54,734 bases of DNA from positions 1-54,734 of the forward strand of contig JANXRG010000008.1 of NCBI GenBank assembly GCA_025353105.1, in the 5' to 3' direction. Of the stretch, positions 1 to 54,734 are shown one piece after another (position 1 is the first letter of the stretch; each line of letters opens with the position of its first letter). The position numbers were made by a program, and so were the translations under genes. This stretch comes from Verrucomicrobiota bacterium. Its GTDB lineage: Bacteria; Verrucomicrobiota; Verrucomicrobiia; Chthoniobacterales; SZAS-18. The notes under the pieces were generated by a model. It did not search any database and had not been told where the DNA came from. It saw only the letters and a list, made by a program, of their open reading frames with translations.

Positions 1-70
1 AATGTCGGATAGCGAGAAAGTACGCAGAGTTTTCTCTTGAAGTGCGGTGAACAAGGTTGTAAGACCGACA
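1..70. other. Window edge upstream of integrase
   Basis: This short stretch precedes the integrase ATG. An in-frame GTG at 47 could extend the protein by eight residues. TGTCGG at 3-8 and CCGACA at 64-69 form a six-base inverted pair that could be chance. An attI site would be expected on this side of an integron integrase, but no convincing core site can be identified in so little sequence. Confidence 0.3.
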
Positions 71-1060
71 ATGATGAAGGATAACACGATATCTGCGGAG
101 CCGCTTAGGATGCGGCTCGAAGATCGCGTGCGCGAGACCGCGCGGCTGCGGCAACTGTCCTTTCACACGGAGAAAGCCTACTGGAGCTGGACTCGCCAGT
201 ACATCCTTTTTCACCAGAAACGCCATCCTGAGAAACTGGGTCCGGCCGACGTGCGCGCGTTTCTCAGTCACCTGGTCCGCGACCGGAGGGTGGCCATTTC
301 CACCCAACGGCAGGCACTCAACGCATTGGTCTTCCTTTATGAAGCCGTGCTCGGCCGCGCGGCCGGGGACTTCTCCGGCTTCGACCGCCCCACGCGGCCG
401 GCGCGACTGCCGGATGTGCTGAGTCGCAGCGAAGTCGGCCGGCTGTTGGATTGTCTCGATGGCACACCGCTGCTGATCACGCGGTTGCTCTACGGTGCGG
501 GTCTGCGGGTGAGCGAGGGCGTGCGACTGCGCATTCAGGATGTGGATTTCGACGGGGGAACCCTGCGGGTGCGCGACGGCAAGGGCAAAAAAGACCGCAT
601 GACCGTGCTGCCGCAGCTGGTACGCGAACCGCTGCGCGAACACATCGAGCGGCTGCGGGAGCTCTTCGCCAAGGACCGCGCCCAGCAACTGGCCGGAGTG
701 CATCTGCCGGACGCGCTCGGCGCGAAGTATCCGCACGCGGGCGTCTCGTGGGAGTGGCAGTGGCTCTTTCCGTCGCGCGAGGTGTCGCTGGATCCGCGCA
801 CCGAGCTCAAGCGCCGGCATCATCTGACCGAGGAGACGTTGCAGCGATTCATTCGCGAGGCGGCGAAGCGGGCGCGCATCGATAAACGCGTGACGCCGCA
901 CGTGCTGCGCCATTCTTTCGCGACGCATTTGTTGGAATCGGGAACGGACATACGGACGGTGCAGGATTTGTTGGGGCACGCGGACGTGGCGACGACGATG
1001 ATCTACACGCACGTGATGAACCGGCTGGGCGTGGGCGTGAGGAGCCCGCTGGATGCGTAG
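71..1060 (+). CDS. intI: Integron-type tyrosine recombinase (IntI family)
   Basis: This is a 329-residue tyrosine site-specific recombinase. The N-terminal SAM-like DNA-binding domain covers about residues 10-95 and the catalytic domain about 110-325. The catalytic set is visible: Arg near 146 (GLRVSE), Lys near 171 (GKGKKDR), His/Arg near 277/280 (HVLRHS), His near 303 (LLGHADV) and the nucleophile Tyr near 312 (MIYTHV). Residues about 203-242 (PDALGAKYPHAG... to ...LKRRHHL) match the extra patch that separates integron integrases from XerC/D. The C-terminus GVRSPLD is also typical. I chose ATG 71; GTG 47 is in frame. There is no clear ribosome-binding site. No attC-like array lies downstream, so any cassettes would be left of the window, or this is a solitary chromosomal IntI. 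The protein looks intact. Confidence 0.9.
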   Translation: MMKDNTISAEPLRMRLEDRVRETARLRQLSFHTEKAYWSWTRQYILFHQKRHPEKLGPADVRAFLSHLVRDRRVAISTQRQALNALVFLYEAVLGRAAGDFSGFDRPTRPARLPDVLSRSEVGRLLDCLDGTPLLITRLLYGAGLRVSEGVRLRIQDVDFDGGTLRVRDGKGKKDRMTVLPQLVREPLREHIERLRELFAKDRAQQLAGVHLPDALGAKYPHAGVSWEWQWLFPSREVSLDPRTELKRRHHLTEETLQRFIREAAKRARIDKRVTPHVLRHSFATHLLESGTDIRTVQDLLGHADVATTMIYTHVMNRLGVGVRSPLDA

Positions 1061-1511
1061 CAGCGCGGGGCGCTGCGACGCATCAAACTCGGAACTCGAA
1101 ATTCGAAACTCGAGAAAAGTCTGTCATTCGAAGATCGAACTTGAAGGAAGACGGGGAGACGGCGCTGCTCCGCGCCAAACTCGAAGGTCTAAACTCGAAA
1201 CGCGAAGAAAATTCGAATCGCCGAAAGTTGAAGGCAAAATAACGAACGAATTGAGAATTGCTAAATGAGGAGCGGCAGGGCCGTAACCACGAATTCACGC
1301 GAAGGAACACGAGACCTGAGGCGAGAGTCGAGCGTCGAGGGTCGAACCCGCGGGGAGATCGAAGGTGCAAGGCGGGACAAGGAATCTGGGCTTCGACGGT
1401 CGACCGTGGATCTTCGACTGCGTTCCTTCGAGTCCTTCGAGACCTCGTGGCAAACGCGGCTGAGCCGACGCCCGATTCGCGTTCCGGGCAACTCTGGGCG
1501 ATGCTGGCGAA
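1061..1511. repeat. Spacer of degenerate short-word repeats
   Basis: This 451-bp spacer holds no convincing gene. From about 1086 to 1260 it is dominated by degenerate copies of words such as CTCGAAATTCGAAACTCG and ATTCGAA. From about 1288 to 1315 there is a CCACGAATTCACGCGAAGG-like stretch, and from 1325 to 1450 GTCGAG/GTCGACC/TTCGAG words. Several ORFs can be drawn through it, but their composition follows the repeats and they resemble no protein. Similar TTCGAA words recur at 27201-27267. No attC-like site and no terminator hairpin with a T-tract were found. Confidence 0.6.
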
Positions 1512-2735
1512 ATGGATTTTAAGGATTTGCAGCTTTCGGACGATGTGATGCTGGCAGTGGAGGCGGCGGGTTACACGGTGCCAACCCCCATTCAGGAACA
1601 GGCCATCCCGGCGGTGCTCGCCGGACGCGACGTCGTCGGCTCGGCCCAGACTGGTACCGGCAAGACGGCCGCGTTCACGCTGCCGATGCTGACCCGATTC
1701 AACAACCCCGGCGGCCTGCGCGGCTTGATCGTCGAGCCGACCCGCGAGCTCGCGTTGCAGGTCGAGGCCTCGCTGAAACAGTTTTCGCAATTCAGCCCGC
1801 TGCGCGTCGGCGTGATGTACGGCGGCGTCGGCTACGGCGAGCAAAGCGAGAAGCTTAAGCGCGGCATGGACATCTGGGTGGGTACGCCGGGCCGGTTGCT
1901 CGACTATCTCGAACGCGGGGAGTTAAGCCTCAAGGATCTCGAAATCGTGGTTCTGGATGAGGCGGATCGACTGCTCGACATGGGTTTTATGCCGGACGTG
2001 AAACGCCTGCTCAAGCAGTGCCCGGAGAAGCGCCAGACGTTGCTTTTTTCCGCGACGATTCCGCCGGAGATCGAGTCGCTGGCAAAGTGGGCGCTCAAGG
2101 ATCCGCTGACCATCCAGGTGGGCATCCGCCGCGCCCCGTCCGAACTGGTCGATCACGCGCTTTATCCCGTCGCCAACGCGCAGAAATTTGAACTCCTGCA
2201 CGAACTGCTGGAGCGCACGCACTACCAAAGCGTGATCGTCTTCTGCCGCATGAAATCAGGCGCTGACATGGTCGCCGCCAAGCTGCTGCAGGAGGGCCAC
2301 AAGGTCGTGGCGATGCACTCCGACCGCAGCCAGAAGGAACGCGAAGAAGCGCTGCTCGGATTCCGCGAGGGAAAATACGAGGTGCTCGTCGCGACGGACA
2401 TCGCGTCGCGCGGCCTCGACATCGCGGGCGTGACGCACGTCATTAACTACGACGTGCCGCAGCATCCGGAAGATTACGTGCACCGGATTGGGCGAACCGG
2501 CCGCGCGTTGACGGAGGGCGACGCCTTCACGCTGTTCACGTCCGATGACATGACGCATGTGCAGGCGATCGAAAGATTCATCGCGCGTCCCATCCAGCGG
2601 AAAAAGCTGGAGAATTTCAAGTATACCTACACCGTGCTGCTCTCGTTGAAGGACGGCGAGGATCTTCCGAAGATGCGTGTCGCCGGCGGAAGGGTCGGGT
2701 CGAAGGGCTACAGCTTCGCGCCCGCCCGGCGCTGA
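1512..2735 (+). CDS. DEAD-box ATP-dependent RNA helicase
   Basis: This 407-residue superfamily 2 RNA helicase carries the full motif series in order: Q motif (GYTVPTPIQEQAI), motif I (AQTGTGKT), Ia (PTRELA), Ib (TPGR), II (DEAD in VLDEADRLLDMGF), III (SAT), IV (VIVFCRMK), V (ATDIASRGLDI) and VI (HRIGRTGR). The tail after the RecA-like core is short (about 50 residues), closer to RhlE-type helicases than to long-tailed DeaD/CsdA. The expected role is ATP-driven remodelling of rRNA or mRNA in the cytoplasm. The gene stands alone: it converges with the last permease gene, whose stop lies only 7 bp beyond, and a repeat-filled spacer precedes it. Confidence 0.95.
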   Translation: MDFKDLQLSDDVMLAVEAAGYTVPTPIQEQAIPAVLAGRDVVGSAQTGTGKTAAFTLPMLTRFNNPGGLRGLIVEPTRELALQVEASLKQFSQFSPLRVGVMYGGVGYGEQSEKLKRGMDIWVGTPGRLLDYLERGELSLKDLEIVVLDEADRLLDMGFMPDVKRLLKQCPEKRQTLLFSATIPPEIESLAKWALKDPLTIQVGIRRAPSELVDHALYPVANAQKFELLHELLERTHYQSVIVFCRMKSGADMVAAKLLQEGHKVVAMHSDRSQKEREEALLGFREGKYEVLVATDIASRGLDIAGVTHVINYDVPQHPEDYVHRIGRTGRALTEGDAFTLFTSDDMTHVQAIERFIARPIQRKKLENFKYTYTVLLSLKDGEDLPKMRVAGGRVGSKGYSFAPARR

Positions 2736-2742
2736 AGGCATT

Positions 2743-5163
2743 TCATTCCGCACGCAGCGCGACGTTCGGATCGACGCGCGTGGCGCGCCGGCTGGGGAGC
2801 CAGCACGCGAAGATCGCGACCAGCGCGAGGAGGATTGGCACGATCGCAAAGGTGGGCGGGTCGTGCGGCGAGACGCCGTAAATGATGCTGCGCAGCAGGT
2901 GCGCCACGATCCACGCGCCGGCAAATCCGAGGACGAGTCCGAAGGCCACGAGCTTGATGCCCTGACGCAGGAACAGCCGGATCACCTGCGCCGGTTGAGC
3001 CCCGAGCGCCATGCGCACGCCGATTTCCTGGGTGCGCTGCGTGACCGCGTACGCCATCACGCCGTAGATGCCGATCGCGGCAAGAAAGAGCGCCGTGAGC
3101 GCAAACGAGACAAAGAGCCGGCCGAAGAATCGCTGCGGCCAGTACGATTCCGCCACGACATCGGTCATGGATTTTGTGTTGTAGATCGGAATGTTGTCCT
3201 GCGCCGCAAACACCGCCTCTTTCACGGCGGGCAGCAAATCCATGGGTCGGCCTCCCTTCACGCGGACCATTCCGGAAGCGAAGTGATTGCCCTCTTCCTG
3301 GAGATTCGACGTCCAGACGGCGCGGTGCGGCAGACTTCCCGTCGGCATCTGCACAATGTTTCCCACGATCCCGACGATCGCGTACCAGGTTCGTTTCGCC
3401 TGGTCGTGTGGATCCACGCTCAACCGCTTGCCAATCGCATCTTCACCAGGGAAAATCTGGTCTGCGAAATTTTGGTCGATCACCGCGACGCGGGGTGACT
3501 CGAACGTGTCGGTCTCGTCGATAAATCGTCCGCGGTGGAGCGGAATCCGGAGCACGTCGAGGACGCCCGGACTGGCGTTGCGCATGATCGCGACCGGGGC
3601 TTCCGCCAGCGTCTTGGGGGCGGTGCGTCCCTCCACTTGGAAGGCGGTGATGCCGAAATTGTCGGACGCGGGCAGCTGGCTGATGAAGCCGGCGTGCTCG
3701 ACGCCGGGCAGCTGCCGCAAGTTCTCGCGCAGTCGGAGCCAGAATGCGCGGACGACTTTCTCGTCCTTGAATTGCGTGGGCGGGAGACCGACGCGGAAGG
3801 TCAGGACATCGTCCGCCTTGAATCCTTTCTCGGCCCGTTGCAGGTAAAGGAAGCTGCGCATCATCAGGCCTGCGCCGACCAGCAGGATGAGCGCGAGCGC
3901 GATCTGCGCGACGACGAGGAGACCCCGGAGCCGCAGCGTTTCATTGCCGCTGGTGCTCGCGCGCCCGCCTTCCTTCAACTCGGAACTCAGCTCGGGCTGC
4001 GACGTCTGCCACGCCGGGAGCAATCCGAAGAGGGCGCTGGAGCCAAGCGTGGCGATGGTCGCAAAGGTCAGCACGCGCCAGTCGACCTCAAACTGGATCC
4101 AGAATGGCAGCTCCACCGGAATCATCGCGCGAATGAGATCAATCGACCACATCGAGAGGATGATCCCGAGGCCGCCGCCGATGGCGCCGAGGAGCAGGCT
4201 CTCGGTCAGAACCTGTCGCATGATCCGACTTCGACTCGCTCCGAGCGCCGTGCGGATTGCCACCTCGCGCGAGCGGGTGGCGGCTTTCGCGAGCATGAGA
4301 TTCGCGACGTTCGCGCAGGCGATGAGGAGGACGAAGAGCACGGACCCCAGCATCGCGTAGAGCGTGGGCCGGATTTCCCGGACCGCGTCGTCGCGAATGG
4401 GGGTCGCGCGGAAGCCCATTCGCTCGTTGGTCGCCGGATGTGCCTTGGCGAGTTGCGTCGCAATGACGTCGAGTTCGGCCTGCGCTTTTGCCAACGTGGT
4501 CCCGGGCTTGAGCCGGGCGACGAAAGGCAGGGAAAGATTTCCGCGGGCATCGGCCTTGCGCTCGTAGCGGAAAGGCATCCAAAGCTCGTGAGCGCTCGGA
4601 AAGCGAAATCCGGGCGGCATCACGCCGACCACCGTCACCGGTTCGCCGTTCAGGGTGATCGATTGCCCGAGAATGGATTTGTTACCGCCGAAACTGCGCT
4701 GCCAGAGTCCGTGGCTCAGGATGACAACCGGCGGACTGCCATCATTGTCCTCCTCGGGTCGGAACGTCCGGCCCAACACGGGCTGCACGCCGAGCGTATC
4801 GAAGCCCACCGCTGAAATCCACGCGCCGAGCACGCGCTCCGGTTGCTCAGCGCCCGAGATGATGTACGTGCGGCCCATCGTGACCAAACCGCCCTCGAGG
4901 GTCTGGGAGAGTTCCCGAACGTCGAGGAAGTTAGGCTCTGAGAATTGCATTTCACCGTCCGTGTCCCGCGGAGTGTACGACCGCACCATGACGAGCCGAC
5001 CTTCGTCCTTCACGCCCGAGATGGGCCGCAGGATGATCCCGTTAAAAAACGTGAACTGCGAGGTGGCTGTGCTGATCCCGAGCGCGAGCGCGAGCACCGA
5101 CACCAGCGTGTAGGTCGGATTCTTGAGCAGAACGCGCAGGGCGAATCTTAGGTCGTAGAACAT
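2743..5163 (-). CDS. ADOP-family MacB-like permease 1 (operon-distal)
   Basis: This 806-residue membrane protein is the last of seven tandem permeases in transcription order. It has the duplicated MacB/FtsX layout: a TM helix near residues 18-40, a periplasmic core to about 270, three TM helices (about 275-400), then a second copy with TM near 415-435, a periplasmic core to about 670 and three terminal helices. Both FtsX signatures are present, SREVAIRTALGASRSRI in the first half and TQEIGVRMALGAQPAQV in the second. Its N-terminus is atypical: the [10 protein letters not shown] motif of its neighbours is replaced by STATSQFTFFN. It has no ATPase domain and presumably depends on a separate one. 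Whether it transports or only transmits mechanical force cannot be read from sequence. Confidence 0.9.
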   Translation of the reverse strand: MFYDLRFALRVLLKNPTYTLVSVLALALGISTATSQFTFFNGIILRPISGVKDEGRLVMVRSYTPRDTDGEMQFSEPNFLDVRELSQTLEGGLVTMGRTYIISGAEQPERVLGAWISAVGFDTLGVQPVLGRTFRPEEDNDGSPPVVILSHGLWQRSFGGNKSILGQSITLNGEPVTVVGVMPPGFRFPSAHELWMPFRYERKADARGNLSLPFVARLKPGTTLAKAQAELDVIATQLAKAHPATNERMGFRATPIRDDAVREIRPTLYAMLGSVLFVLLIACANVANLMLAKAATRSREVAIRTALGASRSRIMRQVLTESLLLGAIGGGLGIILSMWSIDLIRAMIPVELPFWIQFEVDWRVLTFATIATLGSSALFGLLPAWQTSQPELSSELKEGGRASTSGNETLRLRGLLVVAQIALALILLVGAGLMMRSFLYLQRAEKGFKADDVLTFRVGLPPTQFKDEKVVRAFWLRLRENLRQLPGVEHAGFISQLPASDNFGITAFQVEGRTAPKTLAEAPVAIMRNASPGVLDVLRIPLHRGRFIDETDTFESPRVAVIDQNFADQIFPGEDAIGKRLSVDPHDQAKRTWYAIVGIVGNIVQMPTGSLPHRAVWTSNLQEEGNHFASGMVRVKGGRPMDLLPAVKEAVFAAQDNIPIYNTKSMTDVVAESYWPQRFFGRLFVSFALTALFLAAIGIYGVMAYAVTQRTQEIGVRMALGAQPAQVIRLFLRQGIKLVAFGLVLGFAGAWIVAHLLRSIIYGVSPHDPPTFAIVPILLALVAIFACWLPSRRATRVDPNVALRAE

Positions 5164-5257
5164 TCGGTGGCGACGATGAGTTAGGCGTTAAGGGTTATGA
5201 GTTAGGCGGCGTGGGGGTGATTCAGTGGCTCGTCACTTGTCACTCTTCACGTGTCAC
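5164..5257. repeat. Inter-permease spacer with opposed short-word repeats
   Basis: The ADOP1/ADOP2 spacer has a GATGAGTTAGGC-type run (about 5175-5207) facing a TCACTTGTCACT-type run (about 5232-5260). The two arms are loosely complementary. The same design recurs in other gaps between permease genes. Confidence 0.5.
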
Positions 5258-7654
5258 TTACTCGGAGCGAAGCGACGCGATCGGATCGACGCGCGTGGCG
5301 CGCAGCGACGGGATCAAGCACGCGACGAGGGCGACGAGGGTGAAGACTGCGCAGACGATGGAGACGATGGACGGGTCGAACGCGCCGACGCCGAACAGGT
5401 GGGCCGCCAACAGTCGGGCGGCGCCGGCCGCGGCGAGCAAGCCAAGCGCCAATCCGAGCGCAACGAAGCGAAGACCTTCGCGCAGCATCAACGACACGAC
5501 CTGCCAGGGCTGCGCACCGAGCGCGAGGCGAATGCCCGTCTCGGCGCGCCGGCCCGCTACGATGCAGGCCATGACACCGGCCACGCCGACCAGCGCGATG
5601 ACAAACGCCACAACCGAGAACAGCGTAATGAGAAGCGCGCGGAACCGCGGGGCAGCCAGCGTTTCCGCAACGATGACTTGCGCGGTCGTGAACTTTACCG
5701 GCACCTCGGCATTCAGCGAGCGTGCGAGCTTCCGGAACGGCTCGAACAAGGTTTCCGGCGCAGCTGAAGTTTGCGCGATCAATTTGGTTTGCGTGTTGGC
5801 GAGCGGAAATTGTGCGGCGGCGACGTACAGCTCCTGCGAGATGGCGCGTTTGAGCGAAACCTGCTTCACGTCGGCCACCACGCCGACAATCGTCATCCAT
5901 TGCGGCTTGGTGCTCATCCCGATGCGAATGCGGCGGCCGATCGGATCGTCATTCGGCCATGTGGAACGAGCCATCGTTTCATTGATCACAACTTCCGCCG
6001 GCTTGGTTGCATCGAGTCCCTCTGCGAAGGTGCGACCGCGACGCAGTGGAATCCCGAGCGTGGCGAAATAATCCCGGCTAACAAAGCGCCAGAGGGCGTC
6101 CTGGTTGGAGGCACCGGGCGCGGCGTCCAGTCGACCTTCAATGAAATAGGTGCCGTTGCTGCCAGGCCGGCCGAGCGGCATTTCACGGGCGAAGGCGACG
6201 GACACCACCCCCGGCTGCGCCGCGGCTTCTCGCCCAAGATTCTCGAAGAAAGCCGTGGCGTCGGGCGCCGAGGCTTGATCGGCCGCTGGAAAATCGGCGT
6301 CCATCACCAGGACGCGTTCTGTGCGGAATCCGGGATCCATTTTGTTCAGACGGAGAAGGCTTGCAACGAGCAAGCCCGCCGAAGACAGCAACGCGAGAGA
6401 GAGGGCGAGCTGGCCGACCACCAACATTCCGCGCAGTTTCCCGCTGCCACCGGCCGCGCCGGCGCCACCGGATTTCAATCCTGTGACGAGATCCACGCGC
6501 GAAGCCTCGCGCGCCGGAATCAGTCCCGTCGCGAAACAAACCGCCACCGATACAGCGGCCGTGAAGAAGAGCGTGGGCCAATCAACCGACACCTGGTTGA
6601 GTCGCGGCACGCCGGGCGGAGCCAGCGCAATGAGCGCCTGCACGCCGTACGTCGCGATCAGCAGGCCCAAACCCGCCGCCGCGGCGGCCACGATGGCGCT
6701 CTCCGCCAATTGATGCGCGATCAGCCGGCCCGACGACGCGCCGAGCGCCGCCCGCACGGCAAACTCGCGACGTCGCGCGACACCGCGCGCCAGCAGCAGA
6801 TTCGCGACGTTCGCGCAGGCGATCAGCAGGACCGTGGCGACGGCGCCGAGCAGAAGCCAAAGTGTGCCTCGGTGATCCCGCACGAGATGATCATCCAGCG
6901 CCCGAACGGCCACGCCTTTGTTGGTGTTGCTTTCGGGATACGCCTGCGTGAGGCGGGCGCCGATGGCCTCGAGCTCCGCGTTCGCGCTCGCTTGAGGCAC
7001 GCCCGTGCGCAGGCGGCCGACAATGAGATAATTGTGTGCCGAGCGGCTGGTTGTCTCCGGATACCGCGTGTTCGCCGGAATCCAGATATCGCTCGCGTCG
7101 GGATACAAAAATCCCGCGGGCATCACGCCGACGATGACGAGCGGCTTGCCGTCGAGCTTCAGCGTGGCGCCGAGGGCGCGCTCGGGCCCGCCGGAAAAAT
7201 GCCGGCGCGCGAGCCGCTCGCTGATGATGGCCACGCCGCTGGTCTTCCACTCTTCCGCGGAAAATGGACGGCCGAGGCTTGGCGGCACGGCGAGCACGCG
7301 AAAGAAATTCTCGCTGACATCGGCGGCGTCCGCGCTTTCGGCCTCGTGGTTTAGGAGAATCGCGGACGGTCCATTGGAGAAATGCGCGAGCGCCTCGAAC
7401 GACTGGCTCTGCGCCTGCCAGTCGTGGAAATCCGGCGCCGAGACCGCGTAGGTGACCCCGCTGCGCAGGCTCTTCGACCAGAGATTCACGAGTTGTTCCG
7501 CGCGCGGATAATCAAGCGTCCGAAGCAGGACGGTATTGACGACCGAAAAGATCGCGGTGTTCGCTCCGATGCCAAGCGCGAGCGTCAGAATCGCCACGGC
7601 CGTGAAGCCCGGACTCTGGCGGAGGCGGCGGAAAGCGAAGCCTAAGTCATTCAT
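5258..7654 (-). CDS. ADOP-family MacB-like permease 2
   Basis: This is a 798-residue duplicated FtsX/MacB permease. The start MNDLGFAFRRLRQSPGF followed by [17 protein letters not shown] is the standard ADOP opening. The first-half FtsX signature is RREFAVRAALGASSGRL and the second-half one is RAETGIRLALGAQPWQV. In the second copy the usual 'YGVMAY' is VAGVMACIV, so helix 6 is somewhat divergent. It follows the DUF4097 gene by 26 bp and precedes ADOP1 by 94 bp, all on the minus strand, consistent with co-transcription. Confidence 0.9.
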   Translation of the reverse strand: MNDLGFAFRRLRQSPGFTAVAILTLALGIGANTAIFSVVNTVLLRTLDYPRAEQLVNLWSKSLRSGVTYAVSAPDFHDWQAQSQSFEALAHFSNGPSAILLNHEAESADAADVSENFFRVLAVPPSLGRPFSAEEWKTSGVAIISERLARRHFSGGPERALGATLKLDGKPLVIVGVMPAGFLYPDASDIWIPANTRYPETTSRSAHNYLIVGRLRTGVPQASANAELEAIGARLTQAYPESNTNKGVAVRALDDHLVRDHRGTLWLLLGAVATVLLIACANVANLLLARGVARRREFAVRAALGASSGRLIAHQLAESAIVAAAAAGLGLLIATYGVQALIALAPPGVPRLNQVSVDWPTLFFTAAVSVAVCFATGLIPAREASRVDLVTGLKSGGAGAAGGSGKLRGMLVVGQLALSLALLSSAGLLVASLLRLNKMDPGFRTERVLVMDADFPAADQASAPDATAFFENLGREAAAQPGVVSVAFAREMPLGRPGSNGTYFIEGRLDAAPGASNQDALWRFVSRDYFATLGIPLRRGRTFAEGLDATKPAEVVINETMARSTWPNDDPIGRRIRIGMSTKPQWMTIVGVVADVKQVSLKRAISQELYVAAAQFPLANTQTKLIAQTSAAPETLFEPFRKLARSLNAEVPVKFTTAQVIVAETLAAPRFRALLITLFSVVAFVIALVGVAGVMACIVAGRRAETGIRLALGAQPWQVVSLMLREGLRFVALGLALGLLAAAGAARLLAAHLFGVGAFDPSIVSIVCAVFTLVALVACLIPSLRATRVDPIASLRSE

Positions 7655-7680
7655 GATAGACTTTGCAACGGAGCGACGCC

Positions 7681-8688
7681 TTACGGTTTAGCGGTTGCCG
7701 GGGCGCCGCCTTGCTTGACGGAGATGCTGCCGGCGCTGGTGCGTAAGACGAGCAGCTTGCCGCCGCCGTTAATCGTGCCGCGCATCCGGTCGCTGTCCTG
7801 CTTGCCCTGGACGGCCACGGGCAGATCGCTCGTCACGCGGCCCATGCTGGTGGACGCATCAAGATTCAACGCGGCATTTGCCGGTACGCTCACTTCGATG
7901 CGACCGGCGGAAGTCTCCAGCCGCACGTCACCGGGTACCGGGGCGGGCAGTGATGCAGAGATGGATCCCCCGGACGTTTCGCCATGCAAGGAGCCGCGCA
8001 CATTTTCAAAGCGAAGTCCACCGCCGCTGGTCTCGACTTTGGCGCTGCCGCCGAAGTTGCGCACCGCGATCGAACCACCCGAAGTGCTCGCCGTCAGCGA
8101 TCCCGAGCCGCCACCCACATCGATCTTACCACCGCTGGTCTCGATTTGAATTTCACCGTCGCAATCCGTCGTCGTGATCGCACCGCCCGAGGTTTCGCCT
8201 TTTAGCGGACCGCGGATTTTCGCGAAGTTCAACGTCCCGCCGCTCGTATTCGCGTTGACGTCGCCGGTCAATTCGCTCACCAGAATCTTGCCGCCTGACG
8301 TTTCGAGGTGGGCATTAAAGTTCGTGGGCACGAGAATGGTGTAACGCGCTTCGGTGTTCCACGAGTTGCCCCAATTCGCCAGCCAACCACCGGTCTTCGG
8401 CCGGCGGGCCCTGACCGTCACGGTGTTGCCTTCCTGCGTCACCGTGATCGGCGAGGCCTCCAGGAATTCCTTTTCCTTTGCCTCGCTCGCGCCGGAAATT
8501 CTTCGCTCCGCATTGACGACAACCTGCTTGTTGTCACCACCGGTGACATCAATCGTGCCGAAATCCACATCGACGACGAGTGTCCCGCCGGGCGCGACGT
8601 CGCGCTTTTGCTCGACTTTCTCTTCGGTGAGGGCGGATGCGGTGGTGGCTGCGGCGAGAAACAACGGGAGATAGTGGATGAGTTTCAT
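7681..8688 (-). CDS. DUF4097-family exported beta-repeat protein
   Basis: This 335-residue protein has a signal peptide (residues 1 to about 19, cleavage near ASA-LTEEK) and a repetitive beta-strand domain of the DUF4097 type. From residue 129 to about 240 the motif (E/S/N)TSGG recurs seven times at an exact 18-residue period, followed by ETSAG and STSMG variants at a looser spacing. This is the pattern expected of a right-handed beta-solenoid. An upstream in-frame ATG at 8808 overlaps ADOP3 and would bury the signal peptide, so ATG 8688 is preferred. It lies between ADOP3 (40 bp) and ADOP2 (26 bp), same strand, so it probably acts in the envelope with the permeases. No enzymatic motif is visible. 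Confidence 0.85.
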   Translation of the reverse strand: MKLIHYLPLFLAAATTASALTEEKVEQKRDVAPGGTLVVDVDFGTIDVTGGDNKQVVVNAERRISGASEAKEKEFLEASPITVTQEGNTVTVRARRPKTGGWLANWGNSWNTEARYTILVPTNFNAHLETSGGKILVSELTGDVNANTSGGTLNFAKIRGPLKGETSGGAITTTDCDGEIQIETSGGKIDVGGGSGSLTASTSGGSIAVRNFGGSAKVETSGGGLRFENVRGSLHGETSGGSISASLPAPVPGDVRLETSAGRIEVSVPANAALNLDASTSMGRVTSDLPVAVQGKQDSDRMRGTINGGGKLLVLRTSAGSISVKQGGAPATAKP

Positions 8689-8728
8689 GGCGTGGTTATT
8701 GGTAATTAGTGGGGGAAGCGAAGCGACG

Positions 8729-11194
8729 TCAGTCCGCCCGGAGGGCGACCATGGGGTCGACGCGCATGGCGCGGCGGGCGGGAATCCAGGCAGCGAGGAA
8801 CGCGACAAGCGCGATCAGCGCCGAGATGCCAATGAACGTCAGCGGGTCCCAGGAGGGCACGCCAAACAGCAGGCTGTTCATCAGTCGGGTGGCAAAGAAG
8901 GCGGCGACCAACCCGAGGCCGATGCTGATGCCGGCGAGGGTCATGGCCTGACCGATGACGAGCCGGAAGATCGACGAATGGCCCGCGCCGAGCGCCATGC
9001 GCAGGCCGATCTCGCCGGTGCGTTGCGCCACGGAGTAGGCCATGACGCCATAGATGCCGATCGCGGTGAGCAGCAGCGCGACGCCGGCGAAGATGGAGAG
9101 GAGCAGCGCGTTGAAACGAGGCCGGGCCAGCGAACGGGTCATGTACTCCTCGAACACCCGGATGCGCGTGAGGGGAATGCCGCGGTCGATCGTCGCGAGT
9201 TGCGCGGTGATGGCGGATGTGAGGCTGGTGGGATCGGAGACGTCCGCGCGCACCACGAGCGTGGCCACGTTGACGGGAAGTTGGGCGCCCGACAGATATA
9301 TTTCCGGCATCTCGTCAGCCTTGAGTGAACGAGCTTTGACGTTGCCGACGATGCCGATGATTTCACGCATGTGCGGCTTGTCGTCGTCGATGCTCCAACC
9401 GGGCTTAATCCGCTTGCCGATGACGTTCTGACCCGGGAAATACGTCTGCACAAATTTTTCATTCACAATGACGACCGGCTGCAACTTCAGCTGTTCTGCG
9501 TCGGTAAAGACGCGGCCGCGTTTCACCGGGATGCCCATCGTCTTGAAGTAGTCGACCCCGATAATTCGCACTGGGCTGGCCGCCCGCTGGCCCTCCGGTT
9601 TGGGACTCTCCTCGATGTCGAAGTCGGTGATCGATTCGCTTCCGCTCAGCGGCAATGGGAAGACGGTACTCACCGATTTCACGCCTGGCACAAGTCGAAG
9701 CTTTGCCATGAGTTGATCGTAGAACGCGATCAGGTTTTCCGGTTTTGGGTAGGACGTTTCTGGCAAGCCGAAGCGCGCCGTGAGGAGTCCGGCGGACTGG
9801 ACACCGGGGCTCACCTGGCCGAGTCGGGCGAAACTCTGAAGCAGAAGACCGGCGCCGACGAGCAGGACGAGCGCGAGAGAAATCTCGCCCACGACGAGAA
9901 GGTGGCGCAGGCGATGGCCGCCGCCGCTGGTCGAGCCGCGGGATCCGGATTTCAAGGCACTCGCGAGATCGACGCGCGAGGCGCCGAGGGCGGGGGCGAG
10001 GCCGAAGATGACGCCGGTGCCAAGGGCGACGAGCAGCGTGAAGGCCAGCACATAGCCGTCCAGTTCAATGCGCGAGGCGAGCGGCAAGTTTTGCGGCACC
10101 ACGGCGACGAGGGCGCGCGTGCCCCACTGCGCGAGGATGAATCCGAAAAGGCCGCCGATGCCCGAAAGCAGAACGCTTTCCGTCAGGAGCTGGCGGATGA
10201 TTCGACCGCGACCCGCACCGAGCGCCGAGCGCACCGCAATTTCCCGGCCCCGCACGGACGCGCGGGCGAGTTGAAGATTAGCGACGTTCGCGCTGGCGAT
10301 CAGGAGCACGCACAGCACGGCGCCAAACAGGATGTAGAGCGCGGTGCGGACGTCGCCAACGAGTTCCTCGCGCAGCGGCAGGATGCCGACGCTGAAATTT
10401 GTGTTGGTGTCCGGATATTGCTTCGCCAGGGCGGCCGCAATCGTCTGCAGTTCCTTCTCCGCATTCTCCGGCGTGACGCCGGGCTTCAACCGCGCGAGGC
10501 CGCGCAGGCTGTGACTGCCGCGTTGTTCGGTCGACGGCTTGGTGCCATCGGCGGTCGAGGCGTCCTCGGCGATCGTTAGGTACACGTCAGACGACTCGGT
10601 CTGGATCGGAAATTGAAAGCCTTCCGGCATCACACCGATGACGGTGTGCGGGCGGGCGTCGAGGGTCAGCGTCCGCCCGAGCGCAGCGGGATCTCCCTTC
10701 AATTCGCGCTGCCAGAACCCGTGGGTGAGGATGACCTTGTAACCGCCGGGGCCGCCGCCCGCCTGCTCATCGTCGCGCACGAAATTGTGCCCCATCATTG
10801 GCTTCACGCCGAGCACGTCCAGGAAATCCGCACTGACCTTTTGTCCGCGCACGCTTTTGACGTCGTTCTGTCCGACGAGGGAATAGCTGGTGTCGGCATA
10901 CAGCGCGACGTGCGAGAGGCTGTGGTTTTGCGACCGGTAGTCGAAGAAGTCGGGATACGACATCGAATTCAGACCTGAGGTCGAGGTCCAGTTCGCCTCG
11001 TGGCGATTTTGCGACCCCATCGCATAAATTCGGTTGGGGTCAGGAAACGGCAGCGGCTTGAGCAGCACCGCGTTGACCACGCTGAAGATTGCGGTGTTCG
11101 CGCCAATCCCGAGCGCGAGCGCGAGGACGGCCACGGCGGTGAAGCCGGGATTCTTCAATAATTGCCGGAGGGCGAAACGAAAATCGGTGAGCAT
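8729..11194 (-). CDS. ADOP-family MacB-like permease 3
   Basis: This is an 821-residue permease with both halves intact: [20 protein letters not shown] and [19 protein letters not shown] at the N-terminus, [19 protein letters not shown] after the first core, and [17 protein letters not shown] after the second. The N-terminal 50 residues are nearly the same as in ADOP4. The periplasmic core is slightly longer than in neighbours because of an insert around residues 60-100 ([13 protein letters not shown]...). It starts 124 bp downstream of ADOP4 across a repeat spacer. Confidence 0.9.
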
Positions 11195-11318
11195 GACGGG
11201 AAGTGATGAGTAACGTGAGATGAGTGATGAGTGATGAGATTCGAGTCGCTAGTGGAGGGATGAGCGGGGGGACGTGTTTCTTTGGTCGTCACTTTTCACT
11301 CATCACTTGTCACTTTTG
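11195..11318. repeat. Inter-permease spacer with opposed GTGATGAG / CTCATCAC arms
   Basis: Positions 11201-11238 hold GTGATGAG-type words. Positions 11288-11322 hold the complementary type (CACTCATCACTTGTCACT), ending in the ADOP4 stop codon. The arms could fold back on each other in a transcript. The layout is shared with the 16205-16291 gap. Confidence 0.6.
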
Positions 11319-13739
11319 TCAGTCCGTCCGCAGGGCGACCATGGGATCGATGCGGGTGGCGCGGAGGGCGGGGATCAAATTGGCGAGGATGGCGACAAGG
11401 AGGATGACGCCGATAACGCCGGCGTAGACGAGTGGATCCGAGGGGCGGACTTCGAAGAGCAACGCGGACATGAGTCGCGTCAGCGCGAGCGCGCCGGCCA
11501 CGCCCACCGCCACACCGATGAGCACCAACCTCATGCCCTCGCTCACGACCATGCGAACGACATCACCGGGGCCGGCCCCGAGGGCCATGCGCACGCCGAT
11601 TTCGCTGGTGCGTTGCGTGACGGAGTATGCCATCACGCTGTAGATGCCGATGCTCGCGAGCACGAGCGCGAGGCCGGCGAACACGGCGAGTAGCATCATG
11701 GTCAACCGGCGATCGACGATCGATTGCGCCACGATTTGATCCATCGAATTCGGATTGGTGAGCGGAATGCCGGCGTCGACGTCATGGAGCGCGGCGCGCA
11801 CGCTGTTCGTCAGGCTCAGAGGATCCAGATCCGTCTTCACCATCACGATGGTGAACCCCTCAGGCCGCTGCAGGATTGGGTAATACATCTCCGCATCGGC
11901 TGGCTGGGTGAGGCTGGCGGTATGCGTGTCGCCGACCACGCCGACGACCTCCTGCGTCATCTGCGCCATGCCGGTTATTACCTTCTGGCCAATCGGGTTT
12001 TCGTTCGGGAAAAGTTTTTTCGCCATCGTCTCATTGATGATGACGACATGCGGGCTGGTCGGCGCATCTGTCTCGTTGAAGTCGCGTCCCTGCTTGATGG
12101 GAATTCCGAGGATGCCGAAACGGTTGGGGCTGATGAGATGCCGCAGCGCGAGAGGCTGGGCGCTGAGCGGCGGATTGGCGCGACCGACCACGGCGTAAAC
12201 GGAAGGCCCGTTGTTGCCGCTGAGCGGCGGGTTGTCACTAAATGCGACGGACTTGACGCCGGGGACCGCTCCGAGCCGGTCGTAGAGGCGCTTGTAAAAT
12301 GAGACGAGCTCGTTGCTCCACATGGGAAACTGGCTGGGGGGAAGAACCACCGCGCCGGTAAATATCCCGCCCGGGTTGAAGCCGGGAGCCACGTTTTGCA
12401 GGCGCATGAAGCTCGAAACTAAGAGGCTGGCCGCGATGAGGAGCACGAAGGACACGGCGACTTCCGCCACCAGCAGACCGCTGCGAAAGCGATTCTGCCG
12501 TCCATCACCGGTCGAACCGCGGCTTGCATCCTTCAAGGCCTCGTTCATGTCCGCGCGCGCTCCCTGCCAGGCCGGCACCAGGCCCATGATCAACCCGGTT
12601 AGCAGCGATGCGCCCAGGGTGAAGGCCAGGACCGTGGGATCGAGCGAAACCTCGTCGACCCGCGGAATGAAGTCGCGCCCGAGAGCCACCACGATTTTCA
12701 GACTGAAATACGCGAGCACCAGGCCGAGCGCGCCGCCCAGCACTGAAAGCAAGACGCTTTCGGTCAGGAATTGACGGATGACGTCGCGCCGCGTCGCACC
12801 CAACGCAAAGCGGATGGCAATTTCTTTTCGCCGGCTGGCAAATCGGGCGAGCAGCAAATTGGCGACATTCGCGCAGGCGATCAGCAGCACGCAGCCCACG
12901 ACCGTGAACAGCATGCCAAAACTCTGGCGCTGCCCGCCGACCAAACCATCCAGCACCAAGTCGACGTCGGCGTGTGAATTCGAGTCAACGTTCGTTTTGT
13001 GCGCAACGGCGTAGCCCGCCGCCAGGACATTCACCGCCTCGCGGGCCTGCGGCAGCGTGACACCGGGCTTGAGGCGCGCGAAGACGTTATAGAAATAGCC
13101 GCCATTGTTGATCTGCGCGGGAACCAGCAGTGGTGAATCCTGCGGCCGGGGGGTCCAAAGATCGATCCGGTTGAATGGGAAACGCGACAGCGACTTGGGC
13201 AGGACGCTGATGATGGTGTGCGGCTTCCCGTCGATAACCAGTGACTTGCCGACCGCGCGTGGATCGGCGCCGAATTGCCGCTCCCAAAATCCGTAGCCCA
13301 GGATGACCACGTTGGCTCCGCCGGGCCGGTCTTCATCCGCCGAAAAGCCGCGTCCGTGCAACGGCTGGATTCCAAGCAACGGCAAATAGTTGGCGGTGGC
13401 CATCATGCCTTGAACCTGCTGCGGATCACCCAACTCGGTGATGGTGAATGGACTTTGCAGCGTGTAGGCGACGTCGCTGAACACCTGCTGCCCTTCACAG
13501 ATCGCGAGATAGCGCGGATAGGAGAACCCGGCGCGCTCGATTTTCTGGGCCTTGTCCGTCGAAGTGAGCTGCACCAGTTGCTCGGGGTGCGGATAGGGGA
13601 GCGGCTGGAGAAAGACCGCGTTGATGAGGCTGAAGATCGCGGTATTCGCGCCGATGCCGAGCGCGAGCGCGAGCACGGCCACCCCGGTGAAGCCAGGGTG
13701 CTTGAGCAACTGGCGAAAGGCGAATTTCAAATTGCTCAT
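11319..13739 (-). CDS. ADOP-family MacB-like permease 4
   Basis: This is an 806-residue permease counted from ATG 13739 (MSNLKFAFRQLLKHPGF). A longer in-frame reading to 13808 would overlap the ADOP5 coding region and lacks family similarity. Signatures are RRKEIAIRFALGATRRDVI in the first half and TSEIGVRMALGAGPGDVV in the second. The linker after the first FtsX domain (MNEALKDASRGSTG) and the TM pattern match ADOP3. It starts 20 bp downstream of the ADOP5 stop, the tightest junction of the row, so co-transcription with ADOP5 is likely. Confidence 0.9.
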   Translation of the reverse strand: MSNLKFAFRQLLKHPGFTGVAVLALALGIGANTAIFSLINAVFLQPLPYPHPEQLVQLTSTDKAQKIERAGFSYPRYLAICEGQQVFSDVAYTLQSPFTITELGDPQQVQGMMATANYLPLLGIQPLHGRGFSADEDRPGGANVVILGYGFWERQFGADPRAVGKSLVIDGKPHTIISVLPKSLSRFPFNRIDLWTPRPQDSPLLVPAQINNGGYFYNVFARLKPGVTLPQAREAVNVLAAGYAVAHKTNVDSNSHADVDLVLDGLVGGQRQSFGMLFTVVGCVLLIACANVANLLLARFASRRKEIAIRFALGATRRDVIRQFLTESVLLSVLGGALGLVLAYFSLKIVVALGRDFIPRVDEVSLDPTVLAFTLGASLLTGLIMGLVPAWQGARADMNEALKDASRGSTGDGRQNRFRSGLLVAEVAVSFVLLIAASLLVSSFMRLQNVAPGFNPGGIFTGAVVLPPSQFPMWSNELVSFYKRLYDRLGAVPGVKSVAFSDNPPLSGNNGPSVYAVVGRANPPLSAQPLALRHLISPNRFGILGIPIKQGRDFNETDAPTSPHVVIINETMAKKLFPNENPIGQKVITGMAQMTQEVVGVVGDTHTASLTQPADAEMYYPILQRPEGFTIVMVKTDLDPLSLTNSVRAALHDVDAGIPLTNPNSMDQIVAQSIVDRRLTMMLLAVFAGLALVLASIGIYSVMAYSVTQRTSEIGVRMALGAGPGDVVRMVVSEGMRLVLIGVAVGVAGALALTRLMSALLFEVRPSDPLVYAGVIGVILLVAILANLIPALRATRIDPMVALRTD

Positions 13740-13759
13740 GACCGTGCAGGGCTTGTCAC

Positions 13760-16204
13760 TTAGTCCGCGCGCAGTGCGACCATCGGATCCACGCGCGTGG
13801 CGCGCCACGCGGGCACGAGGCAGGCGGTCACGGCCGAGATGCTGAGGATGGCGAAAACTCCGACCAGCGTGGGCGGGTCGAACGGACTGGTGGCGAAGAG
13901 CAGGCTGCTCATCAAGCGCCCGAGCAGCACTGCGCCGGCGAACCCGGCGACGAGGCCGAGACCAACCAGCCTGAGGCCGCGTCGGAGCACGAGCGCGCGG
14001 ACTGATCCGGCCTGGGCGCCGAGCGCCATGCGGATGCCAAATTCGCGCGTGCGCTGCGTGACCGTGAGGGCGAGCAGGCCGTAGAGGCCCACCACCGCCA
14101 GCAGCAGGGCCACGCCGGAGAAGACGCCGAGCAGTGACATCGTCAGGCGACGGGGCGCAAGGCTCAGGGCAATTCTTTGATCCATTCGCCCGGCGACGAC
14201 GACTGCCTGTTCCCGATCCAGCGCGTGGATTTCGCGCGTGATGACCGCGCTGAGCGCGTTCGGGTCACCAGTGCTCGTCCGGACCAGCAGCGTCCCGCCG
14301 CGCTCTGGAACCTGCGCGTGGGCATAATAAAGTTGCGGGAGGGCCTGCGGTTCAACGCCCTCGCCCGGCGCATCGTTCCGCGTGCGACGCGCAACCCCCA
14401 CGATGGTCATGGGCGGAGCATCCTTGGCGTCGGTTTGGTTGTCGTCGATGTGCTCGCCAATGGGATCGCGACCCGGGAAAAACTGCGCGGCCAGTGATTC
14501 ATCGATGATGACGGACTTGGGGCCGTCCCCGGCATCGGTCGCGTTGAAGGGCCGGCCGCGCACGATGTCGATGCCGAGCACGCGGAAATAATCCTTCGAA
14601 GCCAGCGTGATTTCCGCCAGCGGTTCCTTGCCGGGGTCGGGGGCCGGCGTGCCGGTGATGTGAAAACTGGAGTCATCGCTCGTGTCGTCGAACGGAACAT
14701 TTGCGCCGAAGGCCGCGCCGGTGACGCCCGGCAGGGCCGACACGCGTTCCAGGAGTTGCGTGTAGAAGCCCGAGATTTTCGCGTCGGAATCGTAGCGGAC
14801 GCGCGGCAGCTCAAGTTCCAGCATGAGCACGCCGAGCGCGTTGAACCCGAGCGGCAGCTCCTGCGCGCGTTGGAAACTGCGAATCAGCAAGCCCGCACCC
14901 GTCAGCAAGACGAGGGCCAGCGCCACCTGGCCGATCACCAGGATCGATTGCGCCCGGCCGCGCGCCGGGCCCTCGGATCCACCGCGCGTCCCGCCCTCGT
15001 GCATGCCGTTGCTGAGATCATGCATCCGCGAGGCGCGCCACGCCGGCCACAAGCCGACGAGCAGGCCGGAGATCAAGGCGACGGCGCAGTTGAAGACCAG
15101 CACCGTCCAGTCCAGCCGGGTTTCGGCGAAGCGCGGAGCGTTCGGCGGGCTGAGCAGCTGGATGGCGGAAAGTCCCCACCACGCCAGCAGGATCCCGGCG
15201 ATCCCGCCAAACACCGCCAATAGCGTGCTTTCGATCAGGAACTGACGGGCCAGGTGAGTCCGACTGGCCCCGAGCGCGGCCCGCACGGCCATTTCGCGGA
15301 CGCGCCCCGCGGCCCGGGCCAGCTGCAGGCCGGCGATGTTGGCGCACGCAATGAGCAGCACGCAGCCGACGGTCCCAAGGAGGAAGAGCAAGCTGAGTCG
15401 ATACTGTCCGACGGCGCTTTCAAACAGGAGTAGAGCGCGAGCGCTCCGGCCGCTGTTGGTTTCAGGATACTTTTTTTCGAGTCCGGCCGCGATGTTGTTC
15501 AACTCCGCAGCCGCGCTGGCCATGCTCGTGTCCGGCTTGAGGCGGGCGAGCACCGAATAGCCGCCGTGCGCGCCCCGGTTCAACGTGTTGGCCTGGTTGC
15601 GCAGCTCGCCCAACGGAATAAACAGAGCCGCCTGACGCGGCAGGTTCACCCGAGGATCGGCGACGCCGACGACGACGCGCTCAAGACCGTCGATCTTGAC
15701 GCTTCGTCCGATCACGCTTGGCGAGGCATCGAACATGCGGCGCCACAGGCGATCGGAGAGAACCACGGCGCGGGGACCGCCGGGGATATCCTCCTCCTCC
15801 GTGAAAAAGCGTCCCAACTGGGGCGGCAATCCGAGGATGCCGAGGAAGCCGCCGGCGACGCGCGCCCCGGTCAGCCGTTCCGGCTCGACGGAGGAATTGC
15901 CGCCGACCGCGAAATTCATGGACTCACGGCGGAACAGCGCCAGGTCGGTAAAGCCGTGCTGGTTTTCGCGCCAGTCCATGAAGTTCGGGTAGCTCACGGC
16001 GCCGGCGCTGAAGTTGGGGCTCGACTCGCGCAGCAGGACGAGTTGTTCCGGTTGTGGATACGGCAGCGGGCGCAGCAACACGGCATTCACAACCGAGAAA
16101 ACGGCGGTGCACGCGCCGATGCCAAGCGCGAGCGTGAACACGGCCAGCACGGTATAGCCGGGCGATTTCAGCAGGCGGCGGAAGGCGAGTTTTAAATCGT
16201 TCAT
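13760..16204 (-). CDS. ADOP-family MacB-like permease 5
   Basis: This is an 814-residue permease (MNDLKLAFRRLLKSPGY, then [17 protein letters not shown]; the usual Asn of GANTAIF is Cys). Signatures are VREMAVRAALGASRTHLA and TREFGIRMALGAQAGSVR. The second periplasmic core contains a HITGTPAPDPG segment shared with ADOP6 but not with ADOPs 1-4 or 7, so 5 and 6 look like the closest pair in the row and may come from a recent local duplication. Confidence 0.9.
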   Translation of the reverse strand: MNDLKLAFRRLLKSPGYTVLAVFTLALGIGACTAVFSVVNAVLLRPLPYPQPEQLVLLRESSPNFSAGAVSYPNFMDWRENQHGFTDLALFRRESMNFAVGGNSSVEPERLTGARVAGGFLGILGLPPQLGRFFTEEEDIPGGPRAVVLSDRLWRRMFDASPSVIGRSVKIDGLERVVVGVADPRVNLPRQAALFIPLGELRNQANTLNRGAHGGYSVLARLKPDTSMASAAAELNNIAAGLEKKYPETNSGRSARALLLFESAVGQYRLSLLFLLGTVGCVLLIACANIAGLQLARAAGRVREMAVRAALGASRTHLARQFLIESTLLAVFGGIAGILLAWWGLSAIQLLSPPNAPRFAETRLDWTVLVFNCAVALISGLLVGLWPAWRASRMHDLSNGMHEGGTRGGSEGPARGRAQSILVIGQVALALVLLTGAGLLIRSFQRAQELPLGFNALGVLMLELELPRVRYDSDAKISGFYTQLLERVSALPGVTGAAFGANVPFDDTSDDSSFHITGTPAPDPGKEPLAEITLASKDYFRVLGIDIVRGRPFNATDAGDGPKSVIIDESLAAQFFPGRDPIGEHIDDNQTDAKDAPPMTIVGVARRTRNDAPGEGVEPQALPQLYYAHAQVPERGGTLLVRTSTGDPNALSAVITREIHALDREQAVVVAGRMDQRIALSLAPRRLTMSLLGVFSGVALLLAVVGLYGLLALTVTQRTREFGIRMALGAQAGSVRALVLRRGLRLVGLGLVAGFAGAVLLGRLMSSLLFATSPFDPPTLVGVFAILSISAVTACLVPAWRATRVDPMVALRAD

Positions 16205-16291
16205 GACAGGAAAGTGATGAGTGACGAGTGATGAGTTTGGAGAGAGACCCTGAAGGGTTGAGGCCGTGGCTGATCACTTTTCACTTGTCAC
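16205..16291. repeat. Inter-permease spacer with opposed repeats
   Basis: GTGATGAGTGACGAGTGATG-type words occupy about 16212-16235. The opposed TCACTTTTCACTTGTCACTT-type words occupy about 16274-16294 and run into the ADOP6 stop codon. Between them GACCCTGAAGGGTTGAG contains a small hairpin. Confidence 0.6.
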
Positions 16292-18730
16292 TTACTCCGT
16301 TCGCAGTGCGACAATGGGATCGACGCGGGTGGCGCGGCGCGCGGGCAGCAGGCAAGCGAGCGCAGCGGCACTGGCGAGCACGAGGGCGACGACGGCGAGC
16401 ACGAGTGGGTCGAGCGCCCCGACGCCGAAGAGTAGGCTGCGCATCAGCCGCGAGAGACCAAGCGCGCCGAGCAGTCCGACCCCGAGTCCGACTGCGACCA
16501 GGATCAGGCCCTGCCGCAGCACCAGCTGCAGAATGCTCCGGTGCTCCGCGCCCAGGGCCATGCGGATTCCCATCTCGCGCGTGCGATTCGCCACGTTCAA
16601 CGCCATCACGCTGTAAAGTCCCAGCACCGCGAGCAGCAGCGCGATCGCGGCAAAGAGCGCAAAGAGCGTCAGCGTCAGCCGGTGTGAGGCGAGATTGCGG
16701 CCGATCGCCATCTCCATGGACTCGACGTTCGAGACGGACTGATCCGGATCGATTGCCAGGACCTCACGCTTGACCGCGGCGGCGAGCTGAAGCGGGTCGG
16801 AAGTCCTGGTGCGGACGACCAGCGAGCGTTGCAAGGCGCGATTTTGCGGGGCATGATAATAGGCCTGCACAAAGTCCGGCGCCCGATCCAGGTCGGTGCG
16901 AACCGTTCCCACCACGCCGATGATCGTCATGGGGGGCGCCGCGGGTTCGTTCGGTCCGGTTGAGACCGTATTGTTGTCGATCTGCTTGCCAATCGGATCC
17001 TCGTTCGGGAAGTGTTTCTTGGCGAAGGCCTCGTCCACGATGATCCGAATTGGGCCATCAGCCTTGTCCTCGACATTGAAGGTCCGTCCGCGCAGCAACG
17101 GGATGCGCATGGTCTTGAAATAGTCGCCGCTTACCGCGTTGCATTCCGCGTTCAGCTCCCGTCCGGGGGCCGGATCGGGCGTGCCCGTGATGTGATAGCT
17201 GGAAGTCCAGTTGCTGTTGCCCTGCGGCGCGTTGATAACGGTGGCAACCTCCTCCACGCCCGGCAGCGCGCGGGTGCGCTCGAGCAATTGCTCGTAGAAG
17301 CGATCGCCCTTTTCGTCCGTGTCGTAGCGCACCTCCGGCAGCGCCACCGCCATCAGCAGCAGGTTGCGAGGCTCGAAGCCGAGCTTGACCTGCTGCAAGT
17401 TGGAGAAACTCCGAATCAACAATCCGGCCCCGGCCAGCAACACGAGCGCGAGCGCGACTTGTGCGATGACCAACCCGCTGCGTGCGCGGCGTGTCTGGCC
17501 GCTGTCGCTCGAACCCCGCGTGCTGCCGCTCAGCGCGAGGGTCAGCGAAACGTTTCGGCTGGTCTGCCACGCCGGCCAAAGGCCAAACAAAAGTGTCGTG
17601 CCCACCGTGACGGCGATGGCGAAGAGCAGCACCCGGTTGTCGAGCGCCAGTTGATCCAAGCGCAGGTTTGGGCTCGGTGCGAGCAGCAGGATCAAGTCGC
17701 GCGTCCAGTATGCGATCGCGATGCCAAGGGCCGCGCCGCCGGCGGCGAGCAGGTTGTTTTCAGCGAACAACTCGCGCATTAGTTGAGCGCGTCTGGCGCC
17801 CAGCGCGGCGCGAATGGCAAACTCCTTCTGCCGGCCGACCGCGCGCGCGAGCAGCAGATTGGCGACATTGGCGCAGGCGATCAGCAGGACACAGGCGGTG
17901 GCGCCCAGCAGCAGAAAAAGGCTCTTGGTGTCGGAACCAACGCGGCTTTCCAACAGCGGCAACGGCGTGCTGGCCACGCCCGTATTATTTTCGGGGAATT
18001 GTTTCTCGAGCGCGGCGTAAGTCGTGTCCAGGTCGGCGCGCACCTGCTCAATCGTCACCCCCGGTTTCATCCGCCCGAGCATGGAGAGACCGGGGTGGTT
18101 GCCCCGGCTCGTCATCTCGCGCGTCTTGCGAAGGTCGTTGAACGTAATGAGCGCATCGGCGCTGCGCATCTCCTCGAAATTCGCCGGCAGCACGCCGATC
18201 AATTCGTACGGTTCGCCATTGATCACCAGCGTGCGGCCCAGCATGGCGGCGTCGCCGCCGAACCGCCGCTGGAAGAACTTCTCGCTGATGACGATCGCCT
18301 TGGGTCCACCGGGCTCATCCTCCTTCTCGAGGAAATCGCGACCCATGCGCGGGGTGATGCCGAGGACGGACAAATAATCCCAGGTGACGCGCCCGCCGCG
18401 CAGCTGCTCGGGTTCGCCGCCGATGCCGGTCGCAGCCAGGCTGACGCGTTCCGAGCGAAAGAGCGCCAGGCCTTCGAGCGTTTTCTGGCTGGACTTCACG
18501 TCCAGGTAATTCGGCATGGCGACCGACGAGCTCGGAAATTCGGGCTGCCGCTCGCGGATCTGCACCAGGCGCTCCGAACGCGGATAGGGCAGGGGCCGCA
18601 GCAGCGCGGTGTTCATCACGCTGAAGACGACCGTGTTCGCGCCGATGCCGAGCGCGAGCGTAAAGATGGCCGCGAGCGTGAATCCCGGCGTCTTGCACAG
18701 GCGGCGCATGGCTTGGATCAAGGCGTTCAT
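16292..18730 (-). CDS. ADOP-family MacB-like permease 6
   Basis: This is an 812-residue permease starting MNALIQAMRRLCKTPGF, followed by GIGANTVVFSVMNTALL. Signatures are QKEFAIRAALGARRAQLM and TREMGIRMALGAEHRSIL. It shares the HITGTPDPAPG segment with ADOP5. The start codon is followed upstream by a solo copy of the 36-bp repeat that also occurs upstream of ADOP7. Domain order is as in the rest of the row and nothing is missing. Confidence 0.9.
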   Translation of the reverse strand: MNALIQAMRRLCKTPGFTLAAIFTLALGIGANTVVFSVMNTALLRPLPYPRSERLVQIRERQPEFPSSSVAMPNYLDVKSSQKTLEGLALFRSERVSLAATGIGGEPEQLRGGRVTWDYLSVLGITPRMGRDFLEKEDEPGGPKAIVISEKFFQRRFGGDAAMLGRTLVINGEPYELIGVLPANFEEMRSADALITFNDLRKTREMTSRGNHPGLSMLGRMKPGVTIEQVRADLDTTYAALEKQFPENNTGVASTPLPLLESRVGSDTKSLFLLLGATACVLLIACANVANLLLARAVGRQKEFAIRAALGARRAQLMRELFAENNLLAAGGAALGIAIAYWTRDLILLLAPSPNLRLDQLALDNRVLLFAIAVTVGTTLLFGLWPAWQTSRNVSLTLALSGSTRGSSDSGQTRRARSGLVIAQVALALVLLAGAGLLIRSFSNLQQVKLGFEPRNLLLMAVALPEVRYDTDEKGDRFYEQLLERTRALPGVEEVATVINAPQGNSNWTSSYHITGTPDPAPGRELNAECNAVSGDYFKTMRIPLLRGRTFNVEDKADGPIRIIVDEAFAKKHFPNEDPIGKQIDNNTVSTGPNEPAAPPMTIIGVVGTVRTDLDRAPDFVQAYYHAPQNRALQRSLVVRTRTSDPLQLAAAVKREVLAIDPDQSVSNVESMEMAIGRNLASHRLTLTLFALFAAIALLLAVLGLYSVMALNVANRTREMGIRMALGAEHRSILQLVLRQGLILVAVGLGVGLLGALGLSRLMRSLLFGVGALDPLVLAVVALVLASAAALACLLPARRATRVDPIVALRTE

Positions 18731-18732
18731 GA

Positions 18733-18768
18733 GAATTTCAGATTTTAGATCTTAGATTTCAAATTTGT
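18733..18768. repeat. Solo copy of the AATCTGAAATC-type repeat
   Basis: This 36-bp sequence, three bases upstream of the ADOP6 start codon, matches 34 of 36 bases with 21383-21418, which lies in the same position relative to ADOP7. Here there is no partner inverted copy and no cassette gene. The rest of the 108-bp spacer (to 18838) shows no further feature. Confidence 0.75.
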
Positions 18769-18838
18769 TCACAGGGTCGAACGCAGCCGCGAGGCCCGGC
18801 TAGTCGTTTGGCATTGGGCGTTCGACTTTCGAAGTTTT

Positions 18839-21379
18839 TCATTCGGAGCGGAGCGCCGTCATTGGGTTCACGCGGGTGGCGCGACGGGCGGGGAAGAAGC
18901 AGGCGAAGAGCGCGGCGGCGCCGAGCACCATGATGGCGCCACCGAGCGCGATTGGGTCATACGGGCTGACGCGGAAGAGGACGCTGGCGATCAGCTGGCC
19001 GGCCGCCAGCGCGAGCAGAACGCCAAGGCCGAGGGCAACGGCAGTTTGCTTCGCGCCCTGACCCATGATCAACTGGAAGACGTCGGCGGGCCGGGCGCCC
19101 AGCGACATGCGGATGCCGATTTCGCGAGTACGGCGCGAGACCGCATAAGCGTGGACGCCATACACGCCGATGGCGGCGATGAGCAGGGCCGCGCCGCCAA
19201 AGACGGCGAAGAGCGCCGCGCCCGCCCGGATGGTCCAGCTGCCGAAATTACGATCGACGACGTTTTTGAATGTGGAAAGGCTCTGGAGCGGAAGATCGGA
19301 TTCCGCGGCGCCCAACTCGCGGCGCAACACCGGCAGGAAGGCCGAGGCGGCGGCCGGCGATTCGTTCGCGAGGCGGACCTGGAAATACACGCTCGCTTCC
19401 GGCGCCTGCGCCAGCGGCACGTAGAGATGGGCATGGGATTCGTTCCCAAACACGTCGTGCCGGGTGTTGCGCACCACGCCGATGATTTCCATTTCCGGCC
19501 GCGTGCCATCGGGGGAGGCCGAGAGGTACTTCACGCGTTGTCCGATGGCGCCTCCGTTCGGGAATAATTTTTTCGCAACCTTTTCGTCAACGATGATGGT
19601 CCGCGGCGCGCCCGGGATATCCGATTCGGCCGGAGTGAAGTCGCGTCCCTCCAGAATCGGAATGCCGACCGAGCGAAAGAGGCAGGTCGTAACCACATGG
19701 TAAACGCCGCTCGCGCCCAGTTTCTCACCGGGACTGGGCGTCGCGTCGACGGGATCGCCGGCGCGCAGGATCCGTTTTGTGTCCGTGTTGTTGATGTACG
19801 GCACCATCGTGTTGACCGCGACGGAGGCGACGCCGGGCATCGCGGCAATGCGGTCGCGCAGGCGAATCAAGCGTGGCAGCGCGTCGGTCGGCTTCACGCG
19901 CGAGAGACTGTAGTCCAGCTCGGCCACCACGCCGCCGTTGGTCGTGAATCCAGGGTCAGCGGTGGCGGCCATCGCACCGCCGCGGAAGAAGAGTGCGGCG
20001 GAGAAAACCAGCGCCAGGGAAAGCGCGAGCTGCGCCATGACCAGCAGGTGCCGGGGGGCAAAGAGCCGGTGGGACGGACTGTGGGCGAATTCGCCAGCCT
20101 GCTGCTTAAGGTCATTGGCCAGGTCGACCCGCGTCAAGTTCAACGCCGGCCCGAGGCTGAAAATGAGCGTCGCGATCAGGCAGAACGCGAACGTGGCGGC
20201 GAGGGCGGTGCGGTCGGGGGTGAAATCAACGACCAGATTGAAAGAGAAGGACATCGACTCGAAGACGCTGCGCATCGAGGACAACAGGACGCCGTTAGCC
20301 CAGTAGCTGAGGCCCAGGCCGACGATGCCACCGAGCATGGCGAGGACCAGTCCCTCGACGAGCAGTTGTCGAATCACGCGGCCGCGTCCGGCCCCGAGCG
20401 CAAGGCGGAGGGCGATTTCCTTCCGCCGCGCCGCGCCGCGCGCCAGCAGCATGTTTGCGAGATTCAAGCAGGCGATGAGCAGGACAATCGCGGCCAGACT
20501 GAGGAAGACGATTCCCATCAGACCGGTGACGTCATCGCTTTCGGGCTCCGTGCTGATGTTGAAACGGGAGGGTTTCTGCACCATCAACGCGCGGGCGCCG
20601 CCCGACTCCGGCGGGGCCAGTGCGTTGAGTCTTTCGTCGAGCACCGGCAGGCGCGACTTGGCGTTGTCAACCGTCACCCAGGGCGCGAGGCGGGCCAGGA
20701 TATTCAGGGCGTGGGTCCGCGGATTTGCGAGGTCGGAGCTTCCATCCGTCCATTGGCTTGACAGCTGACTATAGATGCCGAGGGGGAGCCAGGCGTCGGG
20801 CGCAACCAGCGCATGCGTGCCGCTGAAGCCGCGCGGGGCGACGCCGATAATCGTGTAGGCGTCACCGTTGACCCGGAGGGTGGAGCCAATCAGATTGTCC
20901 GTGCCGCCTAGGAACCGCCAGTACGCATGGCTGATCACGACCACGGGAAGGTTGGCCCCGGGCGTGGACTCGGCCGCGTTGAATCCCCGGCCGAGGGTCA
21001 GATTGGCGCCGTGCAGGGAAAAATAATTATCGGAGACGTAGAAGGCGAAACTGCGTTTTTGCGATTCCGCATCCTTGCCCAGTCCGGCCAGAGTGAAGCC
21101 CAAAGCGCAGACGTCGCTGAAGACTTCCTTGGTCTCGCGCAACGCCTGATATTCGGCGTAGGAGAACTGACGATAGCCGCCGTCCGTGCCCTTGCGCCCG
21201 GTGAAGACGGCCACGATCGACGCGGGATCCTGCGCCACGATCGGCTTGAGGATGGCGCCATTAACGAGCGCGAAGATCGCCGTGTTCACGCCGATGGCGA
21301 TGCCAAGGGTGAGCACGGCTGCGATCGTGAAGCCGGGGGACTTGAACAGTTGGCGGATGGCGAACTTCAGATCATTCAT
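18839..21379 (-). CDS. ADOP-family MacB-like permease 7 (operon-proximal)
   Basis: At 846 residues this is the longest permease and the first of the seven to be transcribed. It opens MNDLKFAIRQLFKSPGF and GVNTAIFALVNGAILKPI. Signatures are [18 protein letters not shown] and TREIGIRMSLGARPADVF. The extra length lies in the first periplasmic core (around residues 210-290) and in the region before the second FtsX copy. ADOP proteins are heterogeneous in their periplasmic cores, and this one is clearly separate from ADOPs 2-6. It is separated from the ATPase gene by a 4HB cassette in opposite orientation. Confidence 0.9.
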   Translation of the reverse strand: MNDLKFAIRQLFKSPGFTIAAVLTLGIAIGVNTAIFALVNGAILKPIVAQDPASIVAVFTGRKGTDGGYRQFSYAEYQALRETKEVFSDVCALGFTLAGLGKDAESQKRSFAFYVSDNYFSLHGANLTLGRGFNAAESTPGANLPVVVISHAYWRFLGGTDNLIGSTLRVNGDAYTIIGVAPRGFSGTHALVAPDAWLPLGIYSQLSSQWTDGSSDLANPRTHALNILARLAPWVTVDNAKSRLPVLDERLNALAPPESGGARALMVQKPSRFNISTEPESDDVTGLMGIVFLSLAAIVLLIACLNLANMLLARGAARRKEIALRLALGAGRGRVIRQLLVEGLVLAMLGGIVGLGLSYWANGVLLSSMRSVFESMSFSFNLVVDFTPDRTALAATFAFCLIATLIFSLGPALNLTRVDLANDLKQQAGEFAHSPSHRLFAPRHLLVMAQLALSLALVFSAALFFRGGAMAATADPGFTTNGGVVAELDYSLSRVKPTDALPRLIRLRDRIAAMPGVASVAVNTMVPYINNTDTKRILRAGDPVDATPSPGEKLGASGVYHVVTTCLFRSVGIPILEGRDFTPAESDIPGAPRTIIVDEKVAKKLFPNGGAIGQRVKYLSASPDGTRPEMEIIGVVRNTRHDVFGNESHAHLYVPLAQAPEASVYFQVRLANESPAAASAFLPVLRRELGAAESDLPLQSLSTFKNVVDRNFGSWTIRAGAALFAVFGGAALLIAAIGVYGVHAYAVSRRTREIGIRMSLGARPADVFQLIMGQGAKQTAVALGLGVLLALAAGQLIASVLFRVSPYDPIALGGAIMVLGAAALFACFFPARRATRVNPMTALRSE

Positions 21380-21382
21380 GGG

Positions 21383-21418
21383 GAATTTCAGATTTCAGAT
21401 CTTAGATTTCAGATTTGT
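21383..21418. repeat. Left arm of inverted repeat flanking the four-helix-bundle gene
   Basis: The inner 26 bp (21391-21416) are the reverse complement of 21835-21860 with 24 of 26 matches. The arm is made of two copies of the word AAATCTGAAATC (read on the opposite strand). It begins three bases from the ADOP7 start codon. Confidence 0.8.
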
Positions 21419-21463
21419 CTCTCGCAGTGAACGTGGTAGACGAACTCGCAGGATCAGGCGGAG

Positions 21464-21856
21464 ATGAAGCGGCGGACGAAGGCGTTTGCTCTCCGCGTGT
21501 TGAAACTGATGGATGCGTTGCCGAGGTCTGCAAAGGGTCGACTCTTCGCCGATCAACTCGGACGGTCTGGAACGTCGGTTGCCTCGAACTACCGGGCGGC
21601 GTGTCGGGCGCGTTCGGACGCGGAGTTTCTGGCGAAAATTGGGGTTGTCCTCGAGGAGGCAGATGAGTCGGCTCTTTGGTTGGAACTCATGATTGACGAG
21701 GGAATCCTGAAACCAAGGCGGCTCGCTGAGCTTCTCAACGAGGCAAACGAAATTAACGCGATCATGGTTGCGACGCGGCTCAGTACGATTCGGCGCACGT
21801 CCGCGGCGCGCAATCTCGAGAAGGCGCGTTCCAAAAATCTGAAATCCAAAATCTGA
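21464..21856 (+). CDS. Four-helix-bundle protein (S23 / 23S-rRNA-IVP family)
   Basis: This 130-residue, all-helical protein resembles the S23/IVP four-helix-bundle family. The diagnostic stretch is about residues 30-75 (LGRSGTSVASNYRAACRARS, then EFLAKIGVVLEEADESALWLE). The family includes ORFs inside 23S rRNA intervening sequences and is related to the Avd accessory protein of diversity-generating retroelements. The biochemical function of the free-standing copies is unknown. It is the only plus-strand gene in the minus-strand ABC cluster. Its last residues (SKNLKSKI) and its stop codon are encoded inside the right arm of the flanking repeat, so the C-terminus is probably accidental. No reverse transcriptase or template repeat lies nearby. 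Confidence 0.85.
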   Translation: MKRRTKAFALRVLKLMDALPRSAKGRLFADQLGRSGTSVASNYRAACRARSDAEFLAKIGVVLEEADESALWLELMIDEGILKPRRLAELLNEANEINAIMVATRLSTIRRTSAARNLEKARSKNLKSKI

Positions 21857-21860
21857 AATC
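21835..21860. repeat. Right arm of inverted repeat flanking the four-helix-bundle gene
   Basis: This arm holds two copies of AAATCTGAAATC-like words and is inverted relative to 21391-21416 (24/26). It contains the stop codon of the four-helix-bundle gene. Confidence 0.8.
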
Positions 21861-21871
21861 ATAAATTCAGT

Positions 21872-22543
21872 TCAGGTTTCCATCCACCCGTCGCGCAGCC
21901 GGATCACGTGGCGGCCGAAGCCGGCGTTTTGGTCCGAGTGCGTCACCTGCACGACCGTGGTGCCCTCGTCGTTCAGGCGCTTGAAGCGTTGCATGATCTC
22001 GCGGCCCTGATCGCTGTGGAGGTTGCCGGTGGGTTCGTCGGCGAGGAGCAGGCGCGGCTTCGCGATCGTGGCCCGGGCGATGGCCACGAGCTGCTGCTGG
22101 CCACCCGAGAGTTGGGACGGGAAAAGATCCTTCTTTCCGACGATCGAGAATCGATCGAGCGCATCGGCCACCATCGCCTCGCGGTCCTTGGCGTGCAGAT
22201 CGCGGTAGCGGAGCGGGACGTCGAGGTTCTCGGCGACCGTGAGATCGTCGAGCAGATGAAACTGCTGGAAGACGAAGCCGACATTCGCTTTGTTGAGCGC
22301 GGCGCGCTCCTTCGGTTTCATCGAGTGCACGGGCTGCTCGTCGAACCAGAACTCGCCCTGCCAGCCGTGATCGTAGAGGCCGAGAATGTTGAGCAGCGTG
22401 GATTTCCCCGCGCCGCTCGGGCCCATGATCGTGACAAAGTCACCGTCCTCGATGTCGAGCGTGATGCGGCGCAAGAGCCACGTCGGACTCGGTTTGGTGG
22501 GCACCGATTTCTCGAGCCCCTTGAGTTGAATCAACGGTTTCAT
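21872..22543 (-). CDS. ABC transporter ATP-binding protein A (MacB/LolD type)
   Basis: This is a 223-residue nucleotide-binding subunit. Walker A is GPSGAGKS (about residue 41), the Q-loop is in FVFQQFHLL, the signature is [14 protein letters not shown], Walker B is [11 protein letters not shown] and the switch His is in VTHSD. The DEPTGNLHS extension is typical of the LolD/MacB/FtsE branch, which powers FtsX-fold permeases. ATG 22543 gives the normal family start ([13 protein letters not shown]); a longer reading to 22597 adds 18 unrelated residues. It follows ATPase B by 84 bp and is the last ATPase before the permease row. Confidence 0.92.
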
Positions 22544-22627
22544 GAGTTCGGTACTCGTTTTTTGGCGCGAGGATTCGCGATCGCAGTGCGAAACCACGGC
22601 GTTTTTTGGGAGCGGTTTCTCGCGCGG

Positions 22628-23320
22628 CTAATGCTTCGTTTCTTCCACGACGCGACCGTCGAAAAGATGGATGGCGCGCTGGGCGTGCCCGGCGAAGCGC
22701 TCATCGTGCGTGACCATCACGATGGTGGCGCCGTCGGCGTGCAATTCGGCGAGGAGTTGCATCACCTGCTCGCCGTTGCGCGAATCAAGGTTTCCCGTGG
22801 GCTCGTCCGCGAGCAGCACGCTCGGCTTGCCGGCGAGGGCGCGGGCGACGGCGACGCGCTGCTGTTGACCACCGGAGAGCTGGCTCGGCAGGTGTCGCGC
22901 GCGATGGCTCATGCCGACCCGCTCCAGCGCGGCGGTGACGGCGGTCTTGCGGTCGCCCGGCGACATGCCGCGATAGGTGAGCGGCAATTCCACGTTTTCG
23001 AAGACGTCGAGGTCGCCGATGAGATTGAAGCTTTGGAAGATGAAACCGATTTCCTGATTCCGGACGCGGGCACGCTCGGAGGGATTCAAATCGGTGACGG
23101 GGCGATTGTTGAGTTTGTAGGTGCCGGCGGTGGCCGTATCGAGCAGGCCGAGGATTGAAAGCAGCGTCGACTTACCGCAGCCGGAGGGTCCCGCGATGGA
23201 AACGTATTCACCTTTGAGGATGTCGAGATGAATGCCCGAAAGCGCGTGGGTCTCAACCTCGTCCGTCAGAAACACCTTGGTGATGTCATCGAGTTGGATG
23301 AGATGTCCGTTGGTTTGCAT
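22628..23320 (-). CDS. ABC transporter ATP-binding protein B (MacB/LolD type)
   Basis: This 230-residue ATPase has Walker A GPSGCGKS, signature [17 protein letters not shown], Walker [14 protein letters not shown] and switch His in VTHDE. It is closer to the MacB/LolD consensus than ATPase A, whose signature and D-loop differ ([13 protein letters not shown]), so the two are not a recent duplicate and may form a heterodimer or serve different permeases. The start ATG at 23320 overlaps the frameshifted tail of the GxxExxY gene by 55 bp, as expected if that gene was inserted and then decayed. Confidence 0.93.
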
Positions 23321-23682
23321 AGGGAGTGAGGGGGAAGGGGCTTAGCCACGAAGGCACGAAGGGCACGAAGTATTGTTAGAGGATCTTGCGCTTGATGCCG
23401 TTTTTCAGAATTGATGTGCAGGCCCTCATGCTTTCCGGTGGCGCGGAGATAGCCGAGGAGTTGGGCTTCGTGGACGGGATCAAAGCGTTCCACCGCCTTG
23501 ATTTCGACAACGACGCGATCGGCCACCAAGAGGTCGAGTCGATGCTCGCCGATTGGGCAGCCGTTGTAGGTGAGCAGAACTGCGACCTGCCGCATAAAAT
23601 CGAGCCCGCGGAGGGCAAGCTCGTGGCAGAGGGCGTTTTCATAAACGCTCTCGAGGAGCCCGGGACCAAGGTGTCGGTGCAC
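23266..23682 (-). pseudogene. GxxExxY-family protein, decayed (C-terminal frameshift)
   Basis: The N-terminus HRHLGPGLLESVYENAL carries the G-x-x-E-x-x-Y motif (GLLESVY) that names the family. The middle (YNGCPIGEHRLDLLVADRVV, then EIKAVERFDPVHEAQLLGYL) is the conserved core, which resembles a PD-(D/E)XK nuclease core (D-L-L ... V-E-I-K-A). After LHIN the frame changes: the expected family ending (LKNGIKRKIL, stop at 23376) continues in another frame. A small deletion near 23410 therefore seems to have shifted the reading into unrelated sequence that runs into the ATPase B gene. The only start in frame is GTG 23682, and family-like codons (GAAIEV) lie upstream without an ATG. It is probably a pseudogene. 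Confidence 0.75.
23345..23370. repeat. Left arm of inverted repeat flanking the GxxExxY cassette
   Basis: This 26-bp arm is built of the word GGCACGAAG and is the reverse complement of 23747-23772 with 24 of 26 matches. It lies 25 bp from the start codon of ATPase B. Confidence 0.8.
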
Positions 23683-23746
23683 CTCAATCGCGGCCCCCTG
23701 ATCCCTTCCGAAGGCGAGTCCTCATGATTTCGAATCAGTGGCATTT

Positions 23747-23772
23747 CTTCGTGATCTTCGTGCCTTCGTGGC
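23747..23772. repeat. Right arm of inverted repeat flanking the GxxExxY cassette
   Basis: This 26-bp arm is made of the word CTTCGTGCC repeated nearly three times and is inverted relative to 23345-23370. It ends 7 bp before the adaptor stop codon (23779). The bracketed unit is about 428 bp. Confidence 0.8.
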
Positions 23773-23778
23773 CATCCT

Positions 23779-25032
23779 TCAGTTCAGTCGGACGCGGTCG
23801 TGGGAGTCCCACGTGGACATGTCGGAAAGGATGACTTTGTCGCCAGGCTGGAGGCCGGCGAGGATTTCGACGGTATTCACGGAGCTCCGGCCCAGATCCA
23901 CCGAGGTTCGCACTGCTTCACGCCCGTCTGCGCTCAGCTTGAAAAGTCCCACCTTGCCGCGTTCCTGGCCATAAGCGGGGCGGCCAACGAAGATGACGTC
24001 GTCGAGGCGTTCCAGCTCGATGATGCCTTCCACCGAGAGATCCGGTCGCGCGCCCTTGGGCAGCGTTCCGGTCAGCGCGATGTCCACCTTCACGGTGCCG
24101 TTCTGCACAGCGGGATCGACGCGCACAACTTCGCCGGCCACCGTGCCGTTGCGGGTGTCAACCATCGCCGGCTGTCCAATCTGAATGTCCTTGGCCTGCG
24201 TTTCCGCGATGCGCACTTCGGCCTTGAGGTGCGAGGGATCGGCGACCCGGGCGAGATTCAGACCGACCGTCACGCGCTGGCCGACTTCGAGCGGCAACGC
24301 CTGGAGCACGCCTTCCATGCCGGCACGCACCTGCAGCGCATCCACTTGTCCGCGCTTGAGCGCCGCCGCGGCCTTGAGTCGCTCCACGTCCGCCTCCTGC
24401 ACGGCCAGTTGCGGCCGGATTGATTCCTCCATGAACTTCAGCCGCTGGGTGCCGATCTCGTAGCGGGACTGCAAATCCGCGGCGCGCACGCGCGAGAGCT
24501 TGAGTTCCAGTTCGGCCACCAGGCCATTCTTCGAGAGCTGCTCATTGACCGATTGTTGCAATTTCGCCTGTTGCAGATCGGCGTCGAGCTTGGCGTGCTC
24601 GGCCCGGCGGTCGAGCACCTGGCCCTCGAGCTGCACGCGCAGGCTTGCGAGCTTGGCCTCCGACGACTTCGCGTTGAGGTCGGCCTCGACCATCTCCTGC
24701 GAAAGCTCCGGATTCGCGAGGGTGCAGAGGACGTCGTTGGCGCCGACGATCTTACCCGGGCGGGCCACAATCCGCTCGACGCGACCTTCGGTTCGGGCGG
24801 CGATCCATTGGATATCCTCGGGCACCAGCGTGCCCAGACCGCGCACCTGGCGCAGCATTGGTCCACGCTTCACGGTATCGATCCACACGGCGCTCCGCTC
24901 CACGGTGGGGGCGGCGGGGCGAAGCTGGGAAACACCGATGCTGATCACGATCAGGGCCAGTCCGGCGAGGCCACCGATGATCAGGCGGCGTTGATTTTTT
25001 TTCTTCGCGCGATCGGGGCGGGGGATATCCAT
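23779..25032 (-). CDS. HlyD/MacA-like periplasmic adaptor protein
   Basis: This 417-residue membrane-fusion protein is the expected partner of a MacB-type ABC pump. A basic N-terminus (DRAKKKNQRR) is followed by one TM anchor (about residues 18-38). A lipoyl half-domain follows around 65-105 (TLVPEDIQWIAARTEGRV), then a long coiled-coil hairpin about 110-225, the second lipoyl half (VRAGMEGVLQALPLEVGQRV), and beta-barrel and membrane-proximal domains to the end (GLQPGDKVILSD). ATG 25032 gives a normal start; an upstream in-frame start at 25128 adds 32 residues without family character. It is the only adaptor for seven permeases. Confidence 0.9.
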   Translation of the reverse strand: MDIPRPDRAKKKNQRRLIIGGLAGLALIVISIGVSQLRPAAPTVERSAVWIDTVKRGPMLRQVRGLGTLVPEDIQWIAARTEGRVERIVARPGKIVGANDVLCTLANPELSQEMVEADLNAKSSEAKLASLRVQLEGQVLDRRAEHAKLDADLQQAKLQQSVNEQLSKNGLVAELELKLSRVRAADLQSRYEIGTQRLKFMEESIRPQLAVQEADVERLKAAAALKRGQVDALQVRAGMEGVLQALPLEVGQRVTVGLNLARVADPSHLKAEVRIAETQAKDIQIGQPAMVDTRNGTVAGEVVRVDPAVQNGTVKVDIALTGTLPKGARPDLSVEGIIELERLDDVIFVGRPAYGQERGKVGLFKLSADGREAVRTSVDLGRSSVNTVEILAGLQPGDKVILSDMSTWDSHDRVRLN

Positions 25033-25132
25033 GTTCGAGACGATCGGAGGGACGGCGCCGTTCGAGACTCGGAACCGATCACCGGCGACGAGGCTGGACA
25101 TGGTTCGTTGTACCGGGACGTTTACCATGTTC

Positions 25133-25549
25133 TTAAGGCAACAGGATCCCGAACTTCATCGGAATACTCGGCAACGAGGGCAGGCCGACCGCGTTCGGAT
25201 TATTGATGCGTTGGGGTGAATTAATTTGGGCGGACGACCGGTCGCATTCGGGCGCATTGCAAACGGCGGTGGCTGGCACCGCCTGTCGATCGAAAACCGC
25301 CACGGCGCCGCGCAGCGTCCCGTCGATGTGCGCGCCCTCCCAGGCGGTCGCGATCAACATGACGGCGATTCCCACCATCAGGGCGACATAGGCCGGAATG
25401 TGATAGTGCTTTTCCTCGGCGATCTGGTCCCGCCAAAACTGCGTCAGACCGACATTGAGCGGCTGACGAAACGTGACGCGGTGACTCAATGGCGCGACAT
25501 CGCGAAGCGGTCGGATGCGAAGGGGCTCGAGATAGGTTTTTACAATCAT
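25133..25549 (-). CDS. Small single-span membrane protein, function unknown
   Basis: This 138-residue ORF is the first reading frame after the sigma-54 promoter. An N-terminal charged region (residues 1-48) precedes one predicted TM helix at about 52-70 (YVALMVGIAVMLIATAW) and a low-complexity C-terminus rich in Asn, Pro and Ser (SSAQINSPQRINNPN). A short cytoplasmic part, one span and a Pro-rich tail loosely recall TonB-like or adaptor-associated proteins, but I do not recognise a family. It lacks a good ribosome-binding site. Its position between promoter and adaptor is the main support. The frame could also be fortuitous leader. Confidence 0.5.
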   Translation of the reverse strand: MIVKTYLEPLRIRPLRDVAPLSHRVTFRQPLNVGLTQFWRDQIAEEKHYHIPAYVALMVGIAVMLIATAWEGAHIDGTLRGAVAVFDRQAVPATAVCNAPECDRSSAQINSPQRINNPNAVGLPSLPSIPMKFGILLP

Positions 25550-25609
25550 GTCTTGGAACGTTGGGCGGATGAAACCACCGACCGACCGCGGGTGTGACGC
25601 CCGCCTTAT

Positions 25610-25625
25610 TGCAATGACCGTGCCA
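25610..25625 (-). promoter_or_regulatory. Sigma-54 (RpoN) -24/-12 promoter
   Basis: Read on the minus strand the sequence is TGGCACGGTCATTGCA, an exact fit to the -24 (TGGCACG) and -12 (TTGCA) elements with the required four-base spacer. The predicted transcript start is near 25599, about 50 bases before the small membrane ORF and upstream of the adaptor, both ATPases and the permeases. An NtrC-type activator and its kinase are encoded directly upstream on the same strand. Confidence 0.85.
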
Positions 25626-25701
25626 CGGCGACAATAATAGTTGTAACTTATTGGTTGCTAGATATTTAAAAAATTGACCTCCGGGCGAGAGTCGACTGGG
25701 T

Positions 25702-25741
25702 GTGTCGTCCGTGGGACCGTGTCGTCCCGGGAATGGGACGA
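25702..25741. promoter_or_regulatory. Probable activator-binding sites (UAS) of the sigma-54 promoter
   Basis: TCGTCCC and GGGACGA form a perfect seven-base inverted repeat with a six-base spacer (25722-25741). A direct copy of GTGTCGTCC lies at 25702-25710 and another at 25719-25727, and GTCC-GTG-GGAC (25707-25717) is a second, shorter palindrome. The sites lie about 100-140 bp upstream of the predicted start, the usual distance for enhancer-binding proteins, and begin about 24 bp after the kinase stop codon. The best candidate to bind is the response regulator at 27433-28851. Confidence 0.65.
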
Positions 25742-25764
25742 TTTGCTTGCTGAAAGCAAACGGT

Positions 25765-27180
25765 TTAGGATGCATCCATTGGCAGCATCAGCCGCGCAGC
25801 GCAGCCCGTGCGATCCCCGCGGTTTTCGAGCGTCAAAACTCCGCCGTGCGCTTCGGCGATCTGCCGGCTCAACACGAGACCAATCCCGGAACCCTTCGGC
25901 TTGGTCGTAAAGAACGGGACAAACAGGTTTTTCGTGCCGGAGACGCCTGGCCCCTCGTCGAGTATGGTGATTTCGAAATTTGTGCCATGGTCGGCCCAAG
26001 TGACGGAGACGGCGCCGCCCGTTTCGGAAGCCGCCTCGACCGCGTTTTTCACGAGATTGACGATGACTTGCTCGAGCTGGTCGGAATCGACCTCCGCCTC
26101 GATTGGCGGGCCTGGGATCACCCGCACCGACTGGCATTGCTCGAGCGTCGCGACGCGCTCGACGATCGCTCCGATGCTTTGGCGAGTGCGGGTCGGTTTG
26201 GGGAGGCGCGCAAGATTTGCGTACGCCGCCATGAAGCGATTCAGCGAATCAGAACGCGACGCGATGACATCAAGTCCCCCCGCGATGTCCTCGCGCCAAT
26301 CCTCCGGCAATGGGTCGCGCGAAAGAATGGTGCGCAGGCTCCCCGCCAGCGAGCGGATCGGTGCGAGCGAATTATTAATCTCGTGTCCGAGCACGCGCAC
26401 GATGCGTTGCCAGGCGAGGCGTTCTTCCTCGCGGAGTGGCGCGCTCAAATCGGCCAGCACGAGCAGTTCATGCGGCCGGCCGCCCTCACGAAACGTGTCG
26501 CGATGGAGCTTGAACCGGCCCTTGGCACCGGGCAGGTCGAGATCGCACACCTCGTCATTCGCGCCCTTGAGGCATTCGTCGAGACCAAGCTCCACCGACG
26601 GCGCCTTGAGCAATTCCTTCGCCGGTCGCGCGAGCATCGAGGCGCCCGAGCGATTGACGAGGGCGAGCTTGCCGTCGGGATCGAACGCAAAAATGCCGAC
26701 CGGAATTTCCTCCATCACTTTGCGCAGAAGGGCCTCGGCTTCCTGCGCGCCGAGGCGTTGCTGGCGCAGCGTCTCGCCGAGCGTGTTCACCTCGCGCACC
26801 ACCGCGCCGAGCGAATCGTCGTCGGCCGCGCCGCGCACCCGGATGGAGTAATCGCCCTCGCGCACCGCGGCGAGGACGTTGGCAAGCGTTTGGAGGGGCC
26901 GCACAACGGCGGCGCGCACCGCGCCGATTCCGCCGAGGGCAAAGCCGACCGCCATGAGCCCGAAGGTCCACACGACCTTCGCGGAAAAGTCGCCGACCCA
27001 GAGCAGGCCGAACACGATCAGGACGGCCGGGAGCGCCGCAAGCAGCGCCATGTAGACCACGCGCCGGTGAAGCGACGAACGCGCACGGCGCTTGGCCTGA
27101 TCGAGGGAGATCACGCCCCAGAGAGAACCACAGCGCGTTGGCGAATCAAACCCCGAATCTTGCGAATGGACGCGCCTCAT
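25765..27180 (-). CDS. NtrY/NtrB-type sensor histidine kinase
   Basis: This is a 471-residue membrane kinase. Two TM helices (about 41-62 and 68-92) enclose almost no periplasmic loop, so sensing is probably within or near the membrane. Next come a HAMP linker (about 93-145), a PAS-like domain (about 150-250; IPVGIFAFDPDGKLALVNRS), the H-box GHEINNSLAPIRSL with His near 266, the N-box NLVKNAVEAA, the G-box DEGPGVSG and FTTKPKGSGIGLVLS. The HEINNSLAPI style is that of kinases paired with sigma-54 activators. I chose ATG 27180; GTG 27114 (VISLDQAKRR) is a good alternative. The activator gene lies just upstream and the target promoter directly downstream. Confidence 0.9.
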   Translation of the reverse strand: MRRVHSQDSGFDSPTRCGSLWGVISLDQAKRRARSSLHRRVVYMALLAALPAVLIVFGLLWVGDFSAKVVWTFGLMAVGFALGGIGAVRAAVVRPLQTLANVLAAVREGDYSIRVRGAADDDSLGAVVREVNTLGETLRQQRLGAQEAEALLRKVMEEIPVGIFAFDPDGKLALVNRSGASMLARPAKELLKAPSVELGLDECLKGANDEVCDLDLPGAKGRFKLHRDTFREGGRPHELLVLADLSAPLREEERLAWQRIVRVLGHEINNSLAPIRSLAGSLRTILSRDPLPEDWREDIAGGLDVIASRSDSLNRFMAAYANLARLPKPTRTRQSIGAIVERVATLEQCQSVRVIPGPPIEAEVDSDQLEQVIVNLVKNAVEAASETGGAVSVTWADHGTNFEITILDEGPGVSGTKNLFVPFFTTKPKGSGIGLVLSRQIAEAHGGVLTLENRGDRTGCAARLMLPMDAS

Positions 27181-27200
27181 TGCCGCCGGGGCGGCGGCGG

Positions 27201-27432
27201 AAACTCGAAGGAAAGGTCCAATATTCGAACGCGCCAAAAGTTCAAAGTCGGTATTTCGAATTTCTCGGGCCTCTCCGATGGTTGAGGCTGCCAGCCCGAG
27301 GTTGTGGCAACCTTGGGAAACTATTTCGCTCCGCGCCTAACCGCAACGCGGTTGCGACCTGCGATTTCGCCGGCGGGCCTCGCCCGGCATCGGCCGGGAC
27401 GGAACCGCGTTCGATCCGATCGAATGCCATTT
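27201..27432. other. Spacer with TTCGAA words and a row of hairpins
   Basis: Between the response regulator and kinase genes, 27201-27267 is rich in TTCGAA-type words like those near 1086-1260. Positions 27286-27398 carry consecutive perfect or near-perfect hairpins: GGCTGCCAGCC, a ten-pair stem (27295-27304 with 27308-27317, one G-T pair), CGCAAC/GTTGCG (27342-27356), CGGGC/GCCCG (27374-27386) and CCCGGC/GCCGGG (27383-27398). No T-tract follows, so this is not a standard terminator. It may be a REP-like element or a structured intergenic RNA. Confidence 0.55.
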
Positions 27433-28851
27433 CTATAATCCGTACTTCTGCAGCCTGCGATAAAAGGCACTGCGACTCAGGCCCATGGCCTCGGCGGCGA
27501 GGCGCGCGCTGCCGTCGTAGCGGGCCAGCGCCTTCTTGATCAGGAGCGCCTCGACGTCCTCAAGGCTCATCGCGTCGAGCGGTAAGCCCGGCGACGCCGA
27601 ACTCGCGGTGGGTTGCAGTCCAAGGTCGGCCGCGTGCACGACCCTTTCGCGCGCCATCAACACGGCGCGTTCCACGCAATGGCTGAGTTCGCGCACGTTG
27701 CCGGGCCAGTTGTGCTGCGTGAACGCGGCGCGCGCGGCCGGGTCGAAACCGGTGAGGGGCTTGCGGTAGCGCGTCGATTGCTGCCGCAGGAAAAAATCGG
27801 CCAGCGCCGGCACGTCCTCCGCGCGGTCCCGCAGCGGCGGCACATGAATTTCGATCGTATTCAGCCGAAAGAGCAGGTCCTGCCGGAATTTCCCCGCGGC
27901 CACCTCCGCCTTCAAATCGGAATTGGTCGCCGAGAGGATGCGCACGTCGGCGGTCCGCGTGCGCGACGATCCCACGCGTTCGTACTCGCCGGTCTCGAGC
28001 ACGCGCAAGAGTTTCGCCTGTTGGTTGAGCGTCATGTTTGCGATTTCATCAAGGAAGAGCGTGCCGCCGTCGGCCAGTTCGAAGCGACCCACGCGATCGG
28101 ATTTCGCGTCGGTGAAAGCGCCCTTTACGTGGCCGAACAACTCGCTCTCGAACACGCCCTCGCTCAGGCCGCCCATGTTCACGGTGACCAGCGCACGGCT
28201 TGCGCGACTGGACGCGGCGTGGAGGGCGCGCGCGATGACGCCCTTGCCGGTGCCGTTTTCGCCGGTGATCAACACATTCGCGTCCGACGGCCCGACCCGC
28301 TCAACCAATTCGAGCACGGGCCGCATCGCGGCCGACTTCGCGACGAGATCCGGAATTGTCTCCGCGCCGCGCAGCATCTTGTTTTCCGCCTCGAGCCGGC
28401 CGGCCCGGCGCAACGCGCTGTGCAGCTCAATCTGCGTGCGAAGAATTTGGATCAGGCGCGCGTTTTCCCACGGCTTCTGGATGAAGTCTTTCGCGCCGCG
28501 CTGCACCGCCTCGACCGCGAGATTGATCGTGCCCCACGCGGTCATGACGATCACCGGCAGCGTGGGATCGAAGCGCTGCAGTTTCTCCAGCACGTCGAGT
28601 CCCTCGCGGCCGGAGGTGGTGTCGCGCGTGTAATTCAAATCCATCAACACGACCGCATAGTCGTTCTTCTCGGCCGCGGCGAGCAGCGCCGCCGGGGAGC
28701 TGGCGGTGTCGACCGCGAGACCCTCGCCCTTGCAGAGCAGCTTGAGCGCGGTGAGCACGTCCGCCTGATCATCCGCGACAAGCACGCGCGGCGGGTCGGG
28801 GCTGGCGGGCGGTTTCGTCATCGGTGGGATCAGGGGAGAGCCGGGATCCAT
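27433..28851 (-). CDS. NtrC-family sigma-54 response regulator
   Basis: This 472-residue protein has three domains. The receiver domain (about 22-140) has acidic residues DD at 27-28, phospho-acceptor Asp near 71 (VLMDLNY) and Lys near 126 (FIQKPW). The AAA+ domain (about 165-400) has Walker A GENGTGKG, the sigma-54 contact loop as GAFTDA (a natural variant of GAFTGA) and Walker B GGTLFLDEI. The C-terminal Fis-type helix-turn-helix is about 430-472 (RLAAEAMGLSRSAFYRRL). When phosphorylated by the neighbouring kinase it should bind upstream sites and open sigma-54 promoters. ATG 28821 is an alternative start. It is divergent from pdxJ, with 99 bp between them. Confidence 0.93.
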   Translation of the reverse strand: MDPGSPLIPPMTKPPASPDPPRVLVADDQADVLTALKLLCKGEGLAVDTASSPAALLAAAEKNDYAVVLMDLNYTRDTTSGREGLDVLEKLQRFDPTLPVIVMTAWGTINLAVEAVQRGAKDFIQKPWENARLIQILRTQIELHSALRRAGRLEAENKMLRGAETIPDLVAKSAAMRPVLELVERVGPSDANVLITGENGTGKGVIARALHAASSRASRALVTVNMGGLSEGVFESELFGHVKGAFTDAKSDRVGRFELADGGTLFLDEIANMTLNQQAKLLRVLETGEYERVGSSRTRTADVRILSATNSDLKAEVAAGKFRQDLLFRLNTIEIHVPPLRDRAEDVPALADFFLRQQSTRYRKPLTGFDPAARAAFTQHNWPGNVRELSHCVERAVLMARERVVHAADLGLQPTASSASPGLPLDAMSLEDVEALLIKKALARYDGSARLAAEAMGLSRSAFYRRLQKYGL

Positions 28852-28950
28852 GCGTGCCAGATTCTGACGCGGGCGGCAATCCGCGATTTGCGCTGCGCGC
28901 TTGAGTTCGTTCGAAATGCCGCAATGCTGGCCGGGTTCCGGTCCCGCCCC

Positions 28951-29712
28951 ATGTCCACGTCCCTTCTTCATTTGGGTGTCAATGTCGACCACGTCGCCAC
29001 TCTGCGGCAGGCGCGCTACTCGCCGCATCCGTATGCGTTCAACGCCGAACCATCGCTCGAGGCGGCGGCGCGGGTATGCGAGGAGGCCGGGGCGCGATCC
29101 ATCACCGTGCATCTGCGCGCGGACCGGCGGCACCTGCAGGATGCCGATTTGCCGCGGCTGCGCGCCGGGCTGAAGACCAAGCTCAACCTCGAGCTCGGTA
29201 ACACGCCGGAGATCGTCGCAATCGCCCTGCGGGAACATCCCGAGGACGTCTGCCTCGTGCCCGAGCATCGCCGCGAGGTGACCACCGAAGGCGGACTCGA
29301 TGTTGTGGCGCATCGCGACACACTTGCGCCGACCATCCAGGCGTTCGCCAAGGGGCAGATCCGCGTGAGCCTTTTCATCGATCCGGATGCTCCGCAGATC
29401 GAAACTGCGGCCGCGCTCGGCGCGCCCGTCGTCGAGCTGCACACTGGCGCCTACGCGAACTCGGGCAACGAGGGCGATCGCCGGCGCGAGCTGGAACGAT
29501 TGCGCGCGGCGGCCGCGCTCGCGTTCGCCCGCGGTCTGGTCGTCAACGCGGGCCACGGCTTGAATTATGCAAACCTGCCCGCGTTTCTCGCCGCGGTTCC
29601 GCACTTGCACGAGCTGAACATCGGGCACTCCATTGTCTCGCGCGCGGTCTTTACCGGACTCGCGGCCGCGGTGCGTGAGATGCTCGGACTAATGAGCGGT
29701 TATTCTTTATGA
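28951..29712 (+). CDS. pdxJ: Pyridoxine 5'-phosphate synthase
   Basis: This 253-residue TIM-barrel enzyme condenses 1-deoxy-xylulose 5-phosphate with 3-amino-2-oxopropyl phosphate in the last ring-closing step of the DXP-dependent vitamin B6 route. It is recognisable by LGVNVDHVATLRQARY at the N-terminus, TVHLRADRRH, LNLELGNTPEI, LVPEHRREVTTEGGLDV, NAGHGLNYAN and ELNIGHSIVSRAVF near the C-terminus. The length is normal for the family. A longer in-frame reading far upstream crosses the response regulator gene and is spurious. Its stop overlaps the acpS start (ATGA), so the two are translationally coupled. Confidence 0.95.
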   Translation: MSTSLLHLGVNVDHVATLRQARYSPHPYAFNAEPSLEAAARVCEEAGARSITVHLRADRRHLQDADLPRLRAGLKTKLNLELGNTPEIVAIALREHPEDVCLVPEHRREVTTEGGLDVVAHRDTLAPTIQAFAKGQIRVSLFIDPDAPQIETAAALGAPVVELHTGAYANSGNEGDRRRELERLRAAAALAFARGLVVNAGHGLNYANLPAFLAAVPHLHELNIGHSIVSRAVFTGLAAAVREMLGLMSGYSL

Positions 29713-30083
29713 TTCACGGGCACGGGGTGGATGTGACGGAGATCGCGCGGATCGAGGACGCGCTGGCGCGCTTTGGCAATCGCTTCGTGGCCCGCACCTT
29801 TTGCGTGGAGGAAATCGCCTACTGCGGCGCGATGGCGAATCCCGCCCCGCACTACGCCGCGCGGTTCGCCGCCAAGGAGGCGGTGGCGAAGGCGTTCGGG
29901 GTCGGCATCGGCGGCCAGGTCGGCTGGCGCGATGTTGAGGTCGTGCGCGACGCGGAAGGGCGTCCGTCGATCCGCCTGCATGGTCCCGCGCTTGCGCTCG
30001 CGGACGCGCGGGGCGTCACGCGCGTGCATCTTGCGTTGAGCCACGCCGCGGGTTGCGCGTGGGCGAGCGTGATTCTCGAGTAG
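29709..30083 (+). CDS. acpS: Holo-[acyl-carrier-protein] synthase
   Basis: This 124-residue enzyme transfers 4'-phosphopantetheine from CoA to a serine of acyl carrier protein. Family motifs are GHGVDVTEIARIEDALARF (metal-binding Asp), ARTFCVEEIAYC, and AARFAAKEAVAKAFG with the conserved Glu. The C-terminus HLALSHAAGCAWASVIL is also typical. Length and motif spacing are normal. It overlaps pdxJ by four bases, an arrangement common in many bacteria, and ends 17 bp before the convergent flavoprotein gene. Confidence 0.95.
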   Translation: MIHGHGVDVTEIARIEDALARFGNRFVARTFCVEEIAYCGAMANPAPHYAARFAAKEAVAKAFGVGIGGQVGWRDVEVVRDAEGRPSIRLHGPALALADARGVTRVHLALSHAAGCAWASVILE

Positions 30084-30100
30084 GCGGCCAACGGCCGCCG

Positions 30101-32170
30101 CTACGCCTTCGCGGGTTTGCGCGACGGGATGTTGCGGAGAATGCCGACGACCACATTGGGATCCAGCGTGCGCGGCGGATTGCCGTCGGGCCGTGGAATC
30201 CATTGGGCGCGCCCCTCCTGCCAGTGCGCGAAATTCACGAGCGCGGCCATGCCTTCCAGCGCGCCAAAGGTCGCGTGGACCGGTTTGCCAGTGTCGAAAT
30301 GCAAGTGGGCGGTGTGCGCATCGTGCTCGATCCGCAATTGCCCCTGTCCGGCGAGCTTGCCGAATTTCTCGACGAGCCGGAGCAGACTTCGTTCGCTCAG
30401 CTCAAATGAACCTTCGGTTGTCGCGAGGCGGGCGCGACGAATTTGCGCGAGTTCGGCGTCTTCCTCGGACAGGTGGGCCGCCGCCGTCGTCGGCGCGGCC
30501 GCTGGGGTCGGCGAGGTGGCAATGATCGCGGTGTCGAGTGACAACCGCAAGCGCGGCCGGCTGGTCGTTACCTCGCTTGGTTCGGGCGAGACGAGCGCGA
30601 GCAATTCCTCCGGCGGCATGGTGTCCTCGAGCAACGTCTCGGCCTGCAGGTTGAGTTCTTCATCCGCGTCGAGCGTGCGGCGCGTGGTTTCGTCGGCGAT
30701 CCAATGGAGGGGAATCTTGTTGTCGCCGCCGCGCTGGTCGAACTGGGCGATCGTGGCCCGCGCGTTATCCGCCGCGAGGGTGATGGAAACGACGAGCGCG
30801 TCGGCGGGCATCGCCTCGGAAAGCATCAAGCCTTCCTGCACGTTCGTTGTCGCGACGATCTGATACTTCGGATGTCGCCGGAACTGCTCGCGAAAGGGCG
30901 TCAGTTTCGCCTCGTGATCGGCGATCAAAACGATGCGGGTTCGGCGAATCATGCGGGGCGGGCAAGGTACCTCGTTTTCCGGGGTTGTTTCAATCGTTTT
31001 GCGACCCGCCACGGTGAGAAACCGGAGGGTGCCCGCCGCCGCCCGCTGGCCCGTCGCGAAGCATCCCTGCAAGAGGTAGCCGCCCGTGGGCGCCTCCCAG
31101 TCGATCATCTCGCCCGCCGCGAAAATGCCGGGCAGTTTTCGCAGCATCAGGTCATCGTCGAGTTCCGACCAACGGATTCCGCCGGCGGACGAAATGGCCT
31201 CCGCGATTGGTCGCGGTCGAAGCAGCGGAAGGCGCAACCCTTTAATCATCGTAGCTGGTGCCTCGGCGCCACGTCCTTGCGCCTTTCGTTCCGCAAACGC
31301 GAGCAGCGCTTCGGCGGCCGCGCCCAGCCGCCAGGCCGAACGCGGTCGGGTGGCCAATTGCTCCTCCGAAAGCGTGGGCTTCAGGTCGATCGTGATTTCG
31401 GGTTGCGCGCGCAATTCGCGGCCGAGCTGGTAGATCGCGCCGCCTTCGAGGCCGTCATGGGTGATCAGCAGTTCGCCCGCGACGCTGGTCCCGCCCGCGC
31501 TGGCGCGAATATTTTTGAGCGGCCGTCCCTCAGCCGCAGCGAGCAATTCGTCATCCCACGCCACTTCCCATCCGCAATTCGCGGCCTGCCACGGGCTGCA
31601 TTCCACGCCGTGTCCGGCGAGGAGTTCGGGCCACGAGCCGTCCGACCCGGTTTCCGGCCACGAGGCGCCGCCCAGCGCGAGCACGATCGCATCGGCCTCC
31701 CGTTCCGGCTGGTCTGCAAAACTTGCGCGCCAGCGTTGCTTTTCGCCCCGGGCGAGCCCGGTCCAACGGTGATTGGCATGAATCACCACGCCACGCTCGC
31801 GCAGCCGTTTCAGCCACTTGCGCAGGAGCCGCGCCGCGTGCTGGCCGCGGGGGAAAATTCGTCCGCTCGATCCGACGTAGGTCTCGATGCCGAGGCTCTC
31901 GACCCACGCCCGTGTATCGGCGGGACGAAAATCCGCGAGCAACGAGCGCCAGCGCTCCGGTTCGCTGCGGTACCGATCGGGGAACCGCTCGAGCGCTTCC
32001 GAGTGGGTGAGATTGAGCCCGCCTCGGCCCGCCACGAGCAATTTCCGGCCCGGCGACGGCATGCGTTCAAAGATCCCAACGCGCTTTCCGGCGTCGGCCA
32101 GCACGCCGGCCGCATGGAGTCCGGCCGGACCGCCCCCGAGCACGAGGACTTCGTATTCGGCCGCATTCAT
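30101..32170 (-). CDS. HI0933-like flavoprotein fused to receiver-like and DUF4388-like regions
   Basis: This is one open frame of 689 residues. Residues 1 to about 395 form an FAD-dependent oxidoreductase of the HI0933/PP_4765 type: the dinucleotide motif LGGGPAG near 12, LLVAGRGGLNLTHSE, VLALGGASWPETGSDG, and GIFAAGEMIDWEAPTGGYLL at the end. From about 407 (MIRRTRIVLIADHEAKL) a receiver-like domain follows without the usual phospho-Asp context. A Thr/Ala/Pro linker (about 535-560) leads to a C-terminal region resembling DUF4388 (LATTEGSFELSERSLLRLVE, HLHFDTGKPVHATFG). No stop separates the parts. An in-frame ATG at 30952 could start a separate second protein. The start at 32170 overlaps the preceding stop by four bases, supporting it. 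Confidence 0.75.
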   Translation of the reverse strand: MNAAEYEVLVLGGGPAGLHAAGVLADAGKRVGIFERMPSPGRKLLVAGRGGLNLTHSEALERFPDRYRSEPERWRSLLADFRPADTRAWVESLGIETYVGSSGRIFPRGQHAARLLRKWLKRLRERGVVIHANHRWTGLARGEKQRWRASFADQPEREADAIVLALGGASWPETGSDGSWPELLAGHGVECSPWQAANCGWEVAWDDELLAAAEGRPLKNIRASAGGTSVAGELLITHDGLEGGAIYQLGRELRAQPEITIDLKPTLSEEQLATRPRSAWRLGAAAEALLAFAERKAQGRGAEAPATMIKGLRLPLLRPRPIAEAISSAGGIRWSELDDDLMLRKLPGIFAAGEMIDWEAPTGGYLLQGCFATGQRAAAGTLRFLTVAGRKTIETTPENEVPCPPRMIRRTRIVLIADHEAKLTPFREQFRRHPKYQIVATTNVQEGLMLSEAMPADALVVSITLAADNARATIAQFDQRGGDNKIPLHWIADETTRRTLDADEELNLQAETLLEDTMPPEELLALVSPEPSEVTTSRPRLRLSLDTAIIATSPTPAAAPTTAAAHLSEEDAELAQIRRARLATTEGSFELSERSLLRLVEKFGKLAGQGQLRIEHDAHTAHLHFDTGKPVHATFGALEGMAALVNFAHWQEGRAQWIPRPDGNPPRTLDPNVVVGILRNIPSRKPAKA

Positions 32171-32646
32171 TTCGAGGCGGCGGGATTGTTGAAGAGATCG
32201 AGCAGCCCCCCGCGGAAGGGCTGATCGATTACGACGTAGCACGAACGCTGTCCGCCTTCCACGACAAGAAGGAAGTGACCTTCCGCGGAAGCGCGAGCGT
32301 AGGCGGCGCTAAATTTCTTGTCCTTGAAAGGCGGTCGCACTTCGGGCTCAAGCTGCTGGCGGATGCCGGCCAGGCGCTGATCGGCGCGTTTGAAGTCCGC
32401 CGACTCCACCCAGACGCGAAGTTGTTCGGGGGTGTGGTTGAGCGTCCACGTGCGCGTCCGGCACGTGACTCCCAGGCTTTGGTATTCGGTCGCGATGACT
32501 CCGGCGGTGGGCGCGGGTGGATTCTCGGTGACAAATCGTGCGCCGGGGTCGCGTCGGTTCCTCCCATCGGTGAGGCCAATTATCACCGCGCTCGCGAGGC
32601 CATAAAGCAATCCGGCTCCAGCGAGGAGAAGCACGATTTTCTTCAT
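32167..32646 (-). CDS. Small membrane-anchored or exported protein, unknown
   Basis: This 159-residue protein begins MKKIVLLLAGAGLLYGLASAVIIG, a signal anchor or uncleaved signal peptide at residues 3-25. The rest is soluble, with the segments VTCRTRTWTLNHTPEQLRVW and SAEGHFLLVVEGGQRSCYVV (two Cys, possibly paired outside the cytoplasm). No family is recognised. A longer in-frame reading to 32667 adds seven residues before the charged start and is less likely. Its stop overlaps the flavoprotein start (ATGA), so the two are co-translated. Confidence 0.7.
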   Translation of the reverse strand: MKKIVLLLAGAGLLYGLASAVIIGLTDGRNRRDPGARFVTENPPAPTAGVIATEYQSLGVTCRTRTWTLNHTPEQLRVWVESADFKRADQRLAGIRQQLEPEVRPPFKDKKFSAAYARASAEGHFLLVVEGGQRSCYVVIDQPFRGGLLDLFNNPAASK

Positions 32647-33145
32647 GGTCGCAGTGACCGATAACATTCCCGCGCGAAGCGGAGAAGGACGAAAGAGGGG
32701 CGTCGCTGCGCTCCGAATGACGAACGCCGAATGACGAAGTCCGAACGACTGACGAACGACGACGGGGCGTACCCCCGAATTAACAAGTATGAATACGAAG
32801 GGACCGAGCGATTAAACCGCATCTATTTGCAAATTGACACCGTGGGACGCAGGAGGGGCAAGCGTCGGAGGCGCGCCGGACGGTAGCCGGTCGTGACAAC
32901 TTCCGGATCGACGCGGAAAATCGATTGGAGCCCCGGCGGGGCGACGGAACATTCGGATGCGATCCCGGTTCCGAATTCCACTCTGCGTTCTCGTTGCCTC
33001 TGTGCGTCCCTTATTCTGTGCGGGCATCGCCGCATCTCGCAATTTCCGGTTTTCGCGGGCGGGATTTGTGGCACATTGTTTATCGAGGCACTCAAAGGCA
33101 AGCAAGGCATCCACGGCATTCAAGGCTGAATTAGCAAGGAAATCC
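32647..33145. repeat. ilvB upstream region with several short-word repeats
   Basis: This 499-bp divergent spacer holds no convincing gene. It contains a CGAATGACGAA-type run (about 32713-32765), a CTCTGCGTTCTCGTTGCCTC-type run (about 32980-33030) and an AGGCAAGCAAGGCATCC-type run (about 33096-33130). The ilvB frame is open upstream to 32957, but the extension is repeat-encoded. No leader peptide rich in Ile, Leu or Val codons and no terminator/antiterminator pair was recognised. AAGGA at 33136-33140 is a good ribosome-binding site for ATG 33146. Confidence 0.55.
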
Positions 33146-34948
33146 ATGAGCACGACCGCGTCGTCCCAAACCGCATCAACCATCCCCGGATCGGTCCCCG
33201 CGCCCGACCGCGGTGAAGCGATGAACGGCGCCGAGATTCTGGTCGCGTGCCTCGAGCGGGAGGGCGTCGACGTTATCTTCGCCTATCCCGGTGGGGCATC
33301 GATGCCCATTCACCAGGCGCTGACGCGGTCGACGAAAATCCGCACGATTCTCCCGCGGCACGAGCAGGGCGGGGTTTTTGCGGCCGAGGGTTATGCGCGC
33401 GCCACGGGCCGGCCGGGGGTCTGCATGGCCACCAGCGGTCCCGGCGCGACAAACCTGATTTCCGGAATTGCCGACGCGTACATGGACTCGATTCCGCTGG
33501 TCGCGATCACTGGCCAGGTGCCGCAGGAAATGATCGGCAAGGGCGCGTTCCAGGAAACGGATGTCTTTGGCATGACCCTGCCGATCGTGAAGCACAGCTA
33601 TCTCGTCTGGGATATCAATGACATCCCGCGCATCGTGAAGGAGGCGTTTTTCATCGCGCGATCCGGCCGGCCGGGCCCGGTGTTGATCGATCTGCCGAAG
33701 AACATCCAGAACCAGCGTGCCCAGCCGATTTTTCCGCGCGAGATTCATCTTCGCGGTTACACGCCGGAACGCGGGCCGCTCGACCAAGTGGCGCTCAACG
33801 AGGTCATCGGCCTGATCAAAGGCTCAAAGCGGCCGATGATTTACGCTGGCGGCGGCATCATCTCAGGCGAGGCGCACGCGGAGCTTCGGGAGTTTGCCGA
33901 GCGCGCGCAAATTCCGGTGACCACGACGCTGATGGGCATCGGCGGATTTCCGGAAACACATCCGTTGGCGTTGAAATGGCTGGGCATGCACGGCAGCGTC
34001 GTCGCGAACAACGCCGCGAATGAGGCCGACCTGCTGCTGGCGATCGGCGTGCGGTTCGACGACCGCGTGACCGGGAAGGTCGAGAAATTCTGCGAGCACG
34101 GCACGATCGAGCACATCGACATCGACGAATCGGAGATCAACAAGAACCGCTTCGTGAAGCTGCCGATCGTGGCCGACGTGAAGCCCGCGCTGGCGCGCTT
34201 GAATCAACTGCTGGCGACGTCAGGCTGCGAGCGGGTCGCGGCGACCTACACCCGCTACCCCGAGTGGTACCGCCAGATCGAAGCGTGGAAGGGCGGGAAA
34301 GACGTGCATCCATTTTCGTTTCACGACACGGATGATGCGATTCAGCCGCAGTACGCGATCCGGCTGTTGTACGAGCTGACCAAGGGCGAGGCCATCATCG
34401 CGACGGGCGTGGGTCAGCACCAGATGTGGGCCGGGCAGTACTATGATTTCGATCGACCGCGGACGTTTCTCACGTCCGCCGGACTTGGAGCGATGGGTTT
34501 TGGCTATCCCGCTGCGCTCGGCGCGAAGGTGGCCTGTCCAGACGTCGAGGTGATCGATATCGACGGGGATGGCTCATTCCTGATGAACGTTCAGGAACTG
34601 GCTTGCGCGAAGGTGGAGCGGATCAATGCGAAGGTAATCATCCTGAACAACCAGCATCTCGGCATGGTCGTGCAGTGGGAGGATCGCTTTTTCGCCGGGA
34701 ACCGCGGTCACACCTTTCTCGCCGATCCGCGGAGCCCGGATGAAATTTACCCGGACTACGTCAAGATTTGCGCTGGGTTCGGCGTGACATGCGAGCGCGT
34801 GACGAAGAAGTCGGAATTGAAGCCGGCGCTCGAGCGCATGCTTGCCGCGAAAGAGCCGTATGTGCTCGACGTCATGACACCATATACCGCTCATGTCCTG
34901 CCGATGATTCCGAGCGGGGGGACGTATCGCGACATCATCACCGAATAG
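33146..34948 (+). CDS. ilvB: Acetolactate synthase, large (catalytic) subunit
   Basis: This 600-residue ThDP enzyme condenses two pyruvates (or pyruvate and 2-oxobutyrate) in the first common step of valine, leucine and isoleucine synthesis. The ThDP glutamate is near 73 ([18 protein letters not shown]). Central domain motifs ([30 protein letters not shown]) show the FAD-binding type of true AHAS. The ThDP/Mg motif [20 protein letters not shown] lies near 472-492 with IILNN after it. A 25-residue Ser/Thr-rich N-terminal extension precedes [15 protein letters not shown]. An AAGGA ribosome-binding site supports ATG 33146. The regulatory subunit ilvN is not adjacent. Confidence 0.94.
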
Positions 34949-35108
34949 GCCGGGCCGGGTGGGTTCAACGCGCGACTCGTTAGCCGTCGAGAATGGGAGC
35001 CGCTCCCTCCGCCCATTGAGCGAAATGCGGCGAATTCCGTCTAATCCTGCGTTGTTGCGCGGGCTTGCTTGCAGCGGGTCGCGCGGGAGTTAGACTCGTC
35101 ACTGCCGA

Positions 35109-35933
35109 ATGAAACTTAAATTTTCCCCGCTGGCTTTCACCGCGTTCCTGCTCTCGTCGTCGCTCGCCGTCGCGCAGGTGGCAAAACCCGCGGCCACTCC
35201 GCTCATCCCCGCCGGCACCGCCGCCGAGGCCGCCCAGCGGACCCTGACGCTCTGGGACGTGCTTGTCTCCGGCGGAATCTTCATGATACCGCTCGGGATC
35301 CTGTCGATTTTCACGGTCCTGCTGATCCTGACTTTCTTCTTCACGATCCGGCGCGGCAGCGTGGTGACGCCGGGATTTCTGCAGACGGCGGATGCCCGGC
35401 TGCGCAAGCGTGATTACCTCGGCCTGTTATCGGATTCGAGCCGTCATGGAGAAATGCTGGCGCGCGTTGTCCGGCGCACGCTCGATTTCGTAACCAAGAA
35501 CAGCGGCGCGCCGATCGATTCGGTGCGTGAAATTGCGGAATCGGAAGGCATTCGCCAGGCCGCGACGCTCAACCAGCGGGTCAGCTACCTGTCCGACATG
35601 GGCGCGATCGCGCCCATGCTCGGATTGCTTGGCACCGTGTCGGGCATGATCAAGGCGTTCAGCGCGCTGGCCGGCGATGTCGCCGCCTCAAAGCCCCTCA
35701 TGCTGGCGCAAGGTGTCTCCGAGGCGCTCGTCTGCACGGCGGCGGGATTGCTGGTCGGCATCATGGCGTTCAGTGCCTACGCGATTTTCCGCACGCGCGC
35801 GGGCCGGTTGACGGCGGATCTTGAGGCGGCAACGACCCAGTTTTTCGCCACGTTCACGATGACGTACGCGCCCTCCCGCACCAGCGCGCGGCGCGAACTC
35901 CGCGATCCGATGATGCTCGAGGAGGACATTTGA
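35109..35933 (+). CDS. MotA/TolQ/ExbB-type proton channel protein
   Basis: This 274-residue inner-membrane protein has a cleavable signal peptide (to about residue 22, LAVAQ) and a first TM helix about 55-80 (GGIFMIPLGILSIFTVLLIL). A cytoplasmic domain follows, then the conserved TM pair about 170-235 (MGAIAPMLGLLGTVSGMIKAF, then AAGLLVGIMAFSAYAI). It should form a proton channel with the ExbD-like protein encoded 52 bp downstream and energise an envelope process. An added signal peptide and N-terminal periplasmic stretch is a variant of the family seen mostly outside Proteobacteria. Which system it serves (TonB, Tol-Pal or another) cannot be decided. Confidence 0.9.
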   Translation: MKLKFSPLAFTAFLLSSSLAVAQVAKPAATPLIPAGTAAEAAQRTLTLWDVLVSGGIFMIPLGILSIFTVLLILTFFFTIRRGSVVTPGFLQTADARLRKRDYLGLLSDSSRHGEMLARVVRRTLDFVTKNSGAPIDSVREIAESEGIRQAATLNQRVSYLSDMGAIAPMLGLLGTVSGMIKAFSALAGDVAASKPLMLAQGVSEALVCTAAGLLVGIMAFSAYAIFRTRAGRLTADLEAATTQFFATFTMTYAPSRTSARRELRDPMMLEEDI

Positions 35934-35985
35934 ATCGAGCCGGATAGGTTCGTGCCGCCGGCCTCATTCCCTTCGATTTTTTCCG

Positions 35986-36411
35986 ATGCGTTTCCGCCTG
36001 CCGTCCGCTGCGTCCCCACCCGGGTTTCAGATCACCCCGATGGTCGACATCTTTTGCTGCCTGCTGATCTTCTTCATCGTGACGTACAATTTTTCCCGCG
36101 ACGAAATGGCACTCGAGGTGAAGGTCCCGACCGCCAAGGAAGGAAAAGAAGTCCGGCGCGATGTGCGCGAGCTGATCATCAACGTGAAATCCGACGGGGG
36201 CATCGTCCTGAATCGGCAGACGCTGACACCCGACCAACTGCGCTCGAAGCTCGCGCAAATCTCGAATATTTATCCGGACCAGGCGGTCATTTTACGTGGG
36301 GATGAAAACGTAAATTATCGTTACATCGTGGACGTGCTCGACATCTGCCGCAGCGCCAACGTGTGGAACGTGGCGTTTGCCACCGCCAAACCCGTTCCCG
36401 CCCAGCCATGA
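35986..36411 (+). CDS. ExbD/TolR-type transmembrane protein
   Basis: This 141-residue protein has one TM helix near residues 14-36 (ITPMVDIFCCLLIFFIVTYN) with the proton-carrying Asp (MVD) that marks ExbD/TolR. A periplasmic domain follows (VPTAKEGKEVRRDVRELIIN, then ILRGDENVNYRYIVDVLDIC). It pairs with the ExbB-like protein upstream. Its stop overlaps the start of the TPR gene by four bases. Confidence 0.92.
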   Translation: MRFRLPSAASPPGFQITPMVDIFCCLLIFFIVTYNFSRDEMALEVKVPTAKEGKEVRRDVRELIINVKSDGGIVLNRQTLTPDQLRSKLAQISNIYPDQAVILRGDENVNYRYIVDVLDICRSANVWNVAFATAKPVPAQP

Positions 36412-39089
36412 CGCGACCGTCCGCCGCGCCGCGCCGCTTGCCCGTGATCCGATCGCCCTTGGGCGTCGGCGTCGCGATGGCCGCGGTCAGCCTTCTCTGG
36501 ACCGGTCTGGCCCCGGCCCAGGTTGCCCCGCCGCCGCGCGGCCGTATCACGCCCACGCCGACGGAGACCACCGCTGACGACGGCACGCCGGTCCGCCGCG
36601 CGCAACGCGTCAATCCCGAGGAGCCGCCGGCGCCGCGATATCCCGCTCCAGGTGACGATGGCGGCACGCCCGAGGAGATGCTCAACCGGCCGTTCCATCC
36701 CGCGCCGGCGCCGGGTGGTGCCGCGGGTCCCACGATTCGTCGCGCACAGCCCGTGACAACGCCGGAAATTCGCCGGCCGCCGGAACCCCCGGGGCCGCAG
36801 GACGACGCGACCACGATTCGACTCTCGCCCTCGACGGGTGGCCAGCCGACAACCACGCCCGACGAACTTCAGCTCGAAATCGCCAACAATTTATACTCGC
36901 GGAAGCAGTACTCCCAGGCCGCGCCGGAGTACGAAAAGTACCTCAATCTGTTTCCGAGCGGCGAGCACCGGCAGGCCGCGCTCTATCGCCTCGGCGAATG
37001 CTACCGACTGGCGAACCGCCTGCCTGCCGCGACGACCTCCTACCGCAATCTCCTGGTCGAGGCGAAGAATGCGGGCGATTTCGTCGGACCCGCGACCTAC
37101 CGACTCGCGACCATTTATTTCAACGACAAGGATTACCGCTCGTCGCTGCCGCTCTTCCAGCGCTCCGCGCAGCTCGCGAAGGCGAATGACGTGCTGCTCG
37201 CCTCCCTCTATTACCAGGCGCTCTGTCTCGAGAATCTCGAACGCAGGGTCGAAACGCGCGAGGTCTACGAGCGCATCGCAAACCTCAGCGGTGAAAATCC
37301 GTACCGGGACTACGCGCGCCTCTCGATCGCGCGGCAGGCCTTTGCGGACGGCCGCAAAGCGGAGGCGCTTCGGCAGTTCGAGGCGCTCTCGCGTGAAGCC
37401 TCCAAGGAAACGCTCAAGGCCGAGGCCACGTTGAAGGCTGGTCTGCTGGCGACGGATCTGGGCCAGTACGATGTCGCGGCGGGATTCCTCCAGCGCGTGA
37501 TCGACTGGCCGGGGACGGAGATCAATGCCGCGGCCCGTGGCGATGCCCGGCTCGGCTTGCTGCGGCTGCTTTATCGCGCAAACAAATTCGAGCCATTGAT
37601 TGCGGCCTACCAGGCCAACAGCGCGCAGCTGTCAGCGGAGAATCGCGCCGAAGCCCTCCTGCTCGTCGGCAATTCCCAGCGCCAGCTCGACAAGCCCACC
37701 GAGGCGCTCGCGACGTACAATCAATTGCTGAAGGAATTTCCGCGCTCGCCGCAGGCCGCCGAGGTGGCATTCCAGCGCGTCGTGACGCTCTACACGTCGA
37801 ACGATCCGGGATTGGCCAAGGCCACGGACGCTTTTCTCGCCTCGAAGCCGGAGCCGGACAAGGCCGACAAAGTGCGACTCATCAAGGCGGAGGTTCTGTT
37901 CAAGAAGGAGCAATATCCCGAGGCGGCGGCGGCTTATGCGCAGGTACAGGAATCCGTTTACATCGAACCGAAGTATCGCGCCGAGGCCATGTACCGGGTC
38001 GGATACTGCTACAACCAGCTCAAGCTGCCGGACCAGGTAATCGAGGCGTTCAGCCGCTTCCTGCGTTCGTTCCCGGAAAGCCCGCTGGCCGCGAAGGCAC
38101 TCGCGCAGCGCGGCCTCGCCTACCAGCAGTATCGGAATTTTCCCGCCGCCCTGCGGGACTTCAACACGTTGCTGCTCGATTTCCCAAGATCCAAGGAGCG
38201 CGAACTCGCGCTTCGGCAGAAGGCTCTGTTGCTCGGCCAGACGGAGGACAGCAAGGGCATGGTCGATACGTTTAAGATCCTGCTGAAGGATTTTCCCGCG
38301 TCCAGTTCCGCGGGTCTTGCGAATTACTGGATCGGGCGCACCTCGTTTGAGGAGAAGAATTATTCGCAGGCGATCACCCCGCTCGAAGCCGCTCGGGCGG
38401 ACAAGGAATACGCGAACAAGAGCTGGATGCTGCTCATTCTCTCGTACTTCAACACGGAAAACCGCGACAAGCTTGAGACCGAGGTGAGCGCGTATCTCAA
38501 GGCCGGCATCCAGCCCGGAATTCCCGCCAACGTCCTAAACTACCTGGGCTCCTACTTTTTCGAGCTCCGCAAATACGATCGCGCCGAGCCGTATCTCGCC
38601 GCAGCGGCCGCTTCGCCCAGCAACTCGGCGGCCGACGTCTGGCTGTTGCTCGCCCGCGCCCGACTTTTCCTCAAGGATTATGCGGGCGCGAAGACCGCGA
38701 GCGAAAGTTATCTTGAAACCAGCCCCGCCCAACCCGCCGCGAAAGCGCAGGGACTGCTGGCGCGCGGTGAGGCGCAGGTTGGTTTGGGCAAATTCGATGA
38801 CGCGCAGAAAAACGCCGAGGAAGCGCTCGCGCTGCAGCCCGAGGGCCGGCTCAACGCCGAGGGCCGTCTGCTCACGGGCCAGGTGGCGCTGGCACGCGGC
38901 GACGCGCTGGCGGCCGCCAAGGCCTTCCAGGCCGTGAGCGTGCTTTATGACGATCCGGATCTCACGCCGCGCGCGCTTTCGCTCGCCGCGCAGGCCTACC
39001 GTCGCGCCAACAAAGTGGCTGAGGCCGAGAGGATCGAGGACGAGTTGAAAACGCGCTTTCCGAGTTTCGCAGCGCGCAGCGGAGCGTGA
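36408..39089 (+). CDS. Large tetratricopeptide-repeat protein, exported
   Basis: This 893-residue protein has an N-terminal signal sequence (about residues 20-38, MAAVSLLWTGLAPAQ), a Pro/Arg/Thr-rich stretch to about 155, and then a continuous alpha-alpha repeat region of TPR type to the end (e.g. YKQYSQAAPEYEKYL-like units, AALYRLGECYRLANRLPAA, AEVAFQRVVTLYTSNDPGL, AMYRVGYCYNQLKLPDQV). CpoB/YbgF, also TPR, is the comparable partner in Tol-Pal loci. The ATGA overlap with ExbD shows coupling. An upstream in-frame start at 36363 would overlap ExbD by 49 bp and lacks the signal sequence position. It is probably a periplasmic scaffold. Confidence 0.85.
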   Translation: MTRPSAAPRRLPVIRSPLGVGVAMAAVSLLWTGLAPAQVAPPPRGRITPTPTETTADDGTPVRRAQRVNPEEPPAPRYPAPGDDGGTPEEMLNRPFHPAPAPGGAAGPTIRRAQPVTTPEIRRPPEPPGPQDDATTIRLSPSTGGQPTTTPDELQLEIANNLYSRKQYSQAAPEYEKYLNLFPSGEHRQAALYRLGECYRLANRLPAATTSYRNLLVEAKNAGDFVGPATYRLATIYFNDKDYRSSLPLFQRSAQLAKANDVLLASLYYQALCLENLERRVETREVYERIANLSGENPYRDYARLSIARQAFADGRKAEALRQFEALSREASKETLKAEATLKAGLLATDLGQYDVAAGFLQRVIDWPGTEINAAARGDARLGLLRLLYRANKFEPLIAAYQANSAQLSAENRAEALLLVGNSQRQLDKPTEALATYNQLLKEFPRSPQAAEVAFQRVVTLYTSNDPGLAKATDAFLASKPEPDKADKVRLIKAEVLFKKEQYPEAAAAYAQVQESVYIEPKYRAEAMYRVGYCYNQLKLPDQVIEAFSRFLRSFPESPLAAKALAQRGLAYQQYRNFPAALRDFNTLLLDFPRSKERELALRQKALLLGQTEDSKGMVDTFKILLKDFPASSSAGLANYWIGRTSFEEKNYSQAITPLEAARADKEYANKSWMLLILSYFNTENRDKLETEVSAYLKAGIQPGIPANVLNYLGSYFFELRKYDRAEPYLAAAAASPSNSAADVWLLLARARLFLKDYAGAKTASESYLETSPAQPAAKAQGLLARGEAQVGLGKFDDAQKNAEEALALQPEGRLNAEGRLLTGQVALARGDALAAAKAFQAVSVLYDDPDLTPRALSLAAQAYRRANKVAEAERIEDELKTRFPSFAARSGA

Positions 39090-39090
39090 C

Positions 39091-41994
39091 GTGACTCGAT
39101 CTGATCCGCCGTTGCCGGCGGCGGCGGAACACCCGTCCGCTTTTCATCGGGTGATTCTCCTTTATTCTGCCGCCGTGTCCCGTTCGTTCAAGTCTCGCCG
39201 TGTCTCGCGTCTGCTGCTGCTGTGGCTGTTCGCCACGGCCGTGATTTGCACTGTGCTGCATCCGGCGCCGGTCCGCTGGTGGGTGGGGCGGAGCATTGAG
39301 CGCGCCGCCGCGCACCGGGGCCTCACCGCGGCGTACGGGCCGGTGCGCGGAACGATTTTTGACGTCATCACCATCGACGATCTCCGGTTGCGCGATCCCG
39401 CGAATGCCGACGGCACGGATCTGTTCCTGGCTCGCGTGGAGTTTTCTCCGTCGCTGAGCATTCCGTTCCTGCAACGGCGTGACTCGCTCCTCGAATCGGT
39501 CGTCCTCGACGGCGTGCGCGGTCGGTATGCCTTCCGCCCGCCGGCCCCAGCCGCACCCGGCGCGGAGCCAACGACGGCCGCCGCGCCGGACCCGGCCGCG
39601 GCGGCCCAACCACCGCCTTTCGCGCAATGGCTGCCCGCTCGGTTTGTGATTCAGCGGGTCGACCTGACATTGCTCCGAGGAAATCTTTCCTTTCGCGTGG
39701 CTCGACTCCGCGTTTTCGGCGAGCCGGGGGTCGCGGGATTTTGTGCGGCGCTCGAAACCGACTTCACGGCGGGCACCTACAGCGTGACGCTTCCGGCCTG
39801 GCATGGAGTCGCGACGTGGCAGCGTCCAAAGCTGGTCCTGCGCGAAATCGCGCTCGGCAACGGGGTGAATCTCGCCTCCGCGGCGCTCGACCTTTCGCGA
39901 TTACCGCTCGGCCAGCTCGAGAGTGAAGTCACGCTGGCCGCGCTCGGCGGCACGTTGCGCGGACAGGTCTCCGCGGATTTTTCCGGACCGCGAAATTTCT
40001 TCGACGTCGCCGGTTCGCTCCAGAGCGTCGCCGTCGAGCCCGTCGCCCGACTGCTCGGCGGGGGTGGACCGTTCGCGGGCAGTTTCGACCGTGGACAGTT
40101 CAGCTTCCGCGGCGACCCGGGCGATCCGCTCGCAGCGTCGTCGTCTCTGCGCGTGGAAGCTCGTGAATTCCAATGGAAGGAGCGGCGTTTTGAAAGTCTC
40201 GTCGCCGGCGCCACGCTCGTGAACCGTCGATTGCAGGTGCAACAATTTGAGCTGCGTCAAAATAAGAACCTGCTGCGCCTGAGCGGAGAGTCAGCGTTGC
40301 CGCAGGCCACCGAGCCTCCTGTCGTCAGCGGTTTCATTGGTCAGGCGATGGCGTTTCTGCAGACGGGCTTCACCTGCAACGTCGACGCCCGGCTCGAAGA
40401 TTTGAAGGCGCTGGGTCAGCTCGTCGATCCGGGTTTCGCGGACTTGAATGGCCGCATGTCGGTGAACGGGCTCGTCAACGGCCGCGCCGAGGGGCTTGAC
40501 GGCTATCTGAACATTGAAGGCAGCATGCTGCAATTCCGCAGGATGCCGGTCGATTCCCTCAAGGCCACCGCGGTATTGAAAGGTGAGGAGGTGCAGATCA
40601 CTGACCTGCAGGCGACCTCGGGCAAGAGCGACTACTTCACCGGAAAGGGAACCTGGCAGCCGCTCGGTTCCGGGCGCTACAACGCGGAATTGAAGGCGCA
40701 GATTGCGGATCTTGGCCGCTACGCCACCGCGTACGTCGGCGCGCTCGTCCCCGGCCCGCTCGCCGGCACGCTTCGGCTCGAATGGAGCGGCGATGGAACC
40801 CGCCGCACGCACAGCGGCGCGTTCAAGGGAGCGGTGGAAAAATTTTCCGCAAAACGAGCGAACGCGCGCGGCACGTTCGCCCGGCCGACCGATTTGCAGG
40901 TCGAGGGCACATACTCACCGACCAGCCTCTCGCTGCGCCAGCTCGTCCTGCGTGAGGGCAAACGCGACGCCCTCAAGGCGGACGGCTCGGTGCCTTGGAT
41001 TCAAGATCGCCGGGCCTGGAGGGAGGGGCGCTTCCTGGATCCCGATCGTCCGATTTCGCTCCGGATGGAAGGCAACGATGCGCCGCTCGATCTCGCCGCG
41101 TTCTTCTTCAGTGCGCTCAAGCAAACCGACGGTCGCGCGACTGGCCGCATCGAGATCACCGGTTCGCGCAAATCTCCGCTGGTCGCGGGATCGCTCAAGC
41201 TCAAGGGGGGCGCAGTGGAGTGGTCGACCGATGCGCCCGGGCTCGCGAAGATCGAGGGTGACTTCGCGTTCGATGCCGCCAGCGTGCGCGTCGCCGGCGG
41301 CAGCGGCGAAGTCATGGGCGCGCCCTTTCAATTTTCCGGTGCGGTGAGTTGGGAGTCCGACCTTGCACCAACGAGTGTGGACCTAGCGCTTATGACCAAA
41401 GAGGTCGCCTGGCTCGACGACCAAACGATGAATGCTGACGCGGCGATCGATTGCCGCGTGACCGGACCCGTCAACGCGCTCGGCGTGACTGGTACGGTGA
41501 CATTGGTGGAGGGGTCCAGGATGTGGCGCCGCCTGGTGGCGGTGGATTCTGCGCAGCCGGGCGATTCGCTTTCGTTGCGCGCCGGGATGCTGCTGCCGAC
41601 GGCGGTCTTTGGGCCGGCGGGCTGGATGGGTGATCGCAAGATCGATTTGCATCTCGTGGCGGCGAAGCCACTCAAGATCGAAGCGGAGGGTTTTAGCGGC
41701 GAATTTGAGCCCGACGTGCGCTTCGGCGGCACCGGGCGCGATCCGCAGGTTGTGAGCGGGGAAGTGCGGATAAGAAAGACGGCGTTCACGATCGAGGGCG
41801 CGACGAGCGAACGCTGGGACGTGGACGCGGCGGTATTCACGTTCGACGCCGGTCCGGCCTTCGAAAGCGAACCGGCCGTGGCGTTGCTCGCTTCGCGGAA
41901 ATCCGGAAAGTTGAAACAGACATTGCGACTGACCGGCAGCGCCGCGGGGGCCAGCGGCGTCGACGACACGCCCGTGTCGGTGCGATTGCGCTAG
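39091..41994 (+). CDS. AsmA/TamB-like large envelope protein
   Basis: This 967-residue protein has one N-terminal TM helix (about residues 40-60, LLLLWLFATAVICTVLHP) and a long periplasmic, beta-rich part. The opening (WWVGRSIERAAAHRGL, IDDLRLRD, FSPSLSIPFLQRRDSLLESV) and the repeated patterns LNGRMSVNGLVNGRAEGL and GEVRIRKTAFTIEG near the end resemble AsmA-like lipid-bridge proteins such as TamB and YhdP. The C-terminal part is TamB-like. The GTG at 39091 is one base after the TPR stop; a start at GTG 39175 (SRSFKSRR), just before the TM helix, is also possible. Family assignment is by general pattern only. Confidence 0.75.
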   Translation: MTRSDPPLPAAAEHPSAFHRVILLYSAAVSRSFKSRRVSRLLLLWLFATAVICTVLHPAPVRWWVGRSIERAAAHRGLTAAYGPVRGTIFDVITIDDLRLRDPANADGTDLFLARVEFSPSLSIPFLQRRDSLLESVVLDGVRGRYAFRPPAPAAPGAEPTTAAAPDPAAAAQPPPFAQWLPARFVIQRVDLTLLRGNLSFRVARLRVFGEPGVAGFCAALETDFTAGTYSVTLPAWHGVATWQRPKLVLREIALGNGVNLASAALDLSRLPLGQLESEVTLAALGGTLRGQVSADFSGPRNFFDVAGSLQSVAVEPVARLLGGGGPFAGSFDRGQFSFRGDPGDPLAASSSLRVEAREFQWKERRFESLVAGATLVNRRLQVQQFELRQNKNLLRLSGESALPQATEPPVVSGFIGQAMAFLQTGFTCNVDARLEDLKALGQLVDPGFADLNGRMSVNGLVNGRAEGLDGYLNIEGSMLQFRRMPVDSLKATAVLKGEEVQITDLQATSGKSDYFTGKGTWQPLGSGRYNAELKAQIADLGRYATAYVGALVPGPLAGTLRLEWSGDGTRRTHSGAFKGAVEKFSAKRANARGTFARPTDLQVEGTYSPTSLSLRQLVLREGKRDALKADGSVPWIQDRRAWREGRFLDPDRPISLRMEGNDAPLDLAAFFFSALKQTDGRATGRIEITGSRKSPLVAGSLKLKGGAVEWSTDAPGLAKIEGDFAFDAASVRVAGGSGEVMGAPFQFSGAVSWESDLAPTSVDLALMTKEVAWLDDQTMNADAAIDCRVTGPVNALGVTGTVTLVEGSRMWRRLVAVDSAQPGDSLSLRAGMLLPTAVFGPAGWMGDRKIDLHLVAAKPLKIEAEGFSGEFEPDVRFGGTGRDPQVVSGEVRIRKTAFTIEGATSERWDVDAAVFTFDAGPAFESEPAVALLASRKSGKLKQTLRLTGSAAGASGVDDTPVSVRLR

Positions 41995-42181
41995 GGCGTG
42001 ATCATTGTAGCCGGCCTCGCTGAGGCCGGGGGGCGGGTGCGACATTCCGTCGGCGTTGGACGCAGGTGGATCTCACCTCCGGGCACGATGGCAATGGGTT
42101 TGGCAGCCCGCGGGCGCGGGTTGCATTAGTTTCTGCCAACGCGCCCGGAGGTTGCGTTCCACGCGCACGGCCGCGCAGCGC
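41995..42181. terminator. Convergent spacer with REP-like hairpin
   Basis: CCGGCCTC (42011-42018) and GAGGCCGG (42022-42029) form an eight-pair stem with a three-base loop, 17 bp after the AsmA-like stop. No T-tract follows on either strand, so it may act as a bidirectional stop or be a REP-like element. The remainder of the spacer holds small hairpins but no gene. Confidence 0.45.
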
Positions 42182-43543
42182 TCATTCCACGCCGAGCCGC
42201 CGGTACAGCGCGACGTGCGCTTCGGCCACGCTGGTCATCGTGACGCTCGCCGCTCGTTTCATCGCCCGGAGTCTTAGGGCTTCGAGACGATCGGAATTCC
42301 GGAAAATTTCCATCGCTCGGTGTCCGAGCGTGTCCCACAGCGCGGCGGATGAATCCACGAACCAGGTAAGACCCTCGCCGCGGTCGGTCGAAAGCGCGCT
42401 GTCGTCGAAAAGATCCGAACGCCCCGGATGATCGCGCGCCAGCGGAATGGTTCCATACCGCATGGCCCGCCACGCCGCGGTGGCGAATTCCGCCGTCGGC
42501 ACCCCGGGAAAAAATTGAAAATCCGCGCCCGCGATCGCGCAGCGCATCATCGCATCACCGGGTTGCCGCACAATGCGCAGGTGCGCGGCCGACCGCCGGG
42601 CCGCGGCTTCAAGGTCCGCCGATTCCACCTCCCGCGGCGTGAGGATCAACAGTCGGCCATCGGCCGCAAGCCACCGATCCAGAACCGACGCTGGCACTCC
42701 GTCGTCGGGCTCCGCTTTATTACGATTCAGGATTACGATCGGACCGCGCGTGGTCTTCGCGAGTCCCACGGAGGCCAGCAACGATGCGCGGCACGCCGCT
42801 TTTCCCCCGGGTTCGTCGAGCGAAAAATTCCGGGCGATAAGCGAATCGGTGGCGGGATCCCAGGCGTCGGCGTCCTCCGGAAAAAGCACGGGGGCGCATT
42901 TGTGCGCCTGCTCCGCCAGCACGGCACTCACTCCGCGTCCCGCGGGTTCGCCCTGCCATGCGGCGAGGGTGCTGCGACTGTTTACCGAAAACGCGTTTGC
43001 GAGCACAAGTCCGCCCTTGAGAAAATTCAAGCGACCGAAGAACTCGACGCCACCCGGTGAGAAAAATCCGGTTGGTAAACCGGTGAGGCCAAAATCCGCG
43101 CCGTCGAAGCTGCCTTGCGCTTCGACCCCGCGCACGTCGAGCACCGTGCGGAACGGAAGATTCGACTGGCGGATGTAGGCCGGCGCGAGGGCGGTTTCCC
43201 AGCCGCAGAGTTGCAACACGTCCGGCGAGGGGATGAGGCGCCGGGCCAGCTCGACCACGAGCTGCGAATGGAAAACGCCGCGCTCGGCGGAGTGGGGCGG
43301 TAGAGGTTCGATCGTCCGGACCAGATAACAGGGAAGTTTTTCCGGACCGCTGGCCTGGAGAATCTCGCCGACGATGCGTTGGGAACCGACGGCAATGGGA
43401 ATCTGCACGCGCGTCGGTCGCGTCCGACCGGCCGCGGCGTCATCGAACGGAAGAATCGCGGCGACCTCGTGTCCAAGTCGTTGCAAAGCCCCCGCCAGAT
43501 CGGAGATCGCCCCCAGCTGCGGCCCCGCGAAGACAATTCTCAT
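42182..43543 (-). CDS. Glycogen/starch-synthase-like (GT5) protein, catalytically degenerate
   Basis: This 453-residue protein aligns by eye with GlgA: LAGALQRLGHEVAAILPF, FGLTGLPTGFFSPGGVEFFG, RLNFLKGGLVLANAFSVNS, DADAWDPATDSLIARNFS and AMRYGTIPLARDHPG are all GlgA landmarks in the right order. Key catalytic parts are lost. The N-terminal K-T-G-G-L loop is replaced (QLGAIS), so the ADP-glucose lysine is missing, and the E-P-C-G motif before AMRYG has become A-E-F-A. It is shorter than GlgA (about 475-480). It is probably a pseudo-enzyme or a transferase with other specificity. ATG 43543 fits the family start; 43579 is an in-frame extension. Confidence 0.7.
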   Translation of the reverse strand: MRIVFAGPQLGAISDLAGALQRLGHEVAAILPFDDAAAGRTRPTRVQIPIAVGSQRIVGEILQASGPEKLPCYLVRTIEPLPPHSAERGVFHSQLVVELARRLIPSPDVLQLCGWETALAPAYIRQSNLPFRTVLDVRGVEAQGSFDGADFGLTGLPTGFFSPGGVEFFGRLNFLKGGLVLANAFSVNSRSTLAAWQGEPAGRGVSAVLAEQAHKCAPVLFPEDADAWDPATDSLIARNFSLDEPGGKAACRASLLASVGLAKTTRGPIVILNRNKAEPDDGVPASVLDRWLAADGRLLILTPREVESADLEAAARRSAAHLRIVRQPGDAMMRCAIAGADFQFFPGVPTAEFATAAWRAMRYGTIPLARDHPGRSDLFDDSALSTDRGEGLTWFVDSSAALWDTLGHRAMEIFRNSDRLEALRLRAMKRAASVTMTSVAEAHVALYRRLGVE

Positions 43544-43812
43544 GCAGCGAATCGTAGCGAGATGCCCGGCCCCGTCCACCGTCGGCGTGAAGCAGCTTTG
43601 AAGTCAGCCGAACGCAGCGAGCGCGGCGGCATCGCGTGAGGGTACGTTGGCTTAGTTCGATTCTCCTGAAGAAAAAGAAACACCGTTACAGATAACCAAC
43701 AGTTCGCAGCCATACCATGCGGTCATCTGAAACAACGCGGCCCTTTCATTCTGCAGGTCATTGTGTGGTTGCTTCATCTACTCGGCGCCTTCGCCGCGAC
43801 CAACGACCGAAA
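43544..43812. other. Gene-free spacer (269 bp)
   Basis: I see no RNA gene, terminator or repeat family here. It separates the start of the GT5-like gene from the end of the DUF2126 operon, so it should contain the GT5 promoter, but no clear -35/-10 pair was picked out. Confidence 0.4.
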
Positions 43813-45852
43813 TCACAACCGAAAATCGTACGTCAGCATCTCGCCTGACGCGCGCCGGCACGGACCGCGCGGGCGAATGCGGGGAAACTCGGTGACGTCG
43901 ATTTCTGCGAATCGCGGCCGGTCCGCGTCGAGGCGAAAATACCGCGCGCGTTCACCATTTCGGATTTCCAGGTAAAGCGGCATTTGGGGCGGGATACCGG
44001 GATGCAGCGAGGGGTGAAGCGCGGTTCGGCGATAGCGAAGTCCGAAACCGGTGACCCCGTGCGGAAACGTCAGCCAATGCGCCTCCCGTTCATCGATCAA
44101 AATCTCCGTCCCATTGGGCCTGACTGACGAGCACGCGACTTCCAGCCGATCCATCGAGGTGTCGACGAAGCGGCTGGTCGATCCGCCTTCAATCGGCGTC
44201 TCGCACAACAGCGGCCAGCCCTCACAAGCCCGGCGGATGATCACGCCGTCCGCCTCCAGCATCGTCGGGAACCGCCATTCCCAGATTTCGCGAAAAATCG
44301 CCGAGCCCGCGTCGCCGAAATCCAGTCCGACGGCGCGCAGGTCCGCGAGGACTGATTCGAGATCTGCCCAAAGATTGGACGGTAGAAAGAAGGCGTCATG
44401 CAGCGCGGCGGCATTCGCGGCTAAGGTGCTGGCGGTGGGGACCTCAAGCGCGCGGAGCAGGATCGCGCGCCACAGCAGCGCGGTTAGCGCCATCCACTCA
44501 GCGCGCGGCATCGTCTCGATCGCACGGAACTCGATCAGGCCAAGGCGCGGGCCGGGGCCGGCATCCCAGAATTTGTCGAAGCTGATCTCGCTGCGGTGGG
44601 TGTTCCCCGACAAGTCCGTGTGGAGATGCCGGAGGGTTTCGCCGATCAATGCGCGATGATCGCCGGGATCCTGCGAGGCCAGAAGGCCATAGGCGAGCTC
44701 GAGATCGTAGAGGTCGCGCCCGGATTCATCCGGCCGCGGCGCCTGCGACGACGGTCCGACGTAGCAACCGGTGAACAGATAGGCGAGGCAGGGATGCGCT
44801 TGGAAGTAGCGCAGGATGGACGCGACCCAGCCCGGTCGCCGAAAAAACGGATTGGATTCGAGATGCGGGCCCCCAAAAAGCAGATGATTCCCGCCGCCGG
44901 TGCCGGCCTGGGCGCCGCGGAAGGCGTCGAGTTTCCAAGACCGAAGACCGGACTTGAGCGCGGCGGCCTCGAGCGCGTCTAGCCAATCGTGATATTCGCG
45001 CCAGGTGGCGCAAGGTGGCAAATTTACCTCGAGCACACCGGGGTCGGCGGTGAGTCCGAGCCGCCCCCAACCCGGATCCAAGTCGATCGGCAGGTAGCCT
45101 TCAAACGCGTGATGCCCCGGTCGGGCAAAGCCGTGCGAAGTAAGTTCCGCGGTGAGAATGCCGAGCAAGGCGTGAAAAGGCGCGTGCAGCAGCGGCGGGA
45201 GAAAACATCGGACCGCGCCGTCGCGAGTCTCGAGTACGATCGCGCGACGCATCGCCTCGGGCGGGAGCTCGCCCAAGGGCAGGCGCAGGCCGGACGGGCC
45301 GTCCGCCGCGAGCAATTTCAGTCGCCGTTTCGTGCGGCCGGGCGCAATCCATGAATCGCTGTGCCAGCCGCCCCGAACTGGATCGTGGTCGAGCGGCAAT
45401 ACCCAGATCGGCCGCTGAGGCGCATTAGGATCGACGGCACGCCACCAGAAATTGCCGGGCACGCCGAGCTTCGCCGACACCGCTTCCTTCATTGCCGCGA
45501 GCGCGGTGCCGGTGGGCTTGCGCGCGCGGCCGCCCGCCTGCACCGGCGCGAGCGGCGCGCCCGGGCGCCGCCACAAGAGGTTCACCACCCAACGCGGATT
45601 GGTTTCACCCGGATACAATTTTCCCGGCGAAAACATGGGGATCGCGCCGGGTAAACAATCCTCGATCAACACGCGGGCCAGCGTGTTCGCGTAGTTCAGC
45701 TTGGTGGGCCCAACCGCCGTGATGCTCCATTCCGGGCTGGCGCAATCCTCCGGCAGATACGTCGGCTCGCCTCCCATCGTGAGCACGATGCCGTGCGACT
45801 CAAGCCGGCGCTCGAGCTCGTCCGCGAGCGAGAGCACGGACGTCGGCATCAT
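43813..45852 (-). CDS. DUF2126 putative amidoligase (free-standing)
   Basis: This 679-residue protein matches the C-terminal DUF2126 part of large transglutaminase-DUF2126 proteins. The N-terminus (TMGGEPTYLPEDCASPEWSI, SPGKLYPGETNPRW), the middle (PGVLEVNLPPCATWREYHDW, RAQ-like GGNHLLFGGP) and the C-terminus (LIEFRAIETMPRAEWMAL, SFDKFWD) are typical. Pfam describes the domain as a putative amidoligase forming amide bonds with amino acids or peptides; activity is unproven. It usually follows a transglutaminase domain in one chain, but here it is a separate gene whose ATG overlaps the stop of the transglutaminase-like gene by four bases. Confidence 0.88.
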   Translation of the reverse strand: MMPTSVLSLADELERRLESHGIVLTMGGEPTYLPEDCASPEWSITAVGPTKLNYANTLARVLIEDCLPGAIPMFSPGKLYPGETNPRWVVNLLWRRPGAPLAPVQAGGRARKPTGTALAAMKEAVSAKLGVPGNFWWRAVDPNAPQRPIWVLPLDHDPVRGGWHSDSWIAPGRTKRRLKLLAADGPSGLRLPLGELPPEAMRRAIVLETRDGAVRCFLPPLLHAPFHALLGILTAELTSHGFARPGHHAFEGYLPIDLDPGWGRLGLTADPGVLEVNLPPCATWREYHDWLDALEAAALKSGLRSWKLDAFRGAQAGTGGGNHLLFGGPHLESNPFFRRPGWVASILRYFQAHPCLAYLFTGCYVGPSSQAPRPDESGRDLYDLELAYGLLASQDPGDHRALIGETLRHLHTDLSGNTHRSEISFDKFWDAGPGPRLGLIEFRAIETMPRAEWMALTALLWRAILLRALEVPTASTLAANAAALHDAFFLPSNLWADLESVLADLRAVGLDFGDAGSAIFREIWEWRFPTMLEADGVIIRRACEGWPLLCETPIEGGSTSRFVDTSMDRLEVACSSVRPNGTEILIDEREAHWLTFPHGVTGFGLRYRRTALHPSLHPGIPPQMPLYLEIRNGERARYFRLDADRPRFAEIDVTEFPRIRPRGPCRRASGEMLTYDFRL

Positions 45853-46715
45853 AGCAATTCGATGCGCAGCGTGGCATCCATCGTCGAATCGACTGGCGCG
45901 TCGCTGAAATATCTTCCCGAGACCGGCGTGATGTCCTCGGCGTCGAGCCCCACGGCGCACGCGATGAAATGGTGATCGCAAAAGACGCCGTTGGTGCCGT
46001 CGAGTCCCACCCAGCCCGCGCCGGGAAGGGCGACCTCGGTCCACGCGTGAAAGGAACCATCCGCGTGTTTCTTGTTGGCGTCGTCGCCGGGCGGTTCCCA
46101 CAAATAGCCGCTTACGAGCCGCGCGGCGAATCCGAGATCCCGCAGCAGGGCCATGAGCAGGCGCGCGGTGTCGCGACAGGATCCGACGCCGAGCTGAACC
46201 GTTTCCACGGGCGCGCGCGACGGTCCATCCGGGCGCACTTCGTAGCGAATATGCTCGTTGAGCGCGCTGACCAGGGACAGCAGCAGGGCCACGGTTCCGG
46301 TCTGTCCGGCGGGTGGCGACCAAAACGAAAGGGCGGGCGCCTTGTCGCTTCCGGTCACGGACGCGAGGAATGGAGTGAGGCGCTCGCGTTCGCGCGCCGA
46401 GTAGGGGAACGGATACTCGGCCGCGTGCGGATCGAGCAGGAAATGAAACGCGTTCTCCACGCGCAATTCAAGTTCCGCGGTCAATTCAATGAGAAGCTCC
46501 GTGCTGCGTTCCGGGTAGTAGGCTCGCGCGACATTGTTATCGAAAAAATCCCGGCGGAATTGCACGTCCGCCGCCGAGTTGGTCTGCAGCTCGAAGTGAC
46601 GCAGAAACCGGCCGGGCTCCGAGCGCGGAAAAATCCGCAGCAGATGCGGCGAGAAACTGACCGCGCTGGAATACGCATACCGCGAGAGCTGATGGAGCCG
46701 GATCCGGGGGTTCAT
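45849..46715 (-). CDS. Transglutaminase-like protein (papain fold), partner of DUF2126
   Basis: This 288-residue protein has an N-terminal beta domain (Bact_transglu_N type, RLHQLSRYAYSSAVSFSPHL) and a transglutaminase core with catalytic Cys near 180 (VGSCRDTARLLMAL), His near 223 (SFHAWTEVAL) and Asp near 239 (VGLDGTNG). The Cys-His-Asp triad is complete, so it should be an active peptidase or transamidase. It equals the N-terminal part of the usual fused transglutaminase-DUF2126 protein. It lies 24 bp after the other transglutaminase gene. Confidence 0.9.
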   Translation of the reverse strand: MNPRIRLHQLSRYAYSSAVSFSPHLLRIFPRSEPGRFLRHFELQTNSAADVQFRRDFFDNNVARAYYPERSTELLIELTAELELRVENAFHFLLDPHAAEYPFPYSARERERLTPFLASVTGSDKAPALSFWSPPAGQTGTVALLLSLVSALNEHIRYEVRPDGPSRAPVETVQLGVGSCRDTARLLMALLRDLGFAARLVSGYLWEPPGDDANKKHADGSFHAWTEVALPGAGWVGLDGTNGVFCDHHFIACAVGLDAEDITPVSGRYFSDAPVDSTMDATLRIELL

Positions 46716-46739
46716 GGTCGAGCGGGGGCGAAACCGATC

Positions 46740-47651
46740 CTAGGCCACGATCGGCGCGACGGGCGATTGCGCCGGGCGCAAACGGCGGCGGACCAGGACT
46801 TTCACCTTCATGCGCTGGCGGCCGGCCCCCTTGAACGTACCGCGGATCGGCGTGGCGTCGGAATAGTCGCGTCCGTACGAAACCACGACGTGCCGATCGT
46901 CGCAGTATTTGTCGTTGGTGGGATCGAGGCCAACCCACTTGAGTCCGGGCAGCAGGACTTCGACCCAGGCGTGGGTGGCCACGGCGCCGACGAGGCGGCG
47001 GCGTGTGTCGCCGGGGCGCGGCGCGGGCGGGTCCGTCTCGATGTAACCGCAGACATACCGCGCGGGAAGTCCCGCGGTGCGCAGCACGCTCAACATGACG
47101 TGCGTGAAATCCTGGCAGACGCCGCGGCGTTGCTTCCAGACGACTTCGATTGGCGTCGAGTTCTCGGTGGACCCACTTTCGTAGGCGAAATGTTCGTGCA
47201 CGGCGCGGTTCAATCTGGGGAGCGCCTCGCCGAGGGTTGAGCGACCGACCAGGAATTTGCGTGACCACTGGTGTGCCTCGCGGTGGCGGCCCACGACATC
47301 GGTGGCTTGAAGGTAGTCGTAGTGCTGCTCCGGGGCGGATGCGAAAATTTGGCGCGCCTCGTCGACGGCGACGGCGAGACCGGGTTCGGGCACCGGCTGC
47401 GGATGGGTGCGCACGACGAGTTCATTGACGACCGCGAGCGAACGATGCCGCCAGGGCAGCGAGAAAAACTCGGTGTTGTTGCCGAAATAGTCCGTGTAAG
47501 CGGAAGTCGGCGTGGGTGGGTCGATCATCAGCGCGCGCCGAAGCACGGTCTGGTGAGATGTATCGGGCGGGGTGAGACGCGTCTCGAGATACGCCTCGGC
47601 CGCCGGGTGCTCGTAGGCGTAGTTGGTGACGTGAGTGATCTCAAATTCCAT
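46740..47651 (-). CDS. Transglutaminase-like protein
   Basis: This 303-residue protein has N-terminal strands (EITHVTNYAYEHPAAEAYLE) and a core with Cys near 179 (RRGVCQDFTHVMLSVLR), His near 227 (THAWVEVLLPG) and Asp near 243 (WVGLDPTNDKYC). The full catalytic triad and the typical YGRDYSDATPIRGTFKG end are present. ATG 47651 overlaps the ATP-grasp/alpha-E stop by 11 bases; an in-frame TTG two codons earlier is less likely. Transglutaminases of this type regularly neighbour alpha-E and circularly permuted ATP-grasp genes and are proposed to remove or exchange small peptide tags. Confidence 0.92.
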   Translation of the reverse strand: MEFEITHVTNYAYEHPAAEAYLETRLTPPDTSHQTVLRRALMIDPPTPTSAYTDYFGNNTEFFSLPWRHRSLAVVNELVVRTHPQPVPEPGLAVAVDEARQIFASAPEQHYDYLQATDVVGRHREAHQWSRKFLVGRSTLGEALPRLNRAVHEHFAYESGSTENSTPIEVVWKQRRGVCQDFTHVMLSVLRTAGLPARYVCGYIETDPPAPRPGDTRRRLVGAVATHAWVEVLLPGLKWVGLDPTNDKYCDDRHVVVSYGRDYSDATPIRGTFKGAGRQRMKVKVLVRRRLRPAQSPVAPIVA

Positions 47652-50262
47652 AGTCAAACGCGTCGTGACTCGTCGGCCGCGGCGGTGCCAGCCGGACTTG
47701 ATGATTGAGAAAGCAGTCCGCGATCGCGTTGTGCACTTCCATGGTGCCGCGCGCGAGATACTTCAACAATTGCAGCAACGATTCCGTGTTGGGCGCGTCG
47801 GGTGGCGCCTCGCCCTCGGCCCCAACGGCGTCGGGAGCGAGCGTGATGACCGGCCGGAAAAAGTGGCGCCAGTCGAGGTTGCGCAGGCGTTGCACGAGGG
47901 CGTCGACCGTGGCGGAAGGTTTTGCCGCCATGCTCTGGCCATCGTCTTCCGGATACGTCTCGCGGAGAATGCGGGTGCACTTTGCGAGGCAGCGCAGCAC
48001 GGAGCGGGGTGCCTCGGCGTTTTGCCAGAGCAGCTCGAGGACGGGGAGGGGCTCCGCGCGGATTTGGTAAATGCGACGATAATTGTCCCGCGTGCCAAGC
48101 AGGCGGAGAAACGCGGACAGTTCGATTTCAGTTTCCCGCGTCGGTATTGAGGTGAACGCGCGCGGACAGGCCAGGGTGGCGTTGGCGGTGAGAATCGCAC
48201 GCTCGAGCTGTTGGCCGAGCTGGCAGAAGCGAAACGCGTCGTCCGCGAGCATGGTCCCCCCGGCGAGTCCGGTGAAGGCGGCGGCCGCGCGGATGGTCGC
48301 TTCGGCCAGCCGGCGCGTCACGCGTGCGGCGGCGTCATCATCGAGCGAGACATTGTAGCGGTTCCGTTCGAACAGGGCGTTCAACTCCGCCAGGACACCC
48401 CAGACCTCGGGCGTGAGGATGTCCTGCACGGACTCGGCGTTGCGGCGGGCGCGCTTGAGCACGTTCACGAGCGCGCCGGGTTCGCCGGGCTCGAGGACGA
48501 GGCGGTAGCGTTCGCGGCGACTCGCGATGCTCCGACGGTTGCTGCCCTCGAGCGGCGGCAGGAGGCGGTTCCACACCGGGCGGTAAAGTTTGCGCTCCGA
48601 CGAGTTGAGTTCCTCCAACTCGAGTGTCTCGATGACCTGCAGCAGATACGCGAGGTTGTTCGCGCGTTCGAGATAGCGGCCGAGCCAGTAAAGCGATTCC
48701 GCCACGCGGCTCGTCACGACCTGGCGGCCCGGGGCGCGGTGGTGCGCCGCGAGGCTCGATCGCCGGTTTGGTTCAGGGGCGGCCGCGGGCTTTTCCGCGA
48801 GCGGGGACGGGACCCAGGAATCCTTGCTCGCGCCGCCGAGGGCGCTGGCGGTGAACAAACTTCCGCCGGGGGCAATCCGCGTGAGGGCGCCGGGAAAGAC
48901 CTCGAACGAATCACCGCGGCGCAGGGCGAAGATGAGATGATCGAGCCGGCGTTCCACGCGGCGACCCTCCTCGAGGCAAATTGTGCTGCCGCCCTGCGCG
49001 AGCGGCTGGGCCACGAACAAATGCGGAGCGCGCCGGATTTCCTGGCGCAACGCATTCTCCTCCGGCTCGGTGGGCAGCTGGCCTTGCGGACTTCCGGGCA
49101 GGGCATCGCCGTGCAGCGGCAGGATGCGGTATTCGCCGAGGCTGGCCAGCACGACTTCACGTTGGTCCAGATCGCCCAGCCAGAGCGTCGGAATGGTCGA
49201 TAGGATCGGCGCTTCACCGAGATAAAAGCGAATGATGCGTGGACCAAAGCAAAGCAGGCTGCGGTCGTCGGCCAGCTGGCTGCCGAGGGTGTTCACCAAC
49301 GCGACCGTGCGCTTGCGCAGGCAATGCACGAGGCCCGGCACGCCGATCTCCGAAGAGCCGTCGAGGGCGAGCGGATCGAGAAAACGCTCCGAGACACTCG
49401 AGAGAATCGCATGGACGCGCTCGAGTCCCGCGATGGTCTTGAGATAAACGTGATCGTCGAGCACGAGCATGTCGCCGCCCTGCACCAGTGGGATGCCCAT
49501 GCGGCGCGCGAGAAACCCGTCCTCCGCGTGAAATTGGTTTGCCGGGCCGGGCGAGAGGAGAACGATGAGGGGCTCGGAACCGCCGGTGTCGGCGGCGCCG
49601 CGCAGCGTTTCGAGCAGTGCCACCGGGGCATGCGCGATCGAGGCGACGGCTTGGTCCCGAAACAATTCGGGCGCGACCCGCGCGAGCAGGCGGCGGTTCT
49701 GCACCATGCGGGCAAGCCCGTGGACGCGGCCGAAATGCTGGCTGCTAATCTGCAGTTCGCCGTTCGCGCTGCGCTTGACGCAAATGGATCCAAGATGCAG
49801 ATATGCGCCCCGCGTGGCCGGAAGCCCGACGGCGGTGCGTTGCAAAAAGGGACTGCCCAGCACGGAACCAATCGGGATGGCACCGCACCGCAGGATTTCG
49901 CGCGAACCGTGCACGTCCGCGAGAAACATCTCGAAGGCTTTCATGCGCTGGGGCAGTCCCCGCGTGAGGCTATCCCAATCCTGCTCCTCGAACCGGTGCG
50001 GTAGCAAGTCGCAGGTCCAGCCGTGGCTGCCGTTTGCCTTCCCGCCCGGAGCGGCGCCAAGTTCGCGCAGCGTCGCTTCCATGCGGTGGTCGAGCAGCCG
50101 CAGCTCGGCGCGCGGCAGCGATTCGAGCCGCGCGAGCAACGATTGGTAAAGGGGGCGCGGCTGCCGGTCTGCGTCCAACACCTCCGACCACGCCCCATTA
50201 GGTTGCGCGGATCGCCGGGTGGGAGCAGGGGGATCGCCGCGCACGTTGGCCGATAGATTCAC
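47641..50262 (-). CDS. Circularly permuted ATP-grasp fused to alpha-E domain
   Basis: This is an 873-residue fusion. Residues 1 to about 510 match circularly permuted type 2 ATP-grasp proteins (RMKAFEMFLADVHGSREILR, LVQGGDMLVLDDHVYLKTIA, LALDGSSEIGVPGLVHCLRK, RIIRFYLGEAPILSTIPTLW). Residues from about 517 on match the all-helical alpha-E domain (SRVAESLYWLGRYLERANNL; end RNLDWRHFFRP region). In most genomes these are two genes. The ATP-grasp part is expected to ligate amino acids or peptides through an acyl-phosphate. The start is GTG 50262 without a clear ribosome-binding site, so the N-terminus is uncertain. It is the first gene of the operon and diverges from the MFS gene. Confidence 0.9.
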   Translation of the reverse strand: MNLSANVRGDPPAPTRRSAQPNGAWSEVLDADRQPRPLYQSLLARLESLPRAELRLLDHRMEATLRELGAAPGGKANGSHGWTCDLLPHRFEEQDWDSLTRGLPQRMKAFEMFLADVHGSREILRCGAIPIGSVLGSPFLQRTAVGLPATRGAYLHLGSICVKRSANGELQISSQHFGRVHGLARMVQNRRLLARVAPELFRDQAVASIAHAPVALLETLRGAADTGGSEPLIVLLSPGPANQFHAEDGFLARRMGIPLVQGGDMLVLDDHVYLKTIAGLERVHAILSSVSERFLDPLALDGSSEIGVPGLVHCLRKRTVALVNTLGSQLADDRSLLCFGPRIIRFYLGEAPILSTIPTLWLGDLDQREVVLASLGEYRILPLHGDALPGSPQGQLPTEPEENALRQEIRRAPHLFVAQPLAQGGSTICLEEGRRVERRLDHLIFALRRGDSFEVFPGALTRIAPGGSLFTASALGGASKDSWVPSPLAEKPAAAPEPNRRSSLAAHHRAPGRQVVTSRVAESLYWLGRYLERANNLAYLLQVIETLELEELNSSERKLYRPVWNRLLPPLEGSNRRSIASRRERYRLVLEPGEPGALVNVLKRARRNAESVQDILTPEVWGVLAELNALFERNRYNVSLDDDAAARVTRRLAEATIRAAAAFTGLAGGTMLADDAFRFCQLGQQLERAILTANATLACPRAFTSIPTRETEIELSAFLRLLGTRDNYRRIYQIRAEPLPVLELLWQNAEAPRSVLRCLAKCTRILRETYPEDDGQSMAAKPSATVDALVQRLRNLDWRHFFRPVITLAPDAVGAEGEAPPDAPNTESLLQLLKYLARGTMEVHNAIADCFLNHQVRLAPPRPTSHDAFDYGI

Positions 50263-50415
50263 CTGCGGGCAACGTTTCCGCTTTAGGAGACCCGGTCAAG
50301 CGCCGCGAACGGAAGAATGCGGGGAATTGGGACGCAAAGGGATAGGTTTCGCAAGCCCGGCGCGCAGATTCTTCTTGCCGCTGCGGGGGCTTTCCGGACT
50401 TTCACGGCTTCCCCG

Positions 50416-51699
50416 ATGTCCCGCGACCCGTTTGCCGCCCTGCGCCACCGCTCCTTCCGGCGCTACGTCAGCGGACGGACGCTGTTGAGCCTGGGCGGCA
50501 TGATGCAAGGCGTCGCGATCGGCTGGCAGATTTACGAGCGGACGGGTTCGGCGCAGGCGCTCGGGTTCGTTGGACTGGTGCAGGTTGTGCCGGTTTTCCT
50601 GCTGTCGCTGTTTGCGGGGCAGGCGGTCGATCGCTTCAATCGTCGCACGCTGATTCTCGTCGCCGTGTCGCTCCATTCTCTCGTGGCGCTGGCGCTCGCG
50701 TGGATGTCCGCGAGCGCGGTGGACGTGAAATGGATTTACGCGGTGCTGCTCATCTCGGGCATCGCGCGCACCCTGCACTACCCGGCGAATTCGGCGCTGA
50801 TTCCGCAAATTGTGCCGCTGTCGCTGTTTCCGAACGCCGTCACCTGGGGCGCAAATTCGTTTTACACCGCGGCCGCCATCGGCCCCGCGCTCGGTGGTTT
50901 CGTGATCGCGCTGACCCACGGCGCGACCGCCGTGTACCTGATCAATTCGGTGATGTGCGCCAGCTGTCTGGTCGCAACGTCTCTCGTCGCGCGGCCGCCC
51001 GATCCGATGCCTTCGCCCCAAGTTCGTGGTTGGGAATCGCTGGCGGCCGGGGTCCGCTATGTCTGGCGGACAAAGATGATCCTCGCGCCGATCACGCTCG
51101 ACATGTTCGCGGTGATTCTCGGCGGGGCGACAACTCTGATGCCGATCTACGCGAAGGACATCCTCGGGGTCGGTCCGGTGGGCCTCGGCTGGTTGCGCGC
51201 CGCGCCGTCCATGGGCGGCGTGCTTTCCGCCATCGCGATCGCGATCCTGCCGCCAATTCAAAAAGCAGGACGAACGATTTTGTGGGCGGTCGCCATTTTT
51301 GGCGCGGGCACCATCGTGTTTGGCTTGTCGCGAAACATCGGGCTTTCCCTCGCCGCGCTCTTCGTGCTGGGTGCGGCTGACATGTTTAGCGTGGTCGTGC
51401 GCCAGACTTTGATTCAACTGATGACCCCGGACCAGATGCGGGGTCGCGTCTCGGCGGTGAACAGCATGTTTATCGGCGCCTCGAACGAACTCGGAGGATT
51501 CGAGAGTGGCATCACCGCCCAATGGTTTGGTCCGGTGATTTCGGTCGTGGGCGGCGGGATCGGGACGCTCCTGGTCGTGCTGGGCGCAGCGTGGACGTGG
51601 CCGGCCTTGCGCCGTTTCGGATCGCTCCACGGTGCGAAGCCCGAGGAGCACCTGCCGCCGGTTGCGCCCGGACCCGCGGAAATCGATCGCGCGGCGTAG
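50416..51699 (+). CDS. MFS exporter of the EntS/MFS_3 type
   Basis: This 427-residue protein has the pattern of 12 TM helices. The start RDPFAALRHRSFRRYVSGRT is typical of MFS_3/EntS-like exporters. Motif A is in the loop after helix 2 (FAGQAVDRFNRRT), and a second-half equivalent is much weaker. Substrates of this group include siderophores and drugs; nothing here fixes the substrate. ATG 50416 is preferred over an in-frame ATG at 50317, which adds 33 residues of unlike composition. It ends 9 bp before the convergent nuclease gene. Confidence 0.88.
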   Translation: MSRDPFAALRHRSFRRYVSGRTLLSLGGMMQGVAIGWQIYERTGSAQALGFVGLVQVVPVFLLSLFAGQAVDRFNRRTLILVAVSLHSLVALALAWMSASAVDVKWIYAVLLISGIARTLHYPANSALIPQIVPLSLFPNAVTWGANSFYTAAAIGPALGGFVIALTHGATAVYLINSVMCASCLVATSLVARPPDPMPSPQVRGWESLAAGVRYVWRTKMILAPITLDMFAVILGGATTLMPIYAKDILGVGPVGLGWLRAAPSMGGVLSAIAIAILPPIQKAGRTILWAVAIFGAGTIVFGLSRNIGLSLAALFVLGAADMFSVVVRQTLIQLMTPDQMRGRVSAVNSMFIGASNELGGFESGITAQWFGPVISVVGGGIGTLLVVLGAAWTWPALRRFGSLHGAKPEEHLPPVAPGPAEIDRAA

Positions 51700-51708
51700 G
51701 GCCGCTTG

Positions 51709-52167
51709 TCACTCGATTTCGAAACCGCCTTCCTCCATCTGGCGGAGCTGCGGCGTCATGTCGTCGACCTCGTCCCAGACGTCGCGGGACACGTAAATCG
51801 GCGCCTTCTGCTGAATCGAAAGCGCCAGGGCGTCGCTGGGCCGCGAGTCGAGCTCAACGATTTTTCGCTGCGCGGTCACCTCATTCTCGACGCTGAGGAT
51901 GACGCGCGCGTAGTAGGTGGACTCGACGATGGCGTTGATGATGACGCGCTCGATCTTTGCACCGAACGCAATCAGGAGGTTCGCCATCAGATCGTGCGTG
52001 AGCGGGCGTTCCTTGGGCGTCTCGCGCATGAACATCGTGATCACGGCGCCCATGCCCTGGTCCACAAAGATGATGAAAACCTTCTCCTTGTTGCCGAGAA
52101 ATACCGCGCAGCCGTCCTTCGTCGGCATGACGGCGCGGATCTGGGCCTCGACCACGGGTTTGTTCAT
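51709..52167 (-). CDS. Bifunctional-nuclease (DUF151) family protein
   Basis: This 152-residue cytoplasmic protein has the DUF151/BFN fold. The hallmark segments are KEKVFIIFVDQGMGAVITMF, ERPLTHDLMANLLIAFGAKI, ESTYYARVILS and ELDSRPSDALALSIQQKAPI. Members have been linked to nuclease activity in plants and to conserved bacterial proteins of unclear role. ATG 52167 (MNKPVVEAQIRAVM) fits the family start; a reading to 52248 adds 27 residues overlapping panB. The panB stop lies 55 bp upstream. Confidence 0.9.
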   Translation of the reverse strand: MNKPVVEAQIRAVMPTKDGCAVFLGNKEKVFIIFVDQGMGAVITMFMRETPKERPLTHDLMANLLIAFGAKIERVIINAIVESTYYARVILSVENEVTAQRKIVELDSRPSDALALSIQQKAPIYVSRDVWDEVDDMTPQLRQMEEGGFEIE

Positions 52168-52222
52168 GGCGGAACGGTATCGGAGCAGCCTGCGACTGAC
52201 AAGCGGCGCGCCGAGCGGAAGA

Positions 52223-52990
52223 TCAGCCGGCGTGCGTGCGATCGACAAAGCGGCGGACCGCGTCGCGGATCACCGTGCCGACCTGCGCCTCGGGCCGGAC
52301 AAATTTTGGGGTGAACCACGGGAAGAGGCCGATCAGATCGTGCGTGACGAGGATTTGCCCGTCGCAATGTTCGCCCGAGCCGATGCCGATCGTGGGGATG
52401 CCAAGCGCGGCGGTGATGCGTTGCGCGGCGTCGCGCGCGACGATTTCAATCACCACGGAAAAGGCGCCGGCGGACTCCACGGCGCGCCCATCCTCGATGA
52501 GCGCGACGATGCCAGCCTCATCGCGTCCCTTGAGCTTGTATCCGCCTTCCTCGCGCACATTTTGTGGCAGCATGCCGATGTGGGCCATCAGCGGGATACG
52601 GGCCGAAACGATGGTCTCGATTTGCGGTCGCCGGCTCACGCCGCCTTCGAGCTTCACCGCACCGGCGCCTTCGTCCATCAGGCGTCGCGCGTTCTCCAGC
52701 GCCTGCGCCGGGGTTTCGTAGCTGTGGTAAGGGAGGTCCGCGACGACGAGGGCGCGCTTCACCCCGCGCACGGCAATGCGCGTGTGATGCAGCATGTCGG
52801 CCATGGTGACGAGCGTGGTGTCCGGATGGCCGAGCACAACCATGCCCACCGAATCGCCGACGAGGATGACGTCCACCCCCGCTTCATCAAGGAGCCGGGC
52901 CGTGGGATAATCATAGGCCGTGAGGCACGCGAGCTTCCGGCGCTCCAGCTTAGACCGGCGGATGTCGTCAGGAGTCACGGGTCGGTCCAT
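52223..52990 (-). CDS. panB: 3-methyl-2-oxobutanoate hydroxymethyltransferase
   Basis: This 255-residue TIM-barrel enzyme makes ketopantoate from 2-oxoisovalerate and methylene-tetrahydrofolate, the first committed step to pantothenate and CoA. Motifs are LTAYDYPTARLLDEAGVDVI, VGDSVGMVVLGHPDTTLVTM (Mg-binding Asp), ADLPYHSY, AGAVKLEGG, MAHIGMLPQNV, SVVIEIV with the catalytic Glu, and IGIGSGEHCDGQILV. Length is normal. No panC is next to it. 2-Oxoisovalerate comes from the valine route that starts with the IlvB found in this window, though the two genes are not linked. Confidence 0.95.
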   Translation of the reverse strand: MDRPVTPDDIRRSKLERRKLACLTAYDYPTARLLDEAGVDVILVGDSVGMVVLGHPDTTLVTMADMLHHTRIAVRGVKRALVVADLPYHSYETPAQALENARRLMDEGAGAVKLEGGVSRRPQIETIVSARIPLMAHIGMLPQNVREEGGYKLKGRDEAGIVALIEDGRAVESAGAFSVVIEIVARDAAQRITAALGIPTIGIGSGEHCDGQILVTHDLIGLFPWFTPKFVRPEAQVGTVIRDAVRRFVDRTHAG

Positions 52991-53124
52991 GAGGGGAGCT
53001 CACGGAAGGCGCAGACTTCGCTGCGCGCAAGCACCGAAAGGTGTCAGCACGCGGAATTCAAAATGGCCCAGGCTGCGCGGCACGTCACCACGCAGCCCGG
53101 ACACCCCACCACCAAATCGTTGGT
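52991..53124 (-). terminator. Possible terminator hairpin after the Ala/Gln-rich gene
   Basis: GGCTGCG (53071-53077) and CGCAGCC (53091-53097) form a seven-pair stem (extended by two pairs after one mismatch). On the minus strand it is followed by a moderately T-rich stretch (CCATTTTGAATT). The T-tract is weak, so termination is only likely. Nothing else is seen in the spacer. Confidence 0.4.
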
Positions 53125-53877
53125 TCAGCGCGGGATCGGAGGCGCGGACGGAGCCGGCGCGGCATTCGGCGGCTGCGCCACACGCTGCTGGCGAATCTTG
53201 TCGAGAATCGGCCCAACCTTGGCATCTGTACGAATCATCGCCGCCTGGACCGCCTGCTGGTAGACCCGTTCCGCCTGTTGCCGCGCCTCGGGTGTCGTGG
53301 TGGCATCGCGCTGCTGGCGCGCCGCCGCGACGGCCGGATCATTCTGCACCGCCTGGCGCGATTTCATGAGAGAGGAGCGCTCGTCGTCGGAGAGAAAGCC
53401 CAGACGCTTTTGGAATTTCTGGAGATTGGCTCCGTGGGCCTCCTGGACGGCCTGCTGGATCTTTTGGAACGTCGGCGCGAGCGACGGGTCAGCCTTGACC
53501 ATGGCCTCGCGCATGGCCATCCGGAACGCGCGCGGGTCGGCCTGGCGATTGGCCATCGCGGCGCGCACTTGCGGATCATTCATGGCTGCCATGCGCGCGG
53601 AGCGAAGTCGTTGCTGATCCTCGGGCGAGAGACTCGCGATGGCGGCCGCGCGGGCGGGATTCTGCATGCCATTGCCGGGGCGCATGCCGTTGGGGCCAGC
53701 CCAGCGTCCTCCATTTTGAAAGCGCTGGCCACCGCCGAAGAACGGGCGCTGCGGCGCATTTGGATTTCCCGCGTTCGGGGCGGTCGGCCCGGGCGACTGC
53801 GCTAAGGCAACGAGGGAGGCGAGCGCGAGGCCGGGCCCGAGGAAAAGGAGTTTTACGGAGGGACGGAACGATTTCAT
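53125..53877 (-). CDS. Exported Ala/Gln/Arg-rich helical protein, unknown
   Basis: This 250-residue protein has a signal peptide (about residues 1-27, LALASLVALAQS), a Gly/Asn/Pro-rich linker to about 75, and a helical region about 75-225 (LSPEDQQRLRSARMAAMNDP, FLSDDERSSLMKSRQAVQND) with a Pro-rich tail. Helical, Gln/Arg-rich exported proteins of this type resemble Spy/CpxP-like proteins only in general character, and the LTxxQ motifs are not clear. ATG 53877 places the signal peptide correctly; a reading to 53973 adds 32 unlike residues. It is a single gene between panB and the ribosomal operon. Confidence 0.7.
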   Translation of the reverse strand: MKSFRPSVKLLFLGPGLALASLVALAQSPGPTAPNAGNPNAPQRPFFGGGQRFQNGGRWAGPNGMRPGNGMQNPARAAAIASLSPEDQQRLRSARMAAMNDPQVRAAMANRQADPRAFRMAMREAMVKADPSLAPTFQKIQQAVQEAHGANLQKFQKRLGFLSDDERSSLMKSRQAVQNDPAVAAARQQRDATTTPEARQQAERVYQQAVQAAMIRTDAKVGPILDKIRQQRVAQPPNAAPAPSAPPIPR

Positions 53878-53970
53878 TTGGACAAATTTGGAATGAGTCA
53901 GGCGACTGATCGAGGAACCCGGTTCCGGGCCGCTGGTTGCGACAAATTTGCATACTCCCGGTCGCGGGAC

Positions 53971-54004
53971 CAAAAGAAAAGGCTGCGCTTGCGGCGCAGC
54001 CTTT
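53971..54004 (-). terminator. Intrinsic terminator of the rplM-rpsI operon
   Basis: AAAGGCTGCGC (53978-53988) and GCGCAGCCTTT (53994-54004) form an eleven-pair stem with a five-base loop. On the minus strand it is followed by TTTTCTTTTGG. It lies 23 bp after the rpsI stop codon. A textbook rho-independent terminator. Confidence 0.9.
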
Positions 54005-54026
54005 CCGGAAAACTTGAGCGGGGCGA

Positions 54027-54422
54027 TTAACGCTTCGAGAACTGGAAGCGCTTGCGGGCGCCGGGCTGCCCCGACTTCTTGCGCTCCTTCATGCGGGAGT
54101 CACGCGTCAGCATCCCCTCGGCCTTGAGCGCGGGACGCAACGTCGGGTCGGTCACCAGCAGTGCGCGGGCGATGCCGAGGCGGATGGCGCCGGCCTGACC
54201 GGCGATGCCGCCGCCCGTCGCATTCACGACGAAGTTGAAATTCTTCACCACGTTCGCGATTTCCAGCGGCTTGAGCACGGTGTTCTGCAACTGGATCGAC
54301 GGCAGGTAATCCTCAAAGCTGCGGTTGTTGATCGTGATTTTGCCCTCGCCGGGGGACATGGTCACGCGGGCGACGGCGGTCTTGCGCCGGCCGGTGGCGA
54401 TGATGGGTGTTTCGGTGCTCAT
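54027..54422 (-). CDS. rpsI: 30S ribosomal protein S9
   Basis: This 131-residue protein has the S9 family pattern: IIATGRRKTAVARVTMSPG at the start, NNRSFEDYLPSI, and VNATGGGIAGQAGAIRLGIA in the middle. The basic tail (RMKERKKSGQPGARKRFQFS, ending KR) reaches the ribosomal P site. It follows rplM by 18 bp in the usual order and ends before a strong terminator. Confidence 0.97.
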   Translation of the reverse strand: MSTETPIIATGRRKTAVARVTMSPGEGKITINNRSFEDYLPSIQLQNTVLKPLEIANVVKNFNFVVNATGGGIAGQAGAIRLGIARALLVTDPTLRPALKAEGMLTRDSRMKERKKSGQPGARKRFQFSKR

Positions 54423-54440
54423 GAAATCGCGGGGAAACGG

Positions 54441-54734
54441 TTAGTCAACGGTCGCCACTTCCGGCTGTTGCGCGGTGTGGGGATGGTCGGAGCCGACATA
54501 GACTTTCAGTTTCGGATGCAGGCTGCGGCCGAGACGCGTGTGGGCGATCATGCCTTGGACGGCCTTTTCGACGAGCAGTTCGGGATGACGGGCGCGACGG
54601 GCGCGCACGGTCTCCGACTTGTGGCCGCCGACAAAGCCCGAGAACGACGTGTACGTCTTCTGCGTTTCCTTTTTGCCGGTCAGAACGACTTTCTCACAGT
54701 TCACGACGATGACGAAATCGCCCGTGTCGGCGTG
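54441..54734 (-). CDS. rplM: 50S ribosomal protein L13 (partial, N-terminus outside window)
   Basis: The last 97 codons of L13 are present and the start lies beyond the right edge. The visible part runs HADTGDFVIVVNCEKVVLTG, then KKETQKTYTSFSGFVGGHKS, and LVEKAVQGMIAHTRLGRSLH with KLKVYVGSDHPHTAQQPE near the end. The internal ATG at 54704 is not the start. It precedes rpsI in the conserved L13-S9 operon. Confidence 0.96.
   Translation of the reverse strand, partial: HADTGDFVIVVNCEKVVLTGKKETQKTYTSFSGFVGGHKSETVRARRARHPELLVEKAVQGMIAHTRLGRSLHPKLKVYVGSDHPHTAQQPEVATVD

Follow-up and report, generated by a model that had tools for sequence, protein, structure and literature searches.

In RAYT/REPIN systems a small gene lies between inverted repeats, gene-less inverted pairs are scattered, and the repeat is specific to the lineage. 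The Avd protein of diversity-generating retroelements forms a pentamer. Intervening sequences in 23S rRNA were regarded as transposition remnants in older proposals, as related in the accessible part of PMC4990558. Unexplained heptanucleotide repeats have been reported in Xanthomonas (GGGAATC), Nostoc (GGGGA(C/T)T) and Beggiatoaceae (TAACTGA), and the Xanthomonas word often forms inverted pairs, 70 and 75 cases being given for two genomes (available portions of PMC4692102 and PMC4679880, the counts from the former). S23 is not mentioned in the main text of either of these two papers, and no title or abstract describing S23 or GxxExxY cassettes with inverted arms was found in a literature search that left most subscription journals and all preprints outside. 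We describe here an S23 gene between inverted heptad arrays in a window of 54,734 nucleotides (the whole stretch of DNA that was analysed), and we conclude that this cassette exemplifies a general pattern found across many bacterial phyla.

The S23 cassette of the window

The assignment of the gene to the S23/IVP family, made initially from the sequence alone, was borne out by profile searches, in which the protein matched both PF05635 (E 1.9e-15, 57.4 bits, cut-off 33.8) and TIGR02436 (E 3.4e-22, 78.7 bits, cut-off 24). These were the sole Pfam match and the NCBIfam match of the cassette; no transposase family was found in it. A structure model predicted four helices with a mean pLDDT of 95.4, and its best PDB match was 2rld (TM 0.91 by target), followed by 2gsc and then by Avd (4dwl; TM 0.82 by target, sequence identity 10%), so that the suggested relationship to Avd is supported at the level of the fold. 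Each of the two solved relatives, 2rld and 2gsc, contains five chains.

The two arms were inverted, 34 nt long and 88% complementary, each consisting of four to five imperfect copies of the 7-bp word ATTTCAG reading inward. The initial annotation had given them as 26-bp arms matching at 24 of 26 positions; this inner match is correct, the true arms extend beyond it, and the 12-bp word of which each arm was said to hold two copies is replaced by the heptad. The stop codon (21854-21856) does fall within the right arm. About 0.45 kb long, with a single short gene between two inverted heptad arrays, the cassette fills almost the whole gap between two ORFs on the strand opposite to the S23 gene, one for an ABC ATPase (21872-22597) and one for a permease (18839-21379), and is not inside a 23S rRNA gene. 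The original remark that no other gene of the ABC row is on the plus strand agrees with the large ORFs there, which are all on the minus strand and were named by eye as permeases and ATPases. The arm score, a local alignment of the upstream flank with the reverse complement of the downstream flank, was higher than at any of the 826 control positions in the window, and the predicted fold of the cassette paired both arms (z -2.81). The word is not restricted to this locus: ATTTCAGATTT occurs 39 times in the genome, and its reversed control does not occur at all.

When the whole window was scanned for inverted pairs with spacers of 20 to about 1600 bp, the S23 cassette and a GxxExxY cassette were the only ones found (Table 1). 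The GxxExxY gene is unrelated to S23 and nuclease-like, with the same inverted-arm layout and a different word (CACGAAGG). The solo ATTTCAG array is 75-77% similar to the left-arm region and was perhaps copied together with the permease 5' end.

Table 1. Positions of the cassettes and of the solo array in the window
Feature	Position	Strand	Basis or remark
Solo ATTTCAG array	18733-18767	+	Precedes paralogous permease start; lacks a gene and an inverted partner
Left arm, S23 cassette	21383-21416	+	Imperfect ATTTCAG heptads pointing at gene
S23 / four-helix-bundle gene, 130 aa	21464-21856	+	ORF and PF05635/TIGR02436 profile matches
Right arm, S23 cassette	21835-21868	-	Inverted copy of ATTTCAG heptad array
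GxxExxY gene (PF13366/TIGR04256, PD-(D/E)XK superfamily)	23266-23700	-	ORF 23266-23682, family match to 23700
Arm of second cassette, word CACGAAGG	23345-23370	+	Within 3' end of GxxExxY ORF
Second inverted arm, GxxExxY cassette	23747-23772	-	Inverted-pair scan

The position of the S23 cassette is not conserved. At the corresponding site of a congener (G001, L059) the ATPase is followed by about 95 nt and then by the permease start, with no array and no S23 cassette; the junction is not exact because the identity is only about 81%. At another locus (L061, 1000-1450) repeats of type AGCCCCGGCAGGGGCGTAAGAAGATAGCCCACGGCGTGAGCC adjoin the orthologous ATPase.

Profile searches of this genome found six S23 and four GxxExxY genes, and all ten had inverted tandem arms when their flanks were read, with a different word each. 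Nine of the ten beat all 826 control positions for the inverted-arm score; the score of the tenth (L010) was matched or exceeded by 14 of the 826. A single arm sequence as the mark of S23 genes was rejected, ATTTCAG arms being present at one of the six and the others differing; in place of one arm that always brackets the family we found a layout in which nearly every cassette has its own word and which GxxExxY genes share.

Gene-less inverted pairs of ATTTCAG were present at C49, C63, C97 and C102, and such pairs also occurred for the words AACTCGA and CCACAGATT. Their spacers were mutually unrelated, and the pairs are therefore not simple deletion products; an origin by deletion from cassettes was unsupported, with one true remnant (L361, see below) seen. 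A DUF3592 gene (L234) was considered as a further cassette and rejected, since the gene-less pairs on its two sides are separate ones. The genome also has two other families of inverted pairs, with spacers of 48-285 bp and not made of tandem heptads, one of TAGGAGCCTGTTGAAATACTGGCATGG.. (L227, L232, L236, L237 and L242) and another of AGGTGGAACGCGACCTCCGGGCGCGTTG (L234, L236, L237 and L243). Gene-less inverted pairs of AAGGAACAAGGAGGAAGGAAGAA also occurred (L234, L240 and L246); S23 arms matching this word were found in the congener G001 (L137) and not in this genome. At L054 (1334-2215) two genes, MazE-like and Doc-like by eye, lay between two ATTTCAG words in direct orientation.

Arms across the order and in other phyla

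S23 genes were present in 43 and GxxExxY genes in 42 of 57 genomes of the order. We examined 119 S23 genes out of 173 matches, 118 of which had sufficient flank, and GxxExxY genes in batches of 34 (33 scored) and 18 out of 131 matches, using an arm-score threshold of 28 that was fixed after the first ten genes had been seen. This score was reached by 101 of the 118 S23 genes, compared with 24 of 833 control windows, and by 30 of the 33 GxxExxY genes, compared with 4 of 97 controls; the second GxxExxY batch gave 17 of 18, for a total of 47 of 51. Thus 17 S23 and 4 GxxExxY genes remained below the threshold. The control rate in these comparisons was about 3-4%. When neighbour genes served as controls, 3 of 76, 5 of 88 and 4 of 194 reached a score of 28; control windows and neighbour genes pass the arm test in about 2-6% of cases. 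Two loci of one genome (L117 and L118 of G055) were considered as transposition copies and rejected as such; because they were 99.8% identical across the whole stretch, they represent a duplicated contig, and both were retained in the counts. Elsewhere (L130) two S23 cassettes lay about 1.1 kb apart and showed 90% identity across 392 bp, a stretch that takes in part of the arm.

The internal period of the arms differed between the two gene families. The 101 S23 arms, with a median aligned length of 34 nt, had their highest mean self-match at lags 7 (0.487) and 14 (0.457), the other lags giving 0.24-0.32, and the best lag was 7 or 14 in 76 of them. For the 30 GxxExxY arms the best lag was 8 or 9 in 22, and the self-match at lag 7 was 0.246. 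The inward strand was purine-rich in 81 of the 101 S23 and 26 of the 30 GxxExxY arms.

Beyond the order, the named-genome set consisted of the best 80 of 584 loci, with members from Bacteroidota, Verrucomicrobia, Planctomycetes, Kiritimatiellaeota, Omnitrophota, Cloacimonadota, Ignavibacteriae, Desulfosoma, Desulfuromonadales, Dokdonella, Thiodictyon, Syntrophomonadaceae and others. Among these 80 loci the arm score lay above the 95th percentile of 1120 controls in 66 and above the 99th percentile in 62, and no rRNA was found at the 20 of them that were scanned with Rfam. Cyanobacterial plasmids gave arms at all ten S23 genes examined (drawn from 27 plasmid records with a match), with scores of 32-63 compared with 25 for the best of 51 controls. 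A chance origin of the arms was rejected on the window, neighbour-gene and other-phyla controls. No match to S23 was found in phage records, and no PADLOC match pointed to a role in defence.

Insertion of gene and arms together, and the link between word and protein

Comparison of filled with empty cyanobacterial plasmids showed that the gene and both arms were missing together at seven sites. Plasmid C of Trichormus variabilis ATCC 29413 carries an S23 cassette at a site that is empty in four plasmids of 97.3-97.7% identity (Aulosira AP018310, N. linckia AP018224, N. carneum AP018182 and Tolypothrix CP064880). The empty site reads ..AAAAA GTAAT TAAC.. with no arm present; in the filled site GTAAT stands on both sides of the gene plus arms, a clean 5-bp target duplication. 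A fifth plasmid (L361) has a deletion remnant at the same position. At the six further sites, relatives of about 84-95% identity lacked the gene and both arms: these were Aulosira p2, Nostoc C052 pD, Calothrix brevissima p2, N. edaphicum between two ribonucleotide reductase genes, Nostoc ATCC 53789 pc, and Picosynechococcus PCC 7003 between cas10 and cmr3. The target duplication was clear at one of the seven sites; elsewhere a few to 17 bp differed or were lost. One type of cassette was found on plasmids at three sites that are unrelated to each other, the homology between them extending over no more than about 416-419 bp. The suggestion of a mobile cassette without a transposase thus gains support from sites in relatives that are empty of arms as well as gene, with a 5-bp duplication in one case. 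The cas6-cas4 site of Anabaena 90/Dolichospermum was not clean and was omitted from the site count, and the L131 site was uninformative in five relatives, where synteny was gone beyond the upstream gene. Three S23 cassettes (L349, L356 and L399) were observed inside CRISPR operons of cyanobacterial plasmids, twice between cas6 and cas4 and once between cas10 and cmr3.

Protein identity and arm similarity were correlated between genomes. For S23 the Spearman coefficient was 0.170, compared with a maximum of 0.077 in 1000 permutations and 0.051 for reversed arms. For GxxExxY it was 0.452, with a null maximum of 0.231; reversed arms gave 0.341, and part of the GxxExxY signal is therefore base composition. 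There were 90 S23 pairs of at least 60% identity, not independent of one another, 28 with common flanks and 62 without, and among those 62 the arms were similar, with the same word, in 26. One pair (L140 and L141) is a counter-case, with common flanks, 69% protein identity and different words. We conclude that an S23 lineage tends to own its word, as a statistical link.

The dispersal of individual words was followed through the same 57 genomes. Allowing at most one mismatch, ATTTCAGATTTCAGATTT occurred in 13, with at least 4 matches in six (G000, G010, G013, G031, G046 and G051). Four of these six hold an examined S23 cassette with such a word; the best S23 arm word of G010 is only related to it, and no such cassette was seen among those examined in G046. 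Two other genomes, G016 and G039, have S23 arms of the ATTTCAGATTTCAGATTT kind, yet 0 and 1 dispersed matches, respectively. In the 37 genomes whose S23 genes were examined, the number of genome matches correlated with how well the best arm matched words of the ATTTCAG type (rho 0.50). For AACGTCC, which was found in 7 of the 57 genomes, the same comparison gave a rho of 0.61, and the five genomes with more than 5 matches (11, 16, 50, 84 and 90) were those with the five best-matching S23 arms, although kinship confounds this co-occurrence because all five belong to one family (f8), to which it is almost confined. In a sixth genome (G015) the S23 arm has a related word. The reversed AACGTCC control gave 53 matches in G050, where the plain pattern had 0; these probably belong to an unrelated heptad family. 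The GxxExxY word CACGAAGG was found in 5 of the 57 genomes and was commonest in G002, where the three GxxExxY genes examined carry other words. Within sampled stretches, own words were commoner than foreign ones in G000 (p 4e-5, from a biased sample), G013 (0.0044) and G039 (0.033); the 400-kb sample of the present genome was picked partly from contigs with ATTTCAG arrays. Two S23 words, then, are dispersed mainly in genomes with a matching cassette, and gene-less arrays and inverted pairs are scattered there.

Interpretation and comparison with described systems

We consider it probable that the S23 cassette is a mobile gene cassette without a transposase, in which gene and arms form one unit and the protein recognises its own arms. 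The plasmid comparison shows the S23 gene and both heptad arms inserting together into intergenic sites; the protein probably binds its heptad arms as DNA or as RNA, and through this binding host or trans-acting enzymes would copy or keep the cassette and its gene-less relatives, much as RAYT acts on its REPINs. The GxxExxY genes would form a parallel cassette class with arms of period 8-9. This would give the widespread, unexplained S23 family and GxxExxY a common genomic setting and a testable role as transposase-less mobile cassettes, each linked to a repeat word of its own. Heptanucleotide repeats whose reported over-representation had no explanation would then have a source, and the occurrence of S23 genes inside 23S rRNA, CRISPR operons and plasmid operons would be accounted for.

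More tentatively, and with less than even confidence, we suggest that selfish cassettes might form two convergent classes, with S23 proteins as the specific factor of one and GxxExxY proteins as that of the other, and that every protein lineage might read a heptad (or 8-9-bp) word of its own and spread gene-less arrays through its hosts. The heptanucleotide repeats of Xanthomonas, Nostoc and Beggiatoaceae and the S23-coding inserts of 23S rRNA could then be products of the same system, and its physical basis might be a pentamer reading five heptads per arm.

It is somewhat unlikely that S23 and GxxExxY are passengers, with arms that form the termini of a non-autonomous element, which a transposase or a host Y1/RAYT protein mobilises in trans. 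Y1_Tnp was found in 44 of the 57 genomes and, as the initial annotation had thought worth looking for, Y1/RAYT proteins are present in this one, with 8 matches; moreover, a known recombinase is encoded neither by S23 nor by the arms, and gene-less inverted pairs occur. Six genomes (G016, G022, G024, G029, G038 and G045) nevertheless hold armed S23 cassettes with no Y1_Tnp match, so that RAYT does not seem to be required, and the arm period follows the gene family and the arm word the protein lineage, which would be unexpected for a passenger. We regard as unlikely, too, a reading of the arms as RNA elements, in which a transcript stem is cut by RNase III, S23 binds RNA, and spread is by horizontal transfer or recombination only. 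The predicted pairing of the arms in the window cassette agrees with it, as do the 28-bp terminal stem of the Coxiella intervening sequence, cut by RNase III according to the part of PMC4990558 at hand, and the place of Avd, a fold relative, in a reverse-transcriptase ribonucleoprotein (title of 8ub7); but the gene of the window cassette is on the strand opposite to that of the operon, an RNA role is not needed for gene-less pairs whose spacers are unrelated, and tandem heptads and word dispersal are left unexplained. That the arms are ordinary tandem repeats grown by slippage near small fast-evolving genes, their inverted layout being due to chance or later copying, is very improbable: heptad copy number does vary (by 14 bp between the Trichormus and Scytonema copies) and heptanucleotide repeats are common in bacteria (sections of PMC4692102 and PMC4679880), but only the small fraction of control windows and neighbour genes given above reaches the arm score, and the empty sites lack arms as well as gene.

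The mobile cassette that we prefer shares features with several known systems. The 23S rRNA intervening sequences of Coxiella, Leptospira and others likewise combine the S23 family with a length of about 430 nt, inverted ends of about 28 bp and suspected mobility (from what was available of PMC4990558), whereas the window copy and those at the seven plasmid sites are outside rRNA, either between protein genes or at the end of one. The repeats of Xanthomonas, Nostoc and Beggiatoaceae are also intergenic heptads, with inverted pairs frequent in Xanthomonas but few reported for Nostoc, in the portions of the two heptad papers named above. Avd has the same fold as S23, at a sequence identity of 10%. 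As in MITEs, we found a short element with inverted repeats and, in one case, a target duplication; unlike MITEs, the cassettes carry a conserved gene, their arms vary from copy to copy, and no partner transposase was found for them (the host family searched was Y1_Tnp). They differ from DNA transposons and insertion sequences in having no transposase gene. RAYT is a Y1 HUH transposase, whereas S23 is a four-helix bundle and GxxExxY is PD-(D/E)XK-like; REPs are single palindromes tagged with GTAG, whereas the cassette repeats are tandem 7-mers (or 8-9-mers), and the spacers of the gene-less pairs of cassette type are unrelated. With RAYT/REPIN systems the S23 cassettes nevertheless share inverted repeats around a small gene, scattered gene-less pairs and a word that is specific to the lineage.

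Follow-up and report, generated by a model that had tools for sequence, protein, structure and literature searches.

Permeases of the ADOP type take their name from the lack of an obvious ATPase partner, and the literature that we searched holds nothing to explain when they are expressed or where their energy comes from. Seven of them stand in one row in the window analysed here, a stretch of 54,734 nucleotides from a Chthoniobacterales genome of the phylum Verrucomicrobiota, and an earlier note on this DNA had placed a sigma-54 promoter in front of the row. The locus raises the question of whether such a promoter is real, which activator would serve it, and whether it could tie these orphan permeases to a source of energy.

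Read on the minus strand, 25625-25610 (TGGCACG GTCA TTGCA) agrees with the RpoN consensus at 12 of 12 positions, as had been claimed, and it is the only match to TGGCACGN4TTGC in the window with zero mismatches. When up to two mismatches are allowed, the window holds 13 matches to this pattern where shuffles predict 26.7, that is, no enrichment, and genome-wide (3.7 Mb) TGGCACN5TTGCW has two matches against five for its reversed control, a count that is not significant alone. As neither count rises above chance, both were discarded as evidence, and position and conservation decide. The gene setting is as first described, with the regulator and kinase on one side of the site and the adaptor, two ATPases and seven permeases on the other, all on the minus strand, and the source genome (3.72 Mb, 97.6% complete) does encode RpoN, with the RpoN box ARRTV. 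In dozens of related loci, 11-12 of the 12 promoter positions are matched upstream of the adaptor while the spacer letters differ. When 50 de-replicated loci are aligned, GGCA and TGC (the GG..GC cores) are invariant, the spacer varies and the flanking columns are mostly of low information. Relatives with a preserved gene order retain the site, as do sister species whose regulator and kinase genes no longer lie side by side. By these comparisons it is a conserved phylogenetic footprint, and the usual 12-nt spacing would put the transcript start near 25599. A second promoter match in the same genome, on contig C15, has no enhancer and was taken as chance.

Upstream of the promoter lies an element that the earlier note had overlooked, a tandem enhancer (25739-25702, minus strand) composed of the palindrome GTCCC-N6-GGGAC and a TCCCA-N4-CG half site. 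The spacing between the two sites corresponds to about two helical turns, the half site is the nearer to the promoter, and there is near-zero information outside the blocks. GTCCC-N6-GGGAC scores at least 9 of 10 at -113 to -115 in 48 of the 50 de-replicated loci, a score of 9 being reached by about 1% of shuffles. This is the anatomy expected for the binding site of a dimeric NtrC-family activator, and we predict that it serves as one. The genome has only two perfect copies of the palindrome, the second of which (contig C116) falls within a kinase-like ORF, has no promoter and was taken as chance; by the strict pattern of enhancer plus promoter, the genome holds a single composite site, that of the present operon. 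Across the order the composite occurs in 61 of 213 genomes and its reversed control in none. The tandem layout recurs with altered letters at Opitutaceae-type and several acidobacterial loci. Some adaptor loci in genomes of family f4 lack the strict site and have sites matching at 9-10 of 12 positions with a different palindrome, and there the enhancer word seems to have changed along with a more divergent regulator; at three such loci (L021-L023) the palindrome is GTCTCAAATTGAGA or ATCCTATTTTGAGAT, at equal distance upstream of the 9-10/12 site.

The candidate activator is the response regulator encoded in the window, which contains all three of the receiver, Sigma54_activat and Fis HTH domains and reaches the cut-off of none of the NCBIfam equivalogs listed. 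GAFTDA, rather than GAFTGA, is found in 41 of the 41 regulators with a recognisable motif, and it is among the listed variants expected to keep activity (PMC4641369). The receiver motif MDLNY(T/A)RDTTSGQEGL, present in the regulator and its orthologues (MDLNYTRDTTSGREGL in the window), is unusual for an NtrC-type protein, as is GAFTDA. The kinase lacks a periplasmic domain and has two hydrophobic segments joined by a very short loop, a predicted topology that favours a signal from within the membrane or the cytoplasm over a soluble ligand in the periplasm. The order regulator (65-68%), kinase (~55%), adaptor, first ATPase (~80%) is kept in most Verrucomicrobia loci. A search for the adaptor yielded 23 of 97 related genomes and 80 loci of a genome-contig collection, two sets that partly overlap, with contigs labelled Verrucomicrobia, Chthoniobacterales, Opitutae and Acidobacteria; the site is present in 19 of the 23 genomes with the adaptor and in 0 of the 74 without it. 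When about 210 genomes are scored for site and regulator gene, 49 have both, 12 the site only and 14 the regulator only (odds ratio 39), a co-occurrence concentrated in families f1, f4 and f8, so that the Fisher p-values overstate the independence of these related genomes. Two sister species, G001 and G002, keep the adaptor promoter and enhancer with the kinase not adjacent and the regulator on another contig, which is compatible with regulation in trans; the G002 site is at the end of its contig and presumably belongs to the adaptor, and no kinase homologue was detected near the same-genus regulator gene of G001 (L207, G001:C44).

Two other readings of the control region can be weighed against these results. 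A chance likeness to the sigma-54 consensus would account for a whole-genome count no higher than that of the reversed control; it would not account for cores that stay invariant in some 50 de-replicated loci while the spacer drifts and the enhancer is fixed, nor for a composite pattern with zero control matches in 213 genomes. Conservation has already refuted this reading, and we regard its probability as virtually nil. It is very unlikely, if less so, that the enhancer is bound by another NtrC-type activator and the linked two-component pair has other targets. The 12 genomes with a site and no strong regulator match would fit such an arrangement, as would the lack of an autoregulatory composite site in front of the window's own regulator gene. 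The strong co-occurrence of site and regulator and the regulator-kinase-adaptor synteny argue for the linked pair, and in two species (L152 and L183) the composite site precedes the regulator gene itself.

Table 1. Predicted features of the sigma-54 locus, listed in the direction of transcription.
Feature	Position	Strand	Remarks
NtrC-type response regulator	27433-28821	-	462 aa; receiver, sigma-54 AAA+ with GAFTDA loop, Fis HTH
Sensor histidine kinase	25765-27114	-	HAMP, PAS, HATPase; two hydrophobic segments, very short loop
Enhancer site 1, GTCCCATTCCCGGGAC	25724-25739	-	palindrome GTCCC-N6-GGGAC; 114 bp upstream of promoter
Enhancer site 2, GTCCCACGGACGACAC	25702-25717	-	half site; 22 bp from site 1
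Sigma-54 (-24/-12) promoter, TGGCACG-GTCA-TTGCA	25610-25625	-	sequence and footprint over 50 loci
Small first gene	25133-25549	-	138 aa, one hydrophobic segment; between promoter and adaptor
HlyD-type periplasmic adaptor	23779-25128	-	
ABC ATPase 1	22628-23320	-	MacB/LolD/DarD-like; most conserved subunit
ABC ATPase 2	21872-22597	-	
ADOP permease 1	18839-21379	-	MacB_PCD + FtsX; 61% homologue behind own composite site in G001 (L137)
ADOP permease 2	16292-18730	-	
ADOP permease 3	13760-16204	-	
ADOP permease 4	11319-13808	-	
ADOP permease 5	8729-11194	-	
DUF4097 'toastrack' protein	7681-8808	-	inside permease row; weak LiaG-like match, below cut-off
ADOP permease 6	5258-7654	-	
ADOP permease 7	2743-5163	-	final gene of row

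The genes downstream of the promoter (Table 1) combine an adaptor and ATPases with permeases that lack an ATPase domain. All seven permeases are of the MacB_PCD/FtsX type and score 720.6-967 bits, above the curated ADOP cut-off of 622.3 (TIGR03434), and both ATPases are separate genes, not fused to a permease, that fall below the MacB equivalog cut-off. There is no OEP/TolC gene in the window's permease row, and no PspA or PspC Pfam match among the operon proteins scanned. Beyond permease 7, a DEAD-box helicase gene on the opposite strand ends at 2735. Towards the other end of the window, minus-strand genes for DUF2126 amidoligase-like and circularly permuted ATP-grasp/Alpha-E proteins (43813-50262) form a possible peptide-ligase cluster.

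Two questions concern what the promoter would transcribe, the first of them at its very start, where the 138-aa ORF had gone unremarked. It might not be a gene, the roughly 400 nt from promoter to adaptor then being an untranslated leader. The window's ORF is divergent and gives a poor alignment with the main family (13% identity with its reference member), no Pfam or NCBIfam family reaches cut-off for it or for the small ORFs of relatives, and Opitutaceae-type loci have no small ORF and a promoter close to the adaptor. We nevertheless consider a leader unlikely, because an ORF of 85-131 aa, with a single strongly hydrophobic segment, occupies the equivalent place in some 60 relatives, dN/dS is below 1 (0.10-0.68) in the close pairs listed, and a C-terminal PSLPSI stretch is common to the window ORF and a same-genus protein. 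The family core reads FPxxDxNYx...PSFRxISxxYFxxEARxxFxxEAxxF and is followed by the hydrophobic segment. Taken as a gene, it would encode a small membrane protein without family match, a candidate subunit or feedback element of the system. At locus L146 a stand-alone 75-aa single-TM ORF (1920-2147, plus strand) lies 18 nt behind a composite site and resembles an orphan copy of this first gene.

The second question is how far the transcript runs. The row genes are all on one strand, the permease-permease spacers are 26-124 nt or overlaps, the scanned part of the spacers has no terminator-like site, and the row has no further composite site; on this layout, one transcript over the whole 23 kb is plausible. 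Two long spacers bear on the point: 458 nt between adaptor and ATPase 1 and 492 nt between ATPase 2 and permease 1, each with an unrelated inserted ORF that had also been overlooked. The first holds a GxxExxY ORF and the second a 23S-rRNA-intervening-sequence (IVP) ORF in opposite orientation with flanking repeats, and in a sister species the homologues of permeases 1 and 2 stand behind a composite site of their own. These features favour a promoter that drives the small gene, the adaptor and the ATPases only, the permeases from 21379 down having separate promoters or being read weakly, and we give this split a substantial, if somewhat less than even, chance beside the read-through that we prefer. 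As to the inserted ORFs themselves, the GxxExxY ORF (PF13366 PDDEXK_3, TIGR04256; 23266-23682, minus strand) has 31-nt inverted repeats nearby (23345-23375 and 23742-23772, 87% complementary), and the antisense IVP four-helix-bundle ORF (PF05635, TIGR02436; 21464-21856, plus strand) lies beside a repeat of the GAATTTCAGATTT type at 21383-21418, of which another copy is found at 18733-18768.

The composite site extends the case beyond this operon. In relatives, unlinked copies lie directly before ADOP permease genes (L107/L137, L109/L138, L143, L144, L148, L151, L154, L192 and L196), which amounts to about six independent cases in the order when shared ancestry is allowed for. One such site in G001 is followed by two ADOPs homologous to window permeases 1 and 2 (61% and 52%). 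The eighth ADOP of the window's own genome (contig C29) has no composite site in front. In two genera composite sites precede a pair of genes for a LolA-like protein (a weak Pfam match) and a sortilin-like protein: at L141, L142, L145, L149 and L193-L195 the first gene encodes a small secreted protein (with the weak LolA_like match in L149) and, where the next gene is seen, it encodes a sortilin/BNR protein of about 1080 aa. Genes for an M13 peptidase and for a small TM protein that stands on its own are further unlinked targets. Acidobacterial genomes have a variant, TCCC-N5-CGGACA ... TGGCNC-N5-TTGC, before adaptor operons, ADOPs and, in two genomes, a TolC-like OEP gene (L164, recognised by Pfam, and the similar L169). 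Its strict form is too narrow to give a frequency, and the 8 of 396 genomes that match it, with one control match, indicate presence; at many acidobacterial adaptor loci no site was detected. Since one switch precedes unlinked ADOPs, the regulator gene, LolA-like genes and a TolC-like gene in relatives, the sites outline a probable regulon. The same composite site before unlinked ADOP permeases also strengthens the original proposal of a sigma-54-regulated setting for orphan permeases.

We therefore suggest that the locus very probably belongs to a two-component, sigma-54-dependent export regulon in which one adaptor-ATPase operon is tied to orphan permeases dispersed over the genome. The upstream kinase would sense a signal, probably from the membrane or envelope, and phosphorylate the NtrC-type regulator, dimers of which would bind the tandem sites about 80-115 bp upstream of the -24/-12 promoter and remodel the sigma-54 RNA polymerase. 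Transcription of this enhancer-dependent operon would then pass through the genes for the small single-TM protein, the HlyD adaptor and the ATPases and continue into those for the ADOP permeases. The switch would likewise drive, in relatives, the unlinked ADOP permeases, the regulator gene, the LolA-like genes and, in Acidobacteria, the TolC-like gene. The regulon would in this way co-express one adaptor-ATPase engine with several permeases that have no ATPase domain of their own and may share it to move their substrates.

The mechanism is of a known kind. As in NtrB-NtrC, ZraS-ZraR and AtoS-AtoC, a kinase is paired with a receiver-AAA+-Fis regulator, a -24/-12 promoter and a tandem palindromic enhancer about 100 bp upstream, and some relatives appear autoregulated; the present system differs in its enhancer word GTCCC-N6-GGGAC, its GAFTDA loop and its targets, which are adaptor/ATPase and ADOP permease genes. 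The HlyD adaptor, MacB-like ATPase and MacB_PCD+FtsX permease recall the tripartite exporters of MacAB-TolC and DarABCD type, as does the OEP gene under the variant switch in two acidobacterial genomes, whereas here seven duplicated ADOPs without a fused ATPase domain accompany two separate ATPases in a row without an OEP. Shared with the phage shock (Psp) and Lia envelope-stress systems are the envelope theme and the presence of a DUF4097 toastrack protein and of a small membrane protein, and PspF is also a sigma-54 activator (PMC11237479); unlike in Psp, neither PspA nor PspC was recognised in the scanned operon proteins, a phosphorelay regulator takes the place of PspF, and permeases dominate.

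The class-level link between sigma-54 and such permeases is already known from PMC12316311 (PLoS One 2025). The available part of that paper describes sigma-54 promoters predicted, in Verrucomicrobiota, for FtsX-like permeases and the ATPases that go with them, in what it calls first evidence, and enrichment at COG0577/COG1136 in Opitutia and Bacteroidia by promoter matrix. No enhancer word or cognate regulator is named in that part, nor is there mention of an adaptor operon, a small gene, an orphan ADOP regulon or members from Acidobacteria. An earlier comparative study (PMC3162934) does not mention these permeases in its main text, and our search for literature on ADOP together with sigma-54 found nothing direct. 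The regulon and its connection to orphan permeases seem undescribed in the searched literature, which excludes most subscription journals.

The presence of adaptor, MacB/LolD-like ATPases, ADOPs, toastrack protein, LolA-like protein and OEP under one switch suggests an envelope-maintenance or export response. In its widest form, which we advance tentatively and hold to be somewhat less probable than not, the proposal is of a cross-phylum two-component sigma-54 regulon in which scattered ADOPs are co-induced with, and powered by, a single adaptor-ATPase operon that begins with an undescribed small membrane protein. The DNA word GTCCC-N6-GGGAC...TGGCAC-N5-TTGC can serve as a finder for regulon members among soil Verrucomicrobiota and Acidobacteriota, which are largely uncultured, and a common enhancer and promoter that link ADOPs to one adaptor-ATPase operon provide a testable proposal on when these permeases may be made and what would power them.
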